From Pelagicoccus enzymogenes (lineage in GTDB: Bacteria > Verrucomicrobiota > Verrucomicrobiia > Opitutales > Opitutaceae), in NCBI RefSeq assembly GCF_014803405.1, contig NZ_JACYFG010000002.1:124001-188000 (forward strand): DNA of 64,000 nt. The letters are read 5' to 3'. The position numbers and the translations under genes were made by a program. This document shows positions 1 to 64,000 of this stretch, one piece after another. How positions within the stretch are numbered: the first letter of the stretch is position 1; each line of letters opens with the position of its first letter. Below the pieces are notes generated by a model. The model searched no databases, was not told the origin of the DNA, and saw only the letters and a program-made list of their open reading frames with translations.

Positions 1-16
1 GAGATCATAAAAAAGA

Positions 17-1900
17 ATGATTCGTTTTACCCTCGGCCTTATTACTTGTCTCCCCTTCCTCGCAGTCGCTCAAACAGACTACGTCAACATACCCGCTCCC
101 GAGCGCAGTAAAGAAGCCTACCTCCGGCAGCCTGGCGACTATCCGCCTAGCATCCACAGCCAAGAAAACCGGGAGACCCCCCGGGGCTCGATCGAGGTCT
201 TCGACTGGAACGACAGCGAAGTCTACCCCACCACCACGCGCCAGTACTGGATCTACACACCCGCTCAATACGATCCAAGCTCCCCAACTCCCGCGATCGT
301 TTTCCAAGACGGCCATTCCTTCATTCGAGAGGACCGCAACTTGAGGGCAAACCTCGTCATGGATTCGCTGATACACCAGGGGCTCATGCCGCCCACCATC
401 GGCATATTCGTCAATCCTGGACAACGCCCGCCCCTTCCCGACGAAGGCAAGGCCCCGCCAAATCCCAACCTCCCGCTCAATCGCCGCATCGAGTACGATA
501 GCACCAACACCGACTACGCGAAATTCCTGCTCAACGAAATCATCCCAGCTGTCAGAGCCCAACGAAACCTCAGCTCCGATCCTAGCGATTGGGCGATCGT
601 CGGCAATAGCTCAGGCGGGATGGCCGCCTTCAAAGTCGCGTGGCAACACCCTGACGTTTTTGGCAAAGTCATGGTACACAATGGCAGCTTTGTCGATTTG
701 CTGGGCGGTCACGTAGTGCCCGACTGGGTACGCAAGTCCGAGCCCAAGCCACTGCGCATTTCCCTCACCAGCGGTCCCTTCGACCTTCTAAACGAATACG
801 GCAGCTGGTGGGACGCCAACCGCGAATTGGCCAGCGAGCTCGCGGCCAAAGGCTACGATCTGCGAGCCTTCTGGGGCGACTCCGCGCATAATCCGACTTT
901 TGCAGGCGCCACGCTCTCAGAGACGTTACGCTGGATCTGGCGGGACCACCCCTACGTCTTGAGCCAAAGCATCTCCGCCCGATCTCCCTCAGAGACCGTA
1001 TTCGTGCAGATCCCAGCTCCGGCGATGCCTCAGAGCTACGAGAAAAAGCCCGCGGCGTACTCTCGCGCTCCGGGCGACTATCCGATCGCGCTCGAGGCCC
1101 GCAAAGTCCCCTCGACGCCAGCCGGCACGTTCAAACCGTACAGCATCGCGGAGAGCTCCATCTACCCAGGCGCCACGCAAGAAGCTTGGCTGTATGTACC
1201 TGACCAATACGATGCGAAACAAGGAGCCGGACTTGCCGTCTTCATGGACGGTCGCGGCTTTTGCAGCGAAAAGAGCCGCTTCCAGGCTCCCACCGTATTC
1301 GACAACCTAATCGCTGCCGGCGACATGCCACCGACGATCGCCCTCTTCATCGAAGCGGGCGACTACCCCGCTGAGCAAAGACCTTTCCCTCGCCCCATCA
1401 GTCCCAAACCCAAGCAAGCTTCCAACCGCCGCGTCGAGTACGACTCCATCGATGACCGATTTTCCCGTTTCCTGACCGAAGAGGTTATGCCGCAGATCGC
1501 AGCAAAATTCTCGCTCTCAACCGACCCGAAACGCCATGTCCTCATCGGCAACAGCTCCGGGGGATCCTGCGCTTTCACCGCCGCCTGGCATCGCCCGGAC
1601 GTATTTGGGAACGTAGTCAGCCATATCGGCAGCTTTACCGCCATTCGCGGAGCCCATCACTATCCGCAAATTATACGCGATTCCGAGCCACGACCCCTGC
1701 GCATTTTCCTGCTTAGCGGGGTCAACGACCAGATCAGCGTCTTCGGAGATTGGTGGCAGGCGAACCTCAGCCTTGCCCGCGAACTCGAAGCCAAACGCTA
1801 CGATCTGAAGACAGTCTGGGGAGACGGCGGCCACGACTCCCGCCACGCAGCGGCTGTCTTCCCCGAAACCCTCCGCTGGATCTTCCGCGACTGGAAATAA
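17..1900 (+). CDS. Secreted tandem-duplicated alpha/beta-hydrolase (enterochelin-esterase/CE1-like)
   Basis: A Sec signal peptide (MIRFTLGLITCLPFLAVAQ) precedes two homologous esterase domains, roughly residues 30-315 and 335-627. Each carries the nucleophile motif G-N-S-S-G (Ser198 and Ser513) and a late His in the context W-G-D-x-x-H (His291 and His606), so both halves look catalytically intact. Both begin with a PGDYP-containing segment, which supports internal duplication. Members of this fold hydrolyse esters such as acetyl or feruloyl groups on polysaccharides, or siderophore esters; the neighbouring sulfatases favour a carbohydrate substrate, but this is inference. An in-frame stop just upstream fixes the ATG at 17. 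The true substrate is unknown. Confidence 0.8.
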   Translation: MIRFTLGLITCLPFLAVAQTDYVNIPAPERSKEAYLRQPGDYPPSIHSQENRETPRGSIEVFDWNDSEVYPTTTRQYWIYTPAQYDPSSPTPAIVFQDGHSFIREDRNLRANLVMDSLIHQGLMPPTIGIFVNPGQRPPLPDEGKAPPNPNLPLNRRIEYDSTNTDYAKFLLNEIIPAVRAQRNLSSDPSDWAIVGNSSGGMAAFKVAWQHPDVFGKVMVHNGSFVDLLGGHVVPDWVRKSEPKPLRISLTSGPFDLLNEYGSWWDANRELASELAAKGYDLRAFWGDSAHNPTFAGATLSETLRWIWRDHPYVLSQSISARSPSETVFVQIPAPAMPQSYEKKPAAYSRAPGDYPIALEARKVPSTPAGTFKPYSIAESSIYPGATQEAWLYVPDQYDAKQGAGLAVFMDGRGFCSEKSRFQAPTVFDNLIAAGDMPPTIALFIEAGDYPAEQRPFPRPISPKPKQASNRRVEYDSIDDRFSRFLTEEVMPQIAAKFSLSTDPKRHVLIGNSSGGSCAFTAAWHRPDVFGNVVSHIGSFTAIRGAHHYPQIIRDSEPRPLRIFLLSGVNDQISVFGDWWQANLSLARELEAKRYDLKTVWGDGGHDSRHAAAVFPETLRWIFRDWK

Positions 1901-1986
1901 AGGGCTGCCCCAATTCCTCATAAAGGCGAGTTGCGAGCGAAGCGAAAAGCCTAGCCAGGCCCCGCCTTCCCTCCTTGGATGGGTAC

Positions 1987-3369
1987 ATGCCCCCCAAATA
2001 CCTCCTCCTCGCCCTGCTGCCGCTTCTTTTCGCATCCTGCTCACCGAGCAAAACCCCTTCCGCTCCACCCAACATCGTCATCATCTTTCTCGACGACGCT
2101 GGCTGGGCCGACTTCCAGCCCTTCGGCAAGGAGCTCGCCTACCCAACGCCTCATGTCGACCAACTGGCACGCGAAGGGCGCACCTTCACTCAGTTCTACG
2201 TCCCGCAAGCGGTTTGCTCCGCCTCTCGAGCCGCTCTGCTAAGCGGCAGCTACCCCGAGCGGGTAAAAGTGTTCGGCGCCCACGCGCCACGCGAGCGCGG
2301 ACTGGAACCTAGCTTTCCCATCCTCCCAGAAGTCCTCGGTCGACACGGGTACGCCACCGCCCTTTTCGGAAAGTGGCACCTCGGCGACCATGAAGACACC
2401 CGCCCGCATGCCCGCGGCTTCCAGGAGACAGCCGGCCTGATGTACTCCAACGACATGTGGAGCCTCCACCCAAGCAATCCCGAGTTCTGGGGCAAGTATC
2501 CGCTGCAGTATTGGGAAAACGGAGAGGTGACCGATCCCGAAATCACACCGGAGGATCAAAAGCAACTCACCAAAGGCTATACGGAGCGGGCTGTATCCTT
2601 CATTCAACGACACGCCGACCAACCGTTTTTCCTCTACGTTCCGCACTCCATGCCCCACACGCCGCTCTACGCCAGCGATTCGTTCGAGGGCAAGTCCGGA
2701 GCCGGTCTCTACGGCGACGTCATTATGGAACTCGACTGGTCCGTCGGGCAAATCAACCAAGCTCTCAAGGACAATGACCTGGAAGAAAATACCATCGTAA
2801 TCTTCACCTCAGACAACGGCCCCTGGCTCACCTTCGGCGAACACGCCGGCAAGACGCCCTTTCGCGAAGGCAAGCGAACCAGCTTCGACGGAGGCACTCG
2901 CTCCGCGCTCGTAGTTAAATTCCCAGGACAGATACCTGCGAACTCCCAGTCCGCCCAAACCTTCTGTTCCATCGACTTGCTGCCAACGCTTTGCCAACGA
3001 ATCGGCATAGATACCGCAAAAATGGAAATCGACGGCAAGGATCAATGGCCGATCTTAAGCGGAGACGGAAAAGCAGGCAATGGCCACGACTACTACGCCT
3101 TCACCACCGTCAAGCGCCTCGAGGCCATCATGAGCGGCGACGGCCGCTGGAAGCTCCATTTGCCGCACGGCTACCACACCGTCGTGGAGCCCGGCGTGGA
3201 TGGACAATTCGGAAAGTCGGAAAACCGCCAGATAGAGCTGTCCTTGTTCGACCTGAAAAACGATCCCTTCGAGACAAAAAACATCATCGCCGAGCATCCG
3301 GAGATCGCCAAGAGACTCCAAGCCTACGCGAACGCCCATCGCGCCCATTTCTTCGAGGCCCAGCCTTGA
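1987..3369 (+). CDS. Lipoprotein sulfatase (family S1 arylsulfatase-like)
   Basis: Type I sulfatase that would remove sulfate esters using a formylglycine. The formylglycine motif C-S-A-S-R starts at Cys77, and an N-terminal metal-binding segment FLDDAGWADF is visible. About 460 aa is normal for the family. The start chosen is the ATG at 1987, preceded by a GGATGG Shine-Dalgarno-like stretch; a TTG at 1975 would add four residues. The N-terminus is a lipoprotein signal (LLFASC, lipid-modified Cys18), so the enzyme is probably tethered to a membrane. The cysteine-type motif needs a maturase, and anSME at 30103 fits. Position 3 of the motif is Ala rather than the commoner Pro, a known variant. 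It follows the esterase by about 85 bp on the same strand. Confidence 0.9.
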   Translation: MPPKYLLLALLPLLFASCSPSKTPSAPPNIVIIFLDDAGWADFQPFGKELAYPTPHVDQLAREGRTFTQFYVPQAVCSASRAALLSGSYPERVKVFGAHAPRERGLEPSFPILPEVLGRHGYATALFGKWHLGDHEDTRPHARGFQETAGLMYSNDMWSLHPSNPEFWGKYPLQYWENGEVTDPEITPEDQKQLTKGYTERAVSFIQRHADQPFFLYVPHSMPHTPLYASDSFEGKSGAGLYGDVIMELDWSVGQINQALKDNDLEENTIVIFTSDNGPWLTFGEHAGKTPFREGKRTSFDGGTRSALVVKFPGQIPANSQSAQTFCSIDLLPTLCQRIGIDTAKMEIDGKDQWPILSGDGKAGNGHDYYAFTTVKRLEAIMSGDGRWKLHLPHGYHTVVEPGVDGQFGKSENRQIELSLFDLKNDPFETKNIIAEHPEIAKRLQAYANAHRAHFFEAQP

Positions 3370-3416
3370 CCCTGCAACCGCGGAGAGCCAGCCATCCGTC
3401 GCCAGCCTGTCGAAAG

Positions 3417-4031
3417 TCAGGGCTCGCTGCCCACGCTAGGCACCCCTTCTACATAGGCTTCTTCCGCGGCCGTCTCAAAGTGGTTGTTCAACTCTACGAA
3501 CATCTGCGAAAGCGCGTCCTCCATGGTTCTGGCATAAACTTGCTCGGTGCGTTCGTAGTTGCTCATCACCGACGGCATCTCGCGCTGCTTAAAGGTTCCC
3601 AACGTATTCAAATGGCCATACTTTTCCAGCCGCGCCCTGAGCACCGCGTTGATCTCCCCCATCTGGTCCTGCTCCCACCGAATGGCGAAAAGGTCCAGGA
3701 CCGGACCATCCCCAGGCGTCTCAAACTTCTCCAGCAGGTGCATATCCATAGGAAAACGGTAAAGCTGCGCGAGGCTGCGCATCGATGCGTAAAACTGCTC
3801 GTAGCGACGCTCTTCGATCGTGTCGGCCAAATCCGGGAAACGGTTCTCCAAAGCCAGATCCGGAGCCAAGGTGAAGCGAACGTACAAGGTCTCCTCTGGA
3901 TCCAAGAAGATATAAGTGTCGCTGTCCGGGACCTCCTGCAGCGTGTCGCAACCGGCTAGGCCCAGCGCCAGAACCGGGAGCAGCAGGATTCGGTTAACGA
4001 AGTTTCGTGGGGCTTTCAACACAGACAACAT
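3417..4031 (-). CDS. Putative lipoprotein of unknown function
   Basis: 204 aa. A hydrophobic N-terminus ends in the lipobox ALGLAGC, so lipid modification is likely. The mature part is acidic and predominantly helical-looking, with no catalytic motif that I recognise. It is convergent with the preceding sulfatase (47 bp apart) and lies about 60 bp downstream of the TPR gene on the same strand. It may therefore be the last gene of the sulfatase/redoxin/cytochrome operon, though the gap is larger than elsewhere in that operon. Function not assigned. Confidence 0.7.
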   Translation of the reverse strand: MLSVLKAPRNFVNRILLLPVLALGLAGCDTLQEVPDSDTYIFLDPEETLYVRFTLAPDLALENRFPDLADTIEERRYEQFYASMRSLAQLYRFPMDMHLLEKFETPGDGPVLDLFAIRWEQDQMGEINAVLRARLEKYGHLNTLGTFKQREMPSVMSNYERTEQVYARTMEDALSQMFVELNNHFETAAEEAYVEGVPSVGSEP

Positions 4032-4090
4032 ACACTAAGTGGGTACGGCCAAACTGCAAATCCAGTTGCAAAAGTCCCCACAAACTTGGC

Positions 4091-5419
4091 TCACTCCCTC
4101 AGTCCAAGCTGAACCGTCGCCACCTTGAGCTCGAAGCCTTCCAGTAAACCACTAGCGACCGCCAGCTCCAACTGCGGCCATGCGAGCTCTTCGTACCCTT
4201 GGGCAAAATGAAACTGCGCCCTATAGAATTCCAACAATGCTTGATCCGCTCCGGCCAACTCCGTTGCCCGAGAAGGCAGCGTCTTGAGCTCTGGAGCGTA
4301 GGACTTCATGTAATGCAACAAGGCGAGCAGCCACGGCGAATCGCTACGGCTGATCGCCCTCCTGAGACGCTTGCCCGAACGCTCCAAACGTTTCTCGTCA
4401 ACGCTGCTGGCCAAGGCGACCACGTAAGTCGCCAACTCGGAATCGCTCGCATTGGACCAAAACCCATGAGCTGCCTCAAGCCCCTGCAACACCTCCGCAA
4501 AGTCCCTCACCGCGAAGGCATAGCGGGCGCTGCCGCGATAGTCCGCATCCCTCTGGAAAACCTGCGGCAACAAGCCAGCCGCTTCCTCTAGCCTGCCGAG
4601 CGACAACAATGCGTCGAAACGGGAAAAGCAGACCTCCCCCATCTGTTCGGTAAACAGCCGCTGCATCTGGTACCACTCCTCGGGAGCATCCTTGTACTGC
4701 TTTTCCAGTCGCGTGACGGGCCGCTCCGTCACCGATCCGCCGATGCTTGTCACCAGTTCGGTCTCTTCATGGATCCCTACCACCTCGCGCTTGCTCTCCT
4801 CCAAATGGATCCCCGTCTCCAAGGTTTCCAGAGCGTTCGAGAGCGAGGCCGCCGCAGCAGCCAGACGTCGTTCCGCCTCCTCAACCTTGCCCGACTGCAG
4901 AAGCAGCTCCCCCAACCACTTCTGGTAGTCCCAACGCGGATCGACACTGTACTTCACCGCCTCGCGAGCCGCTCGCACTGCTAGGTCCGTTTCGCCTTTC
5001 AACGCCTGTATCTTCGAGTGCTGAAACCATGCTCCTGCATTCTCCGGAGCCACTTGCACCGCGTGCTGGGCAGCCCCTTCCGCCGATGCGTACTCCTCAC
5101 GCGCTAAATGCAATTTGGCGTAAACGATGTACGCAGCAGCCGAATGCGGTTCGATCTTCCGGGCCTCGTCCAACAGACCAAACGCTTTGCGGTGCTCGCC
5201 TTGCGCGATCGCTTTTCGAGCCTGCCCCAAAACGCGCTGGTACTTGGTAAGCTCCTCCTCATCGTGCTTGCCCAGCAGATCTGCCATTTGGGCATCGGCC
5301 AGCGTCCCTATCCTGCTCTCCACATCCGCTGCGTCCGCGCCCTCGGTCCCTATCGAAAGAATCGCCAACATTCCCCAAAGCCCGGCTCGCAATCTCATTT
5401 TGGATACTGCTCGTTTCAC
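4091..5419 (-). CDS. Secreted TPR-repeat protein
   Basis: 442 aa from a GTG start that overlaps the stop of the upstream gene by four bases (GTGA), which implies translational coupling; an ATG at 5398 is an alternative start. The N-terminus has a signal-like hydrophobic stretch ending near GADAADV. Tetratricopeptide-like helical pairs occupy about residues 55-170 (for example KAFGLLDEARKIEPHSAAAY and SAEGAAQHAVQVAPENAGAW), followed by a less regular helical C-terminal region. TPR proteins usually act as scaffolds. Coupling to the cytochrome/monooxygenase gene suggests it assembles or anchors that enzyme outside the cytoplasm; this is inference. Confidence 0.8.
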   Translation of the reverse strand: MKRAVSKMRLRAGLWGMLAILSIGTEGADAADVESRIGTLADAQMADLLGKHDEEELTKYQRVLGQARKAIAQGEHRKAFGLLDEARKIEPHSAAAYIVYAKLHLAREEYASAEGAAQHAVQVAPENAGAWFQHSKIQALKGETDLAVRAAREAVKYSVDPRWDYQKWLGELLLQSGKVEEAERRLAAAAASLSNALETLETGIHLEESKREVVGIHEETELVTSIGGSVTERPVTRLEKQYKDAPEEWYQMQRLFTEQMGEVCFSRFDALLSLGRLEEAAGLLPQVFQRDADYRGSARYAFAVRDFAEVLQGLEAAHGFWSNASDSELATYVVALASSVDEKRLERSGKRLRRAISRSDSPWLLALLHYMKSYAPELKTLPSRATELAGADQALLEFYRAQFHFAQGYEELAWPQLELAVASGLLEGFELKVATVQLGLRE

Positions 5420-7527
5420 TGTCCTATCCTTCTCCTTGTCTCGTTTATTCGTTCCGCGTCGCCACCGTTCCCTTGGGCGCGAGCAAACGCCTCAGCTTGC
5501 TCCAAAAGAACGTCCGCTGCTCCCTTCGATCCCACATCCGCCAAGCCCATCGCCAGGTCAATGATCCCATCGGGAAAAAGGACCGAACTGGCCAATCGAT
5601 CGACGCTGGGACGGACCGACGCATCCAAGGACAAAAGATAATCCATCTTCCGGCGGGCAAACCCAAGCTCCCCAGACTGGTATCCAAGGTACATCAACAT
5701 CAAATGACCGTCCACAAAGTCGGAATCGAGCGCGAGCGCGTCACCAACGGCTGCAAAAGCCTTTTCGACGCTTCCTCCCATGGCATACGCATCTGCCAAA
5801 TCCAAGATGTAAACCGGGTCCTTCCCATGCCAACGCATCCCCTCTTCCAAGCCTTGAACCGCCAATCGAGCGTCGCCAACTTTCAGATACGAGAGACCGA
5901 GCATTCGCCGTCCCTCCTTGTGAAGGGGATTCGCCAGCAGGAGCCGTTGCAGCGTCGCGATGCATTCCGCATCCAAATTGTCACGAGCCTGAACTCGAGC
6001 CAAGTTCATGTAGGCATCCTCTTGGTTGGCATTCGCATGGATCGCCTTCTCGTAAAACGAGCGGCTCAACTCCATCCGCCCCCGTTCTTCGTAGATGGCT
6101 CCCAAATTGTTCAAGGCCTTAGCGTGCCCAGGATCCAAGTACAGACATTCCTCGTAAGCCTCGATCGCCTCCGCGATACGCCCTTGATCAAAGAGGGCGA
6201 CAGCAAGGTTGTACCAACCCTGAATTTCCGTGTCCGCACGTTGCGTATCGTAGCGGGCAAGAGCCTCCTCCAACCGTGGCAGGTCATCGACATCCTTCAG
6301 TAGCAGCTGGATCGCCACCTCCCCCATCTCGTCGAAGCTCCCCCATCCTGCCCCTACCCGGCGCGGAGGAACGCTGGGATTGCGGAAATTGTCGGAGGAA
6401 TTGTCGTAGCTCAGTTGCATCACCAGCTCCGCCCCCGCAGGGATAGGCAAGGGCTCCTCAAAGCTATAATCGCTTTGCCAATTTAAGTCCCAATCGTCGA
6501 TGCGCAGCAACCAACGCGTCTCGCCATTGGGAAGCTCGACGAATACGCGGAAGTCCTTACCCAAGTAGTGGGCATGCGGAAAAAGGCCCAATGCCTCCAC
6601 GTCAACTGGCACTTCCACGCGCTCCTCCACCTCGTAATTCGATTCGCCAGCGGGGATATCGATATCGTACTCCCGCAAGAGCGCCACATAGCTCGCCCGA
6701 GTCGGTGGATCATCCGTAAAGTAAAGGCCGATGCGAGGCTTGACCGATTCGACTTTTCCGGTCGGCAGCAAATGCAGTTGCATCAGCAAATCTACTCCCG
6801 GATCCAATTCCCACGCAGTCCCGGGATACACTTGATACGGCACCTGACCGGGCGTCCAGCCGATGATGTGTCCACTGGGATTGATGGAGTCGCCCAAGTC
6901 TAAAGATTCGTATCCAGGTTCTGGATCGGCTTCGTCACGCAGCCGCTCCGCAACACCGGTCGTCAAGGCAAAGCTTGCGTGGTGCACCGCTAGCTTCGTT
7001 TGCGGCAGAAACTCGAACGCCCTCACGTATCGCTTCCGACCCAGGGGTACCGGAATAACGAAATTGCGAAACACGTCCGCTCCCTCCGCCTTCAGTTCGT
7101 AGGCCTCCGGCAATTCCAAAATCAAATCCGGTTGCCCCAATTCCCAACCACTGGTCAAGTCAGGCAATTGCGGCAGCGCCGCAAAATCCCCCGCCGGCGC
7201 TCCCGCATCATGCCAACGCACGATCAGATCGATCTCCGCATCGCTAAGCCGCCGTTCCCCCTTCATCCTAGGTCCGTGTCCCGGAATCGGTTTCCAAGGC
7301 GGCATGTACCGCTCTTCCACCACTTCCGCAATCTGCCGCGAACGACGTGCTGCGTCCTTGTATTCGATAAGTGGAAACGGACCGATTCCCTCGTCGTGAT
7401 GGCATGACACGCAACTTCGATACAAAATGGGAGCGATGTCTTCCGCAAAGCTTGGCTCCCCTTCGCTTGCTGGGCAAAGCGACGCGATAGCGGTGCAAAA
7501 AAGAGCGAGTCCAACTGGTCGAAGCAT
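5416..7527 (-). CDS. c-type cytochrome / copper type II monooxygenase (PHM-like) / TPR fusion
   Basis: 703 aa secreted protein in three parts. After the signal peptide comes a cytochrome c domain with C-V-S-C-H at 39-43 and a probable axial Met75. Residues about 125-415 match the two-domain fold of ascorbate-dependent copper monooxygenases (peptidylglycine hydroxylating monooxygenase, dopamine beta-hydroxylase). All six expected copper ligands can be placed: His182, His183 and His252 for the first site; His318, His320 (FPHAHYLGK) and Met401 (FDEMGE) for the second. The C-terminal 270 residues are TPR repeats (for example ALNNLGAIYEERGRMELS). Such enzymes hydroxylate C-H bonds using O2 and electrons; the attached heme may deliver the electrons. 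The substrate is unknown. The gene lies six bases after the redoxin gene in a sulfatase-led operon. Confidence 0.88.
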   Translation of the reverse strand: MLRPVGLALFCTAIASLCPASEGEPSFAEDIAPILYRSCVSCHHDEGIGPFPLIEYKDAARRSRQIAEVVEERYMPPWKPIPGHGPRMKGERRLSDAEIDLIVRWHDAGAPAGDFAALPQLPDLTSGWELGQPDLILELPEAYELKAEGADVFRNFVIPVPLGRKRYVRAFEFLPQTKLAVHHASFALTTGVAERLRDEADPEPGYESLDLGDSINPSGHIIGWTPGQVPYQVYPGTAWELDPGVDLLMQLHLLPTGKVESVKPRIGLYFTDDPPTRASYVALLREYDIDIPAGESNYEVEERVEVPVDVEALGLFPHAHYLGKDFRVFVELPNGETRWLLRIDDWDLNWQSDYSFEEPLPIPAGAELVMQLSYDNSSDNFRNPSVPPRRVGAGWGSFDEMGEVAIQLLLKDVDDLPRLEEALARYDTQRADTEIQGWYNLAVALFDQGRIAEAIEAYEECLYLDPGHAKALNNLGAIYEERGRMELSRSFYEKAIHANANQEDAYMNLARVQARDNLDAECIATLQRLLLANPLHKEGRRMLGLSYLKVGDARLAVQGLEEGMRWHGKDPVYILDLADAYAMGGSVEKAFAAVGDALALDSDFVDGHLMLMYLGYQSGELGFARRKMDYLLSLDASVRPSVDRLASSVLFPDGIIDLAMGLADVGSKGAADVLLEQAEAFARAQGNGGDAERINETRRRIGQ

Positions 7528-7533
7528 GGCAGT

Positions 7534-8157
7534 CTAATCCTTCGAAATGTAGCAACCAACCGCCTGTTCCGTACGAAAAGCAGGAGGACGTCCTTGGCAA
7601 ATATCGATCAACGTATCCCGCAAGTCATGCTGCAAGGGCGCTCGGCGCCACTTCCCAAACGCGAGGTACTGGTCATCAATACGACCATGGTAGACCAACT
7701 CGAATTCGCCGTTCTCCTTCCGCGCGAAAACCGAGCACTCCGGAGTCACGCTCGCCTGAGAACGAGACACCAAAACGTGTTCCCGATCGATCAAGGCTGG
7801 AATCTCCAAGTCGTACTCCTTGCGGTGCAACCGCACCGATTCTGACGTTGTATCCATGCTTGGATACACCGTATAGAACGTCACTCCCGCTTGCGACCAA
7901 TCCGAGGCGAGCGCCTTCATGCGGGGAACGTAGCGATTCGATATCGGGCAGTTTTCCTCAACAAAGAAGCATACAAGCGCCCTCGCTTCCGCGTCGGCGA
8001 AGACATCGACCTCACCCCCATCCAATCCAAGCGGGAAAGGCGGGGGGTCGGCCCAAAGGCAAGCTTGCCGGGCGAGAGCCGCCAGGATCAAAACGATGAT
8101 TCCACACTTACTGCTCAAGGTCCGAATAGCGATTTCTGGGGGTGACGTTCTGGCCAA
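7534..8157 (-). CDS. Membrane-anchored or secreted redoxin (thioredoxin-fold)
   Basis: 207 aa with an N-terminal hydrophobic segment (about 19-36) followed by a thioredoxin/AhpC-like domain. Cys70 sits in FFVEENCPISNRY, where peroxiredoxin-like redoxins keep their reactive cysteine, and Cys141 follows the cis-Pro-like VTP motif. There is no CxxC, so it is not a classical disulfide reductase. The start is not ATG: a TTG at 8157 (used here) lies three bases after the sulfatase stop, and another TTG at 8121 is possible; neither has a clear Shine-Dalgarno. It is immediately followed by the heme/copper monooxygenase. From knowledge of similar neighbourhoods it may protect that enzyme or handle its copper or redox state; this is inference. 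Confidence 0.78.
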   Translation of the reverse strand: MARTSPPEIAIRTLSSKCGIIVLILAALARQACLWADPPPFPLGLDGGEVDVFADAEARALVCFFVEENCPISNRYVPRMKALASDWSQAGVTFYTVYPSMDTTSESVRLHRKEYDLEIPALIDREHVLVSRSQASVTPECSVFARKENGEFELVYHGRIDDQYLAFGKWRRAPLQHDLRDTLIDICQGRPPAFRTEQAVGCYISKD

Positions 8158-8160
8158 GGG

Positions 8161-9813
8161 CTAGGGCTGAGCCGCGTGGTAGCCCTCGCGAAGCAGCTGA
8201 GACAGGTAGCGGACCTGCTCCTGGTAAAGCGGATCGTCAACGACGTTTACCTGCTCCAGGGGATCGCGGGTCAAGTCGTAGAGTTCGTGCACGACTTCCC
8301 CGCTTTGGTCCGTAGCGTGAGCCTTGTCCTTGCGCCACTCCGCATAACGAAAGTCCCTGGTGCGCACGCCACGCCCCAAACCTCCGATGGGAATCATGGA
8401 GAACGCAGCTTGCTTCCACTCTTGCTGCGGGTCGTCCAGCAACGGCGCAAAGCTGACGCCCTCGAACAGCGAGTCCTTCTCCAGCCCCCAAAAGTCGCAG
8501 AAAGTGGGCAGGAGGTCCACCAGCTCCACAATTTCGTCGCAGCGTTGGCCGTTGGCTTTCGCCCGCGGATCCCGCACCATCAGCGGCACACGGGTCGATT
8601 GTTCGAAGAGCGAGTACTTGCTCCACATTCCGTGCTCTCCGAGCTGGAAGCCGTGGTCCGAAAACAGCACGACAATCGTGTTGTCGGCCAAGCCATTGGC
8701 CTCGATCGCGTCTAGAACGATCCCGACCTGGGCATCGACGAAGCTGGCGCACGCGTAGTAGCTAGCCAACGCCTTGCGTTCGCGCTCGGGAGTCGGATCG
8801 AACTCCGGATAGAAGCCGTTGAAGATATCGTAGTTGCGACCGTTGCGACGCGCGACCTGCGGCACCTTCACGTCCTTGCTAGGAGTCGCCGGACTTAGTT
8901 CCATCTCATCGGAGTCGTAAAGGTCCACGAACTCCTTGGGCGCGAGCAAAGGTGTGTGCGTGGCATAGAATCCGAGCGACAGGAAAAAGGGCCCTTCCTC
9001 GCGCTTGGCCAAGTCCGCCAGCAAGCCAGAAGCGCTCCTGGCGATGCGTCCGTCCTCCATCATCTCCGCAGGCAAGCCGGAATCGCCAAGCTGCTCGGCA
9101 TGCAGCTGCTGGAAAGGTTTACGTAAAGGCCAATTGTCCTCCGCCCCTGCCGCTAGCTTGGCGTCGCGCTCTTCGCGAGCTTCCCGCAGCCGACGCGCCA
9201 TCTCTTTGTCAGCAAGATAGAACGCTTCCTCTTCGGGCTCGCGCGGACCGCCTTGCACCCACGGAAGAAAACGCAGCTCTCCCTCGAAACCGGGCGGCTT
9301 GTCGTAGGGATGTGAATACTCGAGGAAATCGTAGCCCTTGGCGAATCGTCCCGCATCTTCCCACTTGTGCACGATCTTGCCCGTCGTCGCCAGATAGGCT
9401 CCATCCTTGCGGGACAGGATTTCCGCCATACTCGGCGCCCCGGCGGGTATGAAGTCGTCCATCTCCTCCCCGTTGCCATAGACCCGCGTGGTGTCGGGGC
9501 GCAGCCCCGTCACGAAGGAGGCTCGAGAGGGGTTGCAAACCGGCCCTTGGCAATAGGCGCGGTCGAAAACCACCGCGGTTTCCGCAAAGCGATCTACATT
9601 GGGCGTTTGCACGACTTCGTTACCGTAGGCGCCGATCGCGAAGGCCGACCAGTCTTCGACCACGATCATCACGATATTGAGAGCCTCCTCCTGCTGATTC
9701 GAAGGCGCCTGTTGCGCAGTCGACACGCTCGCGCAAAACGCGCAAAGGGCGGTCAATGCTCCGAACATGCGAAAGGAGACGTGGCTTAGGGGCTTAAACT
9801 TCATTTCTAACAT
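8161..9813 (-). CDS. Secreted sulfatase (iduronate-2-sulfatase-like)
   Basis: 550 aa with a signal peptide (hydrophobic MFGALTALCAFCASVSTA). The formylglycine motif is C-N-P-S-R starting at Cys93; VEDWSAFAIGAYG stands where other sulfatases have the DDxxxxxxG metal-binding segment. FSDHGFQLGEHGMWSK, later in the protein, is the conserved Asp/His/Lys metal and sulfate site of iduronate-2-sulfatase-like enzymes. The ATG at 9813 has GAGAAG only two bases away, so the ATG at 9804 may be the real start. It is the first gene of a four-gene minus-strand operon with redoxin, heme/copper monooxygenase and TPR protein, and it is divergent from another sulfatase at 9996. The substrate is presumably a sulfated polysaccharide. 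Confidence 0.9.
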   Translation of the reverse strand: MLEMKFKPLSHVSFRMFGALTALCAFCASVSTAQQAPSNQQEEALNIVMIVVEDWSAFAIGAYGNEVVQTPNVDRFAETAVVFDRAYCQGPVCNPSRASFVTGLRPDTTRVYGNGEEMDDFIPAGAPSMAEILSRKDGAYLATTGKIVHKWEDAGRFAKGYDFLEYSHPYDKPPGFEGELRFLPWVQGGPREPEEEAFYLADKEMARRLREAREERDAKLAAGAEDNWPLRKPFQQLHAEQLGDSGLPAEMMEDGRIARSASGLLADLAKREEGPFFLSLGFYATHTPLLAPKEFVDLYDSDEMELSPATPSKDVKVPQVARRNGRNYDIFNGFYPEFDPTPERERKALASYYACASFVDAQVGIVLDAIEANGLADNTIVVLFSDHGFQLGEHGMWSKYSLFEQSTRVPLMVRDPRAKANGQRCDEIVELVDLLPTFCDFWGLEKDSLFEGVSFAPLLDDPQQEWKQAAFSMIPIGGLGRGVRTRDFRYAEWRKDKAHATDQSGEVVHELYDLTRDPLEQVNVVDDPLYQEQVRYLSQLLREGYHAAQP

Positions 9814-9995
9814 ATCTTCTCAAGTTTTAATTTCATTTTTGTTATTTGTGAAGTTTTTTGTTTTTGATTTTGGAACTTATTTCTTTCACTTTCGGCATGA
9901 TCGATAGCCAAAAGAGCCCCATTTCGGCACTTTTATTGAACTGTTAAGCCCGCTAAAGCTTAGATTCGCCCCTTCCTGAGAGTATCGTTTTCACC
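9814..9995. promoter_or_regulatory. AT-rich divergent promoter region between two sulfatase genes
   Basis: This 182-bp spacer separates divergently transcribed sulfatases. About 9820-9890 is strikingly T-rich on the plus strand compared with the GC-rich genes around it, as expected for promoters of both operons. I could not define -35/-10 boxes with confidence and saw no copy of the operator-like motif found at 19340 and 20598. Confidence 0.5.
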
Positions 9996-11396
9996 ATGAC
10001 CCCCCGACTGATTATTGGCCTCGCCCCCCTGGCGGCCTCCATCGCTTTCAATTTTGCAAGTCAAGCCAGCGATCGGCCCAACGTTCTGTTCATCATCGCG
10101 GACGACCTCAACCACTACGGATTCTCCCACGAGCAAGCCGGCATCCAAACGCCGCACTTCGACACGTTCCGCAAGAGCGCCGTCACCTTCCCTAACGCCG
10201 TCTGCAACGCGCCTTCCTGCGTCCCTTCGCGAGCGTCCTTTCTCAGCGGGCTCTACCCTTACAGCACCGGCTCCTATCTCAACGGCAGCGACCCTTGGAC
10301 CAAGCCAGCCATGGACGAGATCGTCTCCCTGCCGGAGATCTTCAAGCAAGCGGGCTACATCACCTGGGGATCCGGAAAAGTCTTCCACACCAAAATCACT
10401 CCCGAACGCAAGGAAGCCGCTTTCGACAACGAGCCTTGGGCTGGCGACTTCGGGCCTTTCCTCAAGGAGGAAGACCAAATGGGCAGCAAGTGGTGGGGCG
10501 CCGGCGCCTGGGACGGACCCGATACGGACTTCCCGGACGTCGTAAACGCAGAGAAGGCCATCGCCTTCCTGAACGAAGTCCACGACCGCCCCTTCTTTAT
10601 GGTCCTCGGCCTCTGGCGTCCGCACACCCCTTTCACCGCCCCGCAGCGTTTCTTCGACCAGTACGACCGAGACACGCTTCCCTTCCCGCCCGCGAGCTTC
10701 CAAAGCGGCGACCTGGACGACGTCCCGCAACAGGGCATCGAACTCTCTCGGGTCTGGGGAGAGCGCTGGATCGTATCCGGAGAATCAGACAAGGAAAAAT
10801 GGAGAGACATTCTCTGGGGCTACGCCGCGACAACTAGCTTCGCCGACGACACGACCGGACGGGTCATCGAAGCTTTGGATGCAAGCCCCTACGCCGACAA
10901 CACCATCGTAATTTTCGTATCCGACAATGGATACCACGTGGGCGAAAAGGAACACTTCGAAAAGTCGACCCTCTGGAGCGCTTCGGCTCGCGTCCCCTTC
11001 GCGATTCGTCTCCCGGGCAAGCAAAACGCCGCCGCAGTCTCAGATGCAACGGTCGGCTTGATCGATATTTACCCTACCTTGGTCGACTACTGCAGCCTTC
11101 CCCAGCCTCCCCAAGGTACCGACGGCCTGTCGATGCGGCCTGCCCTCGAGCAGCCAAGCTACAAATGGGACCGACCTGCTATAACGGTTTACGAAGTCGA
11201 CCACTTTTCCGCCACCGACGGCTCGTATCGCTACATTCGATACGGCGACGGCAGCGAGGAGCTCTACGACCATTCAAGCGATCCCCACGAATTCGAAAAC
11301 CTCGCCGACGAGCCGCGCCTCGCCGGCATAAAACGCCGATTCCAAAAGTGGATCCCTGAAAGATGGGCTCCCAGCCTCGGTGGCCGCCAAGGTTAA
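9996..11396 (+). CDS. Secreted sulfatase (iduronate-2-sulfatase-like)
   Basis: 466 aa with a signal peptide (MTPRLIIGLAPLAASIAFNF). It has the N-terminal metal motif ADDLNHYG, the formylglycine motif C-V-P-S-R beginning at Cys75, and FVSDNGYHVGEKEHFEKST, the conserved Asp/His/Lys part of the active site. It would release sulfate from a glycan after maturation of Cys75. It heads a plus-strand set with a GH27 glycosidase only 24 bp downstream, then a Na+ symporter and a GH43 lipoprotein, consistent with stepwise desulfation, hydrolysis and uptake. It resembles the divergent sulfatase at 8161 but is shorter and clearly a separate paralogue. Confidence 0.92.
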   Translation: MTPRLIIGLAPLAASIAFNFASQASDRPNVLFIIADDLNHYGFSHEQAGIQTPHFDTFRKSAVTFPNAVCNAPSCVPSRASFLSGLYPYSTGSYLNGSDPWTKPAMDEIVSLPEIFKQAGYITWGSGKVFHTKITPERKEAAFDNEPWAGDFGPFLKEEDQMGSKWWGAGAWDGPDTDFPDVVNAEKAIAFLNEVHDRPFFMVLGLWRPHTPFTAPQRFFDQYDRDTLPFPPASFQSGDLDDVPQQGIELSRVWGERWIVSGESDKEKWRDILWGYAATTSFADDTTGRVIEALDASPYADNTIVIFVSDNGYHVGEKEHFEKSTLWSASARVPFAIRLPGKQNAAAVSDATVGLIDIYPTLVDYCSLPQPPQGTDGLSMRPALEQPSYKWDRPAITVYEVDHFSATDGSYRYIRYGDGSEELYDHSSDPHEFENLADEPRLAGIKRRFQKWIPERWAPSLGGRQG

Positions 11397-11420
11397 TGCG
11401 CTTCCCCCCGAACAAAAGAC

Positions 11421-12737
11421 ATGAAAAATACAGAAACGTATCCGCATCACGCATGGGCCCAAACCCCGCCTCTCGGCTGGAACAGCTTTATCTGCTACGG
11501 CTCTTCCGTAACCGAAAGACAATTCAAGGAAAACGTTGACGCCTTCGCCGACAAGCTCGCCAGCACCGGCTGGGAATACTGCGTGCTCGACTTCTGCTGG
11601 TCCCATCCGGATCCTGGTCCCGTCGCCAACCCGAATCAAGAAGCTGGATACACGCCTCATCTCGCCTCCGACGAATTCGGACGCCTCCTCCCTGCAGTGG
11701 AGCGCTTCCCCTCGGCAGCCAATGGAGCAGGACTCAAGCCGCTCGCCGACTACACCCACTCCAAGGGGCTGAAGTTCGGGCTCCACATCATGCGCGGTAT
11801 CCCCCGTCAAGCAGTGGAAGCGAAAACGCCTGTCAAAGGCACCAACGCCACCGCAGCCGACATTGCCCAAGTCGGCAGCAAGTGCACCTGGCTGAACCAC
11901 ATGTACGGGGTCGACATGGAACAGGAAGCAGCCCAAGCCTACTACGATTCCCTGTTCGAACTCTACGCGGAATGGGGAGTCGACTACATCAAGGCCGACG
12001 ATATCCTCACCGACTATCCAGGCCCCTACCATGCCGCCGAAATCGAAGCCATCCACAAGGCCATCGCGAAATGCGGACGGCCTATGGTGCTTAGCCTTTC
12101 TCCTGGACCGGCACCCGTAAACCAAGCCCAGCACCTCGGCGCCCACGCCAACATGTGGCGCATGTCAGCCGACTTCTGGGACCGATGGAGGAAACTCTAC
12201 GAGATGTTCTACCTCTGCAACGCCTGGACCGACCTAGGCGGCCCCGGCTACTGGCCGGACGCGGACATGCTCCCCATGGGACGCATCGCCCTCTGCGGAC
12301 CGGAAGGTGAGCCCCGGGACTCCCTTTTCACCACCGAGGAGCAACGCACCATGATGACGCTCTGGTCCATCTTCCGCTCTCCGCTCATGCTCGGCGGCGA
12401 CGTCCCCACCCTGGACGAAACCACCCTCTCGCTGCTCACCAACGAGGAGGTACTGGCAGCCAACAAGTATGGAGAAAATCCATACCAACTCTATCGCCAC
12501 CAAACGCTCGTGGCTTGGATTTCCGACGATTCGAAATCGAGCGACAAGTTCCTAGCTCTCTTCAACCTCGCCGACAAGACCGATACCGTACCGGTGACGC
12601 TTGAGCAAATCGGTCTCGGTCCCAAGGTCGCCCTGCGCGACCTCTGGAAAAAGGAAGACCTTGGCGCCACGGAGCAAACCATCCGCAAAGAACTGTCAGC
12701 CCACGACTGCGCCTTCTACCGCGTATCCGCCCGCTAG
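11421..12737 (+). CDS. GH27-like alpha-galactosidase family enzyme, cytoplasmic
   Basis: 438 aa with no signal peptide. The N-terminal TPPLGWNSFICYGSSVTE is the family GH27 signature (TPPMGWNSW in characterised alpha-galactosidases). The segment VDYIKADD places the nucleophile at Asp193, and MSADFWDRW places the likely acid/base at Asp251. GH27 enzymes retain configuration and cleave terminal alpha-galactosides or related beta-arabinopyranosides. Because it lacks an export signal it probably acts on oligosaccharides after uptake, which fits the SSS symporter gene that follows. Exact specificity cannot be read from sequence. Distance to the sulfatase upstream is 24 bp, so they are probably co-transcribed. 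Confidence 0.88.
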   Translation: MKNTETYPHHAWAQTPPLGWNSFICYGSSVTERQFKENVDAFADKLASTGWEYCVLDFCWSHPDPGPVANPNQEAGYTPHLASDEFGRLLPAVERFPSAANGAGLKPLADYTHSKGLKFGLHIMRGIPRQAVEAKTPVKGTNATAADIAQVGSKCTWLNHMYGVDMEQEAAQAYYDSLFELYAEWGVDYIKADDILTDYPGPYHAAEIEAIHKAIAKCGRPMVLSLSPGPAPVNQAQHLGAHANMWRMSADFWDRWRKLYEMFYLCNAWTDLGGPGYWPDADMLPMGRIALCGPEGEPRDSLFTTEEQRTMMTLWSIFRSPLMLGGDVPTLDETTLSLLTNEEVLAANKYGENPYQLYRHQTLVAWISDDSKSSDKFLALFNLADKTDTVPVTLEQIGLGPKVALRDLWKKEDLGATEQTIRKELSAHDCAFYRVSAR

Positions 12738-12745
12738 TTACAAGG

Positions 12746-12831
12746 TAGGGATGCCGCTCGCGATATCCCTTACCACCCAATAACTCCACAATCCCCCCGA
12801 CCAAATCACCTGCCGGCACAAACGTGCCGGT
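12746..12831. promoter_or_regulatory. Two short inverted repeats between GH27 and the symporter
   Basis: Two small dyads are visible: AGGGAT...ATATCCCT near 12748-12768 and CCGGCACaaacGTGCCGG near 12813-12830. Neither is followed by a run of T, so they look like attenuator or REP-like hairpins rather than a strong terminator. Whether transcription continues from GH27 into the symporter is unclear. Confidence 0.4.
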
Positions 12832-12872
12832 GGGATTACCCCGAAAACCAATACCGTCACTCCCCTCCGATC

Positions 12873-14828
12873 ATGGAACACACCTTTGAACTGCACGTCC
12901 TCGACTACGTATCCTTTTTTGGATACTTCGTCGCCCTTAGCTTTATCGGCTACATTGCTGGCAAAAACAAAAGCGAAGATGCCGCCGACTACTTCCTGGC
13001 TGGCCGATCCCTGCCTTGGTACGTGGTGGGCAGCTCCTACATCGCGGCCAATATCTCGACCGAGCACTTTATCGGACTCATCGGAGCCGCTGTCATCTAC
13101 GGCATCAGCGTCGCGACAGGCGAGTGGTCGACAGTCATCGCTTTCAGCTTCCTGATCTGGCTCTACATTCCCTATCTCCTGACCAGCAAGGTCTACACCG
13201 CGCCAGAATTCCTGGAAAAGCGCTTCAACAAGCCGATGCGAACCTTGTTCGCCGGCGTTACCCTTGCGATCAACGTATTCGCTTTTCTAGGACCGGTCAT
13301 ATACGGCGGAGCCCTCGTCTTGGAAGAACTGTTCTCCATCCCCATCATTTGGTCGATCGTCATCATCGCCATCCTCTCGGGCTTCTGGGCGATCTGGGGC
13401 GGACTCAAGTCCATCGCCCTGATGGACGTTCTCACTATTCTTGTCATGGTCGGAGGCGGCCTCACCGTGACCTTCCTTGGCTTCTACTACCTCGGCGACG
13501 GGCAGGGCCTTATCGCCGGTGTCAAAAAGATGATCGATGTGAACGCCGGCAACGCGGAATTCGCCCAAAACTTCATAGCCGAGTCCGTGCCCCATATCAT
13601 GCAAGGCTCGGAGCCCGGAGACGAGTACGGTCGACTCTCCGTGCTGCAGCCTCTCAACCACTATTCCAACCCTTGGTCCCACTGGGTTCTGAGCTTCTTC
13701 TACATCGGTCTTTGGTATACCGTCATCAACCAGCACATGATCCAAAAAGTGCTGGCGGCCAAGGACCTCTACCACGCCCGCATGGGCATGGTGTTCGCCT
13801 CCGGACTGAAACTGCTGCTTCCCTTCATCGTGGTCGTTCCCGGTCTCATCTTCTTCGCCATGAACCCTTTGATTGAAACTCCAAAAACTGGATACGGAGA
13901 AGCAGAGGCTGCAGTTCTAGCCGAACTTGGAATCGAGTACCAACTGGAAGAAGACAATTTCCTTCTCGATCCTACGGATGCCACCATCGTCGTCGACTAT
14001 CCAAACGGAGCGCAAATCGTTGCCGACGCTTATCGAGCCCGCAACGGTGAGCTCTCTAGCGAGGAGGCGGAAGCCGCCATGGCCGCTCTCAGCAAAGCTC
14101 GCTTCGGCTACTCCAGCGACAAGGCCAACAAGACCTACATCCTCATGATCCAGGATCTCGTTCCTCCCTTCATGATCGGCGTACTCCTAGCCGCTCTCTT
14201 CGGAGCGATCCAGTCAACGGTCTGCTCGGTCCTGAACTCTACTTCGACCGTCTTCACCATCGACTTCTACAAGATGTTCCTCAAGCCCAACGCCACCCAA
14301 GCCGACGAAGTCGTGGTCGGTCGCGTCGCGGGGGCGATCATCTTGGCGCTATCCATCGGCATGGCGATCCTCTTGGCAACCGCCACCAAGGTGAACCTCT
14401 TCGTATTCATTCAGATCCTCTACATCTTCTTCGCCCCACCCTTCTCCGCAACCTTCCTCATGGGATCGCTATGGCGGCGCGTCAGCGGCTTCGACGCCTT
14501 GATCTCGACTATCGTGGCGCTCGCATTCGCGTCCGCCCTCAAGGTCATGGAGTTCTACTTCCCGGAAAACCTGCCCGACCTGCTCAAGCCCTTCGCGAAC
14601 CAAGGCGTCGCGGTCTGGGTCATCTGCATGATTACCCTGGCGATCTCAACCGTGCTCACCGCTCCCCCTCCCGCCAAAAACGTCTCTGACGACCTCACCT
14701 TCAACTGGAAGAAAATGGATTTCGGCGGCGGCCTCGGCGACAAGTGGTACAAGAGCGTCACCCTTTGGTGGGCAGTCGCCCTTGGAGGCATGTTCTTTTT
14801 CGTGATCCTTTTCTCGATCGTCCTTTAA
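12873..14828 (+). CDS. Sodium:solute symporter (SSS/SGLT-type)
   Basis: 651-aa polytopic membrane protein of the solute:sodium symporter family, with many hydrophobic segments (about 14). The N-terminal region LAGRSLPWYVVGSSYIAANIS and EHFIGLIGAA is the SGLT-like signature of TM1-TM2. It would import a sugar or oligosaccharide with Na+ across the cytoplasmic membrane, in keeping with a marine organism. A soluble insert at about residues 330-415 carries acidic stretches. The position between GH27 and GH43 suggests transport of a glycan breakdown product, perhaps a galactoside; the substrate is inferred from context only. Confidence 0.92.
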   Translation: MEHTFELHVLDYVSFFGYFVALSFIGYIAGKNKSEDAADYFLAGRSLPWYVVGSSYIAANISTEHFIGLIGAAVIYGISVATGEWSTVIAFSFLIWLYIPYLLTSKVYTAPEFLEKRFNKPMRTLFAGVTLAINVFAFLGPVIYGGALVLEELFSIPIIWSIVIIAILSGFWAIWGGLKSIALMDVLTILVMVGGGLTVTFLGFYYLGDGQGLIAGVKKMIDVNAGNAEFAQNFIAESVPHIMQGSEPGDEYGRLSVLQPLNHYSNPWSHWVLSFFYIGLWYTVINQHMIQKVLAAKDLYHARMGMVFASGLKLLLPFIVVVPGLIFFAMNPLIETPKTGYGEAEAAVLAELGIEYQLEEDNFLLDPTDATIVVDYPNGAQIVADAYRARNGELSSEEAEAAMAALSKARFGYSSDKANKTYILMIQDLVPPFMIGVLLAALFGAIQSTVCSVLNSTSTVFTIDFYKMFLKPNATQADEVVVGRVAGAIILALSIGMAILLATATKVNLFVFIQILYIFFAPPFSATFLMGSLWRRVSGFDALISTIVALAFASALKVMEFYFPENLPDLLKPFANQGVAVWVICMITLAISTVLTAPPPAKNVSDDLTFNWKKMDFGGGLGDKWYKSVTLWWAVALGGMFFFVILFSIVL

Positions 14829-14836
14829 AAACTCAT

Positions 14837-14901
14837 TGTGGGAAGCGGCCTTGTGCCGCGATTGCATTGACTAATCGCGACACAAGGTCGCTTCCCACAC
14901 A
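14837..14901. repeat. REP-like inverted repeat, TGTGGGAAGC family, copy 1
   Basis: Long imperfect palindrome: TGTGGGAAGCGGCCTTGTGC on the left, with its near complement ending in CTTCCCACACA on the right, separated by about 15 bp. A second copy with the same arms lies at 52017-52080. It sits between the symporter and the GH43 gene. Confidence 0.85.
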
Positions 14902-14927
14902 AACGTCCTTTCTAAACCAATCCCGTA

Positions 14928-16076
14928 ATGAAATTCCCCTTACACCTCATCCCGCTTCTAGCCCTTTTAGCAGCCTGTACCCAATCCCCCGATACCGATA
15001 AATCGGAAGCCCAAACCTTCACCTACCAAAACCCCATCCGCAACGGCATTGACGAAAACGGCCTGCGCGACTGCCAAGTGCTGCGCGACGGAGACTGGTG
15101 GTACATGACCGGCACCTCCTATCCGCACTGGAGTCGGCAAGAGGACGAGGACGACGAGTCGACCTTCAACAAAGGCGTGGCCCTCTACCGCTCCAAGGAC
15201 TTGCTCAATTGGGAATTCCGCAAGTACATCGTAGAACGAGGGAGCAAGGACAAGTGGTACTATCGCCGCTTCTGGGCCCCCGAGATTCAAAAGATAGGAG
15301 GCAAATACTACGCTCTCTTCAACGCTCGCAACGACCTCGTCGGCGCCGTAGGCCAAAACACTGGATACGCAGTCGCCGACCACATCGAAGGTCCCTACAC
15401 CGTCGTGACCGAAGACAAGCCGCTCTCCAACGGCAACGACTTGACCTTCTTCGAGGATGACGACGGCAAGGTCTGGGCCTTCTGGAACCGCGGCAAGGAG
15501 TTTGGCATCGGCTTCGCCCAAATCGACCTCGCCACCGCCACTCTTCTGACTGAGCCAACCAGCGCCATCCAACCGGGAAAAGTCGACTACGCTTACAACC
15601 CTGACGGTAGCCGGGCCAAGACGCCTGGCTACGACGGCCGCCCCATCGACAAGGTCGCCAAGTACTACGCATGGGACAGCATCGGCATCGAGGGCGCTTA
15701 CGTCGTGAAAAGACACGGGACTTACTTCCTCTTCTATTCGTCGTGGACGCGCGGATACGAGATCGGCTACGCCACAGCCGACAAGATTACCGGCCCCTGG
15801 ACCAAGCACCCAAGCAACCCTTTCTACGGCGCCCAGAATCCGAAAGCCGTCGAAAAGAACGGCTTCGAATTTACAGGCGATCCCGACCAGTACTTCAACC
15901 AAGTCGGCCACAACGAGATTTTCACCGGCCCCGACGGACGCCTGTGGCTCTCCTGCCATGGAATCGGCGAAGACGGAGTGCCCATGCTGGTGATCGACCC
16001 CTTGGACTTTCATGAAGACGGAACCGTCACCTCCAAGGGGCCCACCTACACTCCACAAACAATCTCTCTCAAATAG
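14928..16076 (+). CDS. GH43-family glycosidase lipoprotein
   Basis: 382 aa. A lipoprotein signal ends in LLAAC (Cys17). The five-bladed-propeller GH43 catalytic triad can be placed at Asp48 (GLRDCQ, base), Asp171 (GNDLTFFED, pKa modulator) and Glu255 (GIEGAYVVKR, acid). NPI near the N-terminus and FWAPE at about 115-119 are also typical. GH43 enzymes are inverting beta-xylosidases, alpha-L-arabinofuranosidases or exo-galactosidases; the sequence alone does not choose among them. Membrane anchoring suggests it trims oligosaccharides outside the cytoplasm for the preceding symporter. A strong terminator follows at 16104. Confidence 0.88.
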   Translation: MKFPLHLIPLLALLAACTQSPDTDKSEAQTFTYQNPIRNGIDENGLRDCQVLRDGDWWYMTGTSYPHWSRQEDEDDESTFNKGVALYRSKDLLNWEFRKYIVERGSKDKWYYRRFWAPEIQKIGGKYYALFNARNDLVGAVGQNTGYAVADHIEGPYTVVTEDKPLSNGNDLTFFEDDDGKVWAFWNRGKEFGIGFAQIDLATATLLTEPTSAIQPGKVDYAYNPDGSRAKTPGYDGRPIDKVAKYYAWDSIGIEGAYVVKRHGTYFLFYSSWTRGYEIGYATADKITGPWTKHPSNPFYGAQNPKAVEKNGFEFTGDPDQYFNQVGHNEIFTGPDGRLWLSCHGIGEDGVPMLVIDPLDFHEDGTVTSKGPTYTPQTISLK

Positions 16077-16103
16077 AAGCAGCCTCCCCCCAAGCCCCCT
16101 TGA

Positions 16104-16137
16104 AGCCGTATCGCAAAAAGCGATACGGCTTTTTCGT
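16104..16137 (+). terminator. Rho-independent terminator after GH43
   Basis: Perfect 10-bp stem AGCCGTATCG / CGATACGGCT followed by TTTTTCGTTTT, 28 bp after the GH43 stop codon. It closes the sulfatase-GH27-symporter-GH43 set. Confidence 0.9.
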
Positions 16138-16142
16138 TTTGC

Positions 16143-16216
16143 AGGGCTGGCGCTCGCGCCACGCCGCAACGGGCAAATATTCTCTCGCAACACGGCTCGC
16201 CGCAAGCGGCGGCCCT
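16143..16216. repeat. REP-like repeat, GGGCTGGCGC family, copy 1
   Basis: Starts with AGGGCTGGCGCTCGCGCCAC and ends with CCGCAAGCGGCGGCCCT, so the outer ends are roughly complementary. The same layout and nearly the same sequence recur at 24786-24858, and a single degenerate arm lies at 33932-33957. Confidence 0.8.
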
Positions 16217-16272
16217 AATCACCCCCGCCTCCAAGCTTGCCCCACACAGAAAAATGGCCCATCACCCCTGCC

Positions 16273-17004
16273 ATGCCCCGCAAACGCTACGACTGGCAAC
16301 TTCCTCCAGAAATCGAGTCCCGCCTCAGCGACGAATCCTACGGTCCCCAGCGCGCCCTCTTCGAGTCCGACCACCTCCTGCTGGTGCTACACCGTCCACC
16401 AAACGAGGACGACCTGCGACGCGAGCACATCCTCTTCTTGCTCACTCCCGAACAGAAACTGTACTGTAACGGCAAGCAGGACGGCATTCCGCGACTCAAC
16501 AAGCTCATAGCCGACTATCGCGCACGCTGGGAAGAGCTGGAAAACCGATACAAACTCGATTCCGGGCCCGCCGAGCTTTTTGACCTCATCGAGGCAGTGA
16601 CTCCCCTCAAGCGTTCCTCCGCCAACATGGCCGTTGCCATGCAAAGGGCTCGCGAGCTGAGCAAAGACTACCGCTACTTCATCGGTACCCGAGACGCCGC
16701 AATGGATATCGCCCGAGCCTTCGAAATCCTGCTCGCTGACCTGCGCGCCGCCCTCGACTTTCGCATCGCCCAAAAAGCCGAGCTGCAATACGCGCGGTCC
16801 GAAGAGATCGCAGCCGCCCAGCACAAGCTGAACGTTCTGGCCGCTTTCACCTTTCCCGTCATGGCCTTCGCTACCCTGCTCGGCATGAACTTGCGCCATG
16901 GCTTCGAAAAGCAAAGCCCCTACATTTTCTGGAGCGTGCTGGCGATCGGCGTGCTCATCGGCGTCTTCGTACGAGGCTGGATCTTAAAGAAGCCGAAGAG
17001 CTAG
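16273..17004 (+). CDS. Short CorA-like (2-TM GMN family) membrane protein
   Basis: 243 aa from the ATG at 16273; an upstream TTG at 16237 would add 12 residues. A long soluble, largely helical N-terminal part is followed by two C-terminal membrane segments. The first ends in the motif G-M-N (FATLLGMNLRHG), the selectivity signature of CorA/Mrs2/ZntB channels, and the charged short loop between the segments matches that family. CorA proteins form pentameric Mg2+, Co2+ or Zn2+ channels. Characterised CorA proteins are about 310-370 aa, so this one has a reduced or divergent cytoplasmic domain. It stands alone between two REP/terminator zones. Confident about the family-like C-terminus, less about transport function. 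Confidence 0.7.
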   Translation: MPRKRYDWQLPPEIESRLSDESYGPQRALFESDHLLLVLHRPPNEDDLRREHILFLLTPEQKLYCNGKQDGIPRLNKLIADYRARWEELENRYKLDSGPAELFDLIEAVTPLKRSSANMAVAMQRARELSKDYRYFIGTRDAAMDIARAFEILLADLRAALDFRIAQKAELQYARSEEIAAAQHKLNVLAAFTFPVMAFATLLGMNLRHGFEKQSPYIFWSVLAIGVLIGVFVRGWILKKPKS

Positions 17005-17238
17005 GGCGTTCCGATACTTCAAGGTGGATCGACCGCTCCGCGGACGACTCTCGGTCGGATTAAGGTGGGTCGGCTTATCCGAAGACGACTATTGGACAGG
17101 ACAAGGCCCAGAGCGTGTTCCGTACCGAGGCTTGCCGACAAAGCAAAGCGCCCAAACCCGCGCCACCTTTTGCGACTTGCTATACGCGGATCGAGTAAAC
17201 CGCCCGCGGATCGGCCGGACCACCTGGATTGCATTACA
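17005..17238. other. Intergenic stretch without a convincing gene
   Basis: About 230 bp between the CorA-like gene and the terminator of the DUF5060 gene. Open frames exist on both strands but show no recognisable protein features or ribosome-binding sites. I see nothing else in it. Confidence 0.5.
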
Positions 17239-17239
17239 C

Positions 17240-17271
17240 AAAAAAAGCGGCCCACTGCACATGGACCGCTT
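17240..17271 (-). terminator. Rho-independent terminator for the DUF5060 glycosidase gene
   Basis: Read on the minus strand: AGCGGTCC / GGGCCGCT hairpin with a 10-base loop followed by seven T. It lies 33 bp past the stop of the gene at 17303. Confidence 0.8.
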
Positions 17272-17302
17272 CGCATAGAACGAATGAGAATTATGGATAC
17301 GC

Positions 17303-19225
17303 CTAGCGAGTCACTAGGATCGCCCAGTCTTCGCTTGCATCGGCTGGGGCTTTGCCAAGAGAAACCTTGCCGCCGCCGCTCACCTTCTTGACCGATCCCT
17401 TGAGCATCTTGCCTCCCTCGCGTGGATTGAACCACTCTACCTTGAACTTGCCAGTCGCATCGCTGAGGTCCAGCGTCACCTCCCCGCCTTCCGGCAAATA
17501 GACTAGGTAGGCATTCTCCGTCTCGGCCAAGCAGAAGTTTCCATTCTTTCTCTCAGGATTCCCAACGAGAGCATCCGCATTGTGCATACGCTCGAACGGC
17601 AATCCACTCTCTTGGAAGAAATCGATGGCGACCCGACCATACTTCCATGATTGGTGGCGACTGCGATAATCCTGAGCTACGAGGTCGTTCTCCAAAAGCT
17701 TGTATCCAAAATAATATTCTACGCCCGCGCCGCCAGCCATCAGATTTCCCCAAAGGGTGAGCTTACGAATGTCATGCAAATCGTACTTTCCGTCATGGCG
17801 GTCCGTTGCGAAGCCATCGAAGCCTTTGTATCCAGGATCCGGAGGCACGCCCATTCCCGCAGGACCTTGCTCGTCGTTGGGACAAACCCACGGTTTTCCC
17901 GCCAGCTGCGAGGCCTCTACCCACTGCAGCGTACGACGATGCACATGGTCCCACTCGTTCTGCAGCGAAGCTCCCACGATTGCGCTCTGAGAGCCGAGCA
18001 AGCCATTGTACACGCCGTCCTGTTGCTGAGGAAAAGTGTGAATGACGATCGGATTGTCGTAAACATCCATCTGCTCAACGTAGTGAGCCATATCCCGCTG
18101 TTCCTCGTAACTCTGCGTGTTTTCCTCGCCGAGGTTCCAGTTGAGAGCCAAATGATGGCCAAAGCGAGCGATGATCTCTCGGTAGTAAAGCTTGCGCTCA
18201 GGTCCGAGCAGTCCGCCATCCATGGATTCCGGAATTTCCGAGTCGGCTCGCTTGGCGCCGCGGCGGTTATCGTCCGATTCGTTTTCCTGCGTCTTGAAGT
18301 GCAGGAACAATCCGAGGCTCTGAGCATGGCTGAAAACGACGTTCCACTGGTCCAGCTTCGAGCAGTCGTAGACAAACTTGTCGTCGCGCTCGACGAAGGG
18401 CCAGACGTTGTCTCCATCGCCACCCGCATTGTAAGTCAAAAAGGATACGGAATTAGCGCCTGCCTCGTGCAGATAGTTCATGGCACCGATCAAGGCCTTG
18501 CCACGCCCTTGCCCCCAAGTGGGATCGCCTTTGTTCCAGTCGCCAAGGTGCGGGGCCCAGTCCTTGAGCGGACCCTTCTCTGGCAGCATCGTTAGAGTGT
18601 TGTCGAAATCCGTGTAGGCGAGCATGGTTTCCGGAGCATCGGGACCGGCCTTGAAGAAGTAGCTCTGGTCACCCGCGAACCGCAGGTAACGCTGCCCCAC
18701 GTATTCCAAGCGGCCCTGAGCTCGGAAGTCTGGAGCCGATTTATCCGATCCCCCCACTAAGAAGCTGCCTGTAAGCCCGTTGTATGGAGCCAGCGGGCTT
18801 CCGTTGGAGGGCGCCACCGCCACGTCCTCGCCTGCAGCGAAGTGAGTGCGATAATACCACTTCCCCGTCTTGCTTGGAGACAGGTGGGCCCGCCAAGTCG
18901 AGCCCGCCTCAGCAGAGGTGTTAGCTGCATCGCCGTCCGCTGCGAAGTAACCGGGAACCGTGTAGCTAGGGACGCCCGACTCGTGCGTGAAGGTCACGAA
19001 AAACGAATAGTCGCGGAAGGTGCGAGGAGACGCGTCGCCCTCCTTCGCGTAGGGACCGTCGAGATCAAGCGTAACCGCATGCCACTGGCTCAACTCGCCG
19101 GTGATCGCGACCGATCCGTCTCCGTGCTCTCGAGCGCTGGCTGTGAAGCTGGCTCCCACGGAGCCAAGCAGAAGGGCAAACGCGCAAAGGCGAGGCCCGG
19201 CTAAAAATGCTAGGTTTTGTTTCAT
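17303..19225 (-). CDS. Secreted DUF5060-type putative glycoside hydrolase
   Basis: 640 aa from the ATG at 19225, which gives a proper signal peptide (FALLLGSVGASFTASA); upstream in-frame codons to 19309 are unlikely to be translated. The N-terminal beta-sandwich (about 35-125: WHAVTLDLDGPYAKEGD, GKWYYRTHF) matches DUF5060. A TIM-barrel-like region follows, with NWNLGEENTQSYEEQ (about residues 340-355) as the probable acid/base Glu segment. A small C-terminal beta domain (EVTLDLSDATGKFKVEWFNPR) resembles the putative collagen-binding domain often seen there. Function is presumably cleavage of a polysaccharide outside the cytoplasm; specificity unknown. The XylR-type regulator gene lies directly upstream on the same strand, and an operator-like motif sits at 19340. 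Confidence 0.8.
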   Translation of the reverse strand: MKQNLAFLAGPRLCAFALLLGSVGASFTASAREHGDGSVAITGELSQWHAVTLDLDGPYAKEGDASPRTFRDYSFFVTFTHESGVPSYTVPGYFAADGDAANTSAEAGSTWRAHLSPSKTGKWYYRTHFAAGEDVAVAPSNGSPLAPYNGLTGSFLVGGSDKSAPDFRAQGRLEYVGQRYLRFAGDQSYFFKAGPDAPETMLAYTDFDNTLTMLPEKGPLKDWAPHLGDWNKGDPTWGQGRGKALIGAMNYLHEAGANSVSFLTYNAGGDGDNVWPFVERDDKFVYDCSKLDQWNVVFSHAQSLGLFLHFKTQENESDDNRRGAKRADSEIPESMDGGLLGPERKLYYREIIARFGHHLALNWNLGEENTQSYEEQRDMAHYVEQMDVYDNPIVIHTFPQQQDGVYNGLLGSQSAIVGASLQNEWDHVHRRTLQWVEASQLAGKPWVCPNDEQGPAGMGVPPDPGYKGFDGFATDRHDGKYDLHDIRKLTLWGNLMAGGAGVEYYFGYKLLENDLVAQDYRSRHQSWKYGRVAIDFFQESGLPFERMHNADALVGNPERKNGNFCLAETENAYLVYLPEGGEVTLDLSDATGKFKVEWFNPREGGKMLKGSVKKVSGGGKVSLGKAPADASEDWAILVTR

Positions 19226-19339
19226 TGGGTCAAGGGTATCTGATTGGTATTCGCTTGTACGGCGGCGTTCCTTCACGCCGCTCACTGCACAGGTTCGAGA
19301 CGACATCATAGCGCGAAGGCAACTTGATCCGATATGTTT

Positions 19340-19355
19340 ATTTGCTCAATTAATC
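19340..19355. promoter_or_regulatory. Candidate operator upstream of the DUF5060 gene
   Basis: ATTTGCTCAATTAATC, matching at 15 of 16 positions the reverse complement of 20598-20613, upstream of the regulator gene. It lies 115 bp before the chosen glycosidase start. Its location points to the adjacent XylR-type regulator as the binding protein; this is inference. Confidence 0.55.
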
Positions 19356-19385
19356 TGTGTTTTTACATCAATTGATGCAAAAGCG

Positions 19386-20582
19386 CTAACGCTGCTCGCG
19401 GGCCCTGAAATCGCGGGGGCTCTCCCCGAAGATGCGCTTGAACGCGACTGTCAGGTATTCTGGATACTCGTAGCCCGCGCTCTCCGCGATCGCGCTGATC
19501 GGTAGCGAACTGCGCACTAGCAATTCCTTCACCCGCTCCATGCGCACGCGCTCGATTTGCTCGCGAGGGGTTCGTCCCAAAAGCTTGCGAAACTGACGCT
19601 CGAGCTGAGTGCGGGCCATCGGGACCTTAGCCAATACGTCCTGCACCGAAATCCCCTTGCAGGCATTGTTCTGGATATAGGTAACTGCAGCCGAGATCTT
19701 GGGATCGTCGATCGCCACCAAGTCGGTCGACTGTCTTTTGGCAATTCCCACCGGAGAGACACGCTTCACCAAATCCACCTCCCCGCCTTTCATCAAGCGG
19801 TGCAACACCTCCGCCGCTTCGTAGCCTGCCAAGCGCGCGTTCGGCGTCACGCTGGAAAGCGGCGGATCGCAGAGCTCGCAAAGGATCTCGTCGTTGTGAA
19901 TCCCCAATACCGCCAGATCGTCCGGAGCTCGCAACCCAGCTTCCCGAGCGGCCTCCAAGACTTCCTGCCCGCGAATATCGTAGCAGGCCAGCACTCCCGT
20001 ACGGGCAGGCAGCGTTTTCAACCATCGGGCCAGCCGTCCAATTTCCGTATCCGGTTTGCTGGCACGGCTGGAGCGGATCCAGGGCCGCTTTCCAGCTTCC
20101 TCCAAGATGCTTACGAAATGCTTCTCTCGGACCCGCGACCAGAAAAAGCTTCGGTCCCCGCAAAAGGCAAAGTCCTTGATGCCCAGCTCCTGGAAATGCT
20201 CGATAGCGAGGCGTATCACCTTCTCGCTATCCGTTACCACGCGCGGAAACAGGGGTTGCTCCAAGCCGGCGCTCACGTCCACGACCGGTATGCCGAGCCG
20301 TTGCAAGGCAGAGCCAATACGTTCGTTCTCCACGCGAGCGATGATCCCGTCGCCCTCCCAGCCATCCAACCAATCCGGCACCACCGCGCCGCGCCCTTGC
20401 TCCACTAAGCGGAAGGACCAATGGGCATCGTTGTCGCCCGCCCAAGAATGGATGCCACGCAAGAGCTCCCGTCCGTAGACGTTGGACGTTTCTATCAAAA
20501 GGGCGATGCGAGAACGGGTCTGGGGCATAAGAGGGGTCGATCCAGAACACAACGAATCCACCTCGAACTGGCAAGCTTCCAT
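19386..20582 (-). CDS. XylR-type AraC-family transcriptional regulator
   Basis: 398 aa. The N-terminal part (about 25-285) is a LacI/periplasmic-binding-protein-like sugar sensor (IALLIETSNVYGRELLRGI, VLACYDIRGQEVLEAAREAG, DDLAVLGIHNDEI). The C-terminal 100 residues are an AraC double helix-turn-helix (AVTYIQNNACKGISVQDVLA, SLPISAIAESAGYEYPEYLT). This architecture defines the xylose regulator XylR group, common in Verrucomicrobiota glycan loci. The ATG at 20582 has a good AGAGGA site nine bases upstream; the ATG at 20528 lacks one. A candidate operator lies 16 bp upstream of the ATG, suggesting autoregulation, and another precedes the glycosidase gene it probably controls. It is divergent from the sugar-acid cluster, which it might also control. 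Confidence 0.88.
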   Translation of the reverse strand: MEACQFEVDSLCSGSTPLMPQTRSRIALLIETSNVYGRELLRGIHSWAGDNDAHWSFRLVEQGRGAVVPDWLDGWEGDGIIARVENERIGSALQRLGIPVVDVSAGLEQPLFPRVVTDSEKVIRLAIEHFQELGIKDFAFCGDRSFFWSRVREKHFVSILEEAGKRPWIRSSRASKPDTEIGRLARWLKTLPARTGVLACYDIRGQEVLEAAREAGLRAPDDLAVLGIHNDEILCELCDPPLSSVTPNARLAGYEAAEVLHRLMKGGEVDLVKRVSPVGIAKRQSTDLVAIDDPKISAAVTYIQNNACKGISVQDVLAKVPMARTQLERQFRKLLGRTPREQIERVRMERVKELLVRSSLPISAIAESAGYEYPEYLTVAFKRIFGESPRDFRAREQR

Positions 20583-20597
20583 CGACGCAATTCCTCT

Positions 20598-20613
20598 GAT
20601 TAATTAAGCAAAT
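20598..20613. promoter_or_regulatory. Candidate operator in the regulator/sugar-acid cluster divergent promoter
   Basis: GATTAATTAAGCAAAT; its reverse complement differs at one position from the site at 19340-19355. It lies between the divergent regulator (start 20582) and the first sugar-acid gene (start 20655), so a bound protein could affect both. Confidence 0.55.
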
Positions 20614-20654
20614 GCACATGGATGATTGAACGGCCCAGCGCTACTCTTCGCCGC

Positions 20655-21707
20655 ATGCCCTCCTACAAGATAGCTGTCCTCCCCGGCGACGGAATCGGCC
20701 CCGAAGTCATCGGCTCCACCGAATCGGTGCTGAACGCATGCTGCGAAAAATCCCCCGAGCTCACTCTCACTTTCGAGCAATTTTCCGTCGGCGCCGGCGA
20801 ATACCTCAAAAGCGGCGACCCGCTCCCCGAAGCAACCCTCGAGGCCATCAAGGCCTACGACGCCGTGCTGCTCGGAGCCATGGGGCTTCCTAGCGTACGC
20901 TGGCCCAACGGCGTAGAAATGACCCCGCAGATCGACTTGCGCGAGAAGCTCGACCTCTACCAAGGCGTGCGCCCCATCAAGCTTTACCACCATTGTCATA
21001 GCCCGCTGCGCGTTCCCGAGGGCAAAACCATCGACTTCGTGCTGATGCGCGAAAACTGCGAAGGCCTCTTTTCCGACCGACTCGAGCCACGCCCCACAGG
21101 ACGTAACTTCGAAACGGATACAATGAAAATCACCGAGGCCGGAGCCGAACGCATCTGCCGGGCCTCCTTCGAACTGGCCATGACGCGCCGCAAGAAGCTC
21201 GCTCTCGTCGACAAGGCCAACGTGCTCCAGTCCATGGCCTTCTTCCGTCGGGTCTTCGAACGGGTTGCCAAGGAGTATCCAGAAGTCGAAACCGAATGCG
21301 TCTACGTCGACGCCATGGCTCTTTTCATGGTGCAAGATCCCTACCGATACGACGTCATGGTCACCGAAAACATGTTCGGCGACATCCTCTCGGATCTCGC
21401 GGCCGGCCTCGTAGGCGGCATGGGGATGGCCCCATCCGGAGACATCGGCGACAAGTATGGCCTTTTCCAACCTTCCCACGGCTCCGGCCCCACCATCGCC
21501 GGCAAAGGCATCGCCAACCCGATCGCCACCATCCTATCCGGCGCCCTCATGCTGCGTTGGCTGGCTGACCCGGCAGCCGTCAGGGCAGCCGAACAAATCG
21601 AGGCAGCAGTCGAAAAGACGCTTTCCGATCCTGCGAACCGAACTGTGGACCTCGGCGGCAAAATGACTACCGTCGAAATGACCGATAAAATCATCGAAAA
21701 CCTGTAA
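20655..21707 (+). CDS. Isopropylmalate/tartrate dehydrogenase-like beta-decarboxylating dehydrogenase
   Basis: 350 aa from the ATG at 20655, which gives the family N-terminus [19 protein letters not shown]. Other family marks are LVDKANVL (catalytic Lys), [19 protein letters not shown] (catalytic and metal Asp residues) and [18 protein letters not shown] (NAD-binding signature). Members oxidise and decarboxylate 2-hydroxy-3-carboxy acids such as isopropylmalate, malate or tartrate with NAD+. No leuA/leuCD genes are nearby; instead it heads a sugar-acid cluster with a four-carbon acid kinase. A catabolic role on tartrate, malate or a phosphorylated tetronate is therefore more likely than leucine synthesis. 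This is inference from context; substrate not determined. Confidence 0.82.
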
Positions 21708-21710
21708 GCT

Positions 21711-21730
21711 AGGAGCGAGCTTGCTCGCGA
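21711..21730. repeat. Single REP arm, AGGAGCGAGC family
   Basis: AGGAGCGAGCTTGCTCGCGA, a short palindrome directly after the dehydrogenase stop. Both arms of the complete element at 31371-31428 contain the same sequence. Confidence 0.8.
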
Positions 21731-21754
21731 TACTCGCAACCCAATTCACCCGAC

Positions 21755-22381
21755 ATGCCACTAATCGATCTCACCCTTCCCGTCCGTCCAGGAACGCGCG
21801 GCGTCGACGTACGCCCGAAGTACCTCTTGGAGCGAGACGGGTGGAACGCGGCAACTTGGGAACTGTACTCGCATTCGGGCACGCACTGCGACGCCCCCAT
21901 CCACTTCGGAGCCCACCCTATCACCGTCGACCAGATGCCACTGGAGCTCTTCTGCGGACCCGCCTGGGTCGCCCACATCGAAAACGTCAAGCCCAAGCAA
22001 CTTCTCACGCCAGCCGATCTCGGTCCCGTCCAAGACACCTTCGAGGCCGACGGCTGCCTCCTCCTGCGCACCGGTTGGAGCGAGCACGTGGACAACACCG
22101 CAATCTACCGCGACGGCCTACCGCGCATCAGCGACGAGCTCGCGCAATGGTGCATCGACCGCAAAGTGAAGCTCCTGGGAGTGGAGCCGCCCTCGGTGGC
22201 CGATGTCAATGATCTACCGGAAGTCACCCGTATCCACAAAACCTTACTCGGTGCCCAAATTACCATCGTCGAAGGACTTTGTAACCTGGACCAGCTACCA
22301 GACCGCTGCGACTTCCAAGCCTTTCCACTGAAACTGGAGGCAGGCGATGGATGCCCCGTCCGAGCTGTTGCCACGGTGTAA
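21755..22381 (+). CDS. Cyclase-family metal-dependent hydrolase (kynurenine-formamidase-like)
   Basis: 208 aa, cytoplasmic. The motif HSGTHCDAPIHF (about 46-57) is the metal-binding H-x-G-T-H-x-D-x-P-x-H signature of the cyclase/arylformamidase family (PF04199). Known members hydrolyse N-formylkynurenine or isatin or take part in cyclisation; some act on lactone-like substrates. No tryptophan-catabolism genes are nearby, so in this cluster opening a sugar-acid lactone is a reasonable guess, not an observation. It lies 47 bp after the dehydrogenase and 54 bp before the transporter. Confidence 0.85.
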   Translation: MPLIDLTLPVRPGTRGVDVRPKYLLERDGWNAATWELYSHSGTHCDAPIHFGAHPITVDQMPLELFCGPAWVAHIENVKPKQLLTPADLGPVQDTFEADGCLLLRTGWSEHVDNTAIYRDGLPRISDELAQWCIDRKVKLLGVEPPSVADVNDLPEVTRIHKTLLGAQITIVEGLCNLDQLPDRCDFQAFPLKLEAGDGCPVRAVATV

Positions 22382-22435
22382 TCAAAAACTCACTACTCAC
22401 TCTTTACCAATCACTATTCGTCCCCACCCCGCCCC

Positions 22436-23689
22436 ATGCAAAAACGCCATATTCTCGTAGTTGGAACCTTTCTCCTTTCGCTACTGCTCTACATTGACCG
22501 CACCTGTATCTCCACCGCCAAGGGTCCGATCGTTGCCGAGTTCGGCTTGAGCGACAAGCAATTCGGCTGGGTGCTATCGGCCTTCGCGCTCGGTTACGCC
22601 CTCCTGCAGGCGCCTTCCGGCGCCCTCGCCGACAAGATGGGCTCACGCATGGTCCTCACCACGGTCGTCACCCTTTGGTCCATTTTCACCGGCCTCACCG
22701 CTGCCGCTTGGAACCTGGCTTCGCTCGTCATCGTGCGCTTTCTCTTCGGGGCGGGCGAAGCGGGAGCCTTCCCTGGCATGGCCAAGGCCGTCCACTCCTG
22801 GATTCCGCAAAAAGAACGCGGCCTCGTAAAGGGGATCAACTTTTCCGCTTCCCGTATCGGCGCCGCCGTTACCATGCCGATCCTGCCGCTAGTCATTACA
22901 GCCCTCGGCTGGCATCTAACCTTTGTGGTCCTCATGTTTGTCGGCTTCGTCTGGGCGGCCGCTTGGTGGGTCTGGTTCCGCGACAACCCGGCCGACCACA
23001 AGTCGATCTCCCAAGCCGAGCTGGATCTGATCAACGAAAGCCATGCCGCAGAAATCGCCGGCAAGGAAGATACTCCAGACCGCGGCCAAGGCATCAGCTA
23101 CTTCAACTCCGCCAATATGTGGCTGATGATGGGGCAATACTTCGCCAGCAACTTCACCTTCTTCTTCTGCCTCACATGGCTCTTCCCGTATGTGAAGAAC
23201 ACATACAACCTCAGCTACGAGCAAGCAGGCTTCTACGCTATGGTTCCGCTTCTAGGCGGTGCCCTCGGGAATGTTGTTTCCGGAGCCCTCGTCGACCTGC
23301 TCTATAAACTTGGATACAAATCCTGGTCACGCCGTCTCCCTGCTATCATCGGCTTCACCCTCGCTTCCATCGGACTTCTCATGAGCCATGGGCAAGCTGA
23401 AGTGTTCGGGGCAGTGCTCTGGCTCACCATCGGTGTCTTCGGCGCCGACATGACTCTCAGTCCTTCTTGGTCCTTCTGTATCGACATCGGCGGCAAGCAC
23501 GCCGGCAAAATTTCCGGCACCATGAACATGGCAGGCAACCTTGGTTCCTTCTTCGTGGCGCTCGCCTTCCCCTACCTCCAAGCTTGGACAGGCGGCCCCG
23601 AAGCCTTCTTCTACATTTGCGCCGGCCTCAACGCCGTAGCCATCCTGCTCTGGATTCTCTCCAACCCCAAGAAACTCATCGCCACCTGA
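22436..23689 (+). CDS. MFS transporter, anion:cation symporter type (sugar-acid importer)
   Basis: 417 aa with about 12 hydrophobic segments split by a central soluble loop (DKSISQAELDLINESHAAEI). The N-terminus contains LYIDRTCISTAKGPI, and LSDKQFGWVLSAFALGYAL with GALADKMGSR forms the typical loop 2-3 signature. It resembles the ACS family (hexuronate, glucarate and galactonate transporters). Placed in a cluster of sugar-acid enzymes, it most likely imports a sugar acid by proton or cation symport. Confidence 0.87.
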   Translation: MQKRHILVVGTFLLSLLLYIDRTCISTAKGPIVAEFGLSDKQFGWVLSAFALGYALLQAPSGALADKMGSRMVLTTVVTLWSIFTGLTAAAWNLASLVIVRFLFGAGEAGAFPGMAKAVHSWIPQKERGLVKGINFSASRIGAAVTMPILPLVITALGWHLTFVVLMFVGFVWAAAWWVWFRDNPADHKSISQAELDLINESHAAEIAGKEDTPDRGQGISYFNSANMWLMMGQYFASNFTFFFCLTWLFPYVKNTYNLSYEQAGFYAMVPLLGGALGNVVSGALVDLLYKLGYKSWSRRLPAIIGFTLASIGLLMSHGQAEVFGAVLWLTIGVFGADMTLSPSWSFCIDIGGKHAGKISGTMNMAGNLGSFFVALAFPYLQAWTGGPEAFFYICAGLNAVAILLWILSNPKKLIAT

Positions 23690-23701
23690 TCGCATTACCC
23701 C

Positions 23702-23731
23702 TCGTAGGAAACGGCCTCAAGCCGCGATAAC
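23702..23731. repeat. Single REP-like arm
   Basis: GTAGGAAACGGCCTCAAGCC followed by GCGATAACC, similar in layout (GTAGGA..CGGCCT..GCCGCGA) to other REP arms in this window. It lies in the gap between the MFS and Gfo/Idh genes. Confidence 0.5.
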
Positions 23732-23742
23732 CAATTCACCAA

Positions 23743-24777
23743 ATGAGCGAAAAGAAACTCAAAGGCGTCTGCCTCGGGGCAGGCTACTTCAGCCAATTCC
23801 AGTACGAAGCCTGGACCCGCATTCCGGAAGTCGAAATCGTAGCCTGCTGCAATCGCGCCCAAGAAAAGGCCCAGAAAGTGGCTAACCAGTACGGCATTCC
23901 CAAAGCCTACGGCTGGGACCAGCTCGAACAAATGTTCGATACCGAGAAGCCGGACTTCGTCGATATCATCACCCCCCCGGAGACGCACCTCGAGGTGGTC
24001 GAGCTAGCAGCGAAAAAGGGCATCGCCATCATCTGCCAAAAGCCGCTGGCTCCCACCCTCGAGGAAAGCGAAAAGATCGTAGCCACCGCAGCGAACGCGA
24101 AGGTCCCATTCCTCGTGCACGAGAACTGGCGTTGGCAGCCTTGGTACCGAGAGATCAAACGACAGCTGGAGGCGGGCACCATCGGGGATCTCTACTCCAT
24201 CGCCGTTCGCATGCGCATGGGCGACGGCTGGCCAAAGGACGCTTACCTCGCCCGCCAGCCATTCTTCCGCGACTACCCACGCTTGCTCATCTACGAAACA
24301 GGCGTCCACTTTTTGGATACATTCCGTTTCCTGGGTGGCGAAATCTCATCCGTCTACGCTCGCCTTCAACAGCGCAACCCCGACATCAAAGGCGAGGACG
24401 CCGGCCAAGTTGTCCTCGGCTTCCAGAACGGCGGCACCGCCATCCTCGACGGCAGCCGTTACAACGAGAGCGAAGCAGAAGACCCGCGATATACCTTCGG
24501 TACGGTGCGCATCGACGGTAGCCGAGGTCACATCGAACTCAACTTCGACGGCAGCCTCACGCTTAAGAAATTGGGCGAAGCACCAGTGAAAATTGAATAC
24601 AAGCACGAGCGAATCAATTTCGCCGGCGACTGCGTCTACAACCTGCAACGCCATTTCGTGGATACCATGCAGTCCGGAGGCAGTTTCGAGAGCACTGGCG
24701 AAGATTACCTCAAGTCCGTCGCCCTCGTAGAAGCCTGCTACCAATCCAACGCCACCAACCAAGTCATCAAATTGTAA
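23743..24777 (+). CDS. Gfo/Idh/MocA-family NAD(P)-dependent oxidoreductase
   Basis: 344 aa. The N-terminal Rossmann domain has GVCLGAGYFSQFQ (GxGxxG-like) and the acidic turn after VEIVACCNR. ICQKPLAPTLEESEKIV is the EKP-type catalytic lysine motif of the family (QKP here). The C-terminal alpha/beta domain follows from about residue 125. Family members oxidise or reduce sugars, inositols and sugar acids. In this cluster it probably performs one oxidation step of the imported compound. No signal peptide is visible, in contrast to the Tat-exported members of this family. Confidence 0.88.
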   Translation: MSEKKLKGVCLGAGYFSQFQYEAWTRIPEVEIVACCNRAQEKAQKVANQYGIPKAYGWDQLEQMFDTEKPDFVDIITPPETHLEVVELAAKKGIAIICQKPLAPTLEESEKIVATAANAKVPFLVHENWRWQPWYREIKRQLEAGTIGDLYSIAVRMRMGDGWPKDAYLARQPFFRDYPRLLIYETGVHFLDTFRFLGGEISSVYARLQQRNPDIKGEDAGQVVLGFQNGGTAILDGSRYNESEAEDPRYTFGTVRIDGSRGHIELNFDGSLTLKKLGEAPVKIEYKHERINFAGDCVYNLQRHFVDTMQSGGSFESTGEDYLKSVALVEACYQSNATNQVIKL

Positions 24778-24785
24778 CCATCGAT

Positions 24786-24858
24786 GTAGGGCTGGCGCTT
24801 GCGCCACGCCGCAAGTCCCCCCTCGCGCTACGCGGCATGCCGCAAGCGGCAGCCCTAC
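24786..24858. repeat. REP-like repeat, GGGCTGGCGC family, copy 2
   Basis: GTAGGGCTGGCGCTTGCGCC at the left end and GCCGCAAGCGGCAGCCCTAC at the right end, nearly complementary. It is homologous to 16143-16216 and lies inside the sugar-acid gene cluster, just before the VOC gene. Confidence 0.8.
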
Positions 24859-24876
24859 AACCCACCCCCAAATTTA

Positions 24877-25269
24877 ATGAAACACAACGGACTCGATCAC
24901 TTCGCCATTGCCGTCAAAGACACCGAAGCAGCCCTCAAGATCTGGCGCGACACCATGGGCTTCCCCCTCCTCTACTCGGAGGTCGTCAACGACGGAGCCG
25001 TCCGCCTCACCCATCTAGACCTCGGCAACACGCAACTACAGCTCGTCGAACCGCTCGTCGAGGGCCACCCCCTCAACCAATGGATCGCCGATCACGGCGG
25101 AGCCGGCCTGCACCATGTGTGTCTCAACGTCGACGATGTCGAAGCGTCTATGAAAGAGTCACCCGTGCCCACCGCCCCCAAGCCCCACCAAGGCACCAAA
25201 GGAAAAAAAGCCGTCTTCCTCGACGCTTCAGCCACCGCCGGCTGCATTTGGGAATTGACCGGAAAATGA
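24877..25269 (+). CDS. VOC-family (glyoxalase / methylmalonyl-CoA epimerase-like) protein
   Basis: 130 aa from the ATG at 24877. Two beta-alpha-beta-beta-beta units are visible: LDHFAIAVKDTEAALKIW and GAGLHHVCLNVDDVEASM. Metal-ligand candidates His8, Gln57 (LQLVE), His87 and a C-terminal Glu (IWELTGK) match the vicinal-oxygen-chelate fold as used in methylmalonyl-CoA epimerase. The gene overlaps the kinase start as ATGA, so the two are translationally coupled. In this cluster an epimerase or isomerase role on a 2-keto or 3-keto acid is plausible but unproven. Confidence 0.85.
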   Translation: MKHNGLDHFAIAVKDTEAALKIWRDTMGFPLLYSEVVNDGAVRLTHLDLGNTQLQLVEPLVEGHPLNQWIADHGGAGLHHVCLNVDDVEASMKESPVPTAPKPHQGTKGKKAVFLDASATAGCIWELTGK

Positions 25270-26672
25270 GCGCTTACCCAGAAGCGGTTCAAGTCCTCGC
25301 GAACCTTCCCGCCCCTTGGCCGGAGGAGGCCCTCATCGAAATTCGCCGCAACCTGCGCGAGTCGCCCCGCAAAGTCGTAGTGCTGGACGACGATCCCACC
25401 GGCACGCAAACCGTGGAGGACATCACGGTCGTCACCCAATGGGACCTCGATACCCTACGAGAGGCTTTCGCCGAGCAAACGCCCGGCTTCTTCATTCTTA
25501 CCAACTCTCGAGCCCTCACCGAAACTGGCACCACAGAGCTGCACCGCGAAATCTTGTCCAGTTTGCAAGAGGCCGCCAACGGTCATCCCTACACCCTCGT
25601 CAGCCGCAGCGACTCCACTCTTCGCGGCCATTTCCTGGCCGAATCCCAAGTCATCGGCGAATTCAAGGGTCCTTTCGACATGGTGGTTCTCGCGCCTTTC
25701 TTCCAAGCAGGCCAACGCTATACGCTCAACGACACCCACTACCTCGTCGACCAAGGCAATTTCATTCCTTGCCACGAGACTCCATTCGCTGAAGACAAGT
25801 TTTTTGGATACAAAACCTCTCACCTGCCAAGCTGGGTTGAAGAGAAGACTGCGGGAGCCACCAAGGCTAGCGAAGTCGTCACCATTCCCCTCGAGACCAT
25901 TCGCAGCAAAGGCCCGGATGGCGTTTTGCAAATCCTGAGCCGAGCCCCAAAAGGTTCCACCTGCATCGTCAACGCCTGCACGCAAAAAGATATGGAAGTC
26001 TTCGCAGCAGCAGCCCTGCGCTTCGAAAACACAGGCGCTAGCGTGCTCTACCGAACCGCCGCCGCATTCGTTGCGGCCCGCCTAGGCATCCGCCCGCCCC
26101 CACCGCTGCTTCCCGAATTCATCTCCAACAGCAAGGAGCGCGGTGGGCTCGTCATCGTCGGCTCCTACGTACCCAAGTCGAGCGAACAGCTTTCCAAACT
26201 CCTCGAGCTCGGTGAACTGAAATCCTTCGAGCTCGACGTGAACGAACTCCTCAGCTCGCAGGACCCAGCGAGCTACCTGCTCTCCCTCGGCGAAACGATC
26301 GAAGACGCTCTCGATGCCGGGGAAGACGTAGTCGTCTACACCAGTCGCGGACTCGTATTCAGTGAGGCAAAGGAGCAAAACCTGGACATAGGCGCACGCG
26401 TGGCGGACGCCTTGGTAACACTAGCCAAAAACCTCAAGAGCAGTCCCGGTTTCGTCATCGCAAAGGGCGGCATCACTTCCAGCACCATCGCTACCGAGGC
26501 ATTGAGGATTCGCAAAGCCCAAGTGCTCGGTCAACTGGTTCCGGGAGTTCCCGTTTGGCGAGCCTCGGAAGACGCGCGCTTTCCCAAGATCGACCTTGTT
26601 ATCTTCCCCGGAAACGTGGGAGGACCCGATTCGCTTTGCGAAGCCTACCACAAGCTCAAGCGTATCCGCTAG
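25266..26672 (+). CDS. Four-carbon acid sugar kinase family protein (OtnK-like, DUF1537)
   Basis: 468 aa starting at the ATG that overlaps the VOC stop. The N-terminal domain shows VVLDDDPTGTQTVEDI, the substrate-binding signature of the family, then TNSRALT and SRSDSTLRGHF. The C-terminal domain holds the nucleotide-binding region FVIAKGGITSSTIATEAL and IDLVIFPGNVGG. Characterised members phosphorylate D-threonate, L-threonate, D-erythronate or 3-oxo-tetronates. Their usual partner is PdxA2, OtnC or OtnI; none is present in this window, and an isopropylmalate-dehydrogenase-like enzyme is found instead. Confidence 0.9.
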   Translation: MSAYPEAVQVLANLPAPWPEEALIEIRRNLRESPRKVVVLDDDPTGTQTVEDITVVTQWDLDTLREAFAEQTPGFFILTNSRALTETGTTELHREILSSLQEAANGHPYTLVSRSDSTLRGHFLAESQVIGEFKGPFDMVVLAPFFQAGQRYTLNDTHYLVDQGNFIPCHETPFAEDKFFGYKTSHLPSWVEEKTAGATKASEVVTIPLETIRSKGPDGVLQILSRAPKGSTCIVNACTQKDMEVFAAAALRFENTGASVLYRTAAAFVAARLGIRPPPPLLPEFISNSKERGGLVIVGSYVPKSSEQLSKLLELGELKSFELDVNELLSSQDPASYLLSLGETIEDALDAGEDVVVYTSRGLVFSEAKEQNLDIGARVADALVTLAKNLKSSPGFVIAKGGITSSTIATEALRIRKAQVLGQLVPGVPVWRASEDARFPKIDLVIFPGNVGGPDSLCEAYHKLKRIR

Positions 26673-26789
26673 ACTCTTACAAGGTCCTTAACGGATCAGT
26701 GGAAGGCAGCTTAAAGTCGCGGCAGAAACGGTGTTCAGTGCAGGCTGGGAACATTCCCTTTCTAACGAACGACAGCCCCCCGCAACACC

Positions 26790-27959
26790 ATGAAAATCGT
26801 AGACTTCCAGTCTCTCGTCCTGGGTACCCCATGGCGTAACATCAGCTACCTCGTTATCGAGCTTGAAGACGGCACGACCGGAATCGGCGAATCTCGCATC
26901 CTCGGCAAAACGCAGACGCTACACACCTACTTCCAAGACATCAAGCGCCACATCATAGGCCATGATGTCCACGATATCGAAGCGCTCTACGAACGCATTA
27001 CCCTGCTCGACTTCGGGGTTGCCCACGAGTTGGAGATGACCGCGCTCGCCATGATCGAGATGGCCCACTGGGACTGCATCGGCAAACTCGCCAAGCAACC
27101 CGTCTACAAGCTACTCGGCGGCAAAGTACGCGACAAGGTGCCAGCCTACGCGAACGGCTGGTACAAAGGCCCCCGCACGCCAGAGCTCTTTCACGAGGCT
27201 GCTAAAAAGGTAGTGAAAGCTGGATACACTGGACTGAAGTTCGACCCCTTCGGAGCAGGAAACTTGGAGCTCTCGCGACAAGAGTACAAGCTGTCCTTCG
27301 ACATCATCGAAGCCGTTGCCGACGCCATCGGGGACAACGCTCAAATGCATATCGAAATGCACGGGCGCTTCGCTCCGCACCAAGCGGTAGAGATAGCAAG
27401 AGACATCGAACACTACAAGCCAGCTTGGATCGAAGAACCTTGCCGTCCCGAGGACTTGCCCGCCCTCAAGCAAGTTGCCCAACACACCACAATCCCCATC
27501 GCTACCGGCGAACGCCTCTATTCCGCGAACCAATTCCGCGAGCTCTTTGAACTCCGCTGCGTAAACGTCGTGCAGCTCGACCTAACCCAATGCGGAGGCA
27601 TCCTCGAATCGAAGAAGATCTGCTCAACCGCCGAGACCTACAGCGTGATGGCAGCCCCCCACAACGTGGGTGGCATCGTATCCACTCTCGCGAGCCTGCA
27701 TCTCATCCTAACCCTGAGAAACGGTAAGATTCTCGAACACTTCAACGACTTCACCGACCAATTTGTCAAAAAGGCAGGCCATCCGTATCCAGAAGTTGTA
27801 GACGGTCACTTTTCCGTGCCGGAAGGACCAGGCTGGGGGATCGAGCTCGACATGGACTTCATCCGAGCTCATCCGCCTGCTATCGAAAACGGAATCATCC
27901 TCGACCCTGGACTCAACATGTTCAAGAAGGCCAACTGGGCCCAGCGCGACGACAAATAA
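26790..27959 (+). CDS. Enolase-superfamily sugar-acid dehydratase (mandelate racemase group)
   Basis: 389 aa. Residues placed by motif: Lys150 (GLKFDPFG), metal ligands Glu189, Glu215 (WIEEPC) and Glu241 (TGERL), His191 in MHIEMHGRF, Asp264 (QLDLTQCGG) and His291 (APHNVGG). The Asp264-His291 dyad is the general base. His191 two residues after the first ligand resembles the D-x-H-G-R pattern of galactonate and mannonate dehydratases, which use it to expel the 3-hydroxyl. A sugar-acid dehydratase is therefore likely; which acid is not determined. It lies 117 bp after the kinase in a gap with no visible gene, and 35 bp before the next gene. Confidence 0.88.
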   Translation: MKIVDFQSLVLGTPWRNISYLVIELEDGTTGIGESRILGKTQTLHTYFQDIKRHIIGHDVHDIEALYERITLLDFGVAHELEMTALAMIEMAHWDCIGKLAKQPVYKLLGGKVRDKVPAYANGWYKGPRTPELFHEAAKKVVKAGYTGLKFDPFGAGNLELSRQEYKLSFDIIEAVADAIGDNAQMHIEMHGRFAPHQAVEIARDIEHYKPAWIEEPCRPEDLPALKQVAQHTTIPIATGERLYSANQFRELFELRCVNVVQLDLTQCGGILESKKICSTAETYSVMAAPHNVGGIVSTLASLHLILTLRNGKILEHFNDFTDQFVKKAGHPYPEVVDGHFSVPEGPGWGIELDMDFIRAHPPAIENGIILDPGLNMFKKANWAQRDDK

Positions 27960-27994
27960 AGCCCCTCCTCCCCAATACGCAAATCACGATCACC

Positions 27995-28906
27995 ATGCCC
28001 AATTCAGACATTCCCGCCACCGACGCGCTCGTCCGCTCCGAAAAACGCTTCGCCGACGGAGCTCAATACCGTATCGAAATCCCCAGTACGGAAACGCCTA
28101 AAGCGTTTCGCGTCGCTCTCGAAGAAGCGGACAAGATCGGCTGCCCTATCCATCGAGTGAGCCAAGGATCCGGCATTCAAATGCTCAGCGACGACGATAT
28201 GCGCGAATACGCGAAAATCGGCGCCGACCGGGCTATCGAGGTGTGCCTCTTCACAACTCCGAGAGCCGGCTTCGACATCGGCGGTATGTGGAACGCTCCC
28301 GCCGGCAAGTTTATCCAGTGGCAAGTACGCGGCTCCGACCAGCTCCGTTACAGCCTCGACGAAGTAAAAAGAGCGGTGGACCTCGGCATCCGCAGCTTCC
28401 TGCTCGCCGACATCGGACTCATCGAAATCGTCAGCGAACTGAGGGCTCAAGGGCAGCTTCCTTCCAACCTCATCATAAAATCTTCTGCCGTCATCGCGCC
28501 CGCAAATCCCGCCAGCTGCCGCATCCTCGAACGCATCGGTAGCGACACCATCAACGTCGCGACCGACCTCACGATTCAGCAGCTCAGCGCCATCCGCCAG
28601 GTCGTATCCGCTCCCATCGACATGTACGTGGAAGCCCCCGACGGACTCGGCGGTTTCGTGCGTCACCACGAAACGCCCGACATGATCACTTTTGCGGCGC
28701 CGCTCTACGTAAAGCTCGGGCTGCGCAATTCCCCCGATATCTATCCCTACGGCGGCCACTTGGAGAATCTCGCCCTCAGCCTCACCCGCGAACGCGTGCG
28801 TCGCTCCAAGCTTGTCTACGACCTCATACAACGTCAGGCTCCCGAAGCTATTATCTCTGCAACAAACCAGAGCCACGCCGACCTAGCCGTACCCGCCACC
28901 CAATGA
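27995..28906 (+). CDS. TIM-barrel protein distantly like peptidase family U32
   Basis: 303 aa, cytoplasmic. Alternating strand/helix pattern fits a TIM barrel: KFIQWQVRGSDQLRYS, VDLGIRSFLLADIGLIEIVS, SNLIIKSSAVIAPANP, SDTINVATDLTIQQLSAIRQ, PIDMYVEAPDGLGGF. This order resembles U32 collagenase-like proteins, but I do not see the conserved U32 cysteines or E-x-F motif clearly. The gene overlaps the Kelch gene as ATGA and is collinear with the sugar-acid enzymes, so an aldolase, lyase or isomerase role is at least as likely as peptidase. Function not assigned. Confidence 0.6.
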   Translation: MPNSDIPATDALVRSEKRFADGAQYRIEIPSTETPKAFRVALEEADKIGCPIHRVSQGSGIQMLSDDDMREYAKIGADRAIEVCLFTTPRAGFDIGGMWNAPAGKFIQWQVRGSDQLRYSLDEVKRAVDLGIRSFLLADIGLIEIVSELRAQGQLPSNLIIKSSAVIAPANPASCRILERIGSDTINVATDLTIQQLSAIRQVVSAPIDMYVEAPDGLGGFVRHHETPDMITFAAPLYVKLGLRNSPDIYPYGGHLENLALSLTRERVRRSKLVYDLIQRQAPEAIISATNQSHADLAVPATQ

Positions 28907-29877
28907 CAAGACCATTAAAATCCGCCCTCTTTGCCCTCGTCTTACTGCCCGGAGCCTTTGCCGAGTGGAAAACGCTGGAGACGAACGGCGAGCCAGTGGC
29001 CCGCCACGAAGCCGGCTTCCTCGACGTAGAAGACAAGGCTTACCTCGTCGGCGGACGACGCATCAATCCTGTCAGCATCTTCGATCCCGCGACCAACACC
29101 TGGACCCAGGGAGCCGCCTCCCCCATCGAGATCCATCACTTCCAACCGGTCGAATACAAAGGCGAAATCTGGGTAGTGGGCGCCATGACGGGCAAATTTC
29201 CCAACGAAACGCCGGTAGAGAAGGTTCTCATCTACAATCCGGAGAAGGACGCATGGCGCTGGGGTCCCGAAATCCCCGAAGGCCGTGCCCGCGGCGGAGC
29301 AGGCGTCAGCCTTTATGAAGGAAAAATTTACCTGAGCGCCGGCATCACGCGCGGCCACATGGGCGGCTTCATTCCCTGGCACGACGTCCTCGATCCCGAA
29401 ACCGGCGAATGGACCCAACTCCCCGACGCCCCCCACGCCCGCGACCACTTCCAGTCCGCAGTGCTCGACGGAAAGCTCTACCTCGCAGGCGGACGGCAAA
29501 CCTCTCGCGAAACCAACGAGGTCTTCTCCCGCACCGTGGCTCCGGTCGACGTCTACGATTTTGCCTCCGGAACCTGGAGCACGCTCGAAAAGGAACTGCC
29601 TACTCCGAGAGCGGGCAACACCACTTTCAGTTTCGGACGCAAGGTCATCGTGATCGGCGGCGAGACCGGACACAACCAAACCGCCCACGCCGAGGTCGAG
29701 GCTTACGACGTAGATGCCCGAAATTGGCAGTCGCTCCCTTCCCTCAACCGCGGTCGCCACGGTACCGGCGTCGCCATTATCAAGTGTACCCTGTACACCG
29801 CCTCCGGCTCCGGCAATCGTGGCGGTCGCCCCGAGCTCTCCGACATCGAAGCCACTCCCTGCGAGACCTTCCACTAG
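28903..29877 (+). CDS. Secreted Kelch-repeat beta-propeller protein
   Basis: 324 aa with a signal peptide (ALFALVLLPGAFA). About six Kelch blades follow, each with a Gly-Gly or Gly-rich strand and a spaced Tyr/Trp (KAYLVGGRRINPVSIFDPATNTW, GKLYLAGGRQTS, RKVIVIGGETGHNQTAHAEVEAY). Secreted Kelch proteins in bacteria include the sialic-acid mutarotase NanM. In this cluster a mutarotase or sugar-binding role in the periplasm before import by the MFS transporter is plausible but not shown. The start overlaps the preceding stop by four bases, so it belongs to the same operon. Confidence 0.82.
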   Translation: MTRPLKSALFALVLLPGAFAEWKTLETNGEPVARHEAGFLDVEDKAYLVGGRRINPVSIFDPATNTWTQGAASPIEIHHFQPVEYKGEIWVVGAMTGKFPNETPVEKVLIYNPEKDAWRWGPEIPEGRARGGAGVSLYEGKIYLSAGITRGHMGGFIPWHDVLDPETGEWTQLPDAPHARDHFQSAVLDGKLYLAGGRQTSRETNEVFSRTVAPVDVYDFASGTWSTLEKELPTPRAGNTTFSFGRKVIVIGGETGHNQTAHAEVEAYDVDARNWQSLPSLNRGRHGTGVAIIKCTLYTASGSGNRGGRPELSDIEATPCETFH

Positions 29878-29918
29878 AGCTGCCAAAAACAAAAGCCTAG
29901 TACCGCGAAAACAAGGTC

Positions 29919-29971
29919 TGGAGGGACGAGTGACTTGTGTCACTGCGTTCGGTACCACCTCGTCCGCAGAC
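29919..29971. repeat. REP-like element, GGAGGGACGAGT family
   Basis: CTGGAGGGACGAGTGACTTG at one end and ACCTCGTCCGCAG at the other form an imperfect inverted repeat. A related short element, GGAGGGGCGAG...CTCGTCCGCCC, lies at 41621-41650. Confidence 0.55.
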
Positions 29972-30049
29972 AGGCGAGACCCATTCTCTGCAGGACGAAT
30001 CTTTAGCCGATCCAACGCGTTCACCAACACGATCGCTACTTTTTTATCG

Positions 30050-30086
30050 CCCCAGATTGAGCGATCCTATGCTCTCTGGGGTTTCT
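30050..30086 (+). promoter_or_regulatory. Hairpin immediately upstream of the sulfatase maturase gene
   Basis: CCCCAGAttGAGC ... GCTCTCTGGGG folds into a strong stem followed by TTTCTC, ending about 20 bp before the ATG at 30103. It could be a terminator for upstream transcription or an attenuator in the maturase leader; the weak T-run makes the former uncertain. Confidence 0.5.
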
Positions 30087-30102
30087 CATTCGCCCAAAGT
30101 TT

Positions 30103-31362
30103 ATGTCGACGATCGCCAAAGCTCCCTTTCACGTGATGACCAAGCCCATTGGTCCGATTTGCAACCTCGATTGCAAGTACTGCTTCTACCTGGAAAAGGA
30201 AGCCCTCTACACCGACGGCAAATGGCGCATGGCTCCGGACGTGCTGGAAAACTACATTCGCCAGTACATCGAGGCTCAACCCACCCAGCACGTCAGCTTC
30301 GCTTGGCAAGGCGGCGAGCCCACCCTCTTGGGCGTCAACTTCTTCCGCAAGGTAGTGGAGCTGCAAAAGCAATACGCTAACGGCAAAACGATCGAAAACG
30401 CGCTGCAAACAAACGCAACCTTGCTCGACGACGAATGGGCCGGCTTCCTCAAGGAAAACGACTTCCTCATCGGCGTTTCCATCGATGGTCCCAAGGAGAT
30501 CCACGACGCCAACCGCGTCGACAAAAAGGGCAATTCCACCTTCGACGAGGTAATGCGCGGCATCGAAGTCTTGCAGAAAGGCGACGTACGCTTCAACACC
30601 CTGACCTGCCTCAACCGCGTCACCTCCAAGAAGCCGCTCGAAATCTACCGCTTCCTCAAAGGCATCGGCAGCGAATTCCAGCAGTTCATCCCGATCGTCG
30701 AACGCCGCCCTGGCCAACAAGCCAGGCAATGGGGACTCGACCTCGCCGCTCCCGAGGAAGGCGTGGTGGACGACGAGAAGCTCCCCGTATTCGGCTGGAG
30801 CGTGCTACCGGAAGATTTCGGCGACTTCTACATTAAGATATTCGATAAGTGGATACGAAAAGATGTGGGTACCATCTTCGTGCAGCTGTTCGAAACAGCT
30901 CTCAGCAAATGGCTGGGCACCCCCGGCGGACTCTGCGTGCACGCCGAAACCTGTGGCGACGCCCTTGCGGTCGAGCATAATGGAGACCTCTATTCCTGCG
31001 ACCATTTCGTGTATCCACAATACAAGCTCGGCAACCTGAAAGACACTCCGCTAGTCGACTTGGTCAGCCTGCCGAAACAACGGCAATTCGGTCTCAACAA
31101 ACGCGATACGCTGCCCGACTACTGCAAGAGGTGCGAAGTGCGTTTCGTCTGCAACGGAGGCTGTCCGAAGGACCGCTTCCTGCACACTCCAGACGGTCAG
31201 CCCGGTCTGCACTATCTCTGCAAAGGCTACCGCAAGTTCTTCAATCACATCGACGTGCCCATGCGCGCCATGGCCCACCTTAATCGCAACCGCCGCCCCG
31301 CCAGCGAAATCATGGAACTGGCCATCAACAAGAAGCTCCCCGGCTACAAGCCGATGAAGTGA
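30103..31362 (+). CDS. Anaerobic sulfatase-maturating enzyme (radical SAM, anSME)
   Basis: 419 aa. The radical-SAM cluster motif C-N-L-D-C-K-Y-C places cluster ligands at Cys20, Cys24 and Cys27. The C-terminal SPASM-type cysteines that bind two auxiliary clusters are visible in CVHAETCGDALAVEHNGDLYS and CKRCEVRFVCNGGCPKDRF. The enzyme converts the active-site Cys or Ser of sulfatases into formylglycine in the cytoplasm before export, without needing oxygen. It would activate the three Cys-type sulfatases at 1987, 8161 and 9996. It is encoded alone, preceded by a hairpin and followed by a long REP element. Confidence 0.95.
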   Translation: MSTIAKAPFHVMTKPIGPICNLDCKYCFYLEKEALYTDGKWRMAPDVLENYIRQYIEAQPTQHVSFAWQGGEPTLLGVNFFRKVVELQKQYANGKTIENALQTNATLLDDEWAGFLKENDFLIGVSIDGPKEIHDANRVDKKGNSTFDEVMRGIEVLQKGDVRFNTLTCLNRVTSKKPLEIYRFLKGIGSEFQQFIPIVERRPGQQARQWGLDLAAPEEGVVDDEKLPVFGWSVLPEDFGDFYIKIFDKWIRKDVGTIFVQLFETALSKWLGTPGGLCVHAETCGDALAVEHNGDLYSCDHFVYPQYKLGNLKDTPLVDLVSLPKQRQFGLNKRDTLPDYCKRCEVRFVCNGGCPKDRFLHTPDGQPGLHYLCKGYRKFFNHIDVPMRAMAHLNRNRRPASEIMELAINKKLPGYKPMK

Positions 31363-31370
31363 GTGCCGTT

Positions 31371-31428
31371 GTAGGAGCGAGCTTGCTCGCGAACCACATT
31401 CGATAATCGCGAGCAAGCTCGCTCCTAC
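31371..31428. repeat. Complete REP-like inverted repeat, GTAGGAGCGAGC family
   Basis: Perfect 22-bp arms (31371-31392 and 31407-31428) beginning GTAGGAGCGAGCTTGCTC, separated by 14 bp. It lies between convergent anSME and psd genes. A half copy lies at 21711 and a variant arm at 49726. Confidence 0.9.
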
Positions 31429-32318
31429 ACCGCCGTCCCTAGCAGGTCGCCGACCTTGGCGTATACCTCCAACTGCTTCGCTCCGTTGGCCGCGAGATCA
31501 TCCGCCAACTTAACCCGGTCACGCTCGAATAAGGTGATCACGCAGGAACCACCGAAAGCGAAGTATCCCAGCTCGCCTCCCTTTCGAACCGAATCCCCTT
31601 CCTTTGCCGTCATGAAAATCGAGCCCACGCAGGTCGCCCCGATCGCAATGAAACAAACACGACCCAAGTCTGGCGTATCAATCACCGTCAACACCCGCTT
31701 GTTTTCCCAAAGGTAGCCCATCGACTGCCTCAGAGCGATGGGACTCACGCTGTAGAGCGGCCCATTGATCAAGCGCTGCTCCACAATCTTGCCCGCCACC
31801 GGAGAGTGATAGCGATGGTAGTCTACCGGACAAAGTCGCGATATCACTGCCGTGCCTCTCGGGTAGTTGTCAGCCAATGACACGCTACCAAGCAAGGCCT
31901 TCAAGTCGAAGAATTGACCTTTGGCAAACAAGCCCTCCACCTCGCCCAAATTGGAAATTCCGAGGTGCCGCGCATCCGCTGGCAGAGCGATTTCCCTCTC
32001 ACCCTGCACTAGAGGGCGGGCCGAATCCTTGAGCTTGCGATAGAAGAAGTCGTTAAAACTTGAATACGTTTCCACTCCCTCCAAAAACTCGCCTTCGTCA
32101 AGGCCGTAGGTTTCTATAAAGGGCCGTATCCGCCGAGCGCTGACAGGCTTGTTCATGCGCCAACCATACCAGTGCGAAAAGATGGCACGCTTAGCGAGCA
32201 GCCAAAGCCCAATCTTACCCATGTTCGTCTCGTAGGTCCAACGCAGAAATCCTTCCCCGTAAACTTCCTCAACCTCTTCCTGCCCGCTGTAGCGGTTATA
32301 AAACCGGATTTCCGACAT
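31425..32318 (-). CDS. psd: Phosphatidylserine decarboxylase
   Basis: 297 aa from the ATG at 32318 (GAAAG five bases upstream); a TTG at 32333 would add five residues. The pro-enzyme self-cleavage region YFAFGGSCVITLF puts the pyruvoyl-forming serine at Ser258, where many homologues have LGST or GGSS. CPVDYHRYHSPVAG is the conserved His-rich catalytic region. It makes phosphatidylethanolamine from phosphatidylserine at the cytoplasmic membrane. Its length and N-terminus match the group found in Chlamydia and Clostridium. The stop lies inside the REP element shared with anSME. Confidence 0.93.
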   Translation of the reverse strand: MSEIRFYNRYSGQEEVEEVYGEGFLRWTYETNMGKIGLWLLAKRAIFSHWYGWRMNKPVSARRIRPFIETYGLDEGEFLEGVETYSSFNDFFYRKLKDSARPLVQGEREIALPADARHLGISNLGEVEGLFAKGQFFDLKALLGSVSLADNYPRGTAVISRLCPVDYHRYHSPVAGKIVEQRLINGPLYSVSPIALRQSMGYLWENKRVLTVIDTPDLGRVCFIAIGATCVGSIFMTAKEGDSVRKGGELGYFAFGGSCVITLFERDRVKLADDLAANGAKQLEVYAKVGDLLGTAV

Positions 32319-32339
32319 CACTTTCAAAAACAATTTTTG

Positions 32340-32420
32340 ACCACAGATTTCTCAGATTTTTCAGGATCTAATGAGTAGATCTTTTAGATTCGATCCGTTC
32401 AAATCTGAGAAATCTGTGGT
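32340..32420. repeat. Perfect 20-bp inverted repeat between asnS and psd
   Basis: ACCACAGATTTCTCAGATTT at 32340-32359 and its exact complement at 32401-32420, with a 41-bp AT-rich spacer. There is no coding potential. It may act as a processing or termination signal in the asnS-psd gap. Confidence 0.85.
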
Positions 32421-32444
32421 TAAGAAACTCCCTTCAATCACATT

Positions 32445-33830
32445 CTAAAATTCCGCGTGACCTGGGACGCGTGGATACGGGATCACGTCGCGAATATTCG
32501 CTACGCCCGTGATGAACATGAGCAAGCGCTCGAATCCGAGGCCGAAGCCCGCGTGCGGCACGCTACCATATTTTCTTAAGTCTACATACCACCAGTAGTC
32601 TTCTTCCGAGATCCCGTGGGCTTTCATGTTCTCCAGCAGCAGCTCAAGCCGCTCCTCGCGTTGGCTGCCGCCCACGATTTCGCCGATTCCCGGTACCAGC
32701 ACGTCCATGGCCGCGACCGTCTTTCCGTCGTCGTTGGCCCGCATGTAGAAGGGCTTCAAGTTCTTCGGATAATCGTAGACCGTAACCGGACTCTTGAAAT
32801 GCTCCTCCGTCAAGTAGCGTTCATGCTCCGACTGCAGGTTCACTCCCCACTCCACCCGGTTGTCGAATTTCTTGCCCGAAGCCAACAGGATTTCCACCGC
32901 CTCCGTGTAGGTGACTCGCTGGAAGGGACGCGAGAGCACGAACTCGAGCCGCTGCTTCAGCTCCTTGTCCACGAAGTTGAAAAACAATGACAAGTCCTCT
33001 TCGCAGGTCTCCATGACCTCCGCGATCACCGACTTCACGAATTCCTCGGCAAGATCCATGTCGGCCGCTAAGTCGCAAAATGCCATCTCCGGCTCGATCA
33101 TCCAAAACTCGCTCGCATGGCGGCTCGTATGGGAATTTTCAGCGCGAAAGGTCGGACCAAAGGTGTAGATGTTTCCGAGAGCGGTCGCGTAAGTCTCGCC
33201 TTCCAACTGCCCGCTCACCGTCAGGTATGCCGCTCGCCCGAAGAAGTCTTCCTTGAAATCGACCTCGCCCTCTTCGTTAAGCGGCGGATTCTTGGGATCG
33301 AGAGTCGAAACGCGAAACAGCTCCCCCGCTCCCTCGCAGTCGCTCGCCGTCACGATCGGGGTGTGCACGTAGAAAAACTGGCGATCGTTGAAGAAGCGAT
33401 GGATGGCGAAAGCCAGCTTGCTCCGGATTCTGAATACAGCCCCGAAAAGGTTAGTACGTGGACGCAAGTGAGCGATTTCGCGCAAGTACTCGTTGGAGTG
33501 ACGCTTCTTTTGCAGCGGAAAGGTCTCGTCGGCGCCGCCGACCAACTCCAGCGAATCCGCTTGGATCTCCCACATCTGCCCTTTGCCCTGCGAGCGAACG
33601 AGGCGTCCCTTGACGGATACGGACGATCCCGTGGTGACTCCCTTCGAATCGGAGTAGCCCTCCGCCGTTTCGTTGACCACGACCTGCATGGACTTGAGGC
33701 AGGAGCCGTCATTCACCTCCAAGAAAAAGAAAGTCTTGGAATCCCGGCGGGTGCGAACCCAACCCTGCAAGAGAACTGCATCGCGTTCCCCTTCGCTCTT
33801 CATCAAGTCAGCAATCAACAGTCGCGTCAT
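32445..33830 (-). CDS. asnS: Asparaginyl-tRNA synthetase
   Basis: 461 aa class II aminoacyl-tRNA synthetase. The N-terminal OB-fold anticodon-binding domain begins [20 protein letters not shown]. The catalytic domain includes [19 protein letters not shown] (motif 2) and [15 protein letters not shown] (motif 3). [20 protein letters not shown] is typical of AsnRS rather than AspRS. It charges tRNA-Asn in the cytoplasm. It is upstream of psd on the same strand, separated by the 20-bp inverted repeat. Confidence 0.95.
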
Positions 33831-33931
33831 AAGGCCCCAAGAGAATCAAAGAAGCCTCCAGATGCAAGACCCGTAGCGCTAAGCATTAGCCAGTGTCTGC
33901 AGAGCATGATGCATTCTTCGCTCCAACTCTG

Positions 33932-34103
33932 CAGGGCTGTCGCTCGCGACACGCCGCGTCAGCCAATCCACATGTCGAAGCCATCCCTCCCATTGCCAAT
34001 GACTGGAGGGACCGGTTCCACCCGGTCCGAGTCATTTTATCAATTCTTCGCGGTCGCGGGCTGAAGTGGGTCGTGTCCCTGCGGTCGGTACCGCGCTACT
34101 TCC
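33932..34103. repeat. Degenerate REP-like arms between lptG-like gene and asnS
   Basis: GCAGGGCTGTCGCTCGCGAC (33932 on) resembles the GGGCTGGCGC family. GACTGGAGGGACCGGTTCCA ... CCGGTCCGAGTC (about 34001-34031) and CCCTGCGGTCGGTACCGCG (about 34078-34095) are further small dyads. This 270-bp gap holds no convincing gene. Confidence 0.5.
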
Positions 34104-35216
34104 TCACTTCACCCGACGCATCAGCACGTAGGCGAGTACAATCATGATAGCCATGGGGGACCACGCCGCGAACTCCGGGGAGAGAGAGCCTTCGCGACCG
34201 AGGGCATTGAGAACGCTGGTCAGGATATAGAAGACGAAAAACAGGCCGATCGATTTGGAAACGCCCACCGCAGGATTGGTTCGCACACCGGATACTGCGA
34301 AGGGGATGGCGATCCCTGCCACGATCAAGCAGCTCGCCGCGCTGGCCATGAGGGCGTGCAAGCGGGCTTCGTAAGCAAGTACCGAGGGATTGTCCTCCTT
34401 CCTGAAATTGTCGGTGATGCGTTTGAGCTGCAGGAAAGAAAGGTCCTTGGGTCGCTTGCCAAAAAGCAACATCAGCGACGGATCGTCCGTCAGGTCCTTG
34501 GCCTCCAAACGCTCGAAAGGCGGCCAGAGCTCGCGCCCCGTATCCAGATCGTTAAGACGCTCGCGACCGTCGAAGAGCGACCAGTAGCCTTCCTCCTCGT
34601 TGTACCAGCCGTAGCGGGCCATCACGCGGCGCACCTCCCGACGTTCCTCGTCCATGATAGAGACTGAAATGCCGTAGGCTTCCTTCTTGTACTCGCTGTA
34701 GCGATTGATGAACCACATGCGGTTCTCGTTGCGATTGTCGAAGGCCAATCCTTCCACGATGCCAACCTCGTCCGTGCTCAAGGTCTTAGCCTCGCTGTCC
34801 AAACGAATCGTCTTGATCAACTGGTCCGACTGCTCGACCGACCAAGGGATCAAACTCGAATTCAAGTACCAAAGCCCAGCCGAGATCAGCAAGCTGGCCA
34901 GCCAAATGGATCGGGTCACCCGATATACGCTCATGCCCGCCGCCCGCAGGGCGATGAACTCGTTGGAGCGGTGCAGCTGCCCCAACGCGTACAAAATGGA
35001 TACAAGTACCGTCGCCGGCAAAGTGATGGTCAAAAAGCTGGGAGCGATCACCAAGTAGTACTTCAAGATCTGCCCCGAAGTCGCCTCGTAGCCGATGAGG
35101 TCGGTGAAGCTGTCCTGAATCTCGAAAAGCAGCAGCAAGCCGAACATCGAGCCCAACACGAGCACGAAGGCTTTGAGCCATTCGGTGAAAACATATCTGT
35201 CGGCGACGCTTAACAT
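34104..35216 (-). CDS. LptF/LptG family permease (YjgP/YjgQ)
   Basis: 370 aa from the ATG at 35216, which places the start 15 residues before the first membrane helix as usual (MLSVADRYVFTEWLKAF); an ATG at 35273 is possible but neither has a clear Shine-Dalgarno. Three N-terminal membrane segments, a large soluble beta-jellyroll (about 130-270) and three C-terminal segments match LptF/LptG. EFIALRAAGMSVYRV is the conserved coupling helix that contacts the ATPase LptB. The protein extracts lipopolysaccharide-like lipid from the inner membrane. Whether it is the F or G paralogue is not clear, and the partner gene is not in this window. Confidence 0.88.
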   Translation of the reverse strand: MLSVADRYVFTEWLKAFVLVLGSMFGLLLLFEIQDSFTDLIGYEATSGQILKYYLVIAPSFLTITLPATVLVSILYALGQLHRSNEFIALRAAGMSVYRVTRSIWLASLLISAGLWYLNSSLIPWSVEQSDQLIKTIRLDSEAKTLSTDEVGIVEGLAFDNRNENRMWFINRYSEYKKEAYGISVSIMDEERREVRRVMARYGWYNEEEGYWSLFDGRERLNDLDTGRELWPPFERLEAKDLTDDPSLMLLFGKRPKDLSFLQLKRITDNFRKEDNPSVLAYEARLHALMASAASCLIVAGIAIPFAVSGVRTNPAVGVSKSIGLFFVFYILTSVLNALGREGSLSPEFAAWSPMAIMIVLAYVLMRRVK

Positions 35217-35322
35217 GCGGATTGACCAGAGACACTGCGAGCGGCGCCCGTGAAGTCCAGCGGCTTTTGACATCAGGTTTTGACTGGCGTTTCACAAGAG
35301 TCACTTTACAAGTCCGTCGGTA

Positions 35323-37074
35323 ATGTCGTCGAAAGTCCCTAAAGAGTCCTGGAACTCCAGACTCGGAATAATCCTCGCCGTTGCCGGTAGCGCCGTAGGC
35401 CTTGGCAACTTCCTCAGATTCCCAGGCCAAGCCGCCCAATACGGCGGCGGCGCCTTCATGATCGCCTACTTCATCGCCCTCGTGCTGATAGGCCTGCCCA
35501 TCTGCTGGGCGGAATGGGCCATCGGCCGCAAGGGCGGGCAAGCCGGCCTCAACTCCAGCCCCGGAATCCTCGGCGTAGTGACAGGCCAAAAGCGCTTTCG
35601 CTATCTGGGCATCATCGGCGTGGTCATCCCTGTCGTCATCTACATGTACTACGTCTACATCGAGGCTTGGTGCTTGGGTTACGCGGTGAACTTCGCCAAA
35701 GGCTCCATGAACTTCGAAACCGTAAAGGAAGCGGGCGACTTCTGGGGCGGATTCATCGGCATCGGCGAAGACGGCTCCGCTCTCGGCTTCGGCTGGACCG
35801 AGGTCGGCGGCTTCCTGCTCGTCGTCTTCCTGTTCAACTTCTACCTCATCTATCGCGGCCTCTCCAAAGGCATCGAGCTGTTCTGCAAGTACGCCATGCC
35901 GACCTTGATCGTGCTGGCCGTCATCATCCTCATTCGCGTGCTGACCCTCGGAGCGCCTGTGGAAGCCCATCCGGAAAACAACGTGCAAAACGGCCTCGGC
36001 TTCATGTGGAACCCCACCAAGACCATTCTCTACGAGCGCGTGGCCGACGGTGGCACCGGCGCCGAAACCTGGCAACCACTGCCTGACGGAGAAGTGGTCG
36101 GCCCGCGCATGATCGCCGCCGCCCAAGCTCGAGCCGACGCCGACCCCAACCTCGAGCTGCGCGAGATCGGCATGCTCAAGCAGCTCCTTAACCCTCAGCT
36201 ATGGCTCGCCGCCGCCGGACAGATCTTCTTCTCCCTCTCGGTCGGATTCGGGGTCATCATCACCTACTCCAGCTACCTCAAGAAAAACGACGACGTCGTG
36301 CTCTCCGGCCTCGCCGCCACCAGCACCAACGAATTCTGCGAAGTCGGACTCGGCGGACTCACCACCCTGCCCGCCGGCTACGCCTTCCTCGGTATCTCCG
36401 GAGTGGCAGGGATGGGAACCTTCGGCCTTGGCTTCAACGTGCTGCCCATGGTCTTCTCCGAAATGCCCGGCGGACAGTTCTTCGGTTTCGCCTTCTTCTT
36501 CCTGCTCTTCCTGGCCGCCGTCACCAGTTCCCTCTCCATGCTGCAGCCGGGCATCGCCTTCCTCGAAGAGGCCATGAACATCAACCGCAAGCAGTCCGTC
36601 GCCATCCTCGGCTTCGTCACCGCCGCCGGCTGCGCCTTCGTGGTCTACTTCTCCGCCGGAGTCAAAGCCCTCGACACCATCGACTTCTGGGTGACCAACC
36701 TGCTCATGGTAGTGCTCGCGACCATCCAAATCATCATCTTCGGATGGGTCATCGGCATCGAGCGCGGCTTCGAGATCGCCCACCGTGGCGCCGCCATCAA
36801 GATTCCAGGCTTCTTCAAGTTCGTCATGAAGTACGTCAGCCCTGCCTTCCTCATTATCGTATTCGGAGCCTGGTTCTATACCAGCGTGCTCGGATTCCAA
36901 TTCGGCAGCGACGAGAAGAAGTACAGTAGCTACATCGTGGACCTCTTCATCGAGCCAAACCGCAGCGCCTGGCTCAGCGTCGGGGTTATCGCCCTAACCG
37001 CAGCGTTTCTCACCCTCCTCACCGCAGGCGGGGTCTTCAAAGGCAAAACCATCAACGAGGAGGTCTCCAAATGA
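35323..37074 (+). CDS. Neurotransmitter:sodium symporter family amino-acid transporter
   Basis: 583 aa. The N-terminus [26 protein letters not shown] is the NSS family TM1 signature with the unwound Na+/substrate site (GSAVGLGN). About 12 membrane segments follow, with a soluble insert at about 220-285. NSS transporters import amino acids with Na+. The stop overlaps the ATG of a tiny membrane protein that matches the MetS small subunit, so this is probably a MetP-like methionine/alanine-type importer. The exact amino acid is not certain. Confidence 0.92.
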
Positions 37075-37217
37075 CAACCGGCGGCTGGATCATCATGCTC
37101 GTCTCCACCCTTTCCGTAACCAGCCTCTTCTGCTGGTGCATCTGGAAAGTGCTCACCACCGAAGGCGAAGAGGAAAAAGTGCACGGCTTCGAGATCGAAA
37201 CGCCCGACAAGAAGTAA
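37071..37217 (+). CDS. Small subunit of the NSS transporter (MetS-like), 48 aa
   Basis: Begins at the ATG overlapping the transporter stop (ATGA). The protein is one membrane helix ([20 protein letters not shown]) followed by a short acidic and lysine-ending tail. This layout and the coupling match MetS-type small subunits (MaAIMP family) that are needed by certain NSS transporters such as MetP of Corynebacterium. It is too short to be found by default gene-length filters. A terminator follows at 37249. Confidence 0.82.
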
Positions 37218-37248
37218 GCCGGACGCTTGCCTTGCCTATTACTTTGCT

Positions 37249-37280
37249 TGCCCGTTTCCGCCATGGAAACGGGCATTTTC
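37249..37280 (+). terminator. Rho-independent terminator after the NSS operon
   Basis: TGCCCGTTTCC gcca GGAAACGGGCA-type stem (11 bp, short loop) followed by TTTTC, 32 bp after the small-subunit stop. Confidence 0.88.
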
Positions 37281-37509
37281 ATGAGCCGCGGACGACCTAG
37301 GGAGCTTTCCTTAGACGCTTGCAGGAATCGAGGGGATGAGGGTTCCTACTCAAGACACGCTTAAGCTTTTTTAACCAAAAAAGCCTAGCGGCCTCTCAAG
37401 GGATGCTCCGACTAGACCGATTATTCCTGCAGAGAACTCCCTGCGAGCTCTCGCCCGCCCTCATCCATTACCGGACGGCGGCGCAACGCAACGAAACGAC
37501 CGATCGCAA

Positions 37510-38505
37510 ATGTCACAGCAAAGCACCCTGACCAAGGCTAGCACCAAGACCGATATCCTCCTCGAAGTTGGAACGAACGAAGTAGAAGTCTTCGAGTTCA
37601 ACCTAGCTGGACAGCACTATGGCGTAAACGTCGCCAAGGTAAACCAGATCGTACAACGCGAGCAGCTCAAGATCACTCGCGCCGACTGCCCGCCCAACGG
37701 CGTGCTCGGCAGCATCACTTTCCGCGGCCAGCCGATCATGGTGATCGACCTGCGCCAAATCCTCGGCATCTACGACGAGGAACCCGATCCCAGCCGCGCC
37801 CTGATGCTGGTGACCCAGTTCAACGACCAGATCGTCGCCTTCGCCATCGACGGAGCCGAGCGTATCCATCGCGTTTCCTGGAAGAGCTTCGAACCCATCA
37901 GCTCCAATTTCGCCCAAGAGAACCCCTACGTTAACGGAATCATTCGCCTCGAGGACCGCCTCGTGCTCATCCTCGACCTCGAGTACATCCTCACTCTCAT
38001 CAACCCGCGTCTGGGCATGTCCATCGACCACGGGCAAATCGCCAAGATCGAACAGGAATACAAGCCGCGCGACCACATCAAGATCCTCTTCGCCGAAGAC
38101 TCGGCCATGATCCGCAAGATGGTGCACAATCAATTGATGGACGTAGGCTTCACCAACGTGGAACTCGCCACCAACGGCAAGGAGGCCCTCGACAAGATAG
38201 CCGCTGCCGTGACTGAGTCCAAAGAGTCCGGACTACCTTTCTCCGATTACTACGACCTCATCCTCACCGACATCGAAATGCCGGTCATGGACGGCCTCAC
38301 TTTCTGCAAGAACGTAAAGCAAGAGTTCAAGCTCGAGACCCCCGTCATCGTCTTCTCATCCCTCATCAACGACCAGATGATCGCCAAGTGCAAGGCAGTG
38401 GGAGCCAACGGCTGGGGCACCAAGCCCAAGGTCAATCTCATCGTGGACATTATCGACCGGCTTATCGTGCAGGGAGAGGAAAACATCGTGGACCTGCTTT
38501 CCTAG
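37510..38505 (+). CDS. CheV-like chemotaxis coupling protein (CheW + receiver)
   Basis: 331 aa. Residues about 25-170 form a CheW-like domain (FEFNLAGQHYGVNVAKVNQI, GVLGSITFRGQPIMVIDLR). Residues about 190-325 are a response-regulator receiver with acidic pocket Glu196-Asp197, phosphoacceptor Asp254 (ILTDIEMPVMDG) and conserved Lys305. This order defines CheV, which couples receptors to CheA and may serve in adaptation or as a phosphate sink. No other che or flagellar genes are seen here. The 290-bp upstream region has no gene; I see a T-rich patch near 37370 but no certain promoter. A terminator lies at 38541. Confidence 0.9.
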   Translation: MSQQSTLTKASTKTDILLEVGTNEVEVFEFNLAGQHYGVNVAKVNQIVQREQLKITRADCPPNGVLGSITFRGQPIMVIDLRQILGIYDEEPDPSRALMLVTQFNDQIVAFAIDGAERIHRVSWKSFEPISSNFAQENPYVNGIIRLEDRLVLILDLEYILTLINPRLGMSIDHGQIAKIEQEYKPRDHIKILFAEDSAMIRKMVHNQLMDVGFTNVELATNGKEALDKIAAAVTESKESGLPFSDYYDLILTDIEMPVMDGLTFCKNVKQEFKLETPVIVFSSLINDQMIAKCKAVGANGWGTKPKVNLIVDIIDRLIVQGEENIVDLLS

Positions 38506-38540
38506 GCGCCCACTCCCTAACCAACTTCCAATTTCTGAAA

Positions 38541-38583
38541 CGCCCGCCGCCTTCTCTCGAAAGCGACGGGCGTGTTTGTTTTC
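38541..38583 (+). terminator. Rho-independent terminator after the CheV gene
   Basis: CGCCCGCCGC ... GCGACGGGCG stem followed by TGTTTGTTTTC, 36 bp past the stop. Confidence 0.8.
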
Positions 38584-38636
38584 CCAGCGCGGGGGCCGTA
38601 CTCCCCACGCTTATCTAACGACTAAAAATCGGTTTA

Positions 38637-39245
38637 TCAGTAAGGGGCAAAGCCTCCTACGCTGAGGCGAAGCTCGACCTCGTCCGCAACCTTGTCCTCC
38701 TGTTGGCCAGCGTTCACGTCGAAGTCGGAACGGCTGACGGAGAAGTTGGAACGAATCACGAGGATGTCGCCCGGCGTCCGCTGGCGGTCGGCCAACTTGC
38801 CCTTGAGATAGGAAAGAGAAACGGGAACATCCATCTCCTTGCTTACGCCCTTGATCGTCATCACTCCCTTGGCGGTCCCCTTCACTTTAGAGCCGTCCTG
38901 GGAAACATTGGTCAATCCCTTCAGCTCGAAGGTGATGGTAGGATGGTTCGCTTGGTCCAGCCACTTGCCGCCCATCATGTGCTCCACCATCTTGGGGTTC
39001 GCTACGGAAAGGGAATCGACCGCCACAACGAGCTTTCCGCTGGTCTTTTCCGGATGCGCCGGGTCAAAGGAAACGCTGCCGGTAATACCCGTCGCCGTGC
39101 CGTTGATCGACTCCAAAGGAGCGTCCAAGAGGAAGACGATGTTGTTGACCCCCTTGGGATCCTCCAGATCGAAATCGATCGCGTTCGCCAAAGGCGCCAG
39201 ACCGAGTGCTGCAGTAGCTGCAAAAGCTAGTATATGTTTCTTCAT
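38637..39245 (-). CDS. YceI-family periplasmic lipid-binding-like protein
   Basis: 202 aa from the ATG at 39245, which gives the signal peptide MKKHILAFAATAALGLAPLA; in-frame codons further upstream are not expected to be used. The mature part is a lipocalin-like beta-barrel: GITGSVSFDPAHPEKTSGKL, KMVEHMMGGKWLDQANHPTI (the H-x-x-x...D...P pattern typical of YceI), GVMTIKGVSKEMDVPVSLSY. YceI-like proteins bind polyisoprenoids or similar lipids in the periplasm. It is 28 bp downstream of a small membrane-protein gene on the same strand, probably one operon. Confidence 0.9.
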   Translation of the reverse strand: MKKHILAFAATAALGLAPLANAIDFDLEDPKGVNNIVFLLDAPLESINGTATGITGSVSFDPAHPEKTSGKLVVAVDSLSVANPKMVEHMMGGKWLDQANHPTITFELKGLTNVSQDGSKVKGTAKGVMTIKGVSKEMDVPVSLSYLKGKLADRQRTPGDILVIRSNFSVSRSDFDVNAGQQEDKVADEVELRLSVGGFAPY

Positions 39246-39273
39246 AAACGTTTTCTTGGTAGTTAAAAAGTCC

Positions 39274-39540
39274 TTACGCCCCCAAAGACGCTCCTTTGCG
39301 ATCAATGAGTGCGCCTATCGCCATCAAGGCCACGAATGCCAAGAAGCCCAGAGCGAGAGCTTCCACCCCCGGCAAGAAAGCCGGAACCTCTTCCGTGTAG
39401 GTGAGCTCCATGATCGGGTCTACCTTCTCGACGACGTAGAATTCCGCGTACCAGCCGAGACGGGCTCCGCCGTACATCCAAAAAACGAAACCGAGCACCA
39501 TGGCTCCGATACCTGCCAGTCTAAATCCAAGAGCTTTCAT
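39274..39540 (-). CDS. Small two-TM membrane protein, 88 aa
   Basis: Starts at the ATG at 39540. Two hydrophobic helices are visible (FRLAGIGAMVLGFVFWMYGG and ALALGFLAFVALMAIGALI) joined by an acidic loop of about 30 residues (VEKVDPIMELTYTEEV). No known family recognised. Its position 28 bp upstream of the yceI-like gene suggests co-expression; YceI genes are often beside membrane cytochrome genes, but this protein has no evident heme ligands. Confidence 0.65.
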   Translation of the reverse strand: MKALGFRLAGIGAMVLGFVFWMYGGARLGWYAEFYVVEKVDPIMELTYTEEVPAFLPGVEALALGFLAFVALMAIGALIDRKGASLGA

Positions 39541-39768
39541 AGTAAAACAAGGGAGATCCCCTTCGCTTGTCCTCAACCCAACGATGCCCGCTCTCAACTG
39601 CATGCGCAGCCGAATCAAGAAATCGAGGGATCCAGTCGAACGTGCCACGCCCCCGGCGCCCCATCCCGCAACACCCCTCACCTTGCCAAAATACTGCTTG
39701 AAGCCGTCACGCGGAGGATTACCCATTTAGCCCTCAAAATTTCACAGCACTTATCTAATCAAAGCATC

Positions 39769-41616
<1,848 letters not shown>

Positions 41617-41620
41617 GCAT

Positions 41621-41650
41621 CTGGAGGGGCGAGTTCCAACTCGTCCGCCC
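41621..41650. repeat. Short REP-like dyad after htpG
   Basis: CTGGAGGGGCGAGTTCCAAC followed by TCGTCCGCCC, an imperfect inverted repeat of the GGAGGG-CGAG family also seen at 29919. Confidence 0.55.
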
Positions 41651-41666
41651 ACAACCAATTCAAAAC

Positions 41667-41703
41667 AAAGCCCGGTTCGCTCCCGCGAACCGGGATTTTT
41701 TTC
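41667..41703 (+). terminator. Rho-independent terminator of htpG, AAAGCCCGG family
   Basis: CCCGGTTCGC tccc GCGAACCGGG stem followed by seven T. Terminators with nearly the same stem occur at 44005, 49766 and 57553. Confidence 0.93.
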
Positions 41704-42301
41704 GCCACAATCCCCAGAGCGGTCGCTGATTATAAAGCGACCTCATGTCCGCTATCCATTCCCAATGGCGACTCCATGCCGCGTTGTTAAAAAATATTTT
41801 CAAACGCGCTATAGCGCCGTTGTAGCAAGGAGTTAAATACACCACTACGGGGACCTACTTATAATATGCCAAGCAGTCGGCGCCATGGGGAACGTCGATG
41901 CGTTTCGCCCCTCTACGATAGGGCAGACTGCGGGTTATTCCGTATCAGGAATTTACACACACCTTCATTTCCCCAATAGCCTCCGACCGCGCTCCACTAG
42001 TTACATATACCCAAATTTGCCCATAGCGAAACTTGTCGTTGCAGAGTCGCTATCCAGCGGCTCTATCTACGGCAAACAGGTGAGGCACGCCACGCAGCGG
42101 GTTTCACATTAAAAAATGATTAATCCTCCTCAACGACGCCAATAATTGAGTCGTGTGGGAACTTAGCAAAACGGCTCGAAACCAAGCTGTCCACTTTGCG
42201 CGACGCGGGAAACGCTACACTAAATAGAGCAGTGATGCGCCTTTAAGCAGGACGCGAAGCAAAGACATCAAAACAGCAGCGTCACTCACAAACCAGCAGT
42301 C
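41704..42301. other. 598-bp AT-richer region with no convincing gene
   Basis: Lies between the htpG terminator and the CBM-protein gene. The base composition is clearly more AT-rich and less codon-structured than the neighbours. One 75-codon frame (41885-42112) has no recognisable protein character and was not called. A TATAAT hexamer at 41860 could be a -10 box, but I found no matching -35. It may be a long untranslated leader, a degraded gene or an uncharacterised RNA. Confidence 0.5.
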
Positions 42302-43981
42302 ATGAAATTACAGGTATTCAAGATTCTAAGCCTAGTCGGCTTGCCGTTCCTTTCAATGGCACACCTAACTGCGGCTGAGATGAAAGTGTTCGACTGGAAC
42401 GGACCCGTCTACCAAAGCCACCGAGGCTTCCCCAATGACACGCCCCCTATCGAAAACGGGGATTGGGTGAGCCCCATCAACTACGCCGGCGGGACTTTCT
42501 ACACTCGAATCGAGATTCGCAGCCAGCCGGTTGCCCAAGACATGCATCTCCAAATGGGAGTTTGGCAGGAAAAAAATGGCGACAGGTTCGGGTTGGAATC
42601 CACCACCAAGCAAGTGCTGGTCAAAGGAACTCCCGGCACCATCGTCACCGCAGAGCAAGCCCTAGATCGGATGTGGAAAAAGGATGGCATTTCCATAGAG
42701 TGGCACAGGCCTCGCTATCGCATGGGCATCGCGGTGAAAAAAACCGACGGACGCCCCGTCAGCGATTTCCAGGGTTGGAACTGGAACGGCGAAGACCCCT
42801 CCAAGTGGTACCCGCTAGACCTTCGCTATACCGTCGTTGTCGTGTCGGAGGGCAGTACCTTCTCGGGCTGGGAAAACTACATCGACGGTGAAACACCCGA
42901 GCCAAAGCCGGATCCCGAGCCAGACCCCGATCCTGAACCGGATCCAGAGCCGGCAAGTGACCTCGTCTCCAACGGCACCTTCGAGGAGGACCTGAAATCT
43001 TGGAGCTTCTATACCAACGGATCCGGGGGAGCGAAGACAATTAGCCCCGGAAATACGGGCTCCCAAAAAGCTCTGGAACTGGCGATCGACAAGGTCGGAT
43101 CGAATATACAGCTCTACCAGTACGATCTCCAGCTCAAGGCCAACACCGACTACACGCTTTCCTTCGACGGCTACTCAAGCTCAGGGAACGACCTGCGCGT
43201 CTCCCTAGGCCGTCACACCTCCCCCTACACCAACTATGGCCTCAGCCGAGAGAGGGTGAACCTGACAAAGGGATGGCAAACGCATACGTTGAACTTCACG
43301 ACACGCGGGTTTAACAACTCCGTCTCGAACGGCCGTCTGTTCTTCTGGCTGGCCAGTGACGCCCGAAACGGTGACCGCTACTACCTCGACAACGTGCGAC
43401 TCTACGAAGCAGGCTCAACCCCCGAACCCGAGCCAGATCCTGAACCAGAACCCGATCCAGAACCAGATCCCGAACCGGAACCAGAGCCCGAACCGGAGCC
43501 AGAGCCCTCTCCCATCCCGGACGATAGCGTCCTGCGGAACGGTGGCTTCGATTCGAATCTCTATTTTTGGAATTTCTATACAAGCGGATCCGGATACATG
43601 AAGCTAGACTTCACAGGCAACGGGACGGGCAATGCCGCCTTGATCGCCCTCAACGCGACGGGCTCCAATGTTCAACTCTTCCAATCGAACATCCAGCTCG
43701 CTCCAAACGCCACATACGAACTCACCTTCTCAGCGTATTCTAATTCTGGACACGACTTCCGCGTGTCACTCGGCAAGCACGACGCGCCCTATACGAACTA
43801 CGGGCTCAACCGCGAGGTCGTGGACCTGACGACAGCTTGGAAAACCTACACCATCCGCTTCGACACCATGAACTTCAGCAGGTGGGTTTCAAACGGAAGG
43901 CTCTACTTCTGGTTCGCCGATGACGCCAGACCCGGCGATTGGTACTACCTCGACCAAATCAGTCTCACCAAGGTGGACTAA
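42302..43981 (+). CDS. Secreted protein with two CBM4/9-like modules and E/P/D linkers
   Basis: 559 aa with a signal peptide (about 1-25). Residues about 26-195 form an aromatic-rich domain of unknown family (FDWNGPVYQSHRGFPNDTPP, GWNWNGEDPSKWYPLDLRYT). Two homologous beta-sandwich carbohydrate-binding modules follow (about 220-375 and 410-559), each starting V/LxNGxF and containing FYTxGSG, NIQL, TNYGL and NGRLxFW. Each module is preceded by a rigid linker of repeated Glu-Pro-Asp-Pro units. No catalytic domain is recognisable. The modules would bind a polysaccharide; the whole protein may be a surface or secreted adhesin, or the first domain may be an unrecognised enzyme. A terminator follows at 44005. 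Confidence 0.78.
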   Translation: MKLQVFKILSLVGLPFLSMAHLTAAEMKVFDWNGPVYQSHRGFPNDTPPIENGDWVSPINYAGGTFYTRIEIRSQPVAQDMHLQMGVWQEKNGDRFGLESTTKQVLVKGTPGTIVTAEQALDRMWKKDGISIEWHRPRYRMGIAVKKTDGRPVSDFQGWNWNGEDPSKWYPLDLRYTVVVVSEGSTFSGWENYIDGETPEPKPDPEPDPDPEPDPEPASDLVSNGTFEEDLKSWSFYTNGSGGAKTISPGNTGSQKALELAIDKVGSNIQLYQYDLQLKANTDYTLSFDGYSSSGNDLRVSLGRHTSPYTNYGLSRERVNLTKGWQTHTLNFTTRGFNNSVSNGRLFFWLASDARNGDRYYLDNVRLYEAGSTPEPEPDPEPEPDPEPDPEPEPEPEPEPEPSPIPDDSVLRNGGFDSNLYFWNFYTSGSGYMKLDFTGNGTGNAALIALNATGSNVQLFQSNIQLAPNATYELTFSAYSNSGHDFRVSLGKHDAPYTNYGLNREVVDLTTAWKTYTIRFDTMNFSRWVSNGRLYFWFADDARPGDWYYLDQISLTKVD

Positions 43982-44004
43982 GCCACCCAACAGACGTTTT
44001 CAAC

Positions 44005-44037
44005 AAAGCCCGGTTCGCTCCTGCGATCCGGGCTTTT
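44005..44037 (+). terminator. Rho-independent terminator, AAAGCCCGG family
   Basis: AAAGCCCGGTTCGC ... GATCCGGGCTTTTT, a strong stem with a T-run, 24 bp after the CBM-protein stop; nearly the same left arm as the htpG terminator. Confidence 0.9.
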
Positions 44038-44110
44038 TGGCGCACAACGAAATTCGACACGCTCCTCCCGCGTTGACTCTAAGGCGCAAACTCTCAAGCA
44101 TTGAGCGAAA

Positions 44111-44488
44111 ATGAAGCAACTTTGGGTAATACTATCGGTACTGGCCGCGACCTGCTGCATGCAGGCGAGCCCTATGACCGACGCCTGCCCCTGCGGCGCA
44201 GAGGACGAATTATCGACTCAATCCCAAGATTGCTCCGAATGCTGCGACTCCAAGCCCATCGCAGATTGCTCTTGCTGTATCAGTCAGACAGAAGCCCCCG
44301 AAACGACCTCCGCCCTCTCGCCCTGGCGCGTGCAAAATTTCGACACGCCTGCCCGGGAAATCGTGCGCCACGTCTTCGCCCACCCTCCTCCCCTCGCCGC
44401 CGTCCATAAGCTCCCAGCGCCACACGCGAGCGAACGATCCCCCCATTCCCGGCTACGCCTAGCGCTGCAGCAGAGTCTTTTGCTCTGA
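44111..44488 (+). CDS. Cys-rich secreted small protein, first gene of the exporter operon
   Basis: 125 aa. A hydrophobic N-terminus (MKQLWVILSVLAATCCMQAS) looks like a signal peptide. The mature part has clustered cysteines (ACPCGAEDE, DCSECCDSK, DCSCCISQ), a pattern often seen in metal-binding proteins or exported peptides. The rest is Pro/Ala/His-rich. The membrane fusion protein gene of an ABC exporter begins 151 bp downstream on the same strand. It could be a metal sensor or chaperone, or the exporter's cargo. No family recognised. Confidence 0.6.
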   Translation: MKQLWVILSVLAATCCMQASPMTDACPCGAEDELSTQSQDCSECCDSKPIADCSCCISQTEAPETTSALSPWRVQNFDTPAREIVRHVFAHPPPLAAVHKLPAPHASERSPHSRLRLALQQSLLL

Positions 44489-44639
44489 TCCCACTGATTC
44501 GTCGCCGTCCGCCCTCAATCGATTGAGCGGACACCTCTCCGGCTCAGCGAACTCTGACTGTTCGCCGCAGCCCGAACACCACCGCTGCCCAGATGCAGCC
44601 CCTACCTCGGCGTACACGCCGAAAACGCACGAATCTATC

Positions 44640-46088
44640 ATGTCGAAACCATCGCTTGGCTTCCTAAAACGGGAACCGCAAACAAGCACGCCCCGCAAGG
44701 CGAGCAAACGCCAAAAACTCGCAACCTGGGCCATTCCCACAGGGATCGCTATCGCGGTCCTAGTCTTGCTGGCAGTCCTTTTCGGCGAGCAACTCCTCCC
44801 TGCCCGCAGCGTCCAACTAGAGACGGTCGCCACCTTGGCTGCAAGCGAACGCTCGCCCTCACCGGCCCCGCAACCTTCTCCTACCAAGGAGATCTCCTTC
44901 CAAGGAGCCATGCTCTTCCAAGCCTCCGGCTGGATCGAGGCCTTCCCGCAAACCACCAAAGCCACCGCCCTCGTCTCTGGCGTCGTGAAAGATGTAATGG
45001 TTCTGCAAGGCGAGCTCGTGGAAAAAGGCGACCTCATCGCGACCCTTATCGACGACGACGCTCAACTCGACCTGCAAACCGCGACTGCGGCCGTAGCTGC
45101 AGCCAAAGCCAAGCGCAACGCCAACGTGGAAGCGCAAAAATCCCAGGCCGCCAGCAGCCGACGCCTGCAACATGAATTAAACGCCGCCAACGCTCGCCTT
45201 GTCTATCTCGAGGAGCAAGCCCGCAGCCGAAGCGACCTCGGAAGCCGCGCCGTATCCGCACTGCAGATACTTGAAGCGAGCCAAGAAGTGGAATCGCAAA
45301 AAGCGAACATCGCCGCCCTGCAAGCTCAAATCGAAGAAGCGGAAGCCGAGGCCAATCGCCTGGAACAAGTTTCCCAGGAACTCTCCGCTCTAGTCACCGC
45401 TGCGGAGACGGAGCTCCAACGCCGCCAGCTCGCCCTCGACCGCACTCGCATTGTCGCTCCCATCTCCGGCCGCATCTCCGAACTCTTCGTAGTGCCAGGA
45501 CAACAACGAATGCACGGAGCAGACGATCCGCACTCTGCCGACATCGCCCACCTCTATGACCCCCAGCAACTGCAAGCCCGCATCGACGTCCCCCTCGCAG
45601 AAGCGTCCGCCATCGCCATAGGCCAGCCCGTTCACCTCCGCACCAATTTTCTCCCAGACCAAAAATTCCGCGGCCAAGTCATCCGCATCGACGGCCGGGC
45701 CGACCTCCAACGCAATACCCTGCAAGCCAAGGTTCGTCTCCTCGACAACGACCCGCGCCTCCGTCCCGACATGCTATGCCGGGCCGAATTCCTTGCCACA
45801 ACCGCCGCAAGCAACAACCCAAGCCTCAGCTCCGCACAAGGCCCCACCCGCGTGCGCATCTTCGTACCGGAGTCGGCCCTCGCCGACCAAACCGGCTCGC
45901 AGGCCCACGTTTGGGTCGTCGACGCATCGGGCAAGCGAATCGAAAAGCGCCGTTTGGAACTGGGCGGCGAGCGACGCGAAAACTACCGCCTCGTCATCAC
46001 TGGCTTGCGGGCCGGCGATCGCGTCGTGACCCAGCCCGCCGCCGACTTGCAAGAAGGCGAACGGATACGCCAAGCCACCGCCAACTAA
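44640..46088 (+). CDS. Membrane fusion protein (HlyD/MacA-like) of an ABC exporter
   Basis: 482 aa from the ATG at 44640. One N-terminal membrane helix (about 28-48) anchors a periplasmic protein: a biotinyl-lipoyl half (GWIEAFPQTTKATALVSGVV), a long alpha-helical hairpin coiled coil (about 140-260, rich in Ala/Glu/Gln), the returning lipoyl half (RTRIVAPISGRISELFVVPG) and a beta-barrel plus membrane-proximal domain. Such proteins bridge an inner-membrane transporter to an outer-membrane channel. It is followed by separate ATPase and two permease genes, so it is part of a tripartite exporter. No outer-membrane factor gene is present in this cluster. Confidence 0.9.
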   Translation: MSKPSLGFLKREPQTSTPRKASKRQKLATWAIPTGIAIAVLVLLAVLFGEQLLPARSVQLETVATLAASERSPSPAPQPSPTKEISFQGAMLFQASGWIEAFPQTTKATALVSGVVKDVMVLQGELVEKGDLIATLIDDDAQLDLQTATAAVAAAKAKRNANVEAQKSQAASSRRLQHELNAANARLVYLEEQARSRSDLGSRAVSALQILEASQEVESQKANIAALQAQIEEAEAEANRLEQVSQELSALVTAAETELQRRQLALDRTRIVAPISGRISELFVVPGQQRMHGADDPHSADIAHLYDPQQLQARIDVPLAEASAIAIGQPVHLRTNFLPDQKFRGQVIRIDGRADLQRNTLQAKVRLLDNDPRLRPDMLCRAEFLATTAASNNPSLSSAQGPTRVRIFVPESALADQTGSQAHVWVVDASGKRIEKRRLELGGERRENYRLVITGLRAGDRVVTQPAADLQEGERIRQATAN

Positions 46089-46123
46089 GCCCACCTCAGA
46101 CTTCCAATCCAAAACACCAAAAC

Positions 46124-46837
46124 ATGGATACAACACCTTTCATACGCTGCCGCCAGCTCAGCAAGAGCTACCAAAAAGGGTCCAACACTGTCACCCCGCT
46201 GCAAGAGCTCGACCTCGATGTACCCAGCGGAGAGTTCCTCGCCCTCATGGGACCTTCCGGTTCCGGCAAGACCACCTTGCTCAATCTCATCGCCGGCATC
46301 GACCAGCCCACCTCAGGTGAACTGGTGGTAGACGGACGCAACCTCACCACCCTCTCGCGAGCCGATCTCACTCGCTGGCGCTCCCAGCACTGCGGGTATA
46401 TTTTCCAGCTCTACCATCTCGTGCCCATCCTCACCGCATTCGAGAACGTGGAACTCCCCTTGCTGCTCGACAAATCCTTGTCCCGCCGCGAGCGCCACGA
46501 CCGCGTGGCGGGAGCGCTCGATTTGGTAGGCATCGCCGACCGCGCCGACCACCGCCCCTCCGAATTATCAGGAGGGCAAGAACAGCGCGTCGCTATCGCC
46601 CGCGCCATCGTGGCCGACCCGGGCTTGCTCGTAGCCGACGAGCCAACTGGCGACCTCGACAGCGTATCCGCCCGACAAATACTCGAACTCCTGCAAAGCC
46701 TCGCCAGCGACCACGGCAAAACCATCGTCATGGTCACGCACGATGCCAAAGCCGCGGCCGCCGCCAGCCGCACCTTGCACCTCGAGAAAGGCCGCCTCGA
46801 GGAAACTCCCGAAGCCCTCGCCCCACAATTCGACTGA
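46124..46837 (+). CDS. ABC transporter ATPase (MacB/LolD type)
   Basis: 237 aa from the ATG at 46124. Walker A is GPSGSGKT, the Q-loop is GYIFQLYHLVP, the signature is LSGGQEQRVAIARA (LSGGQ with Glu where Gln is commoner), Walker B is LLVADEPTGDLD, and the H-loop is VTHD. This is the MacB/LolD/FtsE class that powers mechanotransmission rather than classic transmembrane passage. It lies 35 bp after the fusion-protein gene, and its TGA shares one base with the ATG of the first permease (TGATG), so the two are coupled. Confidence 0.94.
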   Translation: MDTTPFIRCRQLSKSYQKGSNTVTPLQELDLDVPSGEFLALMGPSGSGKTTLLNLIAGIDQPTSGELVVDGRNLTTLSRADLTRWRSQHCGYIFQLYHLVPILTAFENVELPLLLDKSLSRRERHDRVAGALDLVGIADRADHRPSELSGGQEQRVAIARAIVADPGLLVADEPTGDLDSVSARQILELLQSLASDHGKTIVMVTHDAKAAAAASRTLHLEKGRLEETPEALAPQFD

Positions 46838-47988
46838 TGCATACACTGCGAAAACTCAGTGCCCTCGCCCTGAAGCAACTGCTGCGCAATCGGCTGCGAA
46901 GCATCCTGACCGTGCTCGGCGTAGCAATCGGCATGTTTCTCTACGCCGCCGTAGAGACCATGCAAAGCTCGCTCAAGTCGGTCACCCAATCTAGTCCCGA
47001 CGACAATACTCTTGTCGTCTACCGGGAAAACCGCTTCTGCCCCTCCACCTCACGCTTGCCCGAGCACTACCAAAGCGAAATCGAGCGAATCGACGGAGTT
47101 GTCGAAGCCCTGCCCATACAAATCGCCGTCAACAACTGCGGAGCCAGCCTCGACGTGATTACTTTTCGCGGCGTGCCCACAGACTCACTACAGGCCTACA
47201 ATCCCGACATAGAAATAACAGCGGGATCCTTCGAACAATGGCGAAACCGCAGCGACGCCGCCCTAGTAGGGCAACACTTCGCCCAACGACGCGGCTTGCA
47301 GCCAGGCGACCAGTTCGAGGCGGTCGGCGTGCGGGTCTGGGTGGCCGGCATCATCAGCTCCCCCGAACCTCAGGACAACAACGTCGCCTACGTCCACCTT
47401 CCCTTCCTGCAACAAGCTTCGCGGATCGGCTTGGGACTCGTCACCCAGTTCAATGTACGCGTGGCAGACGCGTCGAATCTGCAAACGGTCGCCGATCAGA
47501 TCGACGCCCTTTTCGCCGCCGACCAATCTCCCACCGACACCCGCCCCGAAAAAGCATTCTTCGCCCAAACCGCCAGCGAATTAGTCGAGCTGGTGGGCTT
47601 CACCCGCTGGCTGGGCCTCGGCGCCGTGCTTGCGGTACTCGGCCTCGTGGCCAACGCCCTCCTCCTCGCTGCCCGTTCACGCGTCAAGGAGAGCGCCATC
47701 CTGCAAACCGTCGGCTTCTCCCGCAGCTCGGTGGCCCAAGTGATGGTTTGGGAAGGCGTTTTCCTCGGACTCGCAGGCGGTCTGCTCGGCAGCCTTTCAG
47801 CCGCCCTCTTTTTCCGGCTCAAGAGTTTCACCTTGGGCAACGAGGGCCTCACCCTCGCCCTACGCCCGCAGCTTCCCGTCATCCTTTCGGGACTGCTCGT
47901 CGCCATCGCTCTCGGCCTGCTCGCCTCCCTTTGGCCCGCCTACGTCGCGGCTCGCAAACCGATCGTGGAATCTTTACGCAGCGCCTAA
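46837..47988 (+). CDS. ABC exporter permease 1 (FtsX/MacB type)
   Basis: 383 aa. One N-terminal membrane helix (ILTVLGVAIGMFLYAAVETM), a periplasmic domain of about 220 residues, then three C-terminal helices (LGAVLAVLGLVANALLLAAR, VFLGLAGGLLGSLSAALFF, ILSGLLVAIALGLLASLWPA) match the four-helix FtsX/MacB fold. The periplasmic part contains an extra Cys pair (RFCPSTS and NNCGAS) that could form a disulfide. It starts at the last base of the ATPase gene and is followed after 15 bp by a second permease, so the complex probably contains two different permeases, as in LolCE. Confidence 0.9.
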   Translation: MHTLRKLSALALKQLLRNRLRSILTVLGVAIGMFLYAAVETMQSSLKSVTQSSPDDNTLVVYRENRFCPSTSRLPEHYQSEIERIDGVVEALPIQIAVNNCGASLDVITFRGVPTDSLQAYNPDIEITAGSFEQWRNRSDAALVGQHFAQRRGLQPGDQFEAVGVRVWVAGIISSPEPQDNNVAYVHLPFLQQASRIGLGLVTQFNVRVADASNLQTVADQIDALFAADQSPTDTRPEKAFFAQTASELVELVGFTRWLGLGAVLAVLGLVANALLLAARSRVKESAILQTVGFSRSSVAQVMVWEGVFLGLAGGLLGSLSAALFFRLKSFTLGNEGLTLALRPQLPVILSGLLVAIALGLLASLWPAYVAARKPIVESLRSA

Positions 47989-48003
47989 GCGCCCCAACAA
48001 CCG

Positions 48004-49155
48004 ATGCTCCCTTTCAGCTACGCCATTAGAAATCTCCTGCGAGACCCCACCCGACTCCTGCAAAAAGTGTGCGGAGCCGCCTTGGTGGTCTTCCTCGTCT
48101 TCGCCGCCGGGGCCTTCAATGGCGGCATGGAACGGGTGCTGCAAGCCACCGGCTCCGAGCAAAACGTCATCTTGCTGGGGGCCGGTTCCGAGGAAAGCGT
48201 CGAACGCAGCGAGGTCGCGGTTCAAGCTGAAACGCTGGTAGCCGCCGGTATCCGCGGCATCGATACGCGTGCCGGCGTCCCCGCTGTGTCCGGAGAAGTC
48301 CACTACATGGGAAAGGTCACGCTCTCCGACGGCGAGGAGTCGCAAGCCCTACTGCGCGGCGTCACTCCCTCAGCGTTCGAAGTGCACCGCGAGGTCCGCA
48401 TCATTGAGGGACACTTTCCGGGGCCGGGAGAAATCATTGTCGGACGCCTCGCCTACCGCACGCTCAAGGCGGATACCCAAGAATTGGCGGTCGGACAAAG
48501 CCTCGAATTCGAGGGACAACAACTCAAAGTCGTCGGCCACTTCGACGCGCCGGGCACGGTCCTAGAATCTGAAGTCTGGCTCAACCGAAGCGACCTGATG
48601 ACACTCACCCAACGCGACAACCTTTCCTGCGTAGTGGTTCGCATGGCAGACGCGGACCACTTTGCCCGAGCAGACCTCTTCGCGCGTCAACGCCTCGACC
48701 TCGAACTCGTCGCCCTTCGCGAAACCGAATACTACGGCAAGCTCGCCGCATTCTACGCCCCCATTCGCGGCATGACATGGCTCACCGCCGTGCTCGTCGC
48801 GGTGGGAGCAGCTCTCGGCGGAATGAACATGCTCTACGCAGCTTTCGCTTCCCGGATCCGCGAAATCGCGACCCTGCAAGCCATCGGATACTCCCGCGTA
48901 TCGATTTTCTCTTCTCTGCTGCAAGAAAGCCTGCTCGCCGCCCTCCTGGGCACCCTGCTCGCTTCGTTCATGGCAGTGATGCTTCTCGAAGGCGTGACCG
49001 TAAATTTCTCTATCGGAACCTTTCGCCTCCTGCTCACTCCCAACGTGATAGGCTTGGCCTTGCTCTCCGGCTTGCTCCTTGGTTCGCTCGGAGCCATACC
49101 GCCAGCCCTCCGCTGCCTGCGAGCCCCCCTTCCCAAGGCCCTTCGTTCCAGCTAA
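48004..49155 (+). CDS. ABC exporter permease 2 (FtsX/MacB type)
   Basis: 383 aa with the same plan as the preceding gene: one N-terminal helix (VCGAALVVFLVFAAGAFNGG), a periplasmic domain, and three C-terminal helices (MTWLTAVLVAVGAALGGMNM, LLAALLGTLLASFMAVMLLE, VIGLALLSGLLLGSLGAIPP). The periplasmic domain differs in sequence from that of permease 1, so they are paralogues rather than a recent duplication. Likely forms a heterodimer with permease 1 on the ATPase encoded at 46124. Confidence 0.9.
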   Translation: MLPFSYAIRNLLRDPTRLLQKVCGAALVVFLVFAAGAFNGGMERVLQATGSEQNVILLGAGSEESVERSEVAVQAETLVAAGIRGIDTRAGVPAVSGEVHYMGKVTLSDGEESQALLRGVTPSAFEVHREVRIIEGHFPGPGEIIVGRLAYRTLKADTQELAVGQSLEFEGQQLKVVGHFDAPGTVLESEVWLNRSDLMTLTQRDNLSCVVVRMADADHFARADLFARQRLDLELVALRETEYYGKLAAFYAPIRGMTWLTAVLVAVGAALGGMNMLYAAFASRIREIATLQAIGYSRVSIFSSLLQESLLAALLGTLLASFMAVMLLEGVTVNFSIGTFRLLLTPNVIGLALLSGLLLGSLGAIPPALRCLRAPLPKALRSS

Positions 49156-49192
49156 TCTTTTAAACTATCGAAACCAAAACTCTAAACGCATC

Positions 49193-49723
49193 ATGAAAAA
49201 AATCCTATACAGTTCAGCGCTACTCGCTTGCGGTATCGCCCTCATCTCCTGTTCGTCAGACCTCGACACATCAGCTGACACAGGCAACGCCCCACAACTC
49301 ACATCCGTCATTCTGGATACTGCTCCCAGCGGAGCAATGAGCGTGGAAGAAGCCCGCCAAAAGGCGGTCCCGGGACAGCCCATCGTGGTCACTGGACAAA
49401 TCGGTGCCGCACACGACCCCTTCGCCGCAAGCTATGCCTCCTTCATTCTCGGCGACAAGGCTCTCGACTTCTGCAACGAACGACCCGGCGACAATTGCGG
49501 CAGTCCTTGGGACGCCTGTTGCGAACCCAAGGAGAAAATAACTGCCCTACGAGCCAGCGTACAGGTTCTGGAGAATGGCGAACCTGTCAGCGGAAGCCTT
49601 AAAGGCGTCGGCGGCCTCACCGAGCTCGACGAAGTCATCGTAGCCGGCGTTGTCGATCCCGCCTCCACCCCACAAAACCTGATCATCAACGCCTCCGGCA
49701 TCTACCGAGGAACCGCCCAATAG
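49193..49723 (+). CDS. Lipoprotein with conserved Cys motif, last gene of the exporter operon
   Basis: 176 aa from the ATG at 49193; lipobox GIALISC (Cys20). The mature part has a small beta-rich domain starting SVEEARQKAVPGQPIVVTGQ and a cysteine motif FCNERPGDNCGSPWDACC that could bind a metal or form disulfides. It lies 37 bp after permease 2 and before a terminator, so it is probably in the same transcript. Family not recognised with certainty. With the Cys-rich protein at the start of the operon, it makes metal handling a plausible role for the exporter. Confidence 0.72.
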   Translation: MKKILYSSALLACGIALISCSSDLDTSADTGNAPQLTSVILDTAPSGAMSVEEARQKAVPGQPIVVTGQIGAAHDPFAASYASFILGDKALDFCNERPGDNCGSPWDACCEPKEKITALRASVQVLENGEPVSGSLKGVGGLTELDEVIVAGVVDPASTPQNLIINASGIYRGTAQ

Positions 49724-49725
49724 GC

Positions 49726-49745
49726 AGGAGCGACCTCGGTCGCGA
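49726..49745. repeat. Single REP arm, AGGAGCGACC variant
   Basis: AGGAGCGACCTCGGTCGCGA, a 20-bp near palindrome just after the lipoprotein stop; a variant of the arm at 21711. Confidence 0.7.
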
Positions 49746-49765
49746 TCACACAACTAAAAACCAGC

Positions 49766-49797
49766 AGCCCGGACCGCCCCAGCGATCCGGGCTTTTT
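49766..49797 (+). terminator. Rho-independent terminator of the exporter operon, AGCCCGG family
   Basis: AGCCCGGACCGC ... GCGATCCGGGCT stem followed by TTTTT; the same family as 41667, 44005 and 57553. Confidence 0.9.
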
Positions 49798-49911
49798 GCT
49801 GTCCAAAATCCTCAAATCTAAAAAAGTGGATCAGATCCTGTGCGATTTTGCGGGGCCACGGGTATTATAGGGTGCACGAACTCTTAAGTTAGTATTTACT
49901 AGAAAATAGCC

Positions 49912-51207
49912 ATGTCCCTGGAGGAAAAATCCGATTCCGAATTACTCAACCGCTTCTGCTCCGAACGATCGGAAACTGCTTTCACCCTGCTCGTCGAGCG
50001 TCATCTACGAGTCGTGTTCGCAGTCGCCCAAAACCGTCTCGGTGGCGATGCCCAATTGGCGGAAGACGTTTGCCAGATCGTGTTTTCCCAACTCGCCCGC
50101 AGTGCCAAAAGCCTAAGGCATCATGGTAACGTCAAAGCTTGGCTCTTCAAAACGAGCCACTTCACCGCTGCCAAACTAGTTCGATCGCAGGTTCGCCAGA
50201 AAATGAGAGAACATGATTACGAATACGTGCGCGATCCCTCGCTCCCCGAGGAGAAAGAAAACCTGACGCAGTTTATCGACGAGTCCATCGAACAGCTACC
50301 CCAAGCAGACCAAGAGGTGCTACTCCTTCGCTTCTTCGAATCGATGGACTACAAATCGATCGGGATACGTCTAAGCATGGAACCAAACACAGCTCGCATG
50401 AAAGTAGAGCGGGCCCTCGACAAACTGCAGGCGAGTTTCAAGAAGAGAGGCATTGTAACAACCGGAGCAGCCTTGAGCGCCGCCTTCAGCACCTACGCAA
50501 ACTGCTCACTGCCTGCCTATCTGGCAACAAGCGTGGTAAACGTGAGCGTAGCGAACCTCGGCGGTCTTGCGACCGTAGGTCTCGTATCCGCCCTTAAACT
50601 ACCTTTAGCGGCAACCGCTGCCATCCTACTAACGGGTATCGCAATAGAGCGCCAAAGCACTGATGCGGCTATGGAATCAAAGGTAGCCGTTGAACAAGTT
50701 GCTCACACCCAAGCAGAGCATATCGAGTCACCACCCACTACAAGTCCAAGCGATAGTAATCCCGACGCTATCGATCTCGCCTACGCTGCCTTGGACAACG
50801 ACGCGACCGTGCTCGCTCAGCGGCTTGAAGAAATCGAACTCGAAATTCAGAAGCTGCATAACAGAAGGCCGTCGTCGGAAAAGATCTATAGCATCAGCGA
50901 ATTGGATACAAAACCAACCGCTTCGGCAATTCGCATGGCTGATTACCCAGTTAGCCATCTGGCAACCAAAGAAAAAGGGAAAGCTGTAATCGAATTCGTA
51001 CTCGGCACCGATGGAACGACCAGTGATCTGCGGGTCATAACCGCAACCCATCCTGACTTCGGAAAAAGCGCTTTAGAAGCGATCGCAGGGAGCGAATTCA
51101 CGCCCGGTAGAATCGGTGCCACCGCTGTTCAATCCAGAGTGCGGATACCCATCATGTTCACTCCAAATCCAGCCGAGGACCAAGCTGAAACCCAAACCTG
51201 GTTCTAA
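49912..51207 (+). CDS. ECF sigma factor fused to a membrane segment and TonB-like C-terminal domain
   Basis: 431 aa. Residues about 8-100 are sigma-70 region 2 (AFTLLVERHLRVVFAVAQNR, LAEDVCQIVFSQLA, KAWLFKTSHFTAAKLVRSQV). Residues about 120-175 are region 4 (EQLPQADQEVLLLRFFESMD, YKSIGIRLSMEPNTARMKVE). A hydrophobic stretch at about 218-246 could cross the membrane. A short coiled coil (298-317) follows, and residues 330-416 resemble the TonB C-terminal domain (ADYPVSHLATKEKGKAVIEF, SALEAIAGSEFTPGRIGATA, RIPIMF). Together this suggests a membrane-tethered sigma factor that senses something outside the cytoplasm. The partner gene starts at the very next base. ECF factors with long C-terminal extensions are known in Verrucomicrobiota and Planctomycetota; this combination is unusual to me. 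Confidence 0.85.
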   Translation: MSLEEKSDSELLNRFCSERSETAFTLLVERHLRVVFAVAQNRLGGDAQLAEDVCQIVFSQLARSAKSLRHHGNVKAWLFKTSHFTAAKLVRSQVRQKMREHDYEYVRDPSLPEEKENLTQFIDESIEQLPQADQEVLLLRFFESMDYKSIGIRLSMEPNTARMKVERALDKLQASFKKRGIVTTGAALSAAFSTYANCSLPAYLATSVVNVSVANLGGLATVGLVSALKLPLAATAAILLTGIAIERQSTDAAMESKVAVEQVAHTQAEHIESPPTTSPSDSNPDAIDLAYAALDNDATVLAQRLEEIELEIQKLHNRRPSSEKIYSISELDTKPTASAIRMADYPVSHLATKEKGKAVIEFVLGTDGTTSDLRVITATHPDFGKSALEAIAGSEFTPGRIGATAVQSRVRIPIMFTPNPAEDQAETQTWF

Positions 51208-51954
51208 ATGATTTCCTCTCGAACCGCTAAAACCTTTTGGCTTTTGCCTGTTTTCGTTGCGACCCTCTTCGCCATACGAATCGTCGAAACCCCAAAATTT
51301 CAACTCGCCGCGGAGCAAGTTTCGAGCATTGCGGATAGATCGCCCCTGCAAGCAACAAGCTTGCCCCAAAAAACGAACGAGGAAGCTGAAATCCAGTCAC
51401 TGCAAGAGGAGATCACCGCGCTCGCCCAACGCGTCGAGAAGCGCGAGCGGGTCCTAGCCCAACGCAAAAAGGAACAACAATACACGCAGGCCGACTCGAT
51501 AAGCCACGCCGGACTCACGCCCGAACAATGGAGCCACAAGGGCTTCGACACACCTTTCGAGAGCATAGAAACGCTCATCTACTCCGCAGCCAGCGGCGAT
51601 CTCGAAACCATGAAAACCTCGCTGGTCTATTCCCCAGAATGCGAAGCCTTGGCGAAACGTATGTTCGAAAGTCTACCGCTCTCAGTCCGCGAAGAGCAAG
51701 GCTCCTTCGCTTCCATAATGGCCATGATGACCATCGACCAAGTTCCCCTCGCTAAGGCCAGGTTACACGCTTTCAAAGAGATCACCGATGAAGCACGTGA
51801 GGTCTTTATGGTATTCACCTCAAACCTAGACTCTCCTAAATCCATCAAACTCGATCTGATACAGATGCCCGACCAAACATGGAAAGCGCTTGTCCCTCCT
51901 CAGGCCGTTCATGCGTACGCGGACAAGCTGGGAATCGAATTCCGAGAGAATTGA
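51208..51954 (+). CDS. Single-pass membrane-anchored partner of the ECF sigma factor
   Basis: 248 aa, starting directly after the sigma-factor stop (TAAATG). One N-terminal hydrophobic helix (TFWLLPVFVATLFAI) anchors a coiled coil (about 55-90) and a helical C-terminal domain beginning LTPEQWSHKGFDTPFESIET, then IYSAASGDLETMKTSL. Similar proteins are often found beside long ECF factors in Verrucomicrobiota. Because the N-terminus is only six residues before the helix, the bulk should face the periplasm or remain anchored outside. It may regulate the sigma factor, but it has no recognisable anti-sigma (ZAS) motif. Confidence 0.72.
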   Translation: MISSRTAKTFWLLPVFVATLFAIRIVETPKFQLAAEQVSSIADRSPLQATSLPQKTNEEAEIQSLQEEITALAQRVEKRERVLAQRKKEQQYTQADSISHAGLTPEQWSHKGFDTPFESIETLIYSAASGDLETMKTSLVYSPECEALAKRMFESLPLSVREEQGSFASIMAMMTIDQVPLAKARLHAFKEITDEAREVFMVFTSNLDSPKSIKLDLIQMPDQTWKALVPPQAVHAYADKLGIEFREN

Positions 51955-52016
51955 GTCCTCAGAGCCCTTAGATTGGGTGTAAGGGAATTTCAATACATCA
52001 CTAACAGAGAAGCTTT

Positions 52017-52080
52017 TGTGGGAAGCGACCTTGTGTCGCGAAGTTGGGGTGCAATCGCGGCACAAGGCCGCTTCCCACAT
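52017..52080. repeat. REP-like inverted repeat, TGTGGGAAGC family, copy 2
   Basis: TGTGGGAAGCGACCTTGTGT with a complementary right arm ending CCGCTTCCCACA; homologous to 14837-14901 with the arm variants exchanged. It lies between convergent genes. Confidence 0.85.
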
Positions 52081-52097
52081 GAGATCGCTTCTATTTC

Positions 52098-55000
52098 CTA
52101 CGGCAGCTGAATCGACAGACGCCAAAAGTTAGCGTCTTGGATCGCGCTCAAGTCCGGTATCTGGATAATCACTACTCGTACAGTTTCGTCGATGTCGCTC
52201 ACAACTCCTGTCGCTTGCGTCGTTTCGCCTGTTTCGGGATTCAAGCTAAAGGCTGTTGTCCAATTCTTGAGATCCTTGGAGTGCTGGACGCGATAGATGA
52301 TTTCGCCGAGATCCGAGCGGTAAGGGAAGCTCAGCTCGACGCCCTTTAGTTCCCCATTGCTGAGAACAAAGGCGGGAGAACGGTATGCCTCCGCGTCCGC
52401 AACTCGTGGATCGGTGCCAAGGGCGTATTCCATGAGATTAGTGAGGAAGTCGCCATCCGGATCGGCAGTCCGCCCCGCGATCCTTGGATTTGAATAGTCG
52501 GCTTGGAACTGGTCCTGAAGCCATAGGTCGATCTCCGTCACAATGGGGCTCTGCGAACTCAGCGACAAAGCATAAAGGTGGAAGGTATCGATACCAAATG
52601 GCGTGATGGTAACGGTGTAAGTTTCATCGGTCGCCGTAAAGGAGTGCTCGATGCGGATGCCCTTGTTGTTGCCAAACGTGTTTTGCTCCACGCCATAGCT
52701 GCTTCCACCAGAGCCGGCAAAGGTGTTCGCACGTTCATAATCCTCATCCCAGCCGACGCTATAAAAGTTTGCGATATAGGAGACGCCAGGGGTTAATCCT
52801 TCGAAAGTAACGACGCCGGGCTTCCCGTTGTAGACGAAGTCGCGGGCCAAAACCGAGCTCCCGTCCGCGGCCGCGGTCAGGCTGTTGTCGTCGTTGGGGA
52901 ACGGGGCATCGAAACCTTGGGTCGAGAACGCGCCCCCAACCGCGGGTAGGACGCCTTGAACTGCCGAAAACGAAACTCCGTTCACCGTTGCGGCAGCGGA
53001 GCTGTTTAGGTTGTAAGCCCAAATCACGGAGCTGGAAGAAACGCCGGAGTCCGCATCTCCCGTCCAAGCCGACACGCTCCAATCCGCGCTCGGGTAAAGC
53101 TCTCCGCCGAGCTGGCGAGCAGCCAAAGCGAGATCGGCAGGGTTGTTTATCCCAGTGAAGTTGTAGGTGACGGTGAAGATGCGCGGTTGCCCTGCGACCA
53201 AGGCTTCGACGGTAAGCTGGGCCCGCCCCACATTAAGATCAGCAAGGTAAGAGCGGAAGCGCACGTGGTTCACTTTCACGAGCGCCGACTGCCCAAACGC
53301 ATCGATGTATCCAACTAATCCCGACACGCCATCCAGAGCTGCGCTCGCAACGCTGATCGCATTTTGCGCCGCATTGATTGAGAACTCGATGACTTGGCGG
53401 CCGAGGGCAAGCGCGATATAGCGGGGGTCAATCTTGGGATTCAAGATCGTGGCGGCTATGGTATCGACCTTGTTCTTCGCGTCGTCGCGGATGTTTTCCG
53501 CTTCAGCGACCGTCTTCTCCCATCCTTCTTTTATCGCGAGCAACGCATTCTGTTCCTCGAGCTCATTCTGCACCACATCGAGCGCAGCTTTTGCAGTATC
53601 AAATACCTTCTGAGCCTCGCCGAGGGCAAACGTTGCTCCCTCCATTACCCCCAGCAAAGTCCCGCGAGCGATGTTGTAACCAATGAAATGAAAGGCTTTG
53701 CCGATGGCATCGAGACTGTTGTACCAGCCATCGAGAGCCCGGATATCGCCATCGATCTTGTTGACTTCGCCTTGGGCCAAACTCAAGGCTGCTCGGGCGA
53801 CTTGAAAGGCTTCATCTTTCTTGGCCAGTTCCGCGGCGAGGGCGTCGCTGACTGCCGACGCGATATTGCCAATCGCATCTCTGAGTTCTCTCTCGGCATC
53901 TTCCAAGGCGGTTTCGGCATCGTCGTAAGCCTTTTGGGCTCCATCTTTGAGCGCCATCTGCTCGTTCCGTATACTGTCCTCCAGTTCGGCCAATTGGCGA
54001 TCGAACTCGTCGAGCTCGCCCTTGAATTCCTCCAGAGCTTCCTGCTCCCGTCTAAGCGTCTCTTGGGTATCGCCAATGCCAGCAAGCAGCTGCCCCGTCA
54101 TCACGTTCGCGAGCTGGTCGAAGAACGTCAGGTCAACCCGACCAAAGACTTCGATCCTGTCGCTTATCCGCACCCAAACTTCAGAGCCGCCAGCCCCATA
54201 TAGGGAAATCGTGTTCTTGAGAACCCCGGAAACCAGTCCGGGCTCGACCGTCAGCAAGAGCTCGAGACCGGTTTGACCGGCGATGTTGATAGCGGTCGTG
54301 CCTTCCAAGCGGTTGCCCACGATATCTAGCTTGTTGAGAACAAGCTGCTGGCCATCGACCGCGAGCGTTCCGCTGAAGCTGCCTTCCATCCAGCCGTTGG
54401 GCAGTACCTTCAAGTTTGATGAGGTAAAAGTCGACCCTAGGATCGTCGTGGTGCCGCTGCCAGTGATTCCGTTAGTATCGAGCGTTAGCGAAGCGTTGAA
54501 ATCGTATCCCCAAGGAGCCGAAATGCTACCAATGTAGGAGCCAATTAGGCTACCGTTCGCGTCGCCCACCATGTTGAAGTCGAGCGTATTGGGGAATACT
54601 CTCACCTTCGCAATACCGCTTGATCCGCTGGCGCTCAGATCGAGGCTGAGGTCTACCCAGTTGTCGGCAAACTGCGAACGGGTTTCTATGGTCACCTTCG
54701 GAGATCCAGCCAAGGAGACGAAAACATCGCTCTGGCTGCTCGCTCCCAAAACGTTGGTAGTAGCCGTGCCCGCAAATACGCCCTCCTTGGTGAGGCTCAA
54801 GTTCAGGTCTGCCAAAGCGAAGCCGCCCAAGTTCAAGTTGCCCGCTGCATCGCCAAAAAGCAGACCATTGCTGCGCAAAAGAAAATCGGCCGCCAGCGAA
54901 TTTCCTCCTATCTGTATTTGGAAATCACCTACGAGCCCATCGTTGGTGATCGTCCCCGACACGACGTCGAGCGTTCCAAACGGCCCCAACTCGACCACCC

Positions 55001-57389
55001 CTTTCCAAGTCCCGCTTAAAACCTTGCCCTGGGCATCGAGCTTGAAATGGGTCGCCTGAACCAAACCTCCCGTTGGCAGCAGAAGCCAGCCGCTGCCTTC
55101 GATGATTTCGTCTTGTGTATTCGCTCCCTTGAAATCGAGAAGCTCGAAGCCCGCGACACGCAGCCCAGCCGGCACTGGGAGTTCATCGCCCCAATCTTTT
55201 ACCGTAAGGCCGATCAAATTTCCGCCCGCCGTGAGCCCCCCTTCCGTCGTAAACTCGACGCTTTCGCCCATGGAAACCCCTCCTGCTAGGCTGAACGTTA
55301 TCGGTATCTCGACGCCTGCTAAAAGCGTTCCGTCCGGCTCGTCGTACTGAGGGTCATCATCGAGGAGCAAGAACGTACTCGCTTTCAGCCGCCCATCGAA
55401 CGAGATGCTCCCTCCTGCCCCCGCGGCTGCCTCAAGCCCGACCGAACCGTTCGCCCCGAAACGACCGCTGAAGCCGATCGACAATCTTTTCATGTTGAGA
55501 TAAAACAAGTCCTCCGCGCCGAAAATCCCCCTAACAAGTATGCTCCGCAGGGCATTGACCAGAGGCTGTTCGCTGTATGCGATGGCCGATTCGATCGCCG
55601 CAACCATGATCTTGAGCGGCACATCGACCGCTGCTGCTGATAGCCGGACGATGTTGCCAAGGGAAACGTCCTCGATCACCACCAATCCAAATCTGAACGA
55701 AACGGTAACGTCGTCCATCAAGGGCGTGAGCAATTCCGCCCAATCGCCCGCACTGGGCAGCGGTGGAGCATCTCCTCGTGGTTGCTGCACGATGCCCGGG
55801 TTCGAGGGGATCTTAAGGATGTCGCCGAAAATATCGCCAAGACTGATCGGCTCTGGCAGCTCCAAGCCAGCAGACATGGCAGTTTGGGCATACCAAGTCA
55901 GAGCCTGTGCCGTTCTGCTGAAGAGTTCGGAAAAAGCGGGAAGGCTTTGGGCGCCGTTCAGGATGATCTTGCCGACTGGGATCTCAGCGATGACTACTAA
56001 GAGCGGCACCGTCTCGTCGGCGACTTGCCCGATATCTCCCAACGCATAGATGCCCATCTCTACCGTCAAAATGGCTTCGCCAATGTAGGTATCCAGTCCC
56101 TCGATCAGAGCTCCACCAAACTGCCTAGACATTTCTTGAATACCAGCTTGCCTCGTTTCGAGCTCCGAGGCGTCCAAGCTGCCTACGCACATTGCTTCGT
56201 GCAGTAATTGCAGCTGCTCTGCGCTGTTTAGCCCTTTGACGACGATATGCTCTATGACGTCACGGCCCATCGCATAAAACCCCTCCATCGGCTGGGTAAG
56301 CGTGTAAGAAACTCCGACTGATCCTAAATTTATACCCGTATCCCAAAATCCAATACCAACACCACCGTCGAGGGCGATCTGCAACGAGCCATCGCCCAAG
56401 TCTTCTCCGCGATCTTCGAGCCCTTTGAGGTAGGCGAGTACAGCGACAAGGGTCCTCGCCAACTCCGTTGGGCTTGATCTTCGGGAGCCGGGCGAAGCGG
56501 TACTCATTTCCACGAGGATAATTCGCCGGACTTCATCGAGAATTTCGGCCGCCAGATCCATGCCAACCTTCAACTTTAAGAGCACCTGCCCTTCCAGCTC
56601 CGCTTGCAAAACTGCACTGATCCCCCCTTTTACACCAAACAAGAATTCCAAACTCAAGGTAAGCGACTGCGGATCTCTGCCCGCGAAACGTAGCTGCACC
56701 CAATCGTCGTGAATCCTGAAGTAAGTCACCGCCTGAAGGCTCGTAGAGAAGCCCGTGACATCTCCGATATTTCGCCGCGCTTGTATACTTGAGTAGCCCA
56801 AAGCTATATCGGCAAAAAACACCGGCGTCCGCCCAGGGTTGGTAAATCGCTCAGCAGGATTGCCGCAAAGTTGCGGGGCGTTGCTCATGCCCAATGTAAC
56901 ACGCGCCCCTGCTGGACCAGTCACCACGGCCCAAAGCGATACATCCGACAAAGTGCGGCGAAATACGAGCCGACCGTTAGGGATGGAAAAGGCAAACTCA
57001 TGTGGCGTCGCGATCGTATTGCCCAGGTAGTCGAATAGATTCTCAAGCGCAACCACATCGAGAACAGCCAGCAAGTTGGTCGCATCGGTCGTCTGGGAAA
57101 CCGTCTCGTTGATCCGCTTTTGCACGTTTCCTTCCAAGATGCCGGTTAGGTCGTCAACCATTGGTACCTTCCCACTGACAAGACCGTTGGCAACGTCCTT
57201 CGCCTTATCCACCGCTATAAAAAAGCCGCTGTCCTCCAGCGTGAGCTCAATGTTCGTCAAAACGTCAGCTGGCACCTGGCCCCAAGAATTGGAATTAGCT
57301 AAATCGAGTGAAAACCCATCATTGGCTGCCCATCCGGGAGGACAAGCGAACGTCCAAAGAAGAAGCAAGAGAAGGCAACGCGAGGCCAT
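52098..57389 (-). CDS. Giant secreted protein (1763 aa) with beta-repeat core and coiled coil
   Basis: A signal peptide (LLLLLLWTFACPPGWA) starts the protein. Residues about 20-640 are mixed helical and beta, with GLxIALDGGVGIGFWDTGIN-like segments. About 640-1090 is beta-rich with repeats of type GxFxGTxTxxxLG and IVGNRLEGTTAINIAG, likely a beta-solenoid or stacked sandwich. About 1100-1300 is a long alpha-helical coiled coil (EALEEFKGELDEFDRQLAEL). The C-terminal 150 residues hold a calcium-type DPDGDFLTNLMEYALGTDP motif and a beta domain (YRVQHSKDLKNWTTAF), found at the ends of many secreted Verrucomicrobiota proteins. No catalytic motif is recognised. A surface, fibre or adhesin role is possible; function not assigned. 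Confidence 0.75.
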   Translation of the reverse strand: MASRCLLLLLLWTFACPPGWAANDGFSLDLANSNSWGQVPADVLTNIELTLEDSGFFIAVDKAKDVANGLVSGKVPMVDDLTGILEGNVQKRINETVSQTTDATNLLAVLDVVALENLFDYLGNTIATPHEFAFSIPNGRLVFRRTLSDVSLWAVVTGPAGARVTLGMSNAPQLCGNPAERFTNPGRTPVFFADIALGYSSIQARRNIGDVTGFSTSLQAVTYFRIHDDWVQLRFAGRDPQSLTLSLEFLFGVKGGISAVLQAELEGQVLLKLKVGMDLAAEILDEVRRIILVEMSTASPGSRRSSPTELARTLVAVLAYLKGLEDRGEDLGDGSLQIALDGGVGIGFWDTGINLGSVGVSYTLTQPMEGFYAMGRDVIEHIVVKGLNSAEQLQLLHEAMCVGSLDASELETRQAGIQEMSRQFGGALIEGLDTYIGEAILTVEMGIYALGDIGQVADETVPLLVVIAEIPVGKIILNGAQSLPAFSELFSRTAQALTWYAQTAMSAGLELPEPISLGDIFGDILKIPSNPGIVQQPRGDAPPLPSAGDWAELLTPLMDDVTVSFRFGLVVIEDVSLGNIVRLSAAAVDVPLKIMVAAIESAIAYSEQPLVNALRSILVRGIFGAEDLFYLNMKRLSIGFSGRFGANGSVGLEAAAGAGGSISFDGRLKASTFLLLDDDPQYDEPDGTLLAGVEIPITFSLAGGVSMGESVEFTTEGGLTAGGNLIGLTVKDWGDELPVPAGLRVAGFELLDFKGANTQDEIIEGSGWLLLPTGGLVQATHFKLDAQGKVLSGTWKGVVELGPFGTLDVVSGTITNDGLVGDFQIQIGGNSLAADFLLRSNGLLFGDAAGNLNLGGFALADLNLSLTKEGVFAGTATTNVLGASSQSDVFVSLAGSPKVTIETRSQFADNWVDLSLDLSASGSSGIAKVRVFPNTLDFNMVGDANGSLIGSYIGSISAPWGYDFNASLTLDTNGITGSGTTTILGSTFTSSNLKVLPNGWMEGSFSGTLAVDGQQLVLNKLDIVGNRLEGTTAINIAGQTGLELLLTVEPGLVSGVLKNTISLYGAGGSEVWVRISDRIEVFGRVDLTFFDQLANVMTGQLLAGIGDTQETLRREQEALEEFKGELDEFDRQLAELEDSIRNEQMALKDGAQKAYDDAETALEDAERELRDAIGNIASAVSDALAAELAKKDEAFQVARAALSLAQGEVNKIDGDIRALDGWYNSLDAIGKAFHFIGYNIARGTLLGVMEGATFALGEAQKVFDTAKAALDVVQNELEEQNALLAIKEGWEKTVAEAENIRDDAKNKVDTIAATILNPKIDPRYIALALGRQVIEFSINAAQNAISVASAALDGVSGLVGYIDAFGQSALVKVNHVRFRSYLADLNVGRAQLTVEALVAGQPRIFTVTYNFTGINNPADLALAARQLGGELYPSADWSVSAWTGDADSGVSSSSVIWAYNLNSSAAATVNGVSFSAVQGVLPAVGGAFSTQGFDAPFPNDDNSLTAAADGSSVLARDFVYNGKPGVVTFEGLTPGVSYIANFYSVGWDEDYERANTFAGSGGSSYGVEQNTFGNNKGIRIEHSFTATDETYTVTITPFGIDTFHLYALSLSSQSPIVTEIDLWLQDQFQADYSNPRIAGRTADPDGDFLTNLMEYALGTDPRVADAEAYRSPAFVLSNGELKGVELSFPYRSDLGEIIYRVQHSKDLKNWTTAFSLNPETGETTQATGVVSDIDETVRVVIIQIPDLSAIQDANFWRLSIQLP

Positions 57390-57552
57390 AGTAATCTGAG
57401 GGGATAAGGCTAAGTACTAGAAAAGAACACTTACCCTAAGCAATTCGCAGATTCTACTGAAATGTAAAGCGAGCATTCATGCGCCAAATAACAATTTTGG
57501 AGTTTGATATTGCCCAAAGAATTGGGGCCGAATGCTAATTCCAAAAACAAAA

Positions 57553-57580
57553 AGCCCGGACCGCTAATGCGTCCCGGGCT
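57553..57580 (-). terminator. Rho-independent terminator after the baeRF gene, AGCCCGG family
   Basis: AGCCCGGACCGC ... GTCCCGGGCT stem preceded (plus strand) by an A-run 57545-57553, so it ends minus-strand transcription 48 bp after the stop at 57628. Confidence 0.85.
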
Positions 57581-57627
57581 AGTTTGTCGCTAAACGACAA
57601 TCCCTGCTTATCGGATCTTCTTTGTAC

Positions 57628-58776
57628 CTACCACTTGAAGACAGCGGCTACGCTCTTCCCGCCGGGAATCTCGCTTTCCGGCAACACGATGGCGTTGCCG
57701 TCCTTGAGCAAGGTTTCCAAATATATGCGGTCGAGGGCTTCAAATGCATCCTCATCCTCAGGTTTAGCTGATTTCGGAAGATCGTCCCCCCCGATGCGAC
57801 ACCAGATGTCGTCGTCGCAAGCGAGCACGGCAGCGGATACCCGACCCTGTCGGGCCGCTTCGTAAACTTCTCTCACGTTGTTGGAAAAAACCCCGTCGCG
57901 AGACCTCATCTCTTCGATCGTTTCCAACACTTGGGACTTTTGTTGCTGCTGCTCCTCCCAAGCGATTTGCCGACACAGCTCCGCTACTTCCAAGGAGCTT
58001 GGATGAGCTTGAGCGTCGCTTACCGTGACGACTTCTCCACCTCGATGGCGATACGTATTCAAAAATCCTGACACGACTCGCTTGTCTCCGATGACAACCA
58101 ACGGCAACTCCTTGGCTTGCGGCAAGGCTTGCAGCGCGTGAGCGATTTCGCGCATGAAAATCGTCTCGTTGAGTTCTCGCGGATTCTTGGCGTCGTTCAC
58201 GCCTTGGCTTACCAAGCGAGGTGAGCCGCGCCCTTGAGAGCGACGAACGTGGGCATTTTGGCCGCTGTCCAAAGCGCCCGCTTCCGAAAAGCTGTGCACA
58301 CTGCTCGGGAGCTCAACTTCGTCCATGCGCCGCACGTTCTCCCCGTCGTAGTGATACAGTCGAGGCGACTTCAAGCTAACGTCTAATGCCAACCAATCGC
58401 TCAATGCGGCAATGGCATCCGCCGCGGGTCTAAGACAAAACTCGTCTTCGATCCTAGCCTTCTCTACGGGCGGATAAGGCAATTTAAGAAAACGAGTCAC
58501 TTGTTCCGAAATATGGATACAAACGCCTTGATAGTCACCCGCCCACATTTCTCTGTTGTCGATGAGGGACTGGAGCTTCGAAAACATCGCACGATTGGCC
58601 GGCGAGTCCTGCGAGCGCTTTTTGAGTCGGTTTACGCTCCGGCGGAGACGATCCCTGTGGATCTGCGAATTTCTTCCACCGCCGTCGCATTCGATTGATA
58701 GAGTAAGACAGGGACCGATCTGCTCGGTCGCTTCTTTCAAATAGTCCTGTCCCTTCTTGGGGAGCTGTGCATTCAT
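57628..58776 (-). CDS. baeRF-family protein (bacterial homologue of archaeo-eukaryotic release factor eRF1)
   Basis: 382 aa, cytoplasmic; ATG at 58776 with AAGGA ten bases upstream. The central and C-terminal parts show the ribonuclease-H/L30-like order of baeRF proteins: YPPVEKARIEDEFCLRPAAD, ALDVSLKSPRLYHYDGENVR, LPLVVIGDKRVVSGFLNTYR, REVYEAARQGRVSAAVLACD and DDDIWCRIGG. The N-terminal 60 residues are Arg/Lys-rich. Proteins of this group are thought, from computational work, to act on ribosomes under stress or during recycling; direct evidence is scarce. It is monocistronic with its own terminator, and convergent genes are absent nearby. Family assignment moderately certain, function not. 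Confidence 0.7.
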   Translation of the reverse strand: MNAQLPKKGQDYLKEATEQIGPCLTLSIECDGGGRNSQIHRDRLRRSVNRLKKRSQDSPANRAMFSKLQSLIDNREMWAGDYQGVCIHISEQVTRFLKLPYPPVEKARIEDEFCLRPAADAIAALSDWLALDVSLKSPRLYHYDGENVRRMDEVELPSSVHSFSEAGALDSGQNAHVRRSQGRGSPRLVSQGVNDAKNPRELNETIFMREIAHALQALPQAKELPLVVIGDKRVVSGFLNTYRHRGGEVVTVSDAQAHPSSLEVAELCRQIAWEEQQQQKSQVLETIEEMRSRDGVFSNNVREVYEAARQGRVSAAVLACDDDIWCRIGGDDLPKSAKPEDEDAFEALDRIYLETLLKDGNAIVLPESEIPGGKSVAAVFKW

Positions 58777-58990
58777 GGTATAAACGTCCTTTCGTTTGTG
58801 AGTAGTGTCGTGAGGCTTTGGATGCCTGGGGTGGCATCGTCAAAAGCTACGGTCGAGTTGGACCTGACGGGCATAGCAACCTATGCATTATGGGCCGCCC
58901 TTGCAAATCGCTAGACCCAGATTGGGGCACGCGTGCAAACTGCAATAGCAACGTCGTTCCCTAAACCCCGTCAGGATAGGGTGCCGATCC

Positions 58991-59212
58991 TTACGCGGTA
59001 TCGATCTTCAATCCATACTCCTTCGTAAAATTCCGCACGGGCGGCTCTTCCGGCCCTCCCTCGGGAAAGAAGTGCACCTTCCCCTCCTCGATTCGCTCGT
59101 CAAACTCGAGCGGACTCGTGGCATTGTCAGGGTCCAAATTCGTGTTGTAAGGAGGCGGAGGCGACTCGCTGCCCTGCCCTGTTCCTCGTTCGCTTACGGT
59201 TTTCTTTTTCAT
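58991..59212 (-). CDS. Small acidic hypothetical protein, 73 aa
   Basis: ATG at 59212 followed by MKKKTVSERG. The protein is Pro/Glu/Asp-rich, mostly unstructured in appearance, and contains PEGGPEEPPVRNFTKEYGLK near the end. No membrane segment or known domain. It lies downstream of dnaJ and its terminator on the same strand. An ordinary small hypothetical; moderate confidence that it is translated, based on a compositional start (MKKK) and codon use. Confidence 0.5.
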   Translation of the reverse strand: MKKKTVSERGTGQGSESPPPPYNTNLDPDNATSPLEFDERIEEGKVHFFPEGGPEEPPVRNFTKEYGLKIDTA

Positions 59213-59292
59213 GCGGCTTCTACATTGCATAGCCTATGCCAAAGCCCGACGCGAACCTGGGCGACTCCTCGCGATTGCCCTCGCTTCCCCAC

Positions 59293-59328
59293 AAAAAAAC
59301 GCGGCATCCCCAACGGGACACCGCGTCT
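59293..59328 (-). terminator. Rho-independent terminator after dnaJ
   Basis: Minus-strand reading: GACGCGG ... CCGCGT stem followed by seven T (plus-strand A-run 59293-59299), 24 bp past the dnaJ stop. Confidence 0.88.
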
Positions 59329-59351
59329 TCAAATTTCAACTACGAAGCAAT

Positions 59352-60509
59352 CTAGTCGAATATCTTCTTCGCTTTCTCGAAAAAGCTCTTCGGCTCGTCA
59401 TCGTCTCCCGCATCCCCGCATGCGAGCGCGAATTCTTCCAGTTTTTCGCGCTGTTCGGAGGTTAGGGATTTAGGAACCTCGATCTTTACGCGTACCATCT
59501 GGTCACCGTAGTAGCCGCCACGCAAGCTGGGCATACCCTTGCCTTTGAGACGGAACGTAGTGCCAGACTGGGTACCGGCGGGAATCTTCAGGCTCGCCTT
59601 ACCGCTGAGAGTCGGGACTTCGATGGTACCGCCCAAGGTAGCAAGGGTGAACTTGATCGGAATCTCGCAGTAAAGATTCTCGTCTTGGCGATCAAAGATC
59701 TCGTGGTCACGCACATGGAGAACGATGTAAAGATCCCCCGTCGGCCCTCCATGGGAACCGGCTTCGCCATTGCCTGCGGAACGAAGCTTGGAACCGGTAT
59801 CGACTCCCGGCGGCACCTTGACCTTGATCTTGGTCGTCTCGTTGACGCGCCCTTCTCCACCGCAAGCCGAACATGGCTTTTCCACCTTTTGACCACTGCC
59901 GTTACAGGTAGGACAGGTTTGGCGAACCGAGAAAAATCCCTTGGAAGCAGTGACTTGCCCATGACCTGCGCACGTCGGACAGGTGCTTACGCCGCTGCCT
60001 GGCTCCGCCCCCGATCCCGAGCACTTGCTGCAAGTGGTGGGCTTGCGGAAAGAGATTTCCTTCTCCACTCCCTTGGCCGCTTCTTCGAGGTCGATCTCCA
60101 AGTCGTAGCGCAAGTCGGAGCCGCGAGAGGCTCCGCCGCGTCCGCGACCACCGCCGCCTCCGCCGCCGAAGAACTCTTCGAAGATGCTGCCACCTCCGCC
60201 GCCTCCGCCGAACACTTCGCTGAAGATATCGAAAGGATCGTGGAAAGGACCACCCGCCGAGGCGCCGCCTCCACCGCCCATGCCTCCGCTGAACGCAGCG
60301 TGGCCGTAGCGATCGTAAGCTGCCCGCTTTTGCTCGTCCTTGAGAACCTCGTAAGCTTCGGAGACTTTCTTGAAGTTCTCCTCGGCTTCCTTGTTGCCCG
60401 GATTCTTGTCCGGGTGGTACTTCACCGCCATTTTGCGGTAAGCCTTCTTAAGTTCGTCCTGAGTCGCTTGCTTGCTGACTCCGAGCAGTTCGTAGTAATC
60501 TTCTTTCAC
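59352..60509 (-). CDS. dnaJ: Chaperone DnaJ (Hsp40)
   Basis: 385 aa, GTG start at 60509 with AGGAGG about a dozen bases upstream. J-domain at 1-70 contains the HPD motif ([10 protein letters not shown]), then a Gly/Phe-rich region with many glycines (about 75-130). Four zinc-finger repeats C-x-x-C-x-G-x-G follow: [32 protein letters not shown]. The C-terminal substrate-binding domains follow. It stimulates DnaK ATPase and delivers substrates. It lies 38 bp after grpE on the same strand; dnaK is not in the window. Confidence 0.96.
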
Positions 60510-60547
60510 AGTGTGGGTTTCCTCCTGGTTCCCTTATTGACGAGCGA

Positions 60548-61189
60548 CTACTCGCTTTCCGTGGCAGGTCCGCCGCTTACCACAACGTTGGCTGGGCGGA
60601 TAAGGCGACCGTTGAGCTTGAAGCCTTTGCGCATGAGCGAAAGGACCTTGCCCTCCTCGATTTCGTCGCTGGGCTGAGTTTGGAAAGCCTCCGCTACGTT
60701 TGGGTCGAAGTCATCACCTGGAGCCGGGGCTACTTCCGCAATGCCGTTATCCTCGAGCAAGCTCTTGAACTGGTTCATCACCATCTGGATGCCCTGCACG
60801 ACCACCTTGGGATCGGACGACTGTTCGGCCGACATGAGTCCCAAGCCGAGGTTGTCGTAGATCGGCAGGAAGTCCTCCAACAGACCGGAAATCGCGTACT
60901 GCTTGAGCTCGTCCTTCTCGCGCATGACGCGGCGGCGGTAGGTGTCGAGGTCAGCGACCGACCTGAGGTAATTGTTGTAATTTTCCGCAGCCTCGGCCTT
61001 TGCGGCTTCGAGCTGTTCCTCCAGCGTCAACTCCTTCGGCTCCTCAGCGACTTCCGCCGCTGCTTCGGCTGCCTCTTCCGAGACAGCTTCCGTGGCCTCC
61101 GCAGAAGCCTCTGCTGCTTCAGCGCTCGCCTCCTCGGTTTGCGCGTCTACGTTTTCTTCTACTTCTGGTGTTTCCTTAGCGTTTTCCAT
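60548..61189 (-). CDS. grpE: Nucleotide exchange factor GrpE
   Basis: 213 aa from the ATG at 61189. The N-terminus is a low-complexity Ala/Glu-rich tail (about 15-60), followed by the long GrpE helix (NYLRSVADLDTYRRRVMREK DEL, with the family YRRR segment) and the C-terminal beta domain (VLSLMRKGFKLNGRLIRPAN, VVVSGGP). It exchanges nucleotide on DnaK and usually has a disordered N-terminus of this kind. It is followed by dnaJ. An in-frame open region upstream of 61189 is not expected to be used. No CIRCE (HrcA) site was seen upstream. Confidence 0.94.
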   Translation of the reverse strand: MENAKETPEVEENVDAQTEEASAEAAEASAEATEAVSEEAAEAAAEVAEEPKELTLEEQLEAAKAEAAENYNNYLRSVADLDTYRRRVMREKDELKQYAISGLLEDFLPIYDNLGLGLMSAEQSSDPKVVVQGIQMVMNQFKSLLEDNGIAEVAPAPGDDFDPNVAEAFQTQPSDEIEEGKVLSLMRKGFKLNGRLIRPANVVVSGGPATESE

Positions 61190-61295
61190 AGCCAAACTGA
61201 GATTCTCTAGATCAGTTCCTCCGGGAATCAAAGAGATTTTCGTCAAGGTCGAGCCCCTTTTTAAGAGAAAGGTTCCCTCGAGGGCTAGATTTGGC

Positions 61296-61814
61296 TCAAT
61301 CGACGCTCCGAGCAAGGATCCCCTTCGAACGAGCCTTCGCTTTCTCGACCGGACGCATGCCCAAGGGCTTCACCTCGGAGGGGAGCGACTCCTTTTCCGC
61401 CCCTCCTTTCCAGCCTTTGTCCACCTCTCCGCGCAATTCCTCGAGCTTCTCCTCGCACATCCCGTGAGAAACCGCATATCCCAGCTGGTCGCTCAGAAAC
61501 TCGCGGAAGGACACCCAACGACCGTCCACCTTCACCTTGTGGGTCCAGGCGCAAACCACCACCATGTCCCGCATCGCGTTCGACTTGCTCAGGTAGTGCA
61601 AAGTCACCCAAATGCTGAAAACCCCAACCAGTCCGACCAAGCAGGAGGACACGTAGGCGGAACGAAGTGAGATCCGCGACTCGGTCCCGCCAATGCTCTC
61701 CAGCAGGCCGTAGCGTTGATTGGCGAAAATGAATGTGATGATCAGCAGAAAGGAAAGCCCCTGCCCTAGAACCACCGCAATTTGAGTTCGGTTTAAGGTG
61801 TGGAATTTAGCCAT
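61296..61814 (-). CDS. Hypothetical two-TM membrane protein
   Basis: 172 aa from the ATG at 61814 (an ATG at 61859 would add 15 residues). Two hydrophobic helices are at about 14-32 (VVLGQGLSFLLIITFIFA) and 50-75 (YVSSCLVGLVGVFSIWVTLH), followed by a soluble, charged C-terminal part with VDGRWVSFREFLSDQLGYAV. No family recognised. It is upstream of grpE on the same strand with a 106-bp gap, so co-transcription is uncertain. Confidence 0.7.
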   Translation of the reverse strand: MAKFHTLNRTQIAVVLGQGLSFLLIITFIFANQRYGLLESIGGTESRISLRSAYVSSCLVGLVGVFSIWVTLHYLSKSNAMRDMVVVCAWTHKVKVDGRWVSFREFLSDQLGYAVSHGMCEEKLEELRGEVDKGWKGGAEKESLPSEVKPLGMRPVEKAKARSKGILARSVD

Positions 61815-62017
61815 GAAATCGAAGCTGCCCGGATGACGAGCAAGACACGCTTCCTTCATCGCCCTGCAGGAACAAAAAGACAGGCCAATCGCTCCAGAAA
61901 GGAGAATCCACCGCAGGAGCGCGGAGCCACACGCGCATAGCGTTCCCTAGCAAAACTCAAGAAGGTCCCTCTTCACCCCTTGGGGTGAATCTGGAGGCGT
62001 CTGTGCGTTTCAATATC

Positions 62018-62671
62018 TTAGCGGACTGGCAAGGAACCTACACTGCGGGCCAAGTCGAAAAGCGGAGCAAAAATCTCCTTCGACTCCTCCAAATCCGCCC
62101 GCTCCGAGTCCAGGGAAGCTCGAATCGCGTGGCGCGAGGGCACGATCTTGCTGTTGTCCACGAAAACCACTTCGTCCACCACCAGCCGCACCTTTTCCGC
62201 GAAGAACGGGAGCTGCGTTCCCTTGACCGGGTCGGAAAACAAGCGGCTGGCAAAGGCGTCGAGATTGAGGCGGCCGCTCTCATTCACCACCAAGGTCGCC
62301 CGCGTGATGTGCATTTCCAACTCGTAGAGCCAAATTTCGCCCCGCCCCAAAGAAGGCAAGCTGGCGCTGCCAGTGATGCTCTCGATTTCCAGCATGGCGT
62401 CCCCTCCGCCATAAGTGCCGGGATTTCCGATCACCAGCTTCTTCCCCTCCAAGCTCAATCCACCAATCGGATTCACCGCCATCGATTCCGCTGTAGCCGG
62501 AAACCCAGTACGCGTTTCGATCTCCAGCTGCACGGCCCCCGGCATCAGCAACATCCAGCCCAGCACGCCGCCCGCGCTGAGCACGGTGAGCAGCGCAAGA
62601 GCCGACTTGAGAACGCCGCCGCTCTTGCTGCGAAGAAAATGTCGCTGAACTCGGTTTTTGGATACAAGCAT
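62018..62671 (-). CDS. AsmA-like / DUF748-like membrane-anchored protein
   Basis: 217 aa from the ATG at 62671, which gives an N-terminal anchor (LKSALALLTVLSAGGVLGWM). The periplasmic part has AVQLEIETRTGFPATAESMA, then strand-rich ISLEGKKLVIGNPGTYGG- and VNESGRLNLDAFASR-like segments, the repeating pattern of AsmA-family proteins (for example xxxLxxLxLxNPxxF). AsmA-like proteins help lipid or protein transport to the outer membrane. It is short, about 200 aa, compared with several hundred for classical AsmA. Located upstream of grpE and downstream of manA with no clear functional link. Confidence 0.7.
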   Translation of the reverse strand: MLVSKNRVQRHFLRSKSGGVLKSALALLTVLSAGGVLGWMLLMPGAVQLEIETRTGFPATAESMAVNPIGGLSLEGKKLVIGNPGTYGGGDAMLEIESITGSASLPSLGRGEIWLYELEMHITRATLVVNESGRLNLDAFASRLFSDPVKGTQLPFFAEKVRLVVDEVVFVDNSKIVPSRHAIRASLDSERADLEESKEIFAPLFDLARSVGSLPVR

Positions 62672-62770
62672 GGTGGAGATCGAAGTCCTCAAAAAATCCA
62701 GCGTTTGAAAAGATGACAGGTCGGGACGTCGCTGAACAAGCCCCGCAAGCAGCACTTCAGTCGATTTTGT

Positions 62771-63715
62771 CTAAACAAATTTCTCGGTAACCAGAAAAGC
62801 CGCTCCAGCGTCGCCCGTGATCTCCCACTCCGTGTCCGCCGGCAGCAACACGTTGTCTCCGCGCGAAACTTCGACGCCGTTCGCCAGCACCTTGCCCTCG
62901 ACCGGACTGAGCAAACGCCCCTCGCCCGCGGGAATGGTCACCTTCGAGGCAGCTTCGCTTAAGGTGAACTTCACCAAGCGAAACTCCTGGCAGTCCGCCA
63001 GCACGACCTGCTCACCATCGGTTTTCATGGCGCTCGGCTCGAAGTCGTTCCACTCGATGCTGGCCAACGACTCTTCAATATGCAGCTGGCGCGGCTCGCC
63101 GTCCAAGCCCACACGCCCCCAGTCGTAGACGCGGTAGGTCGTGTCCGAGTTTTGCTGGATTTCCAAAATCAGGTTGCCCGCATCGATGGCGTGCAGGCGC
63201 CCGCTTTCCACCAAGATCGAATCGCCCGGCTCCACCGCGAAGCGATGGATGCACTCCTCCAGGGAGTCGTCCTTCAGGCGGCGCTCAAACTCCTCGCGCG
63301 TCGCTCCTTTCTTCAGGCCCACGATCAAAGACGAGCCCGGCTTGCAGTCCGCGATGTACCAGTTCTCGGTCTTGGGCTCTCCCTTGAGCTGGGGCGCGAC
63401 CGAAGCCGGCGGATGCACCTGCAGGCTGAGCCGGTCCGCGCAATCCAGCCACTTTACTAAAATCGGAAACGGACGCTGCGGGTCGTATCCTTCGCCCATC
63501 ACCGAGGCGGCGTTTTCCGAGATGAGCTCCCGAATGGTCTTGCCATCGAATTCGCCGCCGGCGACCACGGATTGGGCCTCCGGGCGATCGACCACTTCCC
63601 AGGCCTCCCCGATGACCTTGCCCTCGGGCAACTCCCTGCCCAAAGCCTCGCTCAGGTTGCGGGCGCCCCAGACGCGTTCTTGGTAGATAGGTTTGAAGAA
63701 GATCGGTGCTGACAT
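62771..63715 (-). CDS. manA: Mannose-6-phosphate isomerase, class I
   Basis: 314 aa from the ATG at 63715; in-frame codons further upstream are unlikely to be used. Zn-ligand and active-site segments are visible: LSLQVHPPASVAP, KTENWYIADC (Glu of the TEmWyi signature) and SGRLHAIDAGNLILEIQQNS. It interconverts mannose-6-phosphate and fructose-6-phosphate in the cytoplasm, feeding mannose or GDP-mannose metabolism. The size matches the shorter bacterial class-I form (Bacillus type) rather than the 390-aa enterobacterial one. Monocistronic as far as the window shows. Confidence 0.93.
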   Translation of the reverse strand: MSAPIFFKPIYQERVWGARNLSEALGRELPEGKVIGEAWEVVDRPEAQSVVAGGEFDGKTIRELISENAASVMGEGYDPQRPFPILVKWLDCADRLSLQVHPPASVAPQLKGEPKTENWYIADCKPGSSLIVGLKKGATREEFERRLKDDSLEECIHRFAVEPGDSILVESGRLHAIDAGNLILEIQQNSDTTYRVYDWGRVGLDGEPRQLHIEESLASIEWNDFEPSAMKTDGEQVVLADCQEFRLVKFTLSEAASKVTIPAGEGRLLSPVEGKVLANGVEVSRGDNVLLPADTEWEITGDAGAAFLVTEKFV

Positions 63716-64000
63716 GACAAAGGTGGTTTGCAACCAAACCAAAGCCACGCCCCTCTTTTTAAACAAGAAGGAATTGCCCCGACCACGGATTTATTGCCAT
63801 TGAGTCTCTCCCGTTCGAGCGGACCAGCCCAGCCACCGACGACGACGCCCACGTCTCACCGCCGATCACAATCGAACAAGCAACCTTCCTGCCGCACTCG
63901 GGTCTCCCTCGAACCCTCGCTCATCCAACAATTCTTTTAATTGCAAAGCTCCTGTAAACCGCTCTTCTCGAACCTTTGATTTCCGCCGCCTCCCGTGACG
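63716..64000. other. Terminal 285 bp: no gene supported
   Basis: Upstream of manA to the window end. A 70-codon plus-strand frame exists near 63728-63940 but shows only low-complexity Ser/Pro/Arg composition typical of an antisense shadow. No promoter motif assigned. Confidence 0.5.

Follow-up and report, generated by a model that had tools for sequence, protein, structure and literature searches.

A cytochrome c-fused PHM/DBH-type protein with two predicted copper sites, encoded with a redoxin and a sulfatase in Pelagicoccus enzymogenes

The peptidylglycine hydroxylase PHM and its relative DBH are textbook animal enzymes that are fed electrons by ascorbate; DBH carries a DOMON domain in front. 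In rat PHM, residues R240, N316 and Y318 are positions which we take to bind the peptide carboxylate. LPMOs are single-copper enzymes with a different fold. A passage of PMC8812541 cites PHM as a double jelly-roll fold, and one of PMC6123673 places its copper sites approximately 11 Å apart. For copper LPMOs, PMC8981238 describes a bacterial c-type cytochrome domain (Cbp2D/CjX183) that reduces and activates the enzymes and can replace ascorbate. In the literature searched, which included few subscription journals, no description of a bacterial heme-fused PHM or of its function was found, and the view of the initial annotation that no function is established is upheld to that extent.

The window, i.e. 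the whole stretch of 64,000 nucleotides of P. enzymogenes DNA that was analysed, contains a four-gene array encoding a sulfatase, a redoxin, a 703-aa copper protein and a TPR protein, in this order and all on the minus strand according to an ORF check. Its features are as follows:

8161..9813, minus strand: S1-type sulfatase, 550 aa, first gene, signal-type N-terminus by eye (Pfam Sulfatase 3.9e-45, SGSH_C 7.4e-18)
9523..9537, minus strand: CNPSR, sulfatase residues 93-97, matching C-x-P-S-R in the sequence
7534..8157, minus strand: redoxin, 207 aa, TTG start, signal-like N-terminus (Pfam AhpC-TSA 3.7e-6)
7948..7950, minus strand: redoxin Cys70 of CPxxN, invariant in 22/22 distinct redoxins and 27/27 alignment rows (two genes entered twice)
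7552..7554, minus strand: redoxin Cys202 of the C-terminal GC motif, in 22/22 distinct redoxins and 26/27 rows, the remaining row being ended by its contig
5416..7527, minus strand: 703-aa copper protein with signal-like N-terminus, cytochrome c, PHM-like dicopper domain and TPR tail
7138..7470, minus strand: monoheme cytochrome c domain, approximately residues 20-130 (Cytochrome_CBB3 below cut-off in the window protein, 0.0079)
7399..7413, minus strand: CVSCH heme-c attachment site, residues 39-43 (C, C and H invariant, 58/58)
7303..7305, minus strand: Met75 of MPPW (invariant, 58/58 and 34/34)
6253..7137, minus strand: PHM/DBH-type dicopper domain, approximately residues 131-425 (fold match to 3mib/4zel; PDB profile match)
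6979..6984, minus strand: His182 and His183, predicted CuH ligands, aligned with rat H107 and H108
6772..6774, minus strand: His252, predicted CuH ligand, aligned with rat H172
6568..6576, minus strand: His318 and His320, predicted CuM ligands, aligned with rat H242 and H244
6325..6327, minus strand: Met401, predicted CuM ligand, aligned with rat M314
5416..6252, minus strand: TPR tail of the copper protein (Pfam TPR_1 1.9e-14 and others)
4091..5419, minus strand: TPR protein, 442 aa, GTG start, signal-like N-terminus, last gene (Pfam TPR_19 1.6e-10)

The four genes were found as initially annotated, with gaps of 3 nt (sulfatase/redoxin) and 6 nt (redoxin/copper protein) and a 4-nt GTGA overlap at 5416-5419 (copper protein/TPR protein). 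The 3-nt gap presupposes the TTG start of the redoxin; an alternative TTG 13 codons further on would give 42 nt, and the operon reading is unaffected by this choice. A promoter and terminator scan of the operon scored no better than shuffles and speaks neither for nor against. Judged from their arrangement, the genes are presumably co-transcribed, and the signal-like N-termini, assessed by eye, suggest that the proteins are exported. The motif C-x-P-S-R is, as we assume, the sulfatase signature in which the cysteine is converted to formylglycine. The best solved match of the sulfatase is the arylsulfatase 6hhm (E 1e-53), followed by iduronate-2-sulfatases.

The 703-aa protein belongs to the PHM/DBH superfamily, in which it represents a bacterial branch carrying a fused cytochrome c. 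This rests on the fold match, the profile match in the PDB, and the retention of the ligands and the CxxCH motif in relatives, which bear out the fusion of a heme-c domain to a dicopper monooxygenase domain that had been proposed from the sequence. The AF2 model of the cytochrome and copper part, built without heme, has a pLDDT of 93.3 and a pTM of 0.90. When the overlay on rat PHM suggested by the initial annotation was carried out with VIA-align, model residues 115-401 matched PHM residues 62-332 (3mib; Z 21.7, 3.0 Å, 260 residues). Human DBH (4zel) followed with Z 19.8, 3.9 Å and 271 residues, and the next fold, PNGase F, reached a Z of only 8.3. Foldseek gave PHM at E 4.4e-14 and DBH at E 3.9e-12. 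In a search of the PDB with a profile (A1) of 33 of the 37 located PHM segments (L083, L095, L097 and L099 were omitted as odd, partial or carrying an internal stop), PHM chains were hit at E 1.7e-7, and the rat ligands line up with HH, H, HxH and DEM of the profile. The segments of L112 and L118 stop short of Met401, which is gapped there. The heme motif and the six residues H182, H183, H252, H318, H320 and M401 are all present, with the claimed spacings of 69, 66 and 81. H220 and Met75 were absent from the earlier list; of these, H220 varies (His in 40/58 aligned sequences).

A Pfam scan of the window protein gave no match to Cu2_monooxygen or Cu2_monoox_C at E 0.1; among the 58 aligned sequences, 40 match Cu2_monoox_C (best 2.2e-6) and 42 match Cytochrome_CBB3 at E<=0.05. 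The model of the cytochrome domain has its best match in the monoheme cytochrome PccH, a weak one (Z 6.3, 2.1 Å over 75 residues), and Foldseek found nothing for this domain under E 0.001 (best E 0.58). Met75 is likely the axial heme ligand.

The copper domain thus shares with PHM the double jelly-roll fold and the six copper ligands in register, and it shares its fold with DBH. It differs from PHM in being bacterial, in its fused cytochrome c and TPR parts, in a copper domain without cysteine and in the loss of the presumed peptide-binding residues, and from DBH in having a monoheme cytochrome c in front of the copper domain. At the positions of rat R240, N316 and Y318, the profile alignment places F316, E403 and A405 in the window protein, and the commonest letters among the 58 sequences are Tyr, Glu and Trp, so the rat residues Arg, Asn and Tyr are not conserved. 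PHM is the nearest solved fold, as one would expect of a true peptidylglycine hydroxylase trimming exported peptides; the altered carboxylate-binding positions, and the fact that no lyase was recognised among the Pfam-scanned neighbours, make such an enzyme very improbable.

Relatives were found in records labelled Verrucomicrobiota, Acidobacteriota, Planctomycetota, Gemmatimonadota and Myxococcota. The named loci were fetched by the motifs [IV]GWTPGQxP and [YF]DNS[ASE]xN[IPF]RN, neither of which contains a ligand. In alignment A3, which comprises 57 of the 79 named loci and the window protein, neither the six ligands nor CxxCH vary across the 58 sequences, the others being 43-60% identical to that of the window. 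All 79 loci were checked afterwards (L192 has one internal stop): the copper ligands are intact in 79/79, and CxxCH and Met75 in 78/79, the exception being L152, whose contig starts inside the gene. This conservation goes beyond chance, and the orthologues do not show the loss of His and Met residues that the initial annotation had named as an argument against its proposal.

For the neighbourhood counts, 77 loci were used (76 named loci and the window; L139, L167 and L184 dropped out). Because the gene caller simply took the longest ORF, the positions of gene starts and the calls of small neighbours are approximate; it gave no PHM ORF in L105, L111 and L115, and it overlooked a redoxin beside L098 that is visible by coordinates. 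Due to short flanks in 7/18 Opitutales and 26/58 other loci, the neighbour counts are lower bounds. A second, G-numbered set of loci overlaps heavily with the named one (e.g. L081 = L121), and the two sets of counts are thus not independent.

The redoxin is a better-conserved partner of the copper protein than the sulfatase. In the most distant clade it is fused to PHM at every scored locus (13/13); it lies immediately upstream in 6/9 intermediate loci and is adjacent in 4/15 clade-A loci, in one of these on the opposite strand. In the 77-locus set it occurs within three genes in 16/77 and is fused in 1. Across clades the pairing is therefore frequent but by no means general; P. mobilis, which is the closest relative by tree path, is without an adjacent redoxin. 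Within its genome, only the window redoxin scores high (238 bits, compared to 56 for the next). In 11 Opitutales genomes, which were picked for holding a PHM gene, 8 of the 12 redoxins with at least 160 bits adjoin a PHM gene by coordinates and 4 do not. The protein resembles the two-Cys redoxins 2ywi and 2cvb (profile E 1.3e-22 and 1.5e-19) and aligns with them at the CP and C-terminal GC motifs; it differs from them in its signal-like N-terminus and its association with PHM. The initial annotation had named the redoxin and left it out of its interpretation.

In sister Opitutales, the usual neighbour is a TonB-dependent receptor. One family of these receptors lies within three genes in 14/18 Opitutales loci, and at loci with genome counts a receptor is near PHM in 7/9 cases compared to 1.5 expected; outside Opitutales, an Oar-like receptor occurs within three genes in 19/58 loci. 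These receptors, together with the two-Cys redoxin partner, would fit a protein that is not an oxygenase at all, in which the sites bind or carry copper while heme and redoxin handle Cu(I)/Cu(II) and thiol redox for the uptake of copper or a chelate. The protein has, however, the full CuH/CuM set and both jelly rolls as in catalytic PHM/DBH, including the Met of the O2-binding copper, and the window copy has no such receptor within three genes; we consider a mere carrier improbable. A receptor of this family was accordingly rejected as a partner of the window copy. The nearest one lies approximately 40 kb from the operon in the 104 kb examined (40 kb upstream and the window). The best receptor of the window genome scores 772 bits compared to 1507-1757 for the top eight of the relatives, a gap that is partly by construction because PHM-linked receptors were the basis of the profile; two of the top eight (G333:C63 and G563:2339308) do not adjoin a PHM gene.

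A TPR-like match was found in 57/77 PHM ORFs. The separate TPR protein is a weakly conserved partner; a relative lies three genes downstream of PHM in L122 (approximately 29% identity over 196 aa). Small genes upstream of PHM or the redoxin in L081, L082, L088 and L202 showed no clear mutual homology.

The initial annotation had proposed that the enzyme and the co-operonic sulfatase oxidatively attack a sulfated glycan, lipid or metabolite. The tight gene spacing is consistent with this, as is the setting: two further sulfatases, an alpha-galactosidase (Melibiase_2), a GH43 and an SSF symporter lie next to the operon, and a sulfatase maturase is encoded in the window at 30103-31362. A search of relatives for the same gene order was also suggested there; among the 77 loci, the window alone has sulfatase-redoxin-PHM on one strand, and the order was seen in 0/37 scored loci of the clade set. 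The sulfatases near PHM in relatives are divergent, 21-36% identical to that of the window in the best segment. A sulfatase occurs within three genes in 10/18 Opitutales loci and in only 2/58 others. Within 5 kb, 6/12 clade-A loci have one (L083, L090 and L095 are omitted owing to short contigs), which is only mildly unusual as the genomes are rich in sulfatases; the corresponding P of 0.009 to 0.08 is rough, with related loci treated as independent, and is a range because only 98 of 258-334 candidates were scored for the sulfatase counts of G550, G558, G333 and G563. Due to the unique order, the divergence and the sulfatase-rich genomes, the sulfatase was rejected as a family-wide conserved partner. 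Co-directional sulfatases do recur near PHM in Opitutales (L130, L132, L136 and L137), and a redoxin-sulfatase pair adjoins PHM in L132 and L135, so a link at the level of the lineage is possible. The proposed sulfatase link is weakly borne out overall, and a joint attack on a sulfated substrate seems unlikely to us.

From the fold, ligands, heme motif and redoxin partnership established by computation, we infer that the protein is probably an exported, cytochrome c-tethered and ascorbate-independent type II dicopper monooxygenase, supported by the redoxin and acting on a non-peptide substrate. The N-terminal heme c (CxxCH, Met75) would accept single electrons from a periplasmic donor and deliver them to the first jelly roll, to the copper held by H182, H183 and H252. 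A small non-peptide substrate would sit between both sites and be hydroxylated at a C-H bond by the second copper (H318, H320 and M401), which would bind and activate O2. Heme would stand in for ascorbate. In this respect the protein would resemble Cbp2D/CjX183 and the LPMOs as presented in PMC8981238, where cytochrome c is the reductant of a secreted copper monooxygenase; unlike in those systems, cytochrome and copper domain share one chain. The presumably co-transcribed two-Cys redoxin would most likely serve in copper loading or protection, or in peroxide clearance after uncoupled turnover, and the TPR parts may dock the copper protein to partners. In P. enzymogenes the unit would have been placed beside a sulfatase within a carbohydrate and sulfatase island, and the substrate may therefore be released or desulfated by the sulfatase.

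A wider generalisation is more speculative, and we put it forward only tentatively: redoxin, cytochrome c and PHM-type dicopper core may make up an oxygenase module that is widespread in bacteria, needs no ascorbate and had a redoxin as its ancestral partner. In non-peptide nutrients it would hydroxylate carbons adjacent to O, N or S (e.g. methyl-ether removal from marine sugars), and it would have been recruited beside sulfatases and TonB receptors in marine Verrucomicrobiota.

If the monooxygenase reading is true, the built-in cytochrome c would show how PHM/DBH chemistry can be driven without ascorbate, and the protein would allow the entry of electrons into the first copper to be studied within a single chain. 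Heme, redoxin and ligands yield direct predictions that are open to purification and mutation. The finding would also point to a class of putative oxygenases secreted by bacteria with many genes for polysaccharide degradation.

The four genes form a predicted minus-strand operon with the junctions proposed in the initial annotation: 3 nt separate the first two genes and 6 nt the second and third, and the last two overlap at GTGA. Judged by eye, all four proteins have N-termini that resemble signal peptides. The operon is surrounded by a carbohydrate island (17-16076) in this genome of 6.2 Mb.

Features of the operon and of the carbohydrate island (positions in the window)
8161-9813, minus strand: sulfatase, 550 aa, first gene of the operon
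7534-8157, minus strand: redoxin, 207 aa, second gene
5416-7527, minus strand: heme-c/PHM-like/TPR protein, 703 aa, third gene
4091-5419, minus strand: TPR protein, 442 aa, fourth gene
17-1900: double esterase, carbohydrate island
1975-3369 and 9996-11396: two additional sulfatases, carbohydrate island
within 17-16076: alpha-galactosidase (Melibiase_2), SSF symporter and GH43, carbohydrate island

Directly downstream of the operon lies a gene for a 204-aa lipoprotein-like protein (3417-4031, minus strand), for which no Pfam match was found at E 0.001; a comparison with ORFs from the scored loci likewise gave no relative at E 0.01. Further away, Pfam returned no match at E 1e-5 for a 1763-aa protein (52098-57389, minus strand).

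Of the 25 Pfam matches listed for the 703-aa protein up to E 0.1, all but two, Cytochrome_CBB3 (0.023) and Haem_bd (0.074), were TPR or TPR-like; no Cu2_monoox model was among them. Cu2_monoox_C was matched by 40 of the 58 sequences in an alignment of the protein with 57 others (E ≤ 0.05). The AlphaFold2 model computed from this alignment had a pLDDT of 93.3 and a pTM of 0.90. Chains of peptidylglycine alpha-hydroxylating monooxygenase (PHM) and dopamine beta-hydroxylase (DBH) occupied Foldseek ranks 1-31 (E 4e-14 to 1e-9). The overlay on PHM that had been suggested earlier showed the same fold: VIA-align gave Z 21.7 to PHM 3mib (3.0 Å over 260 residues) and Z 19.8 for human DBH (4zel), whereas PNGase F, the next fold, reached Z 8.3. 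A PDB search with a profile of 34 diverse sequences found PHM at E 1.7e-7. In the profile alignment, H182-H183, H252, H318-x-H320 and the DEM motif with M401 stand opposite the rat copper ligands H107, H108, H172, H242, H244 and M314 (PMC6123673). Each of the six putative ligands proposed from the sequence has its rat counterpart in this alignment, and all six are intact in all 79 named loci. Fold, ligands and profile homology, the first taken from a predicted structure, therefore place the 703-aa protein in the PHM/DBH superfamily.

In rat PHM, the peptide carboxylate is held by R240, N316 and Y318; the aligned residues here are F316, E403 and A405, and the 58-sequence alignment most often has Tyr, Glu and Trp at these positions. 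Several disulfides are present in rat PHM, whereas the copper domain of the window protein contains no cysteine, as is the case in 47 of the 58 aligned sequences. Because the carboxylate residues are not matched and the domain lacks cysteines, peptide amidation is unlikely from sequence comparison.

The expected CxxCH heme site (residues 39-43) was also recovered; it and Met75 of an MPPW motif are invariant wherever the relatives' sequences reach that far. Attachment of heme at the CxxCH motif is a safe prediction, and Met75 is the probable axial ligand. Modelled alone, the cytochrome domain had a pLDDT of 82.8. Foldseek returned nothing under E 0.001 for it (best 0.58, cytochrome c6A); in a second look at fold matches, heme-c proteins came out best, though weakly (PccH Z 6.3, YhjA 4.5, hydrazine synthase 4.2).

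A search of the own genome with the whole protein found this gene and three weak matches, the latter to the TPR part only. Residues 20-425 were matched (E ≤ 1e-6, own genome counted) in 59 of 252 genomes of the family and in 18 of 387 drawn from the phylum. In one scan of sequence data, tblastn confirmed 468 of 498 candidate stretches, of which 80 were kept to yield 79 loci, in line with the earlier guess that such genes exist in databases. Since it is widespread, the heme-fused PHM-like family is neither a new fold nor a singleton. The PHM/DBH kind is already known, and the novelty lies in the fusion; no description of a bacterial heme-fused PHM or of its function was found in the part of the literature that was searched, which agrees with the initial view that a function is not established. 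The locus L119 carries a very large ORF (1758-8219, 2153 aa) with a C-terminal cytochrome-PHM module (residues 1767-2130) and a redoxin match. L188, from a MAG titled "Bifidobacterium breve", has a PHM-TPR gene adjoining a redoxin; as such a gene is odd in that organism, the bin label is probably wrong.

The proposed sulfatase association was weakly supported. Within a set of 77 loci (76 named loci and the window), the order sulfatase-redoxin-PHM was found in the window only. A sulfatase lies within three genes of PHM in 10/18 Opitutales loci versus 2/58 others; sulfatases near PHM are 21-36% identical to that of the window. In clade A, 6 of 12 loci have one within 5 kb, where 2.1 to 3.4 would be expected (P between 0.009 and 0.08). 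Co-directional sulfatases occur near PHM in L130, L132, L136 (overlapping PHM by 4 nt) and L137; in L135, a sulfatase-redoxin pair is convergent with it. Sulfatases are abundant in these genomes, with 14 to at least 102 matches in the relatives and 55 in the window genome, which correspond to about 50 genes because some matches are pieces of one gene. These data fit a link that is recurrent but loose inside Opitutales, with no fixed unit. About 20 kb from the operon, an anaerobic sulfatase maturase (radical SAM/SPASM; 30103-31362, plus strand) passes the TIGR03942 cut-off (505.7 vs 349.45 bits); enzymes of this type make formylglycine in sulfatases.

The redoxin resembles 2ywi and 2cvb. Its C70 and C202 are invariant in 22/22 distinct sequences; by alignment rows, C70 is present in 27/27 and C202 in 26/27, the remaining row being incomplete. 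Eleven Opitutales genomes, all picked for holding a PHM gene, contain 12 copies scoring at least 160 bits, 8 of which adjoin the PHM gene by coordinates and 4 of which lie elsewhere (G012:C32, G008:C308, G550:C102, G558:C62). In the most distant clade, all 13 loci that were scored have the redoxin fused ahead of the cytochrome. It is directly upstream on the same strand in 6 of 9 intermediate loci (L096-L104), to which coordinates add L098 as a seventh, and adjacent in 4/15 loci of clade A, one of them on the opposite strand. Across the 77 loci, it was found within three genes in 16, window included, and fused in 1. A tree rooted at the midpoint for drawing only groups the window with P. mobilis, G510, M30B9 and G020 in a starred clade, and the redoxin is immediately upstream in all of these five except P. 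mobilis. We infer that the redoxin is an old partner of PHM, since lost or moved in many members.

In Opitutales, 14/18 loci have a TonB receptor from a single family no more than three genes from PHM; for nine loci with genome counts, it was present in 7 versus 1.5 expected (P ~7e-5, loci treated as independent). The five-member clade of the window mostly does without it, G510 alone having one within three genes. Of the 58 non-Opitutales loci, 19 have an Oar-like receptor nearby and 11 an ASPIC/UnbV protein. In L193 (148-6207), L163, L146 and L186, from Planctomycetota and Verrucomicrobiota, PHM genes are near ASPIC/UnbV-FG-GAP proteins and multiheme cytochromes, the families being assigned from representatives; these neighbourhoods may form a wider electron-transfer cluster. 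The receptors are a hint that the substrates are linked to uptake and vary from lineage to lineage.

In the best-supported account, the 703-aa protein would be a periplasmic or surface dicopper monooxygenase. Cytochrome c reduction of a copper monooxygenase has a bacterial precedent in CjX183 with LPMOs (PMC8981238). Here, the protein's own cytochrome c would supply electrons to the dicopper domain in place of ascorbate, and the two-cysteine redoxin would assist the monooxygenase.
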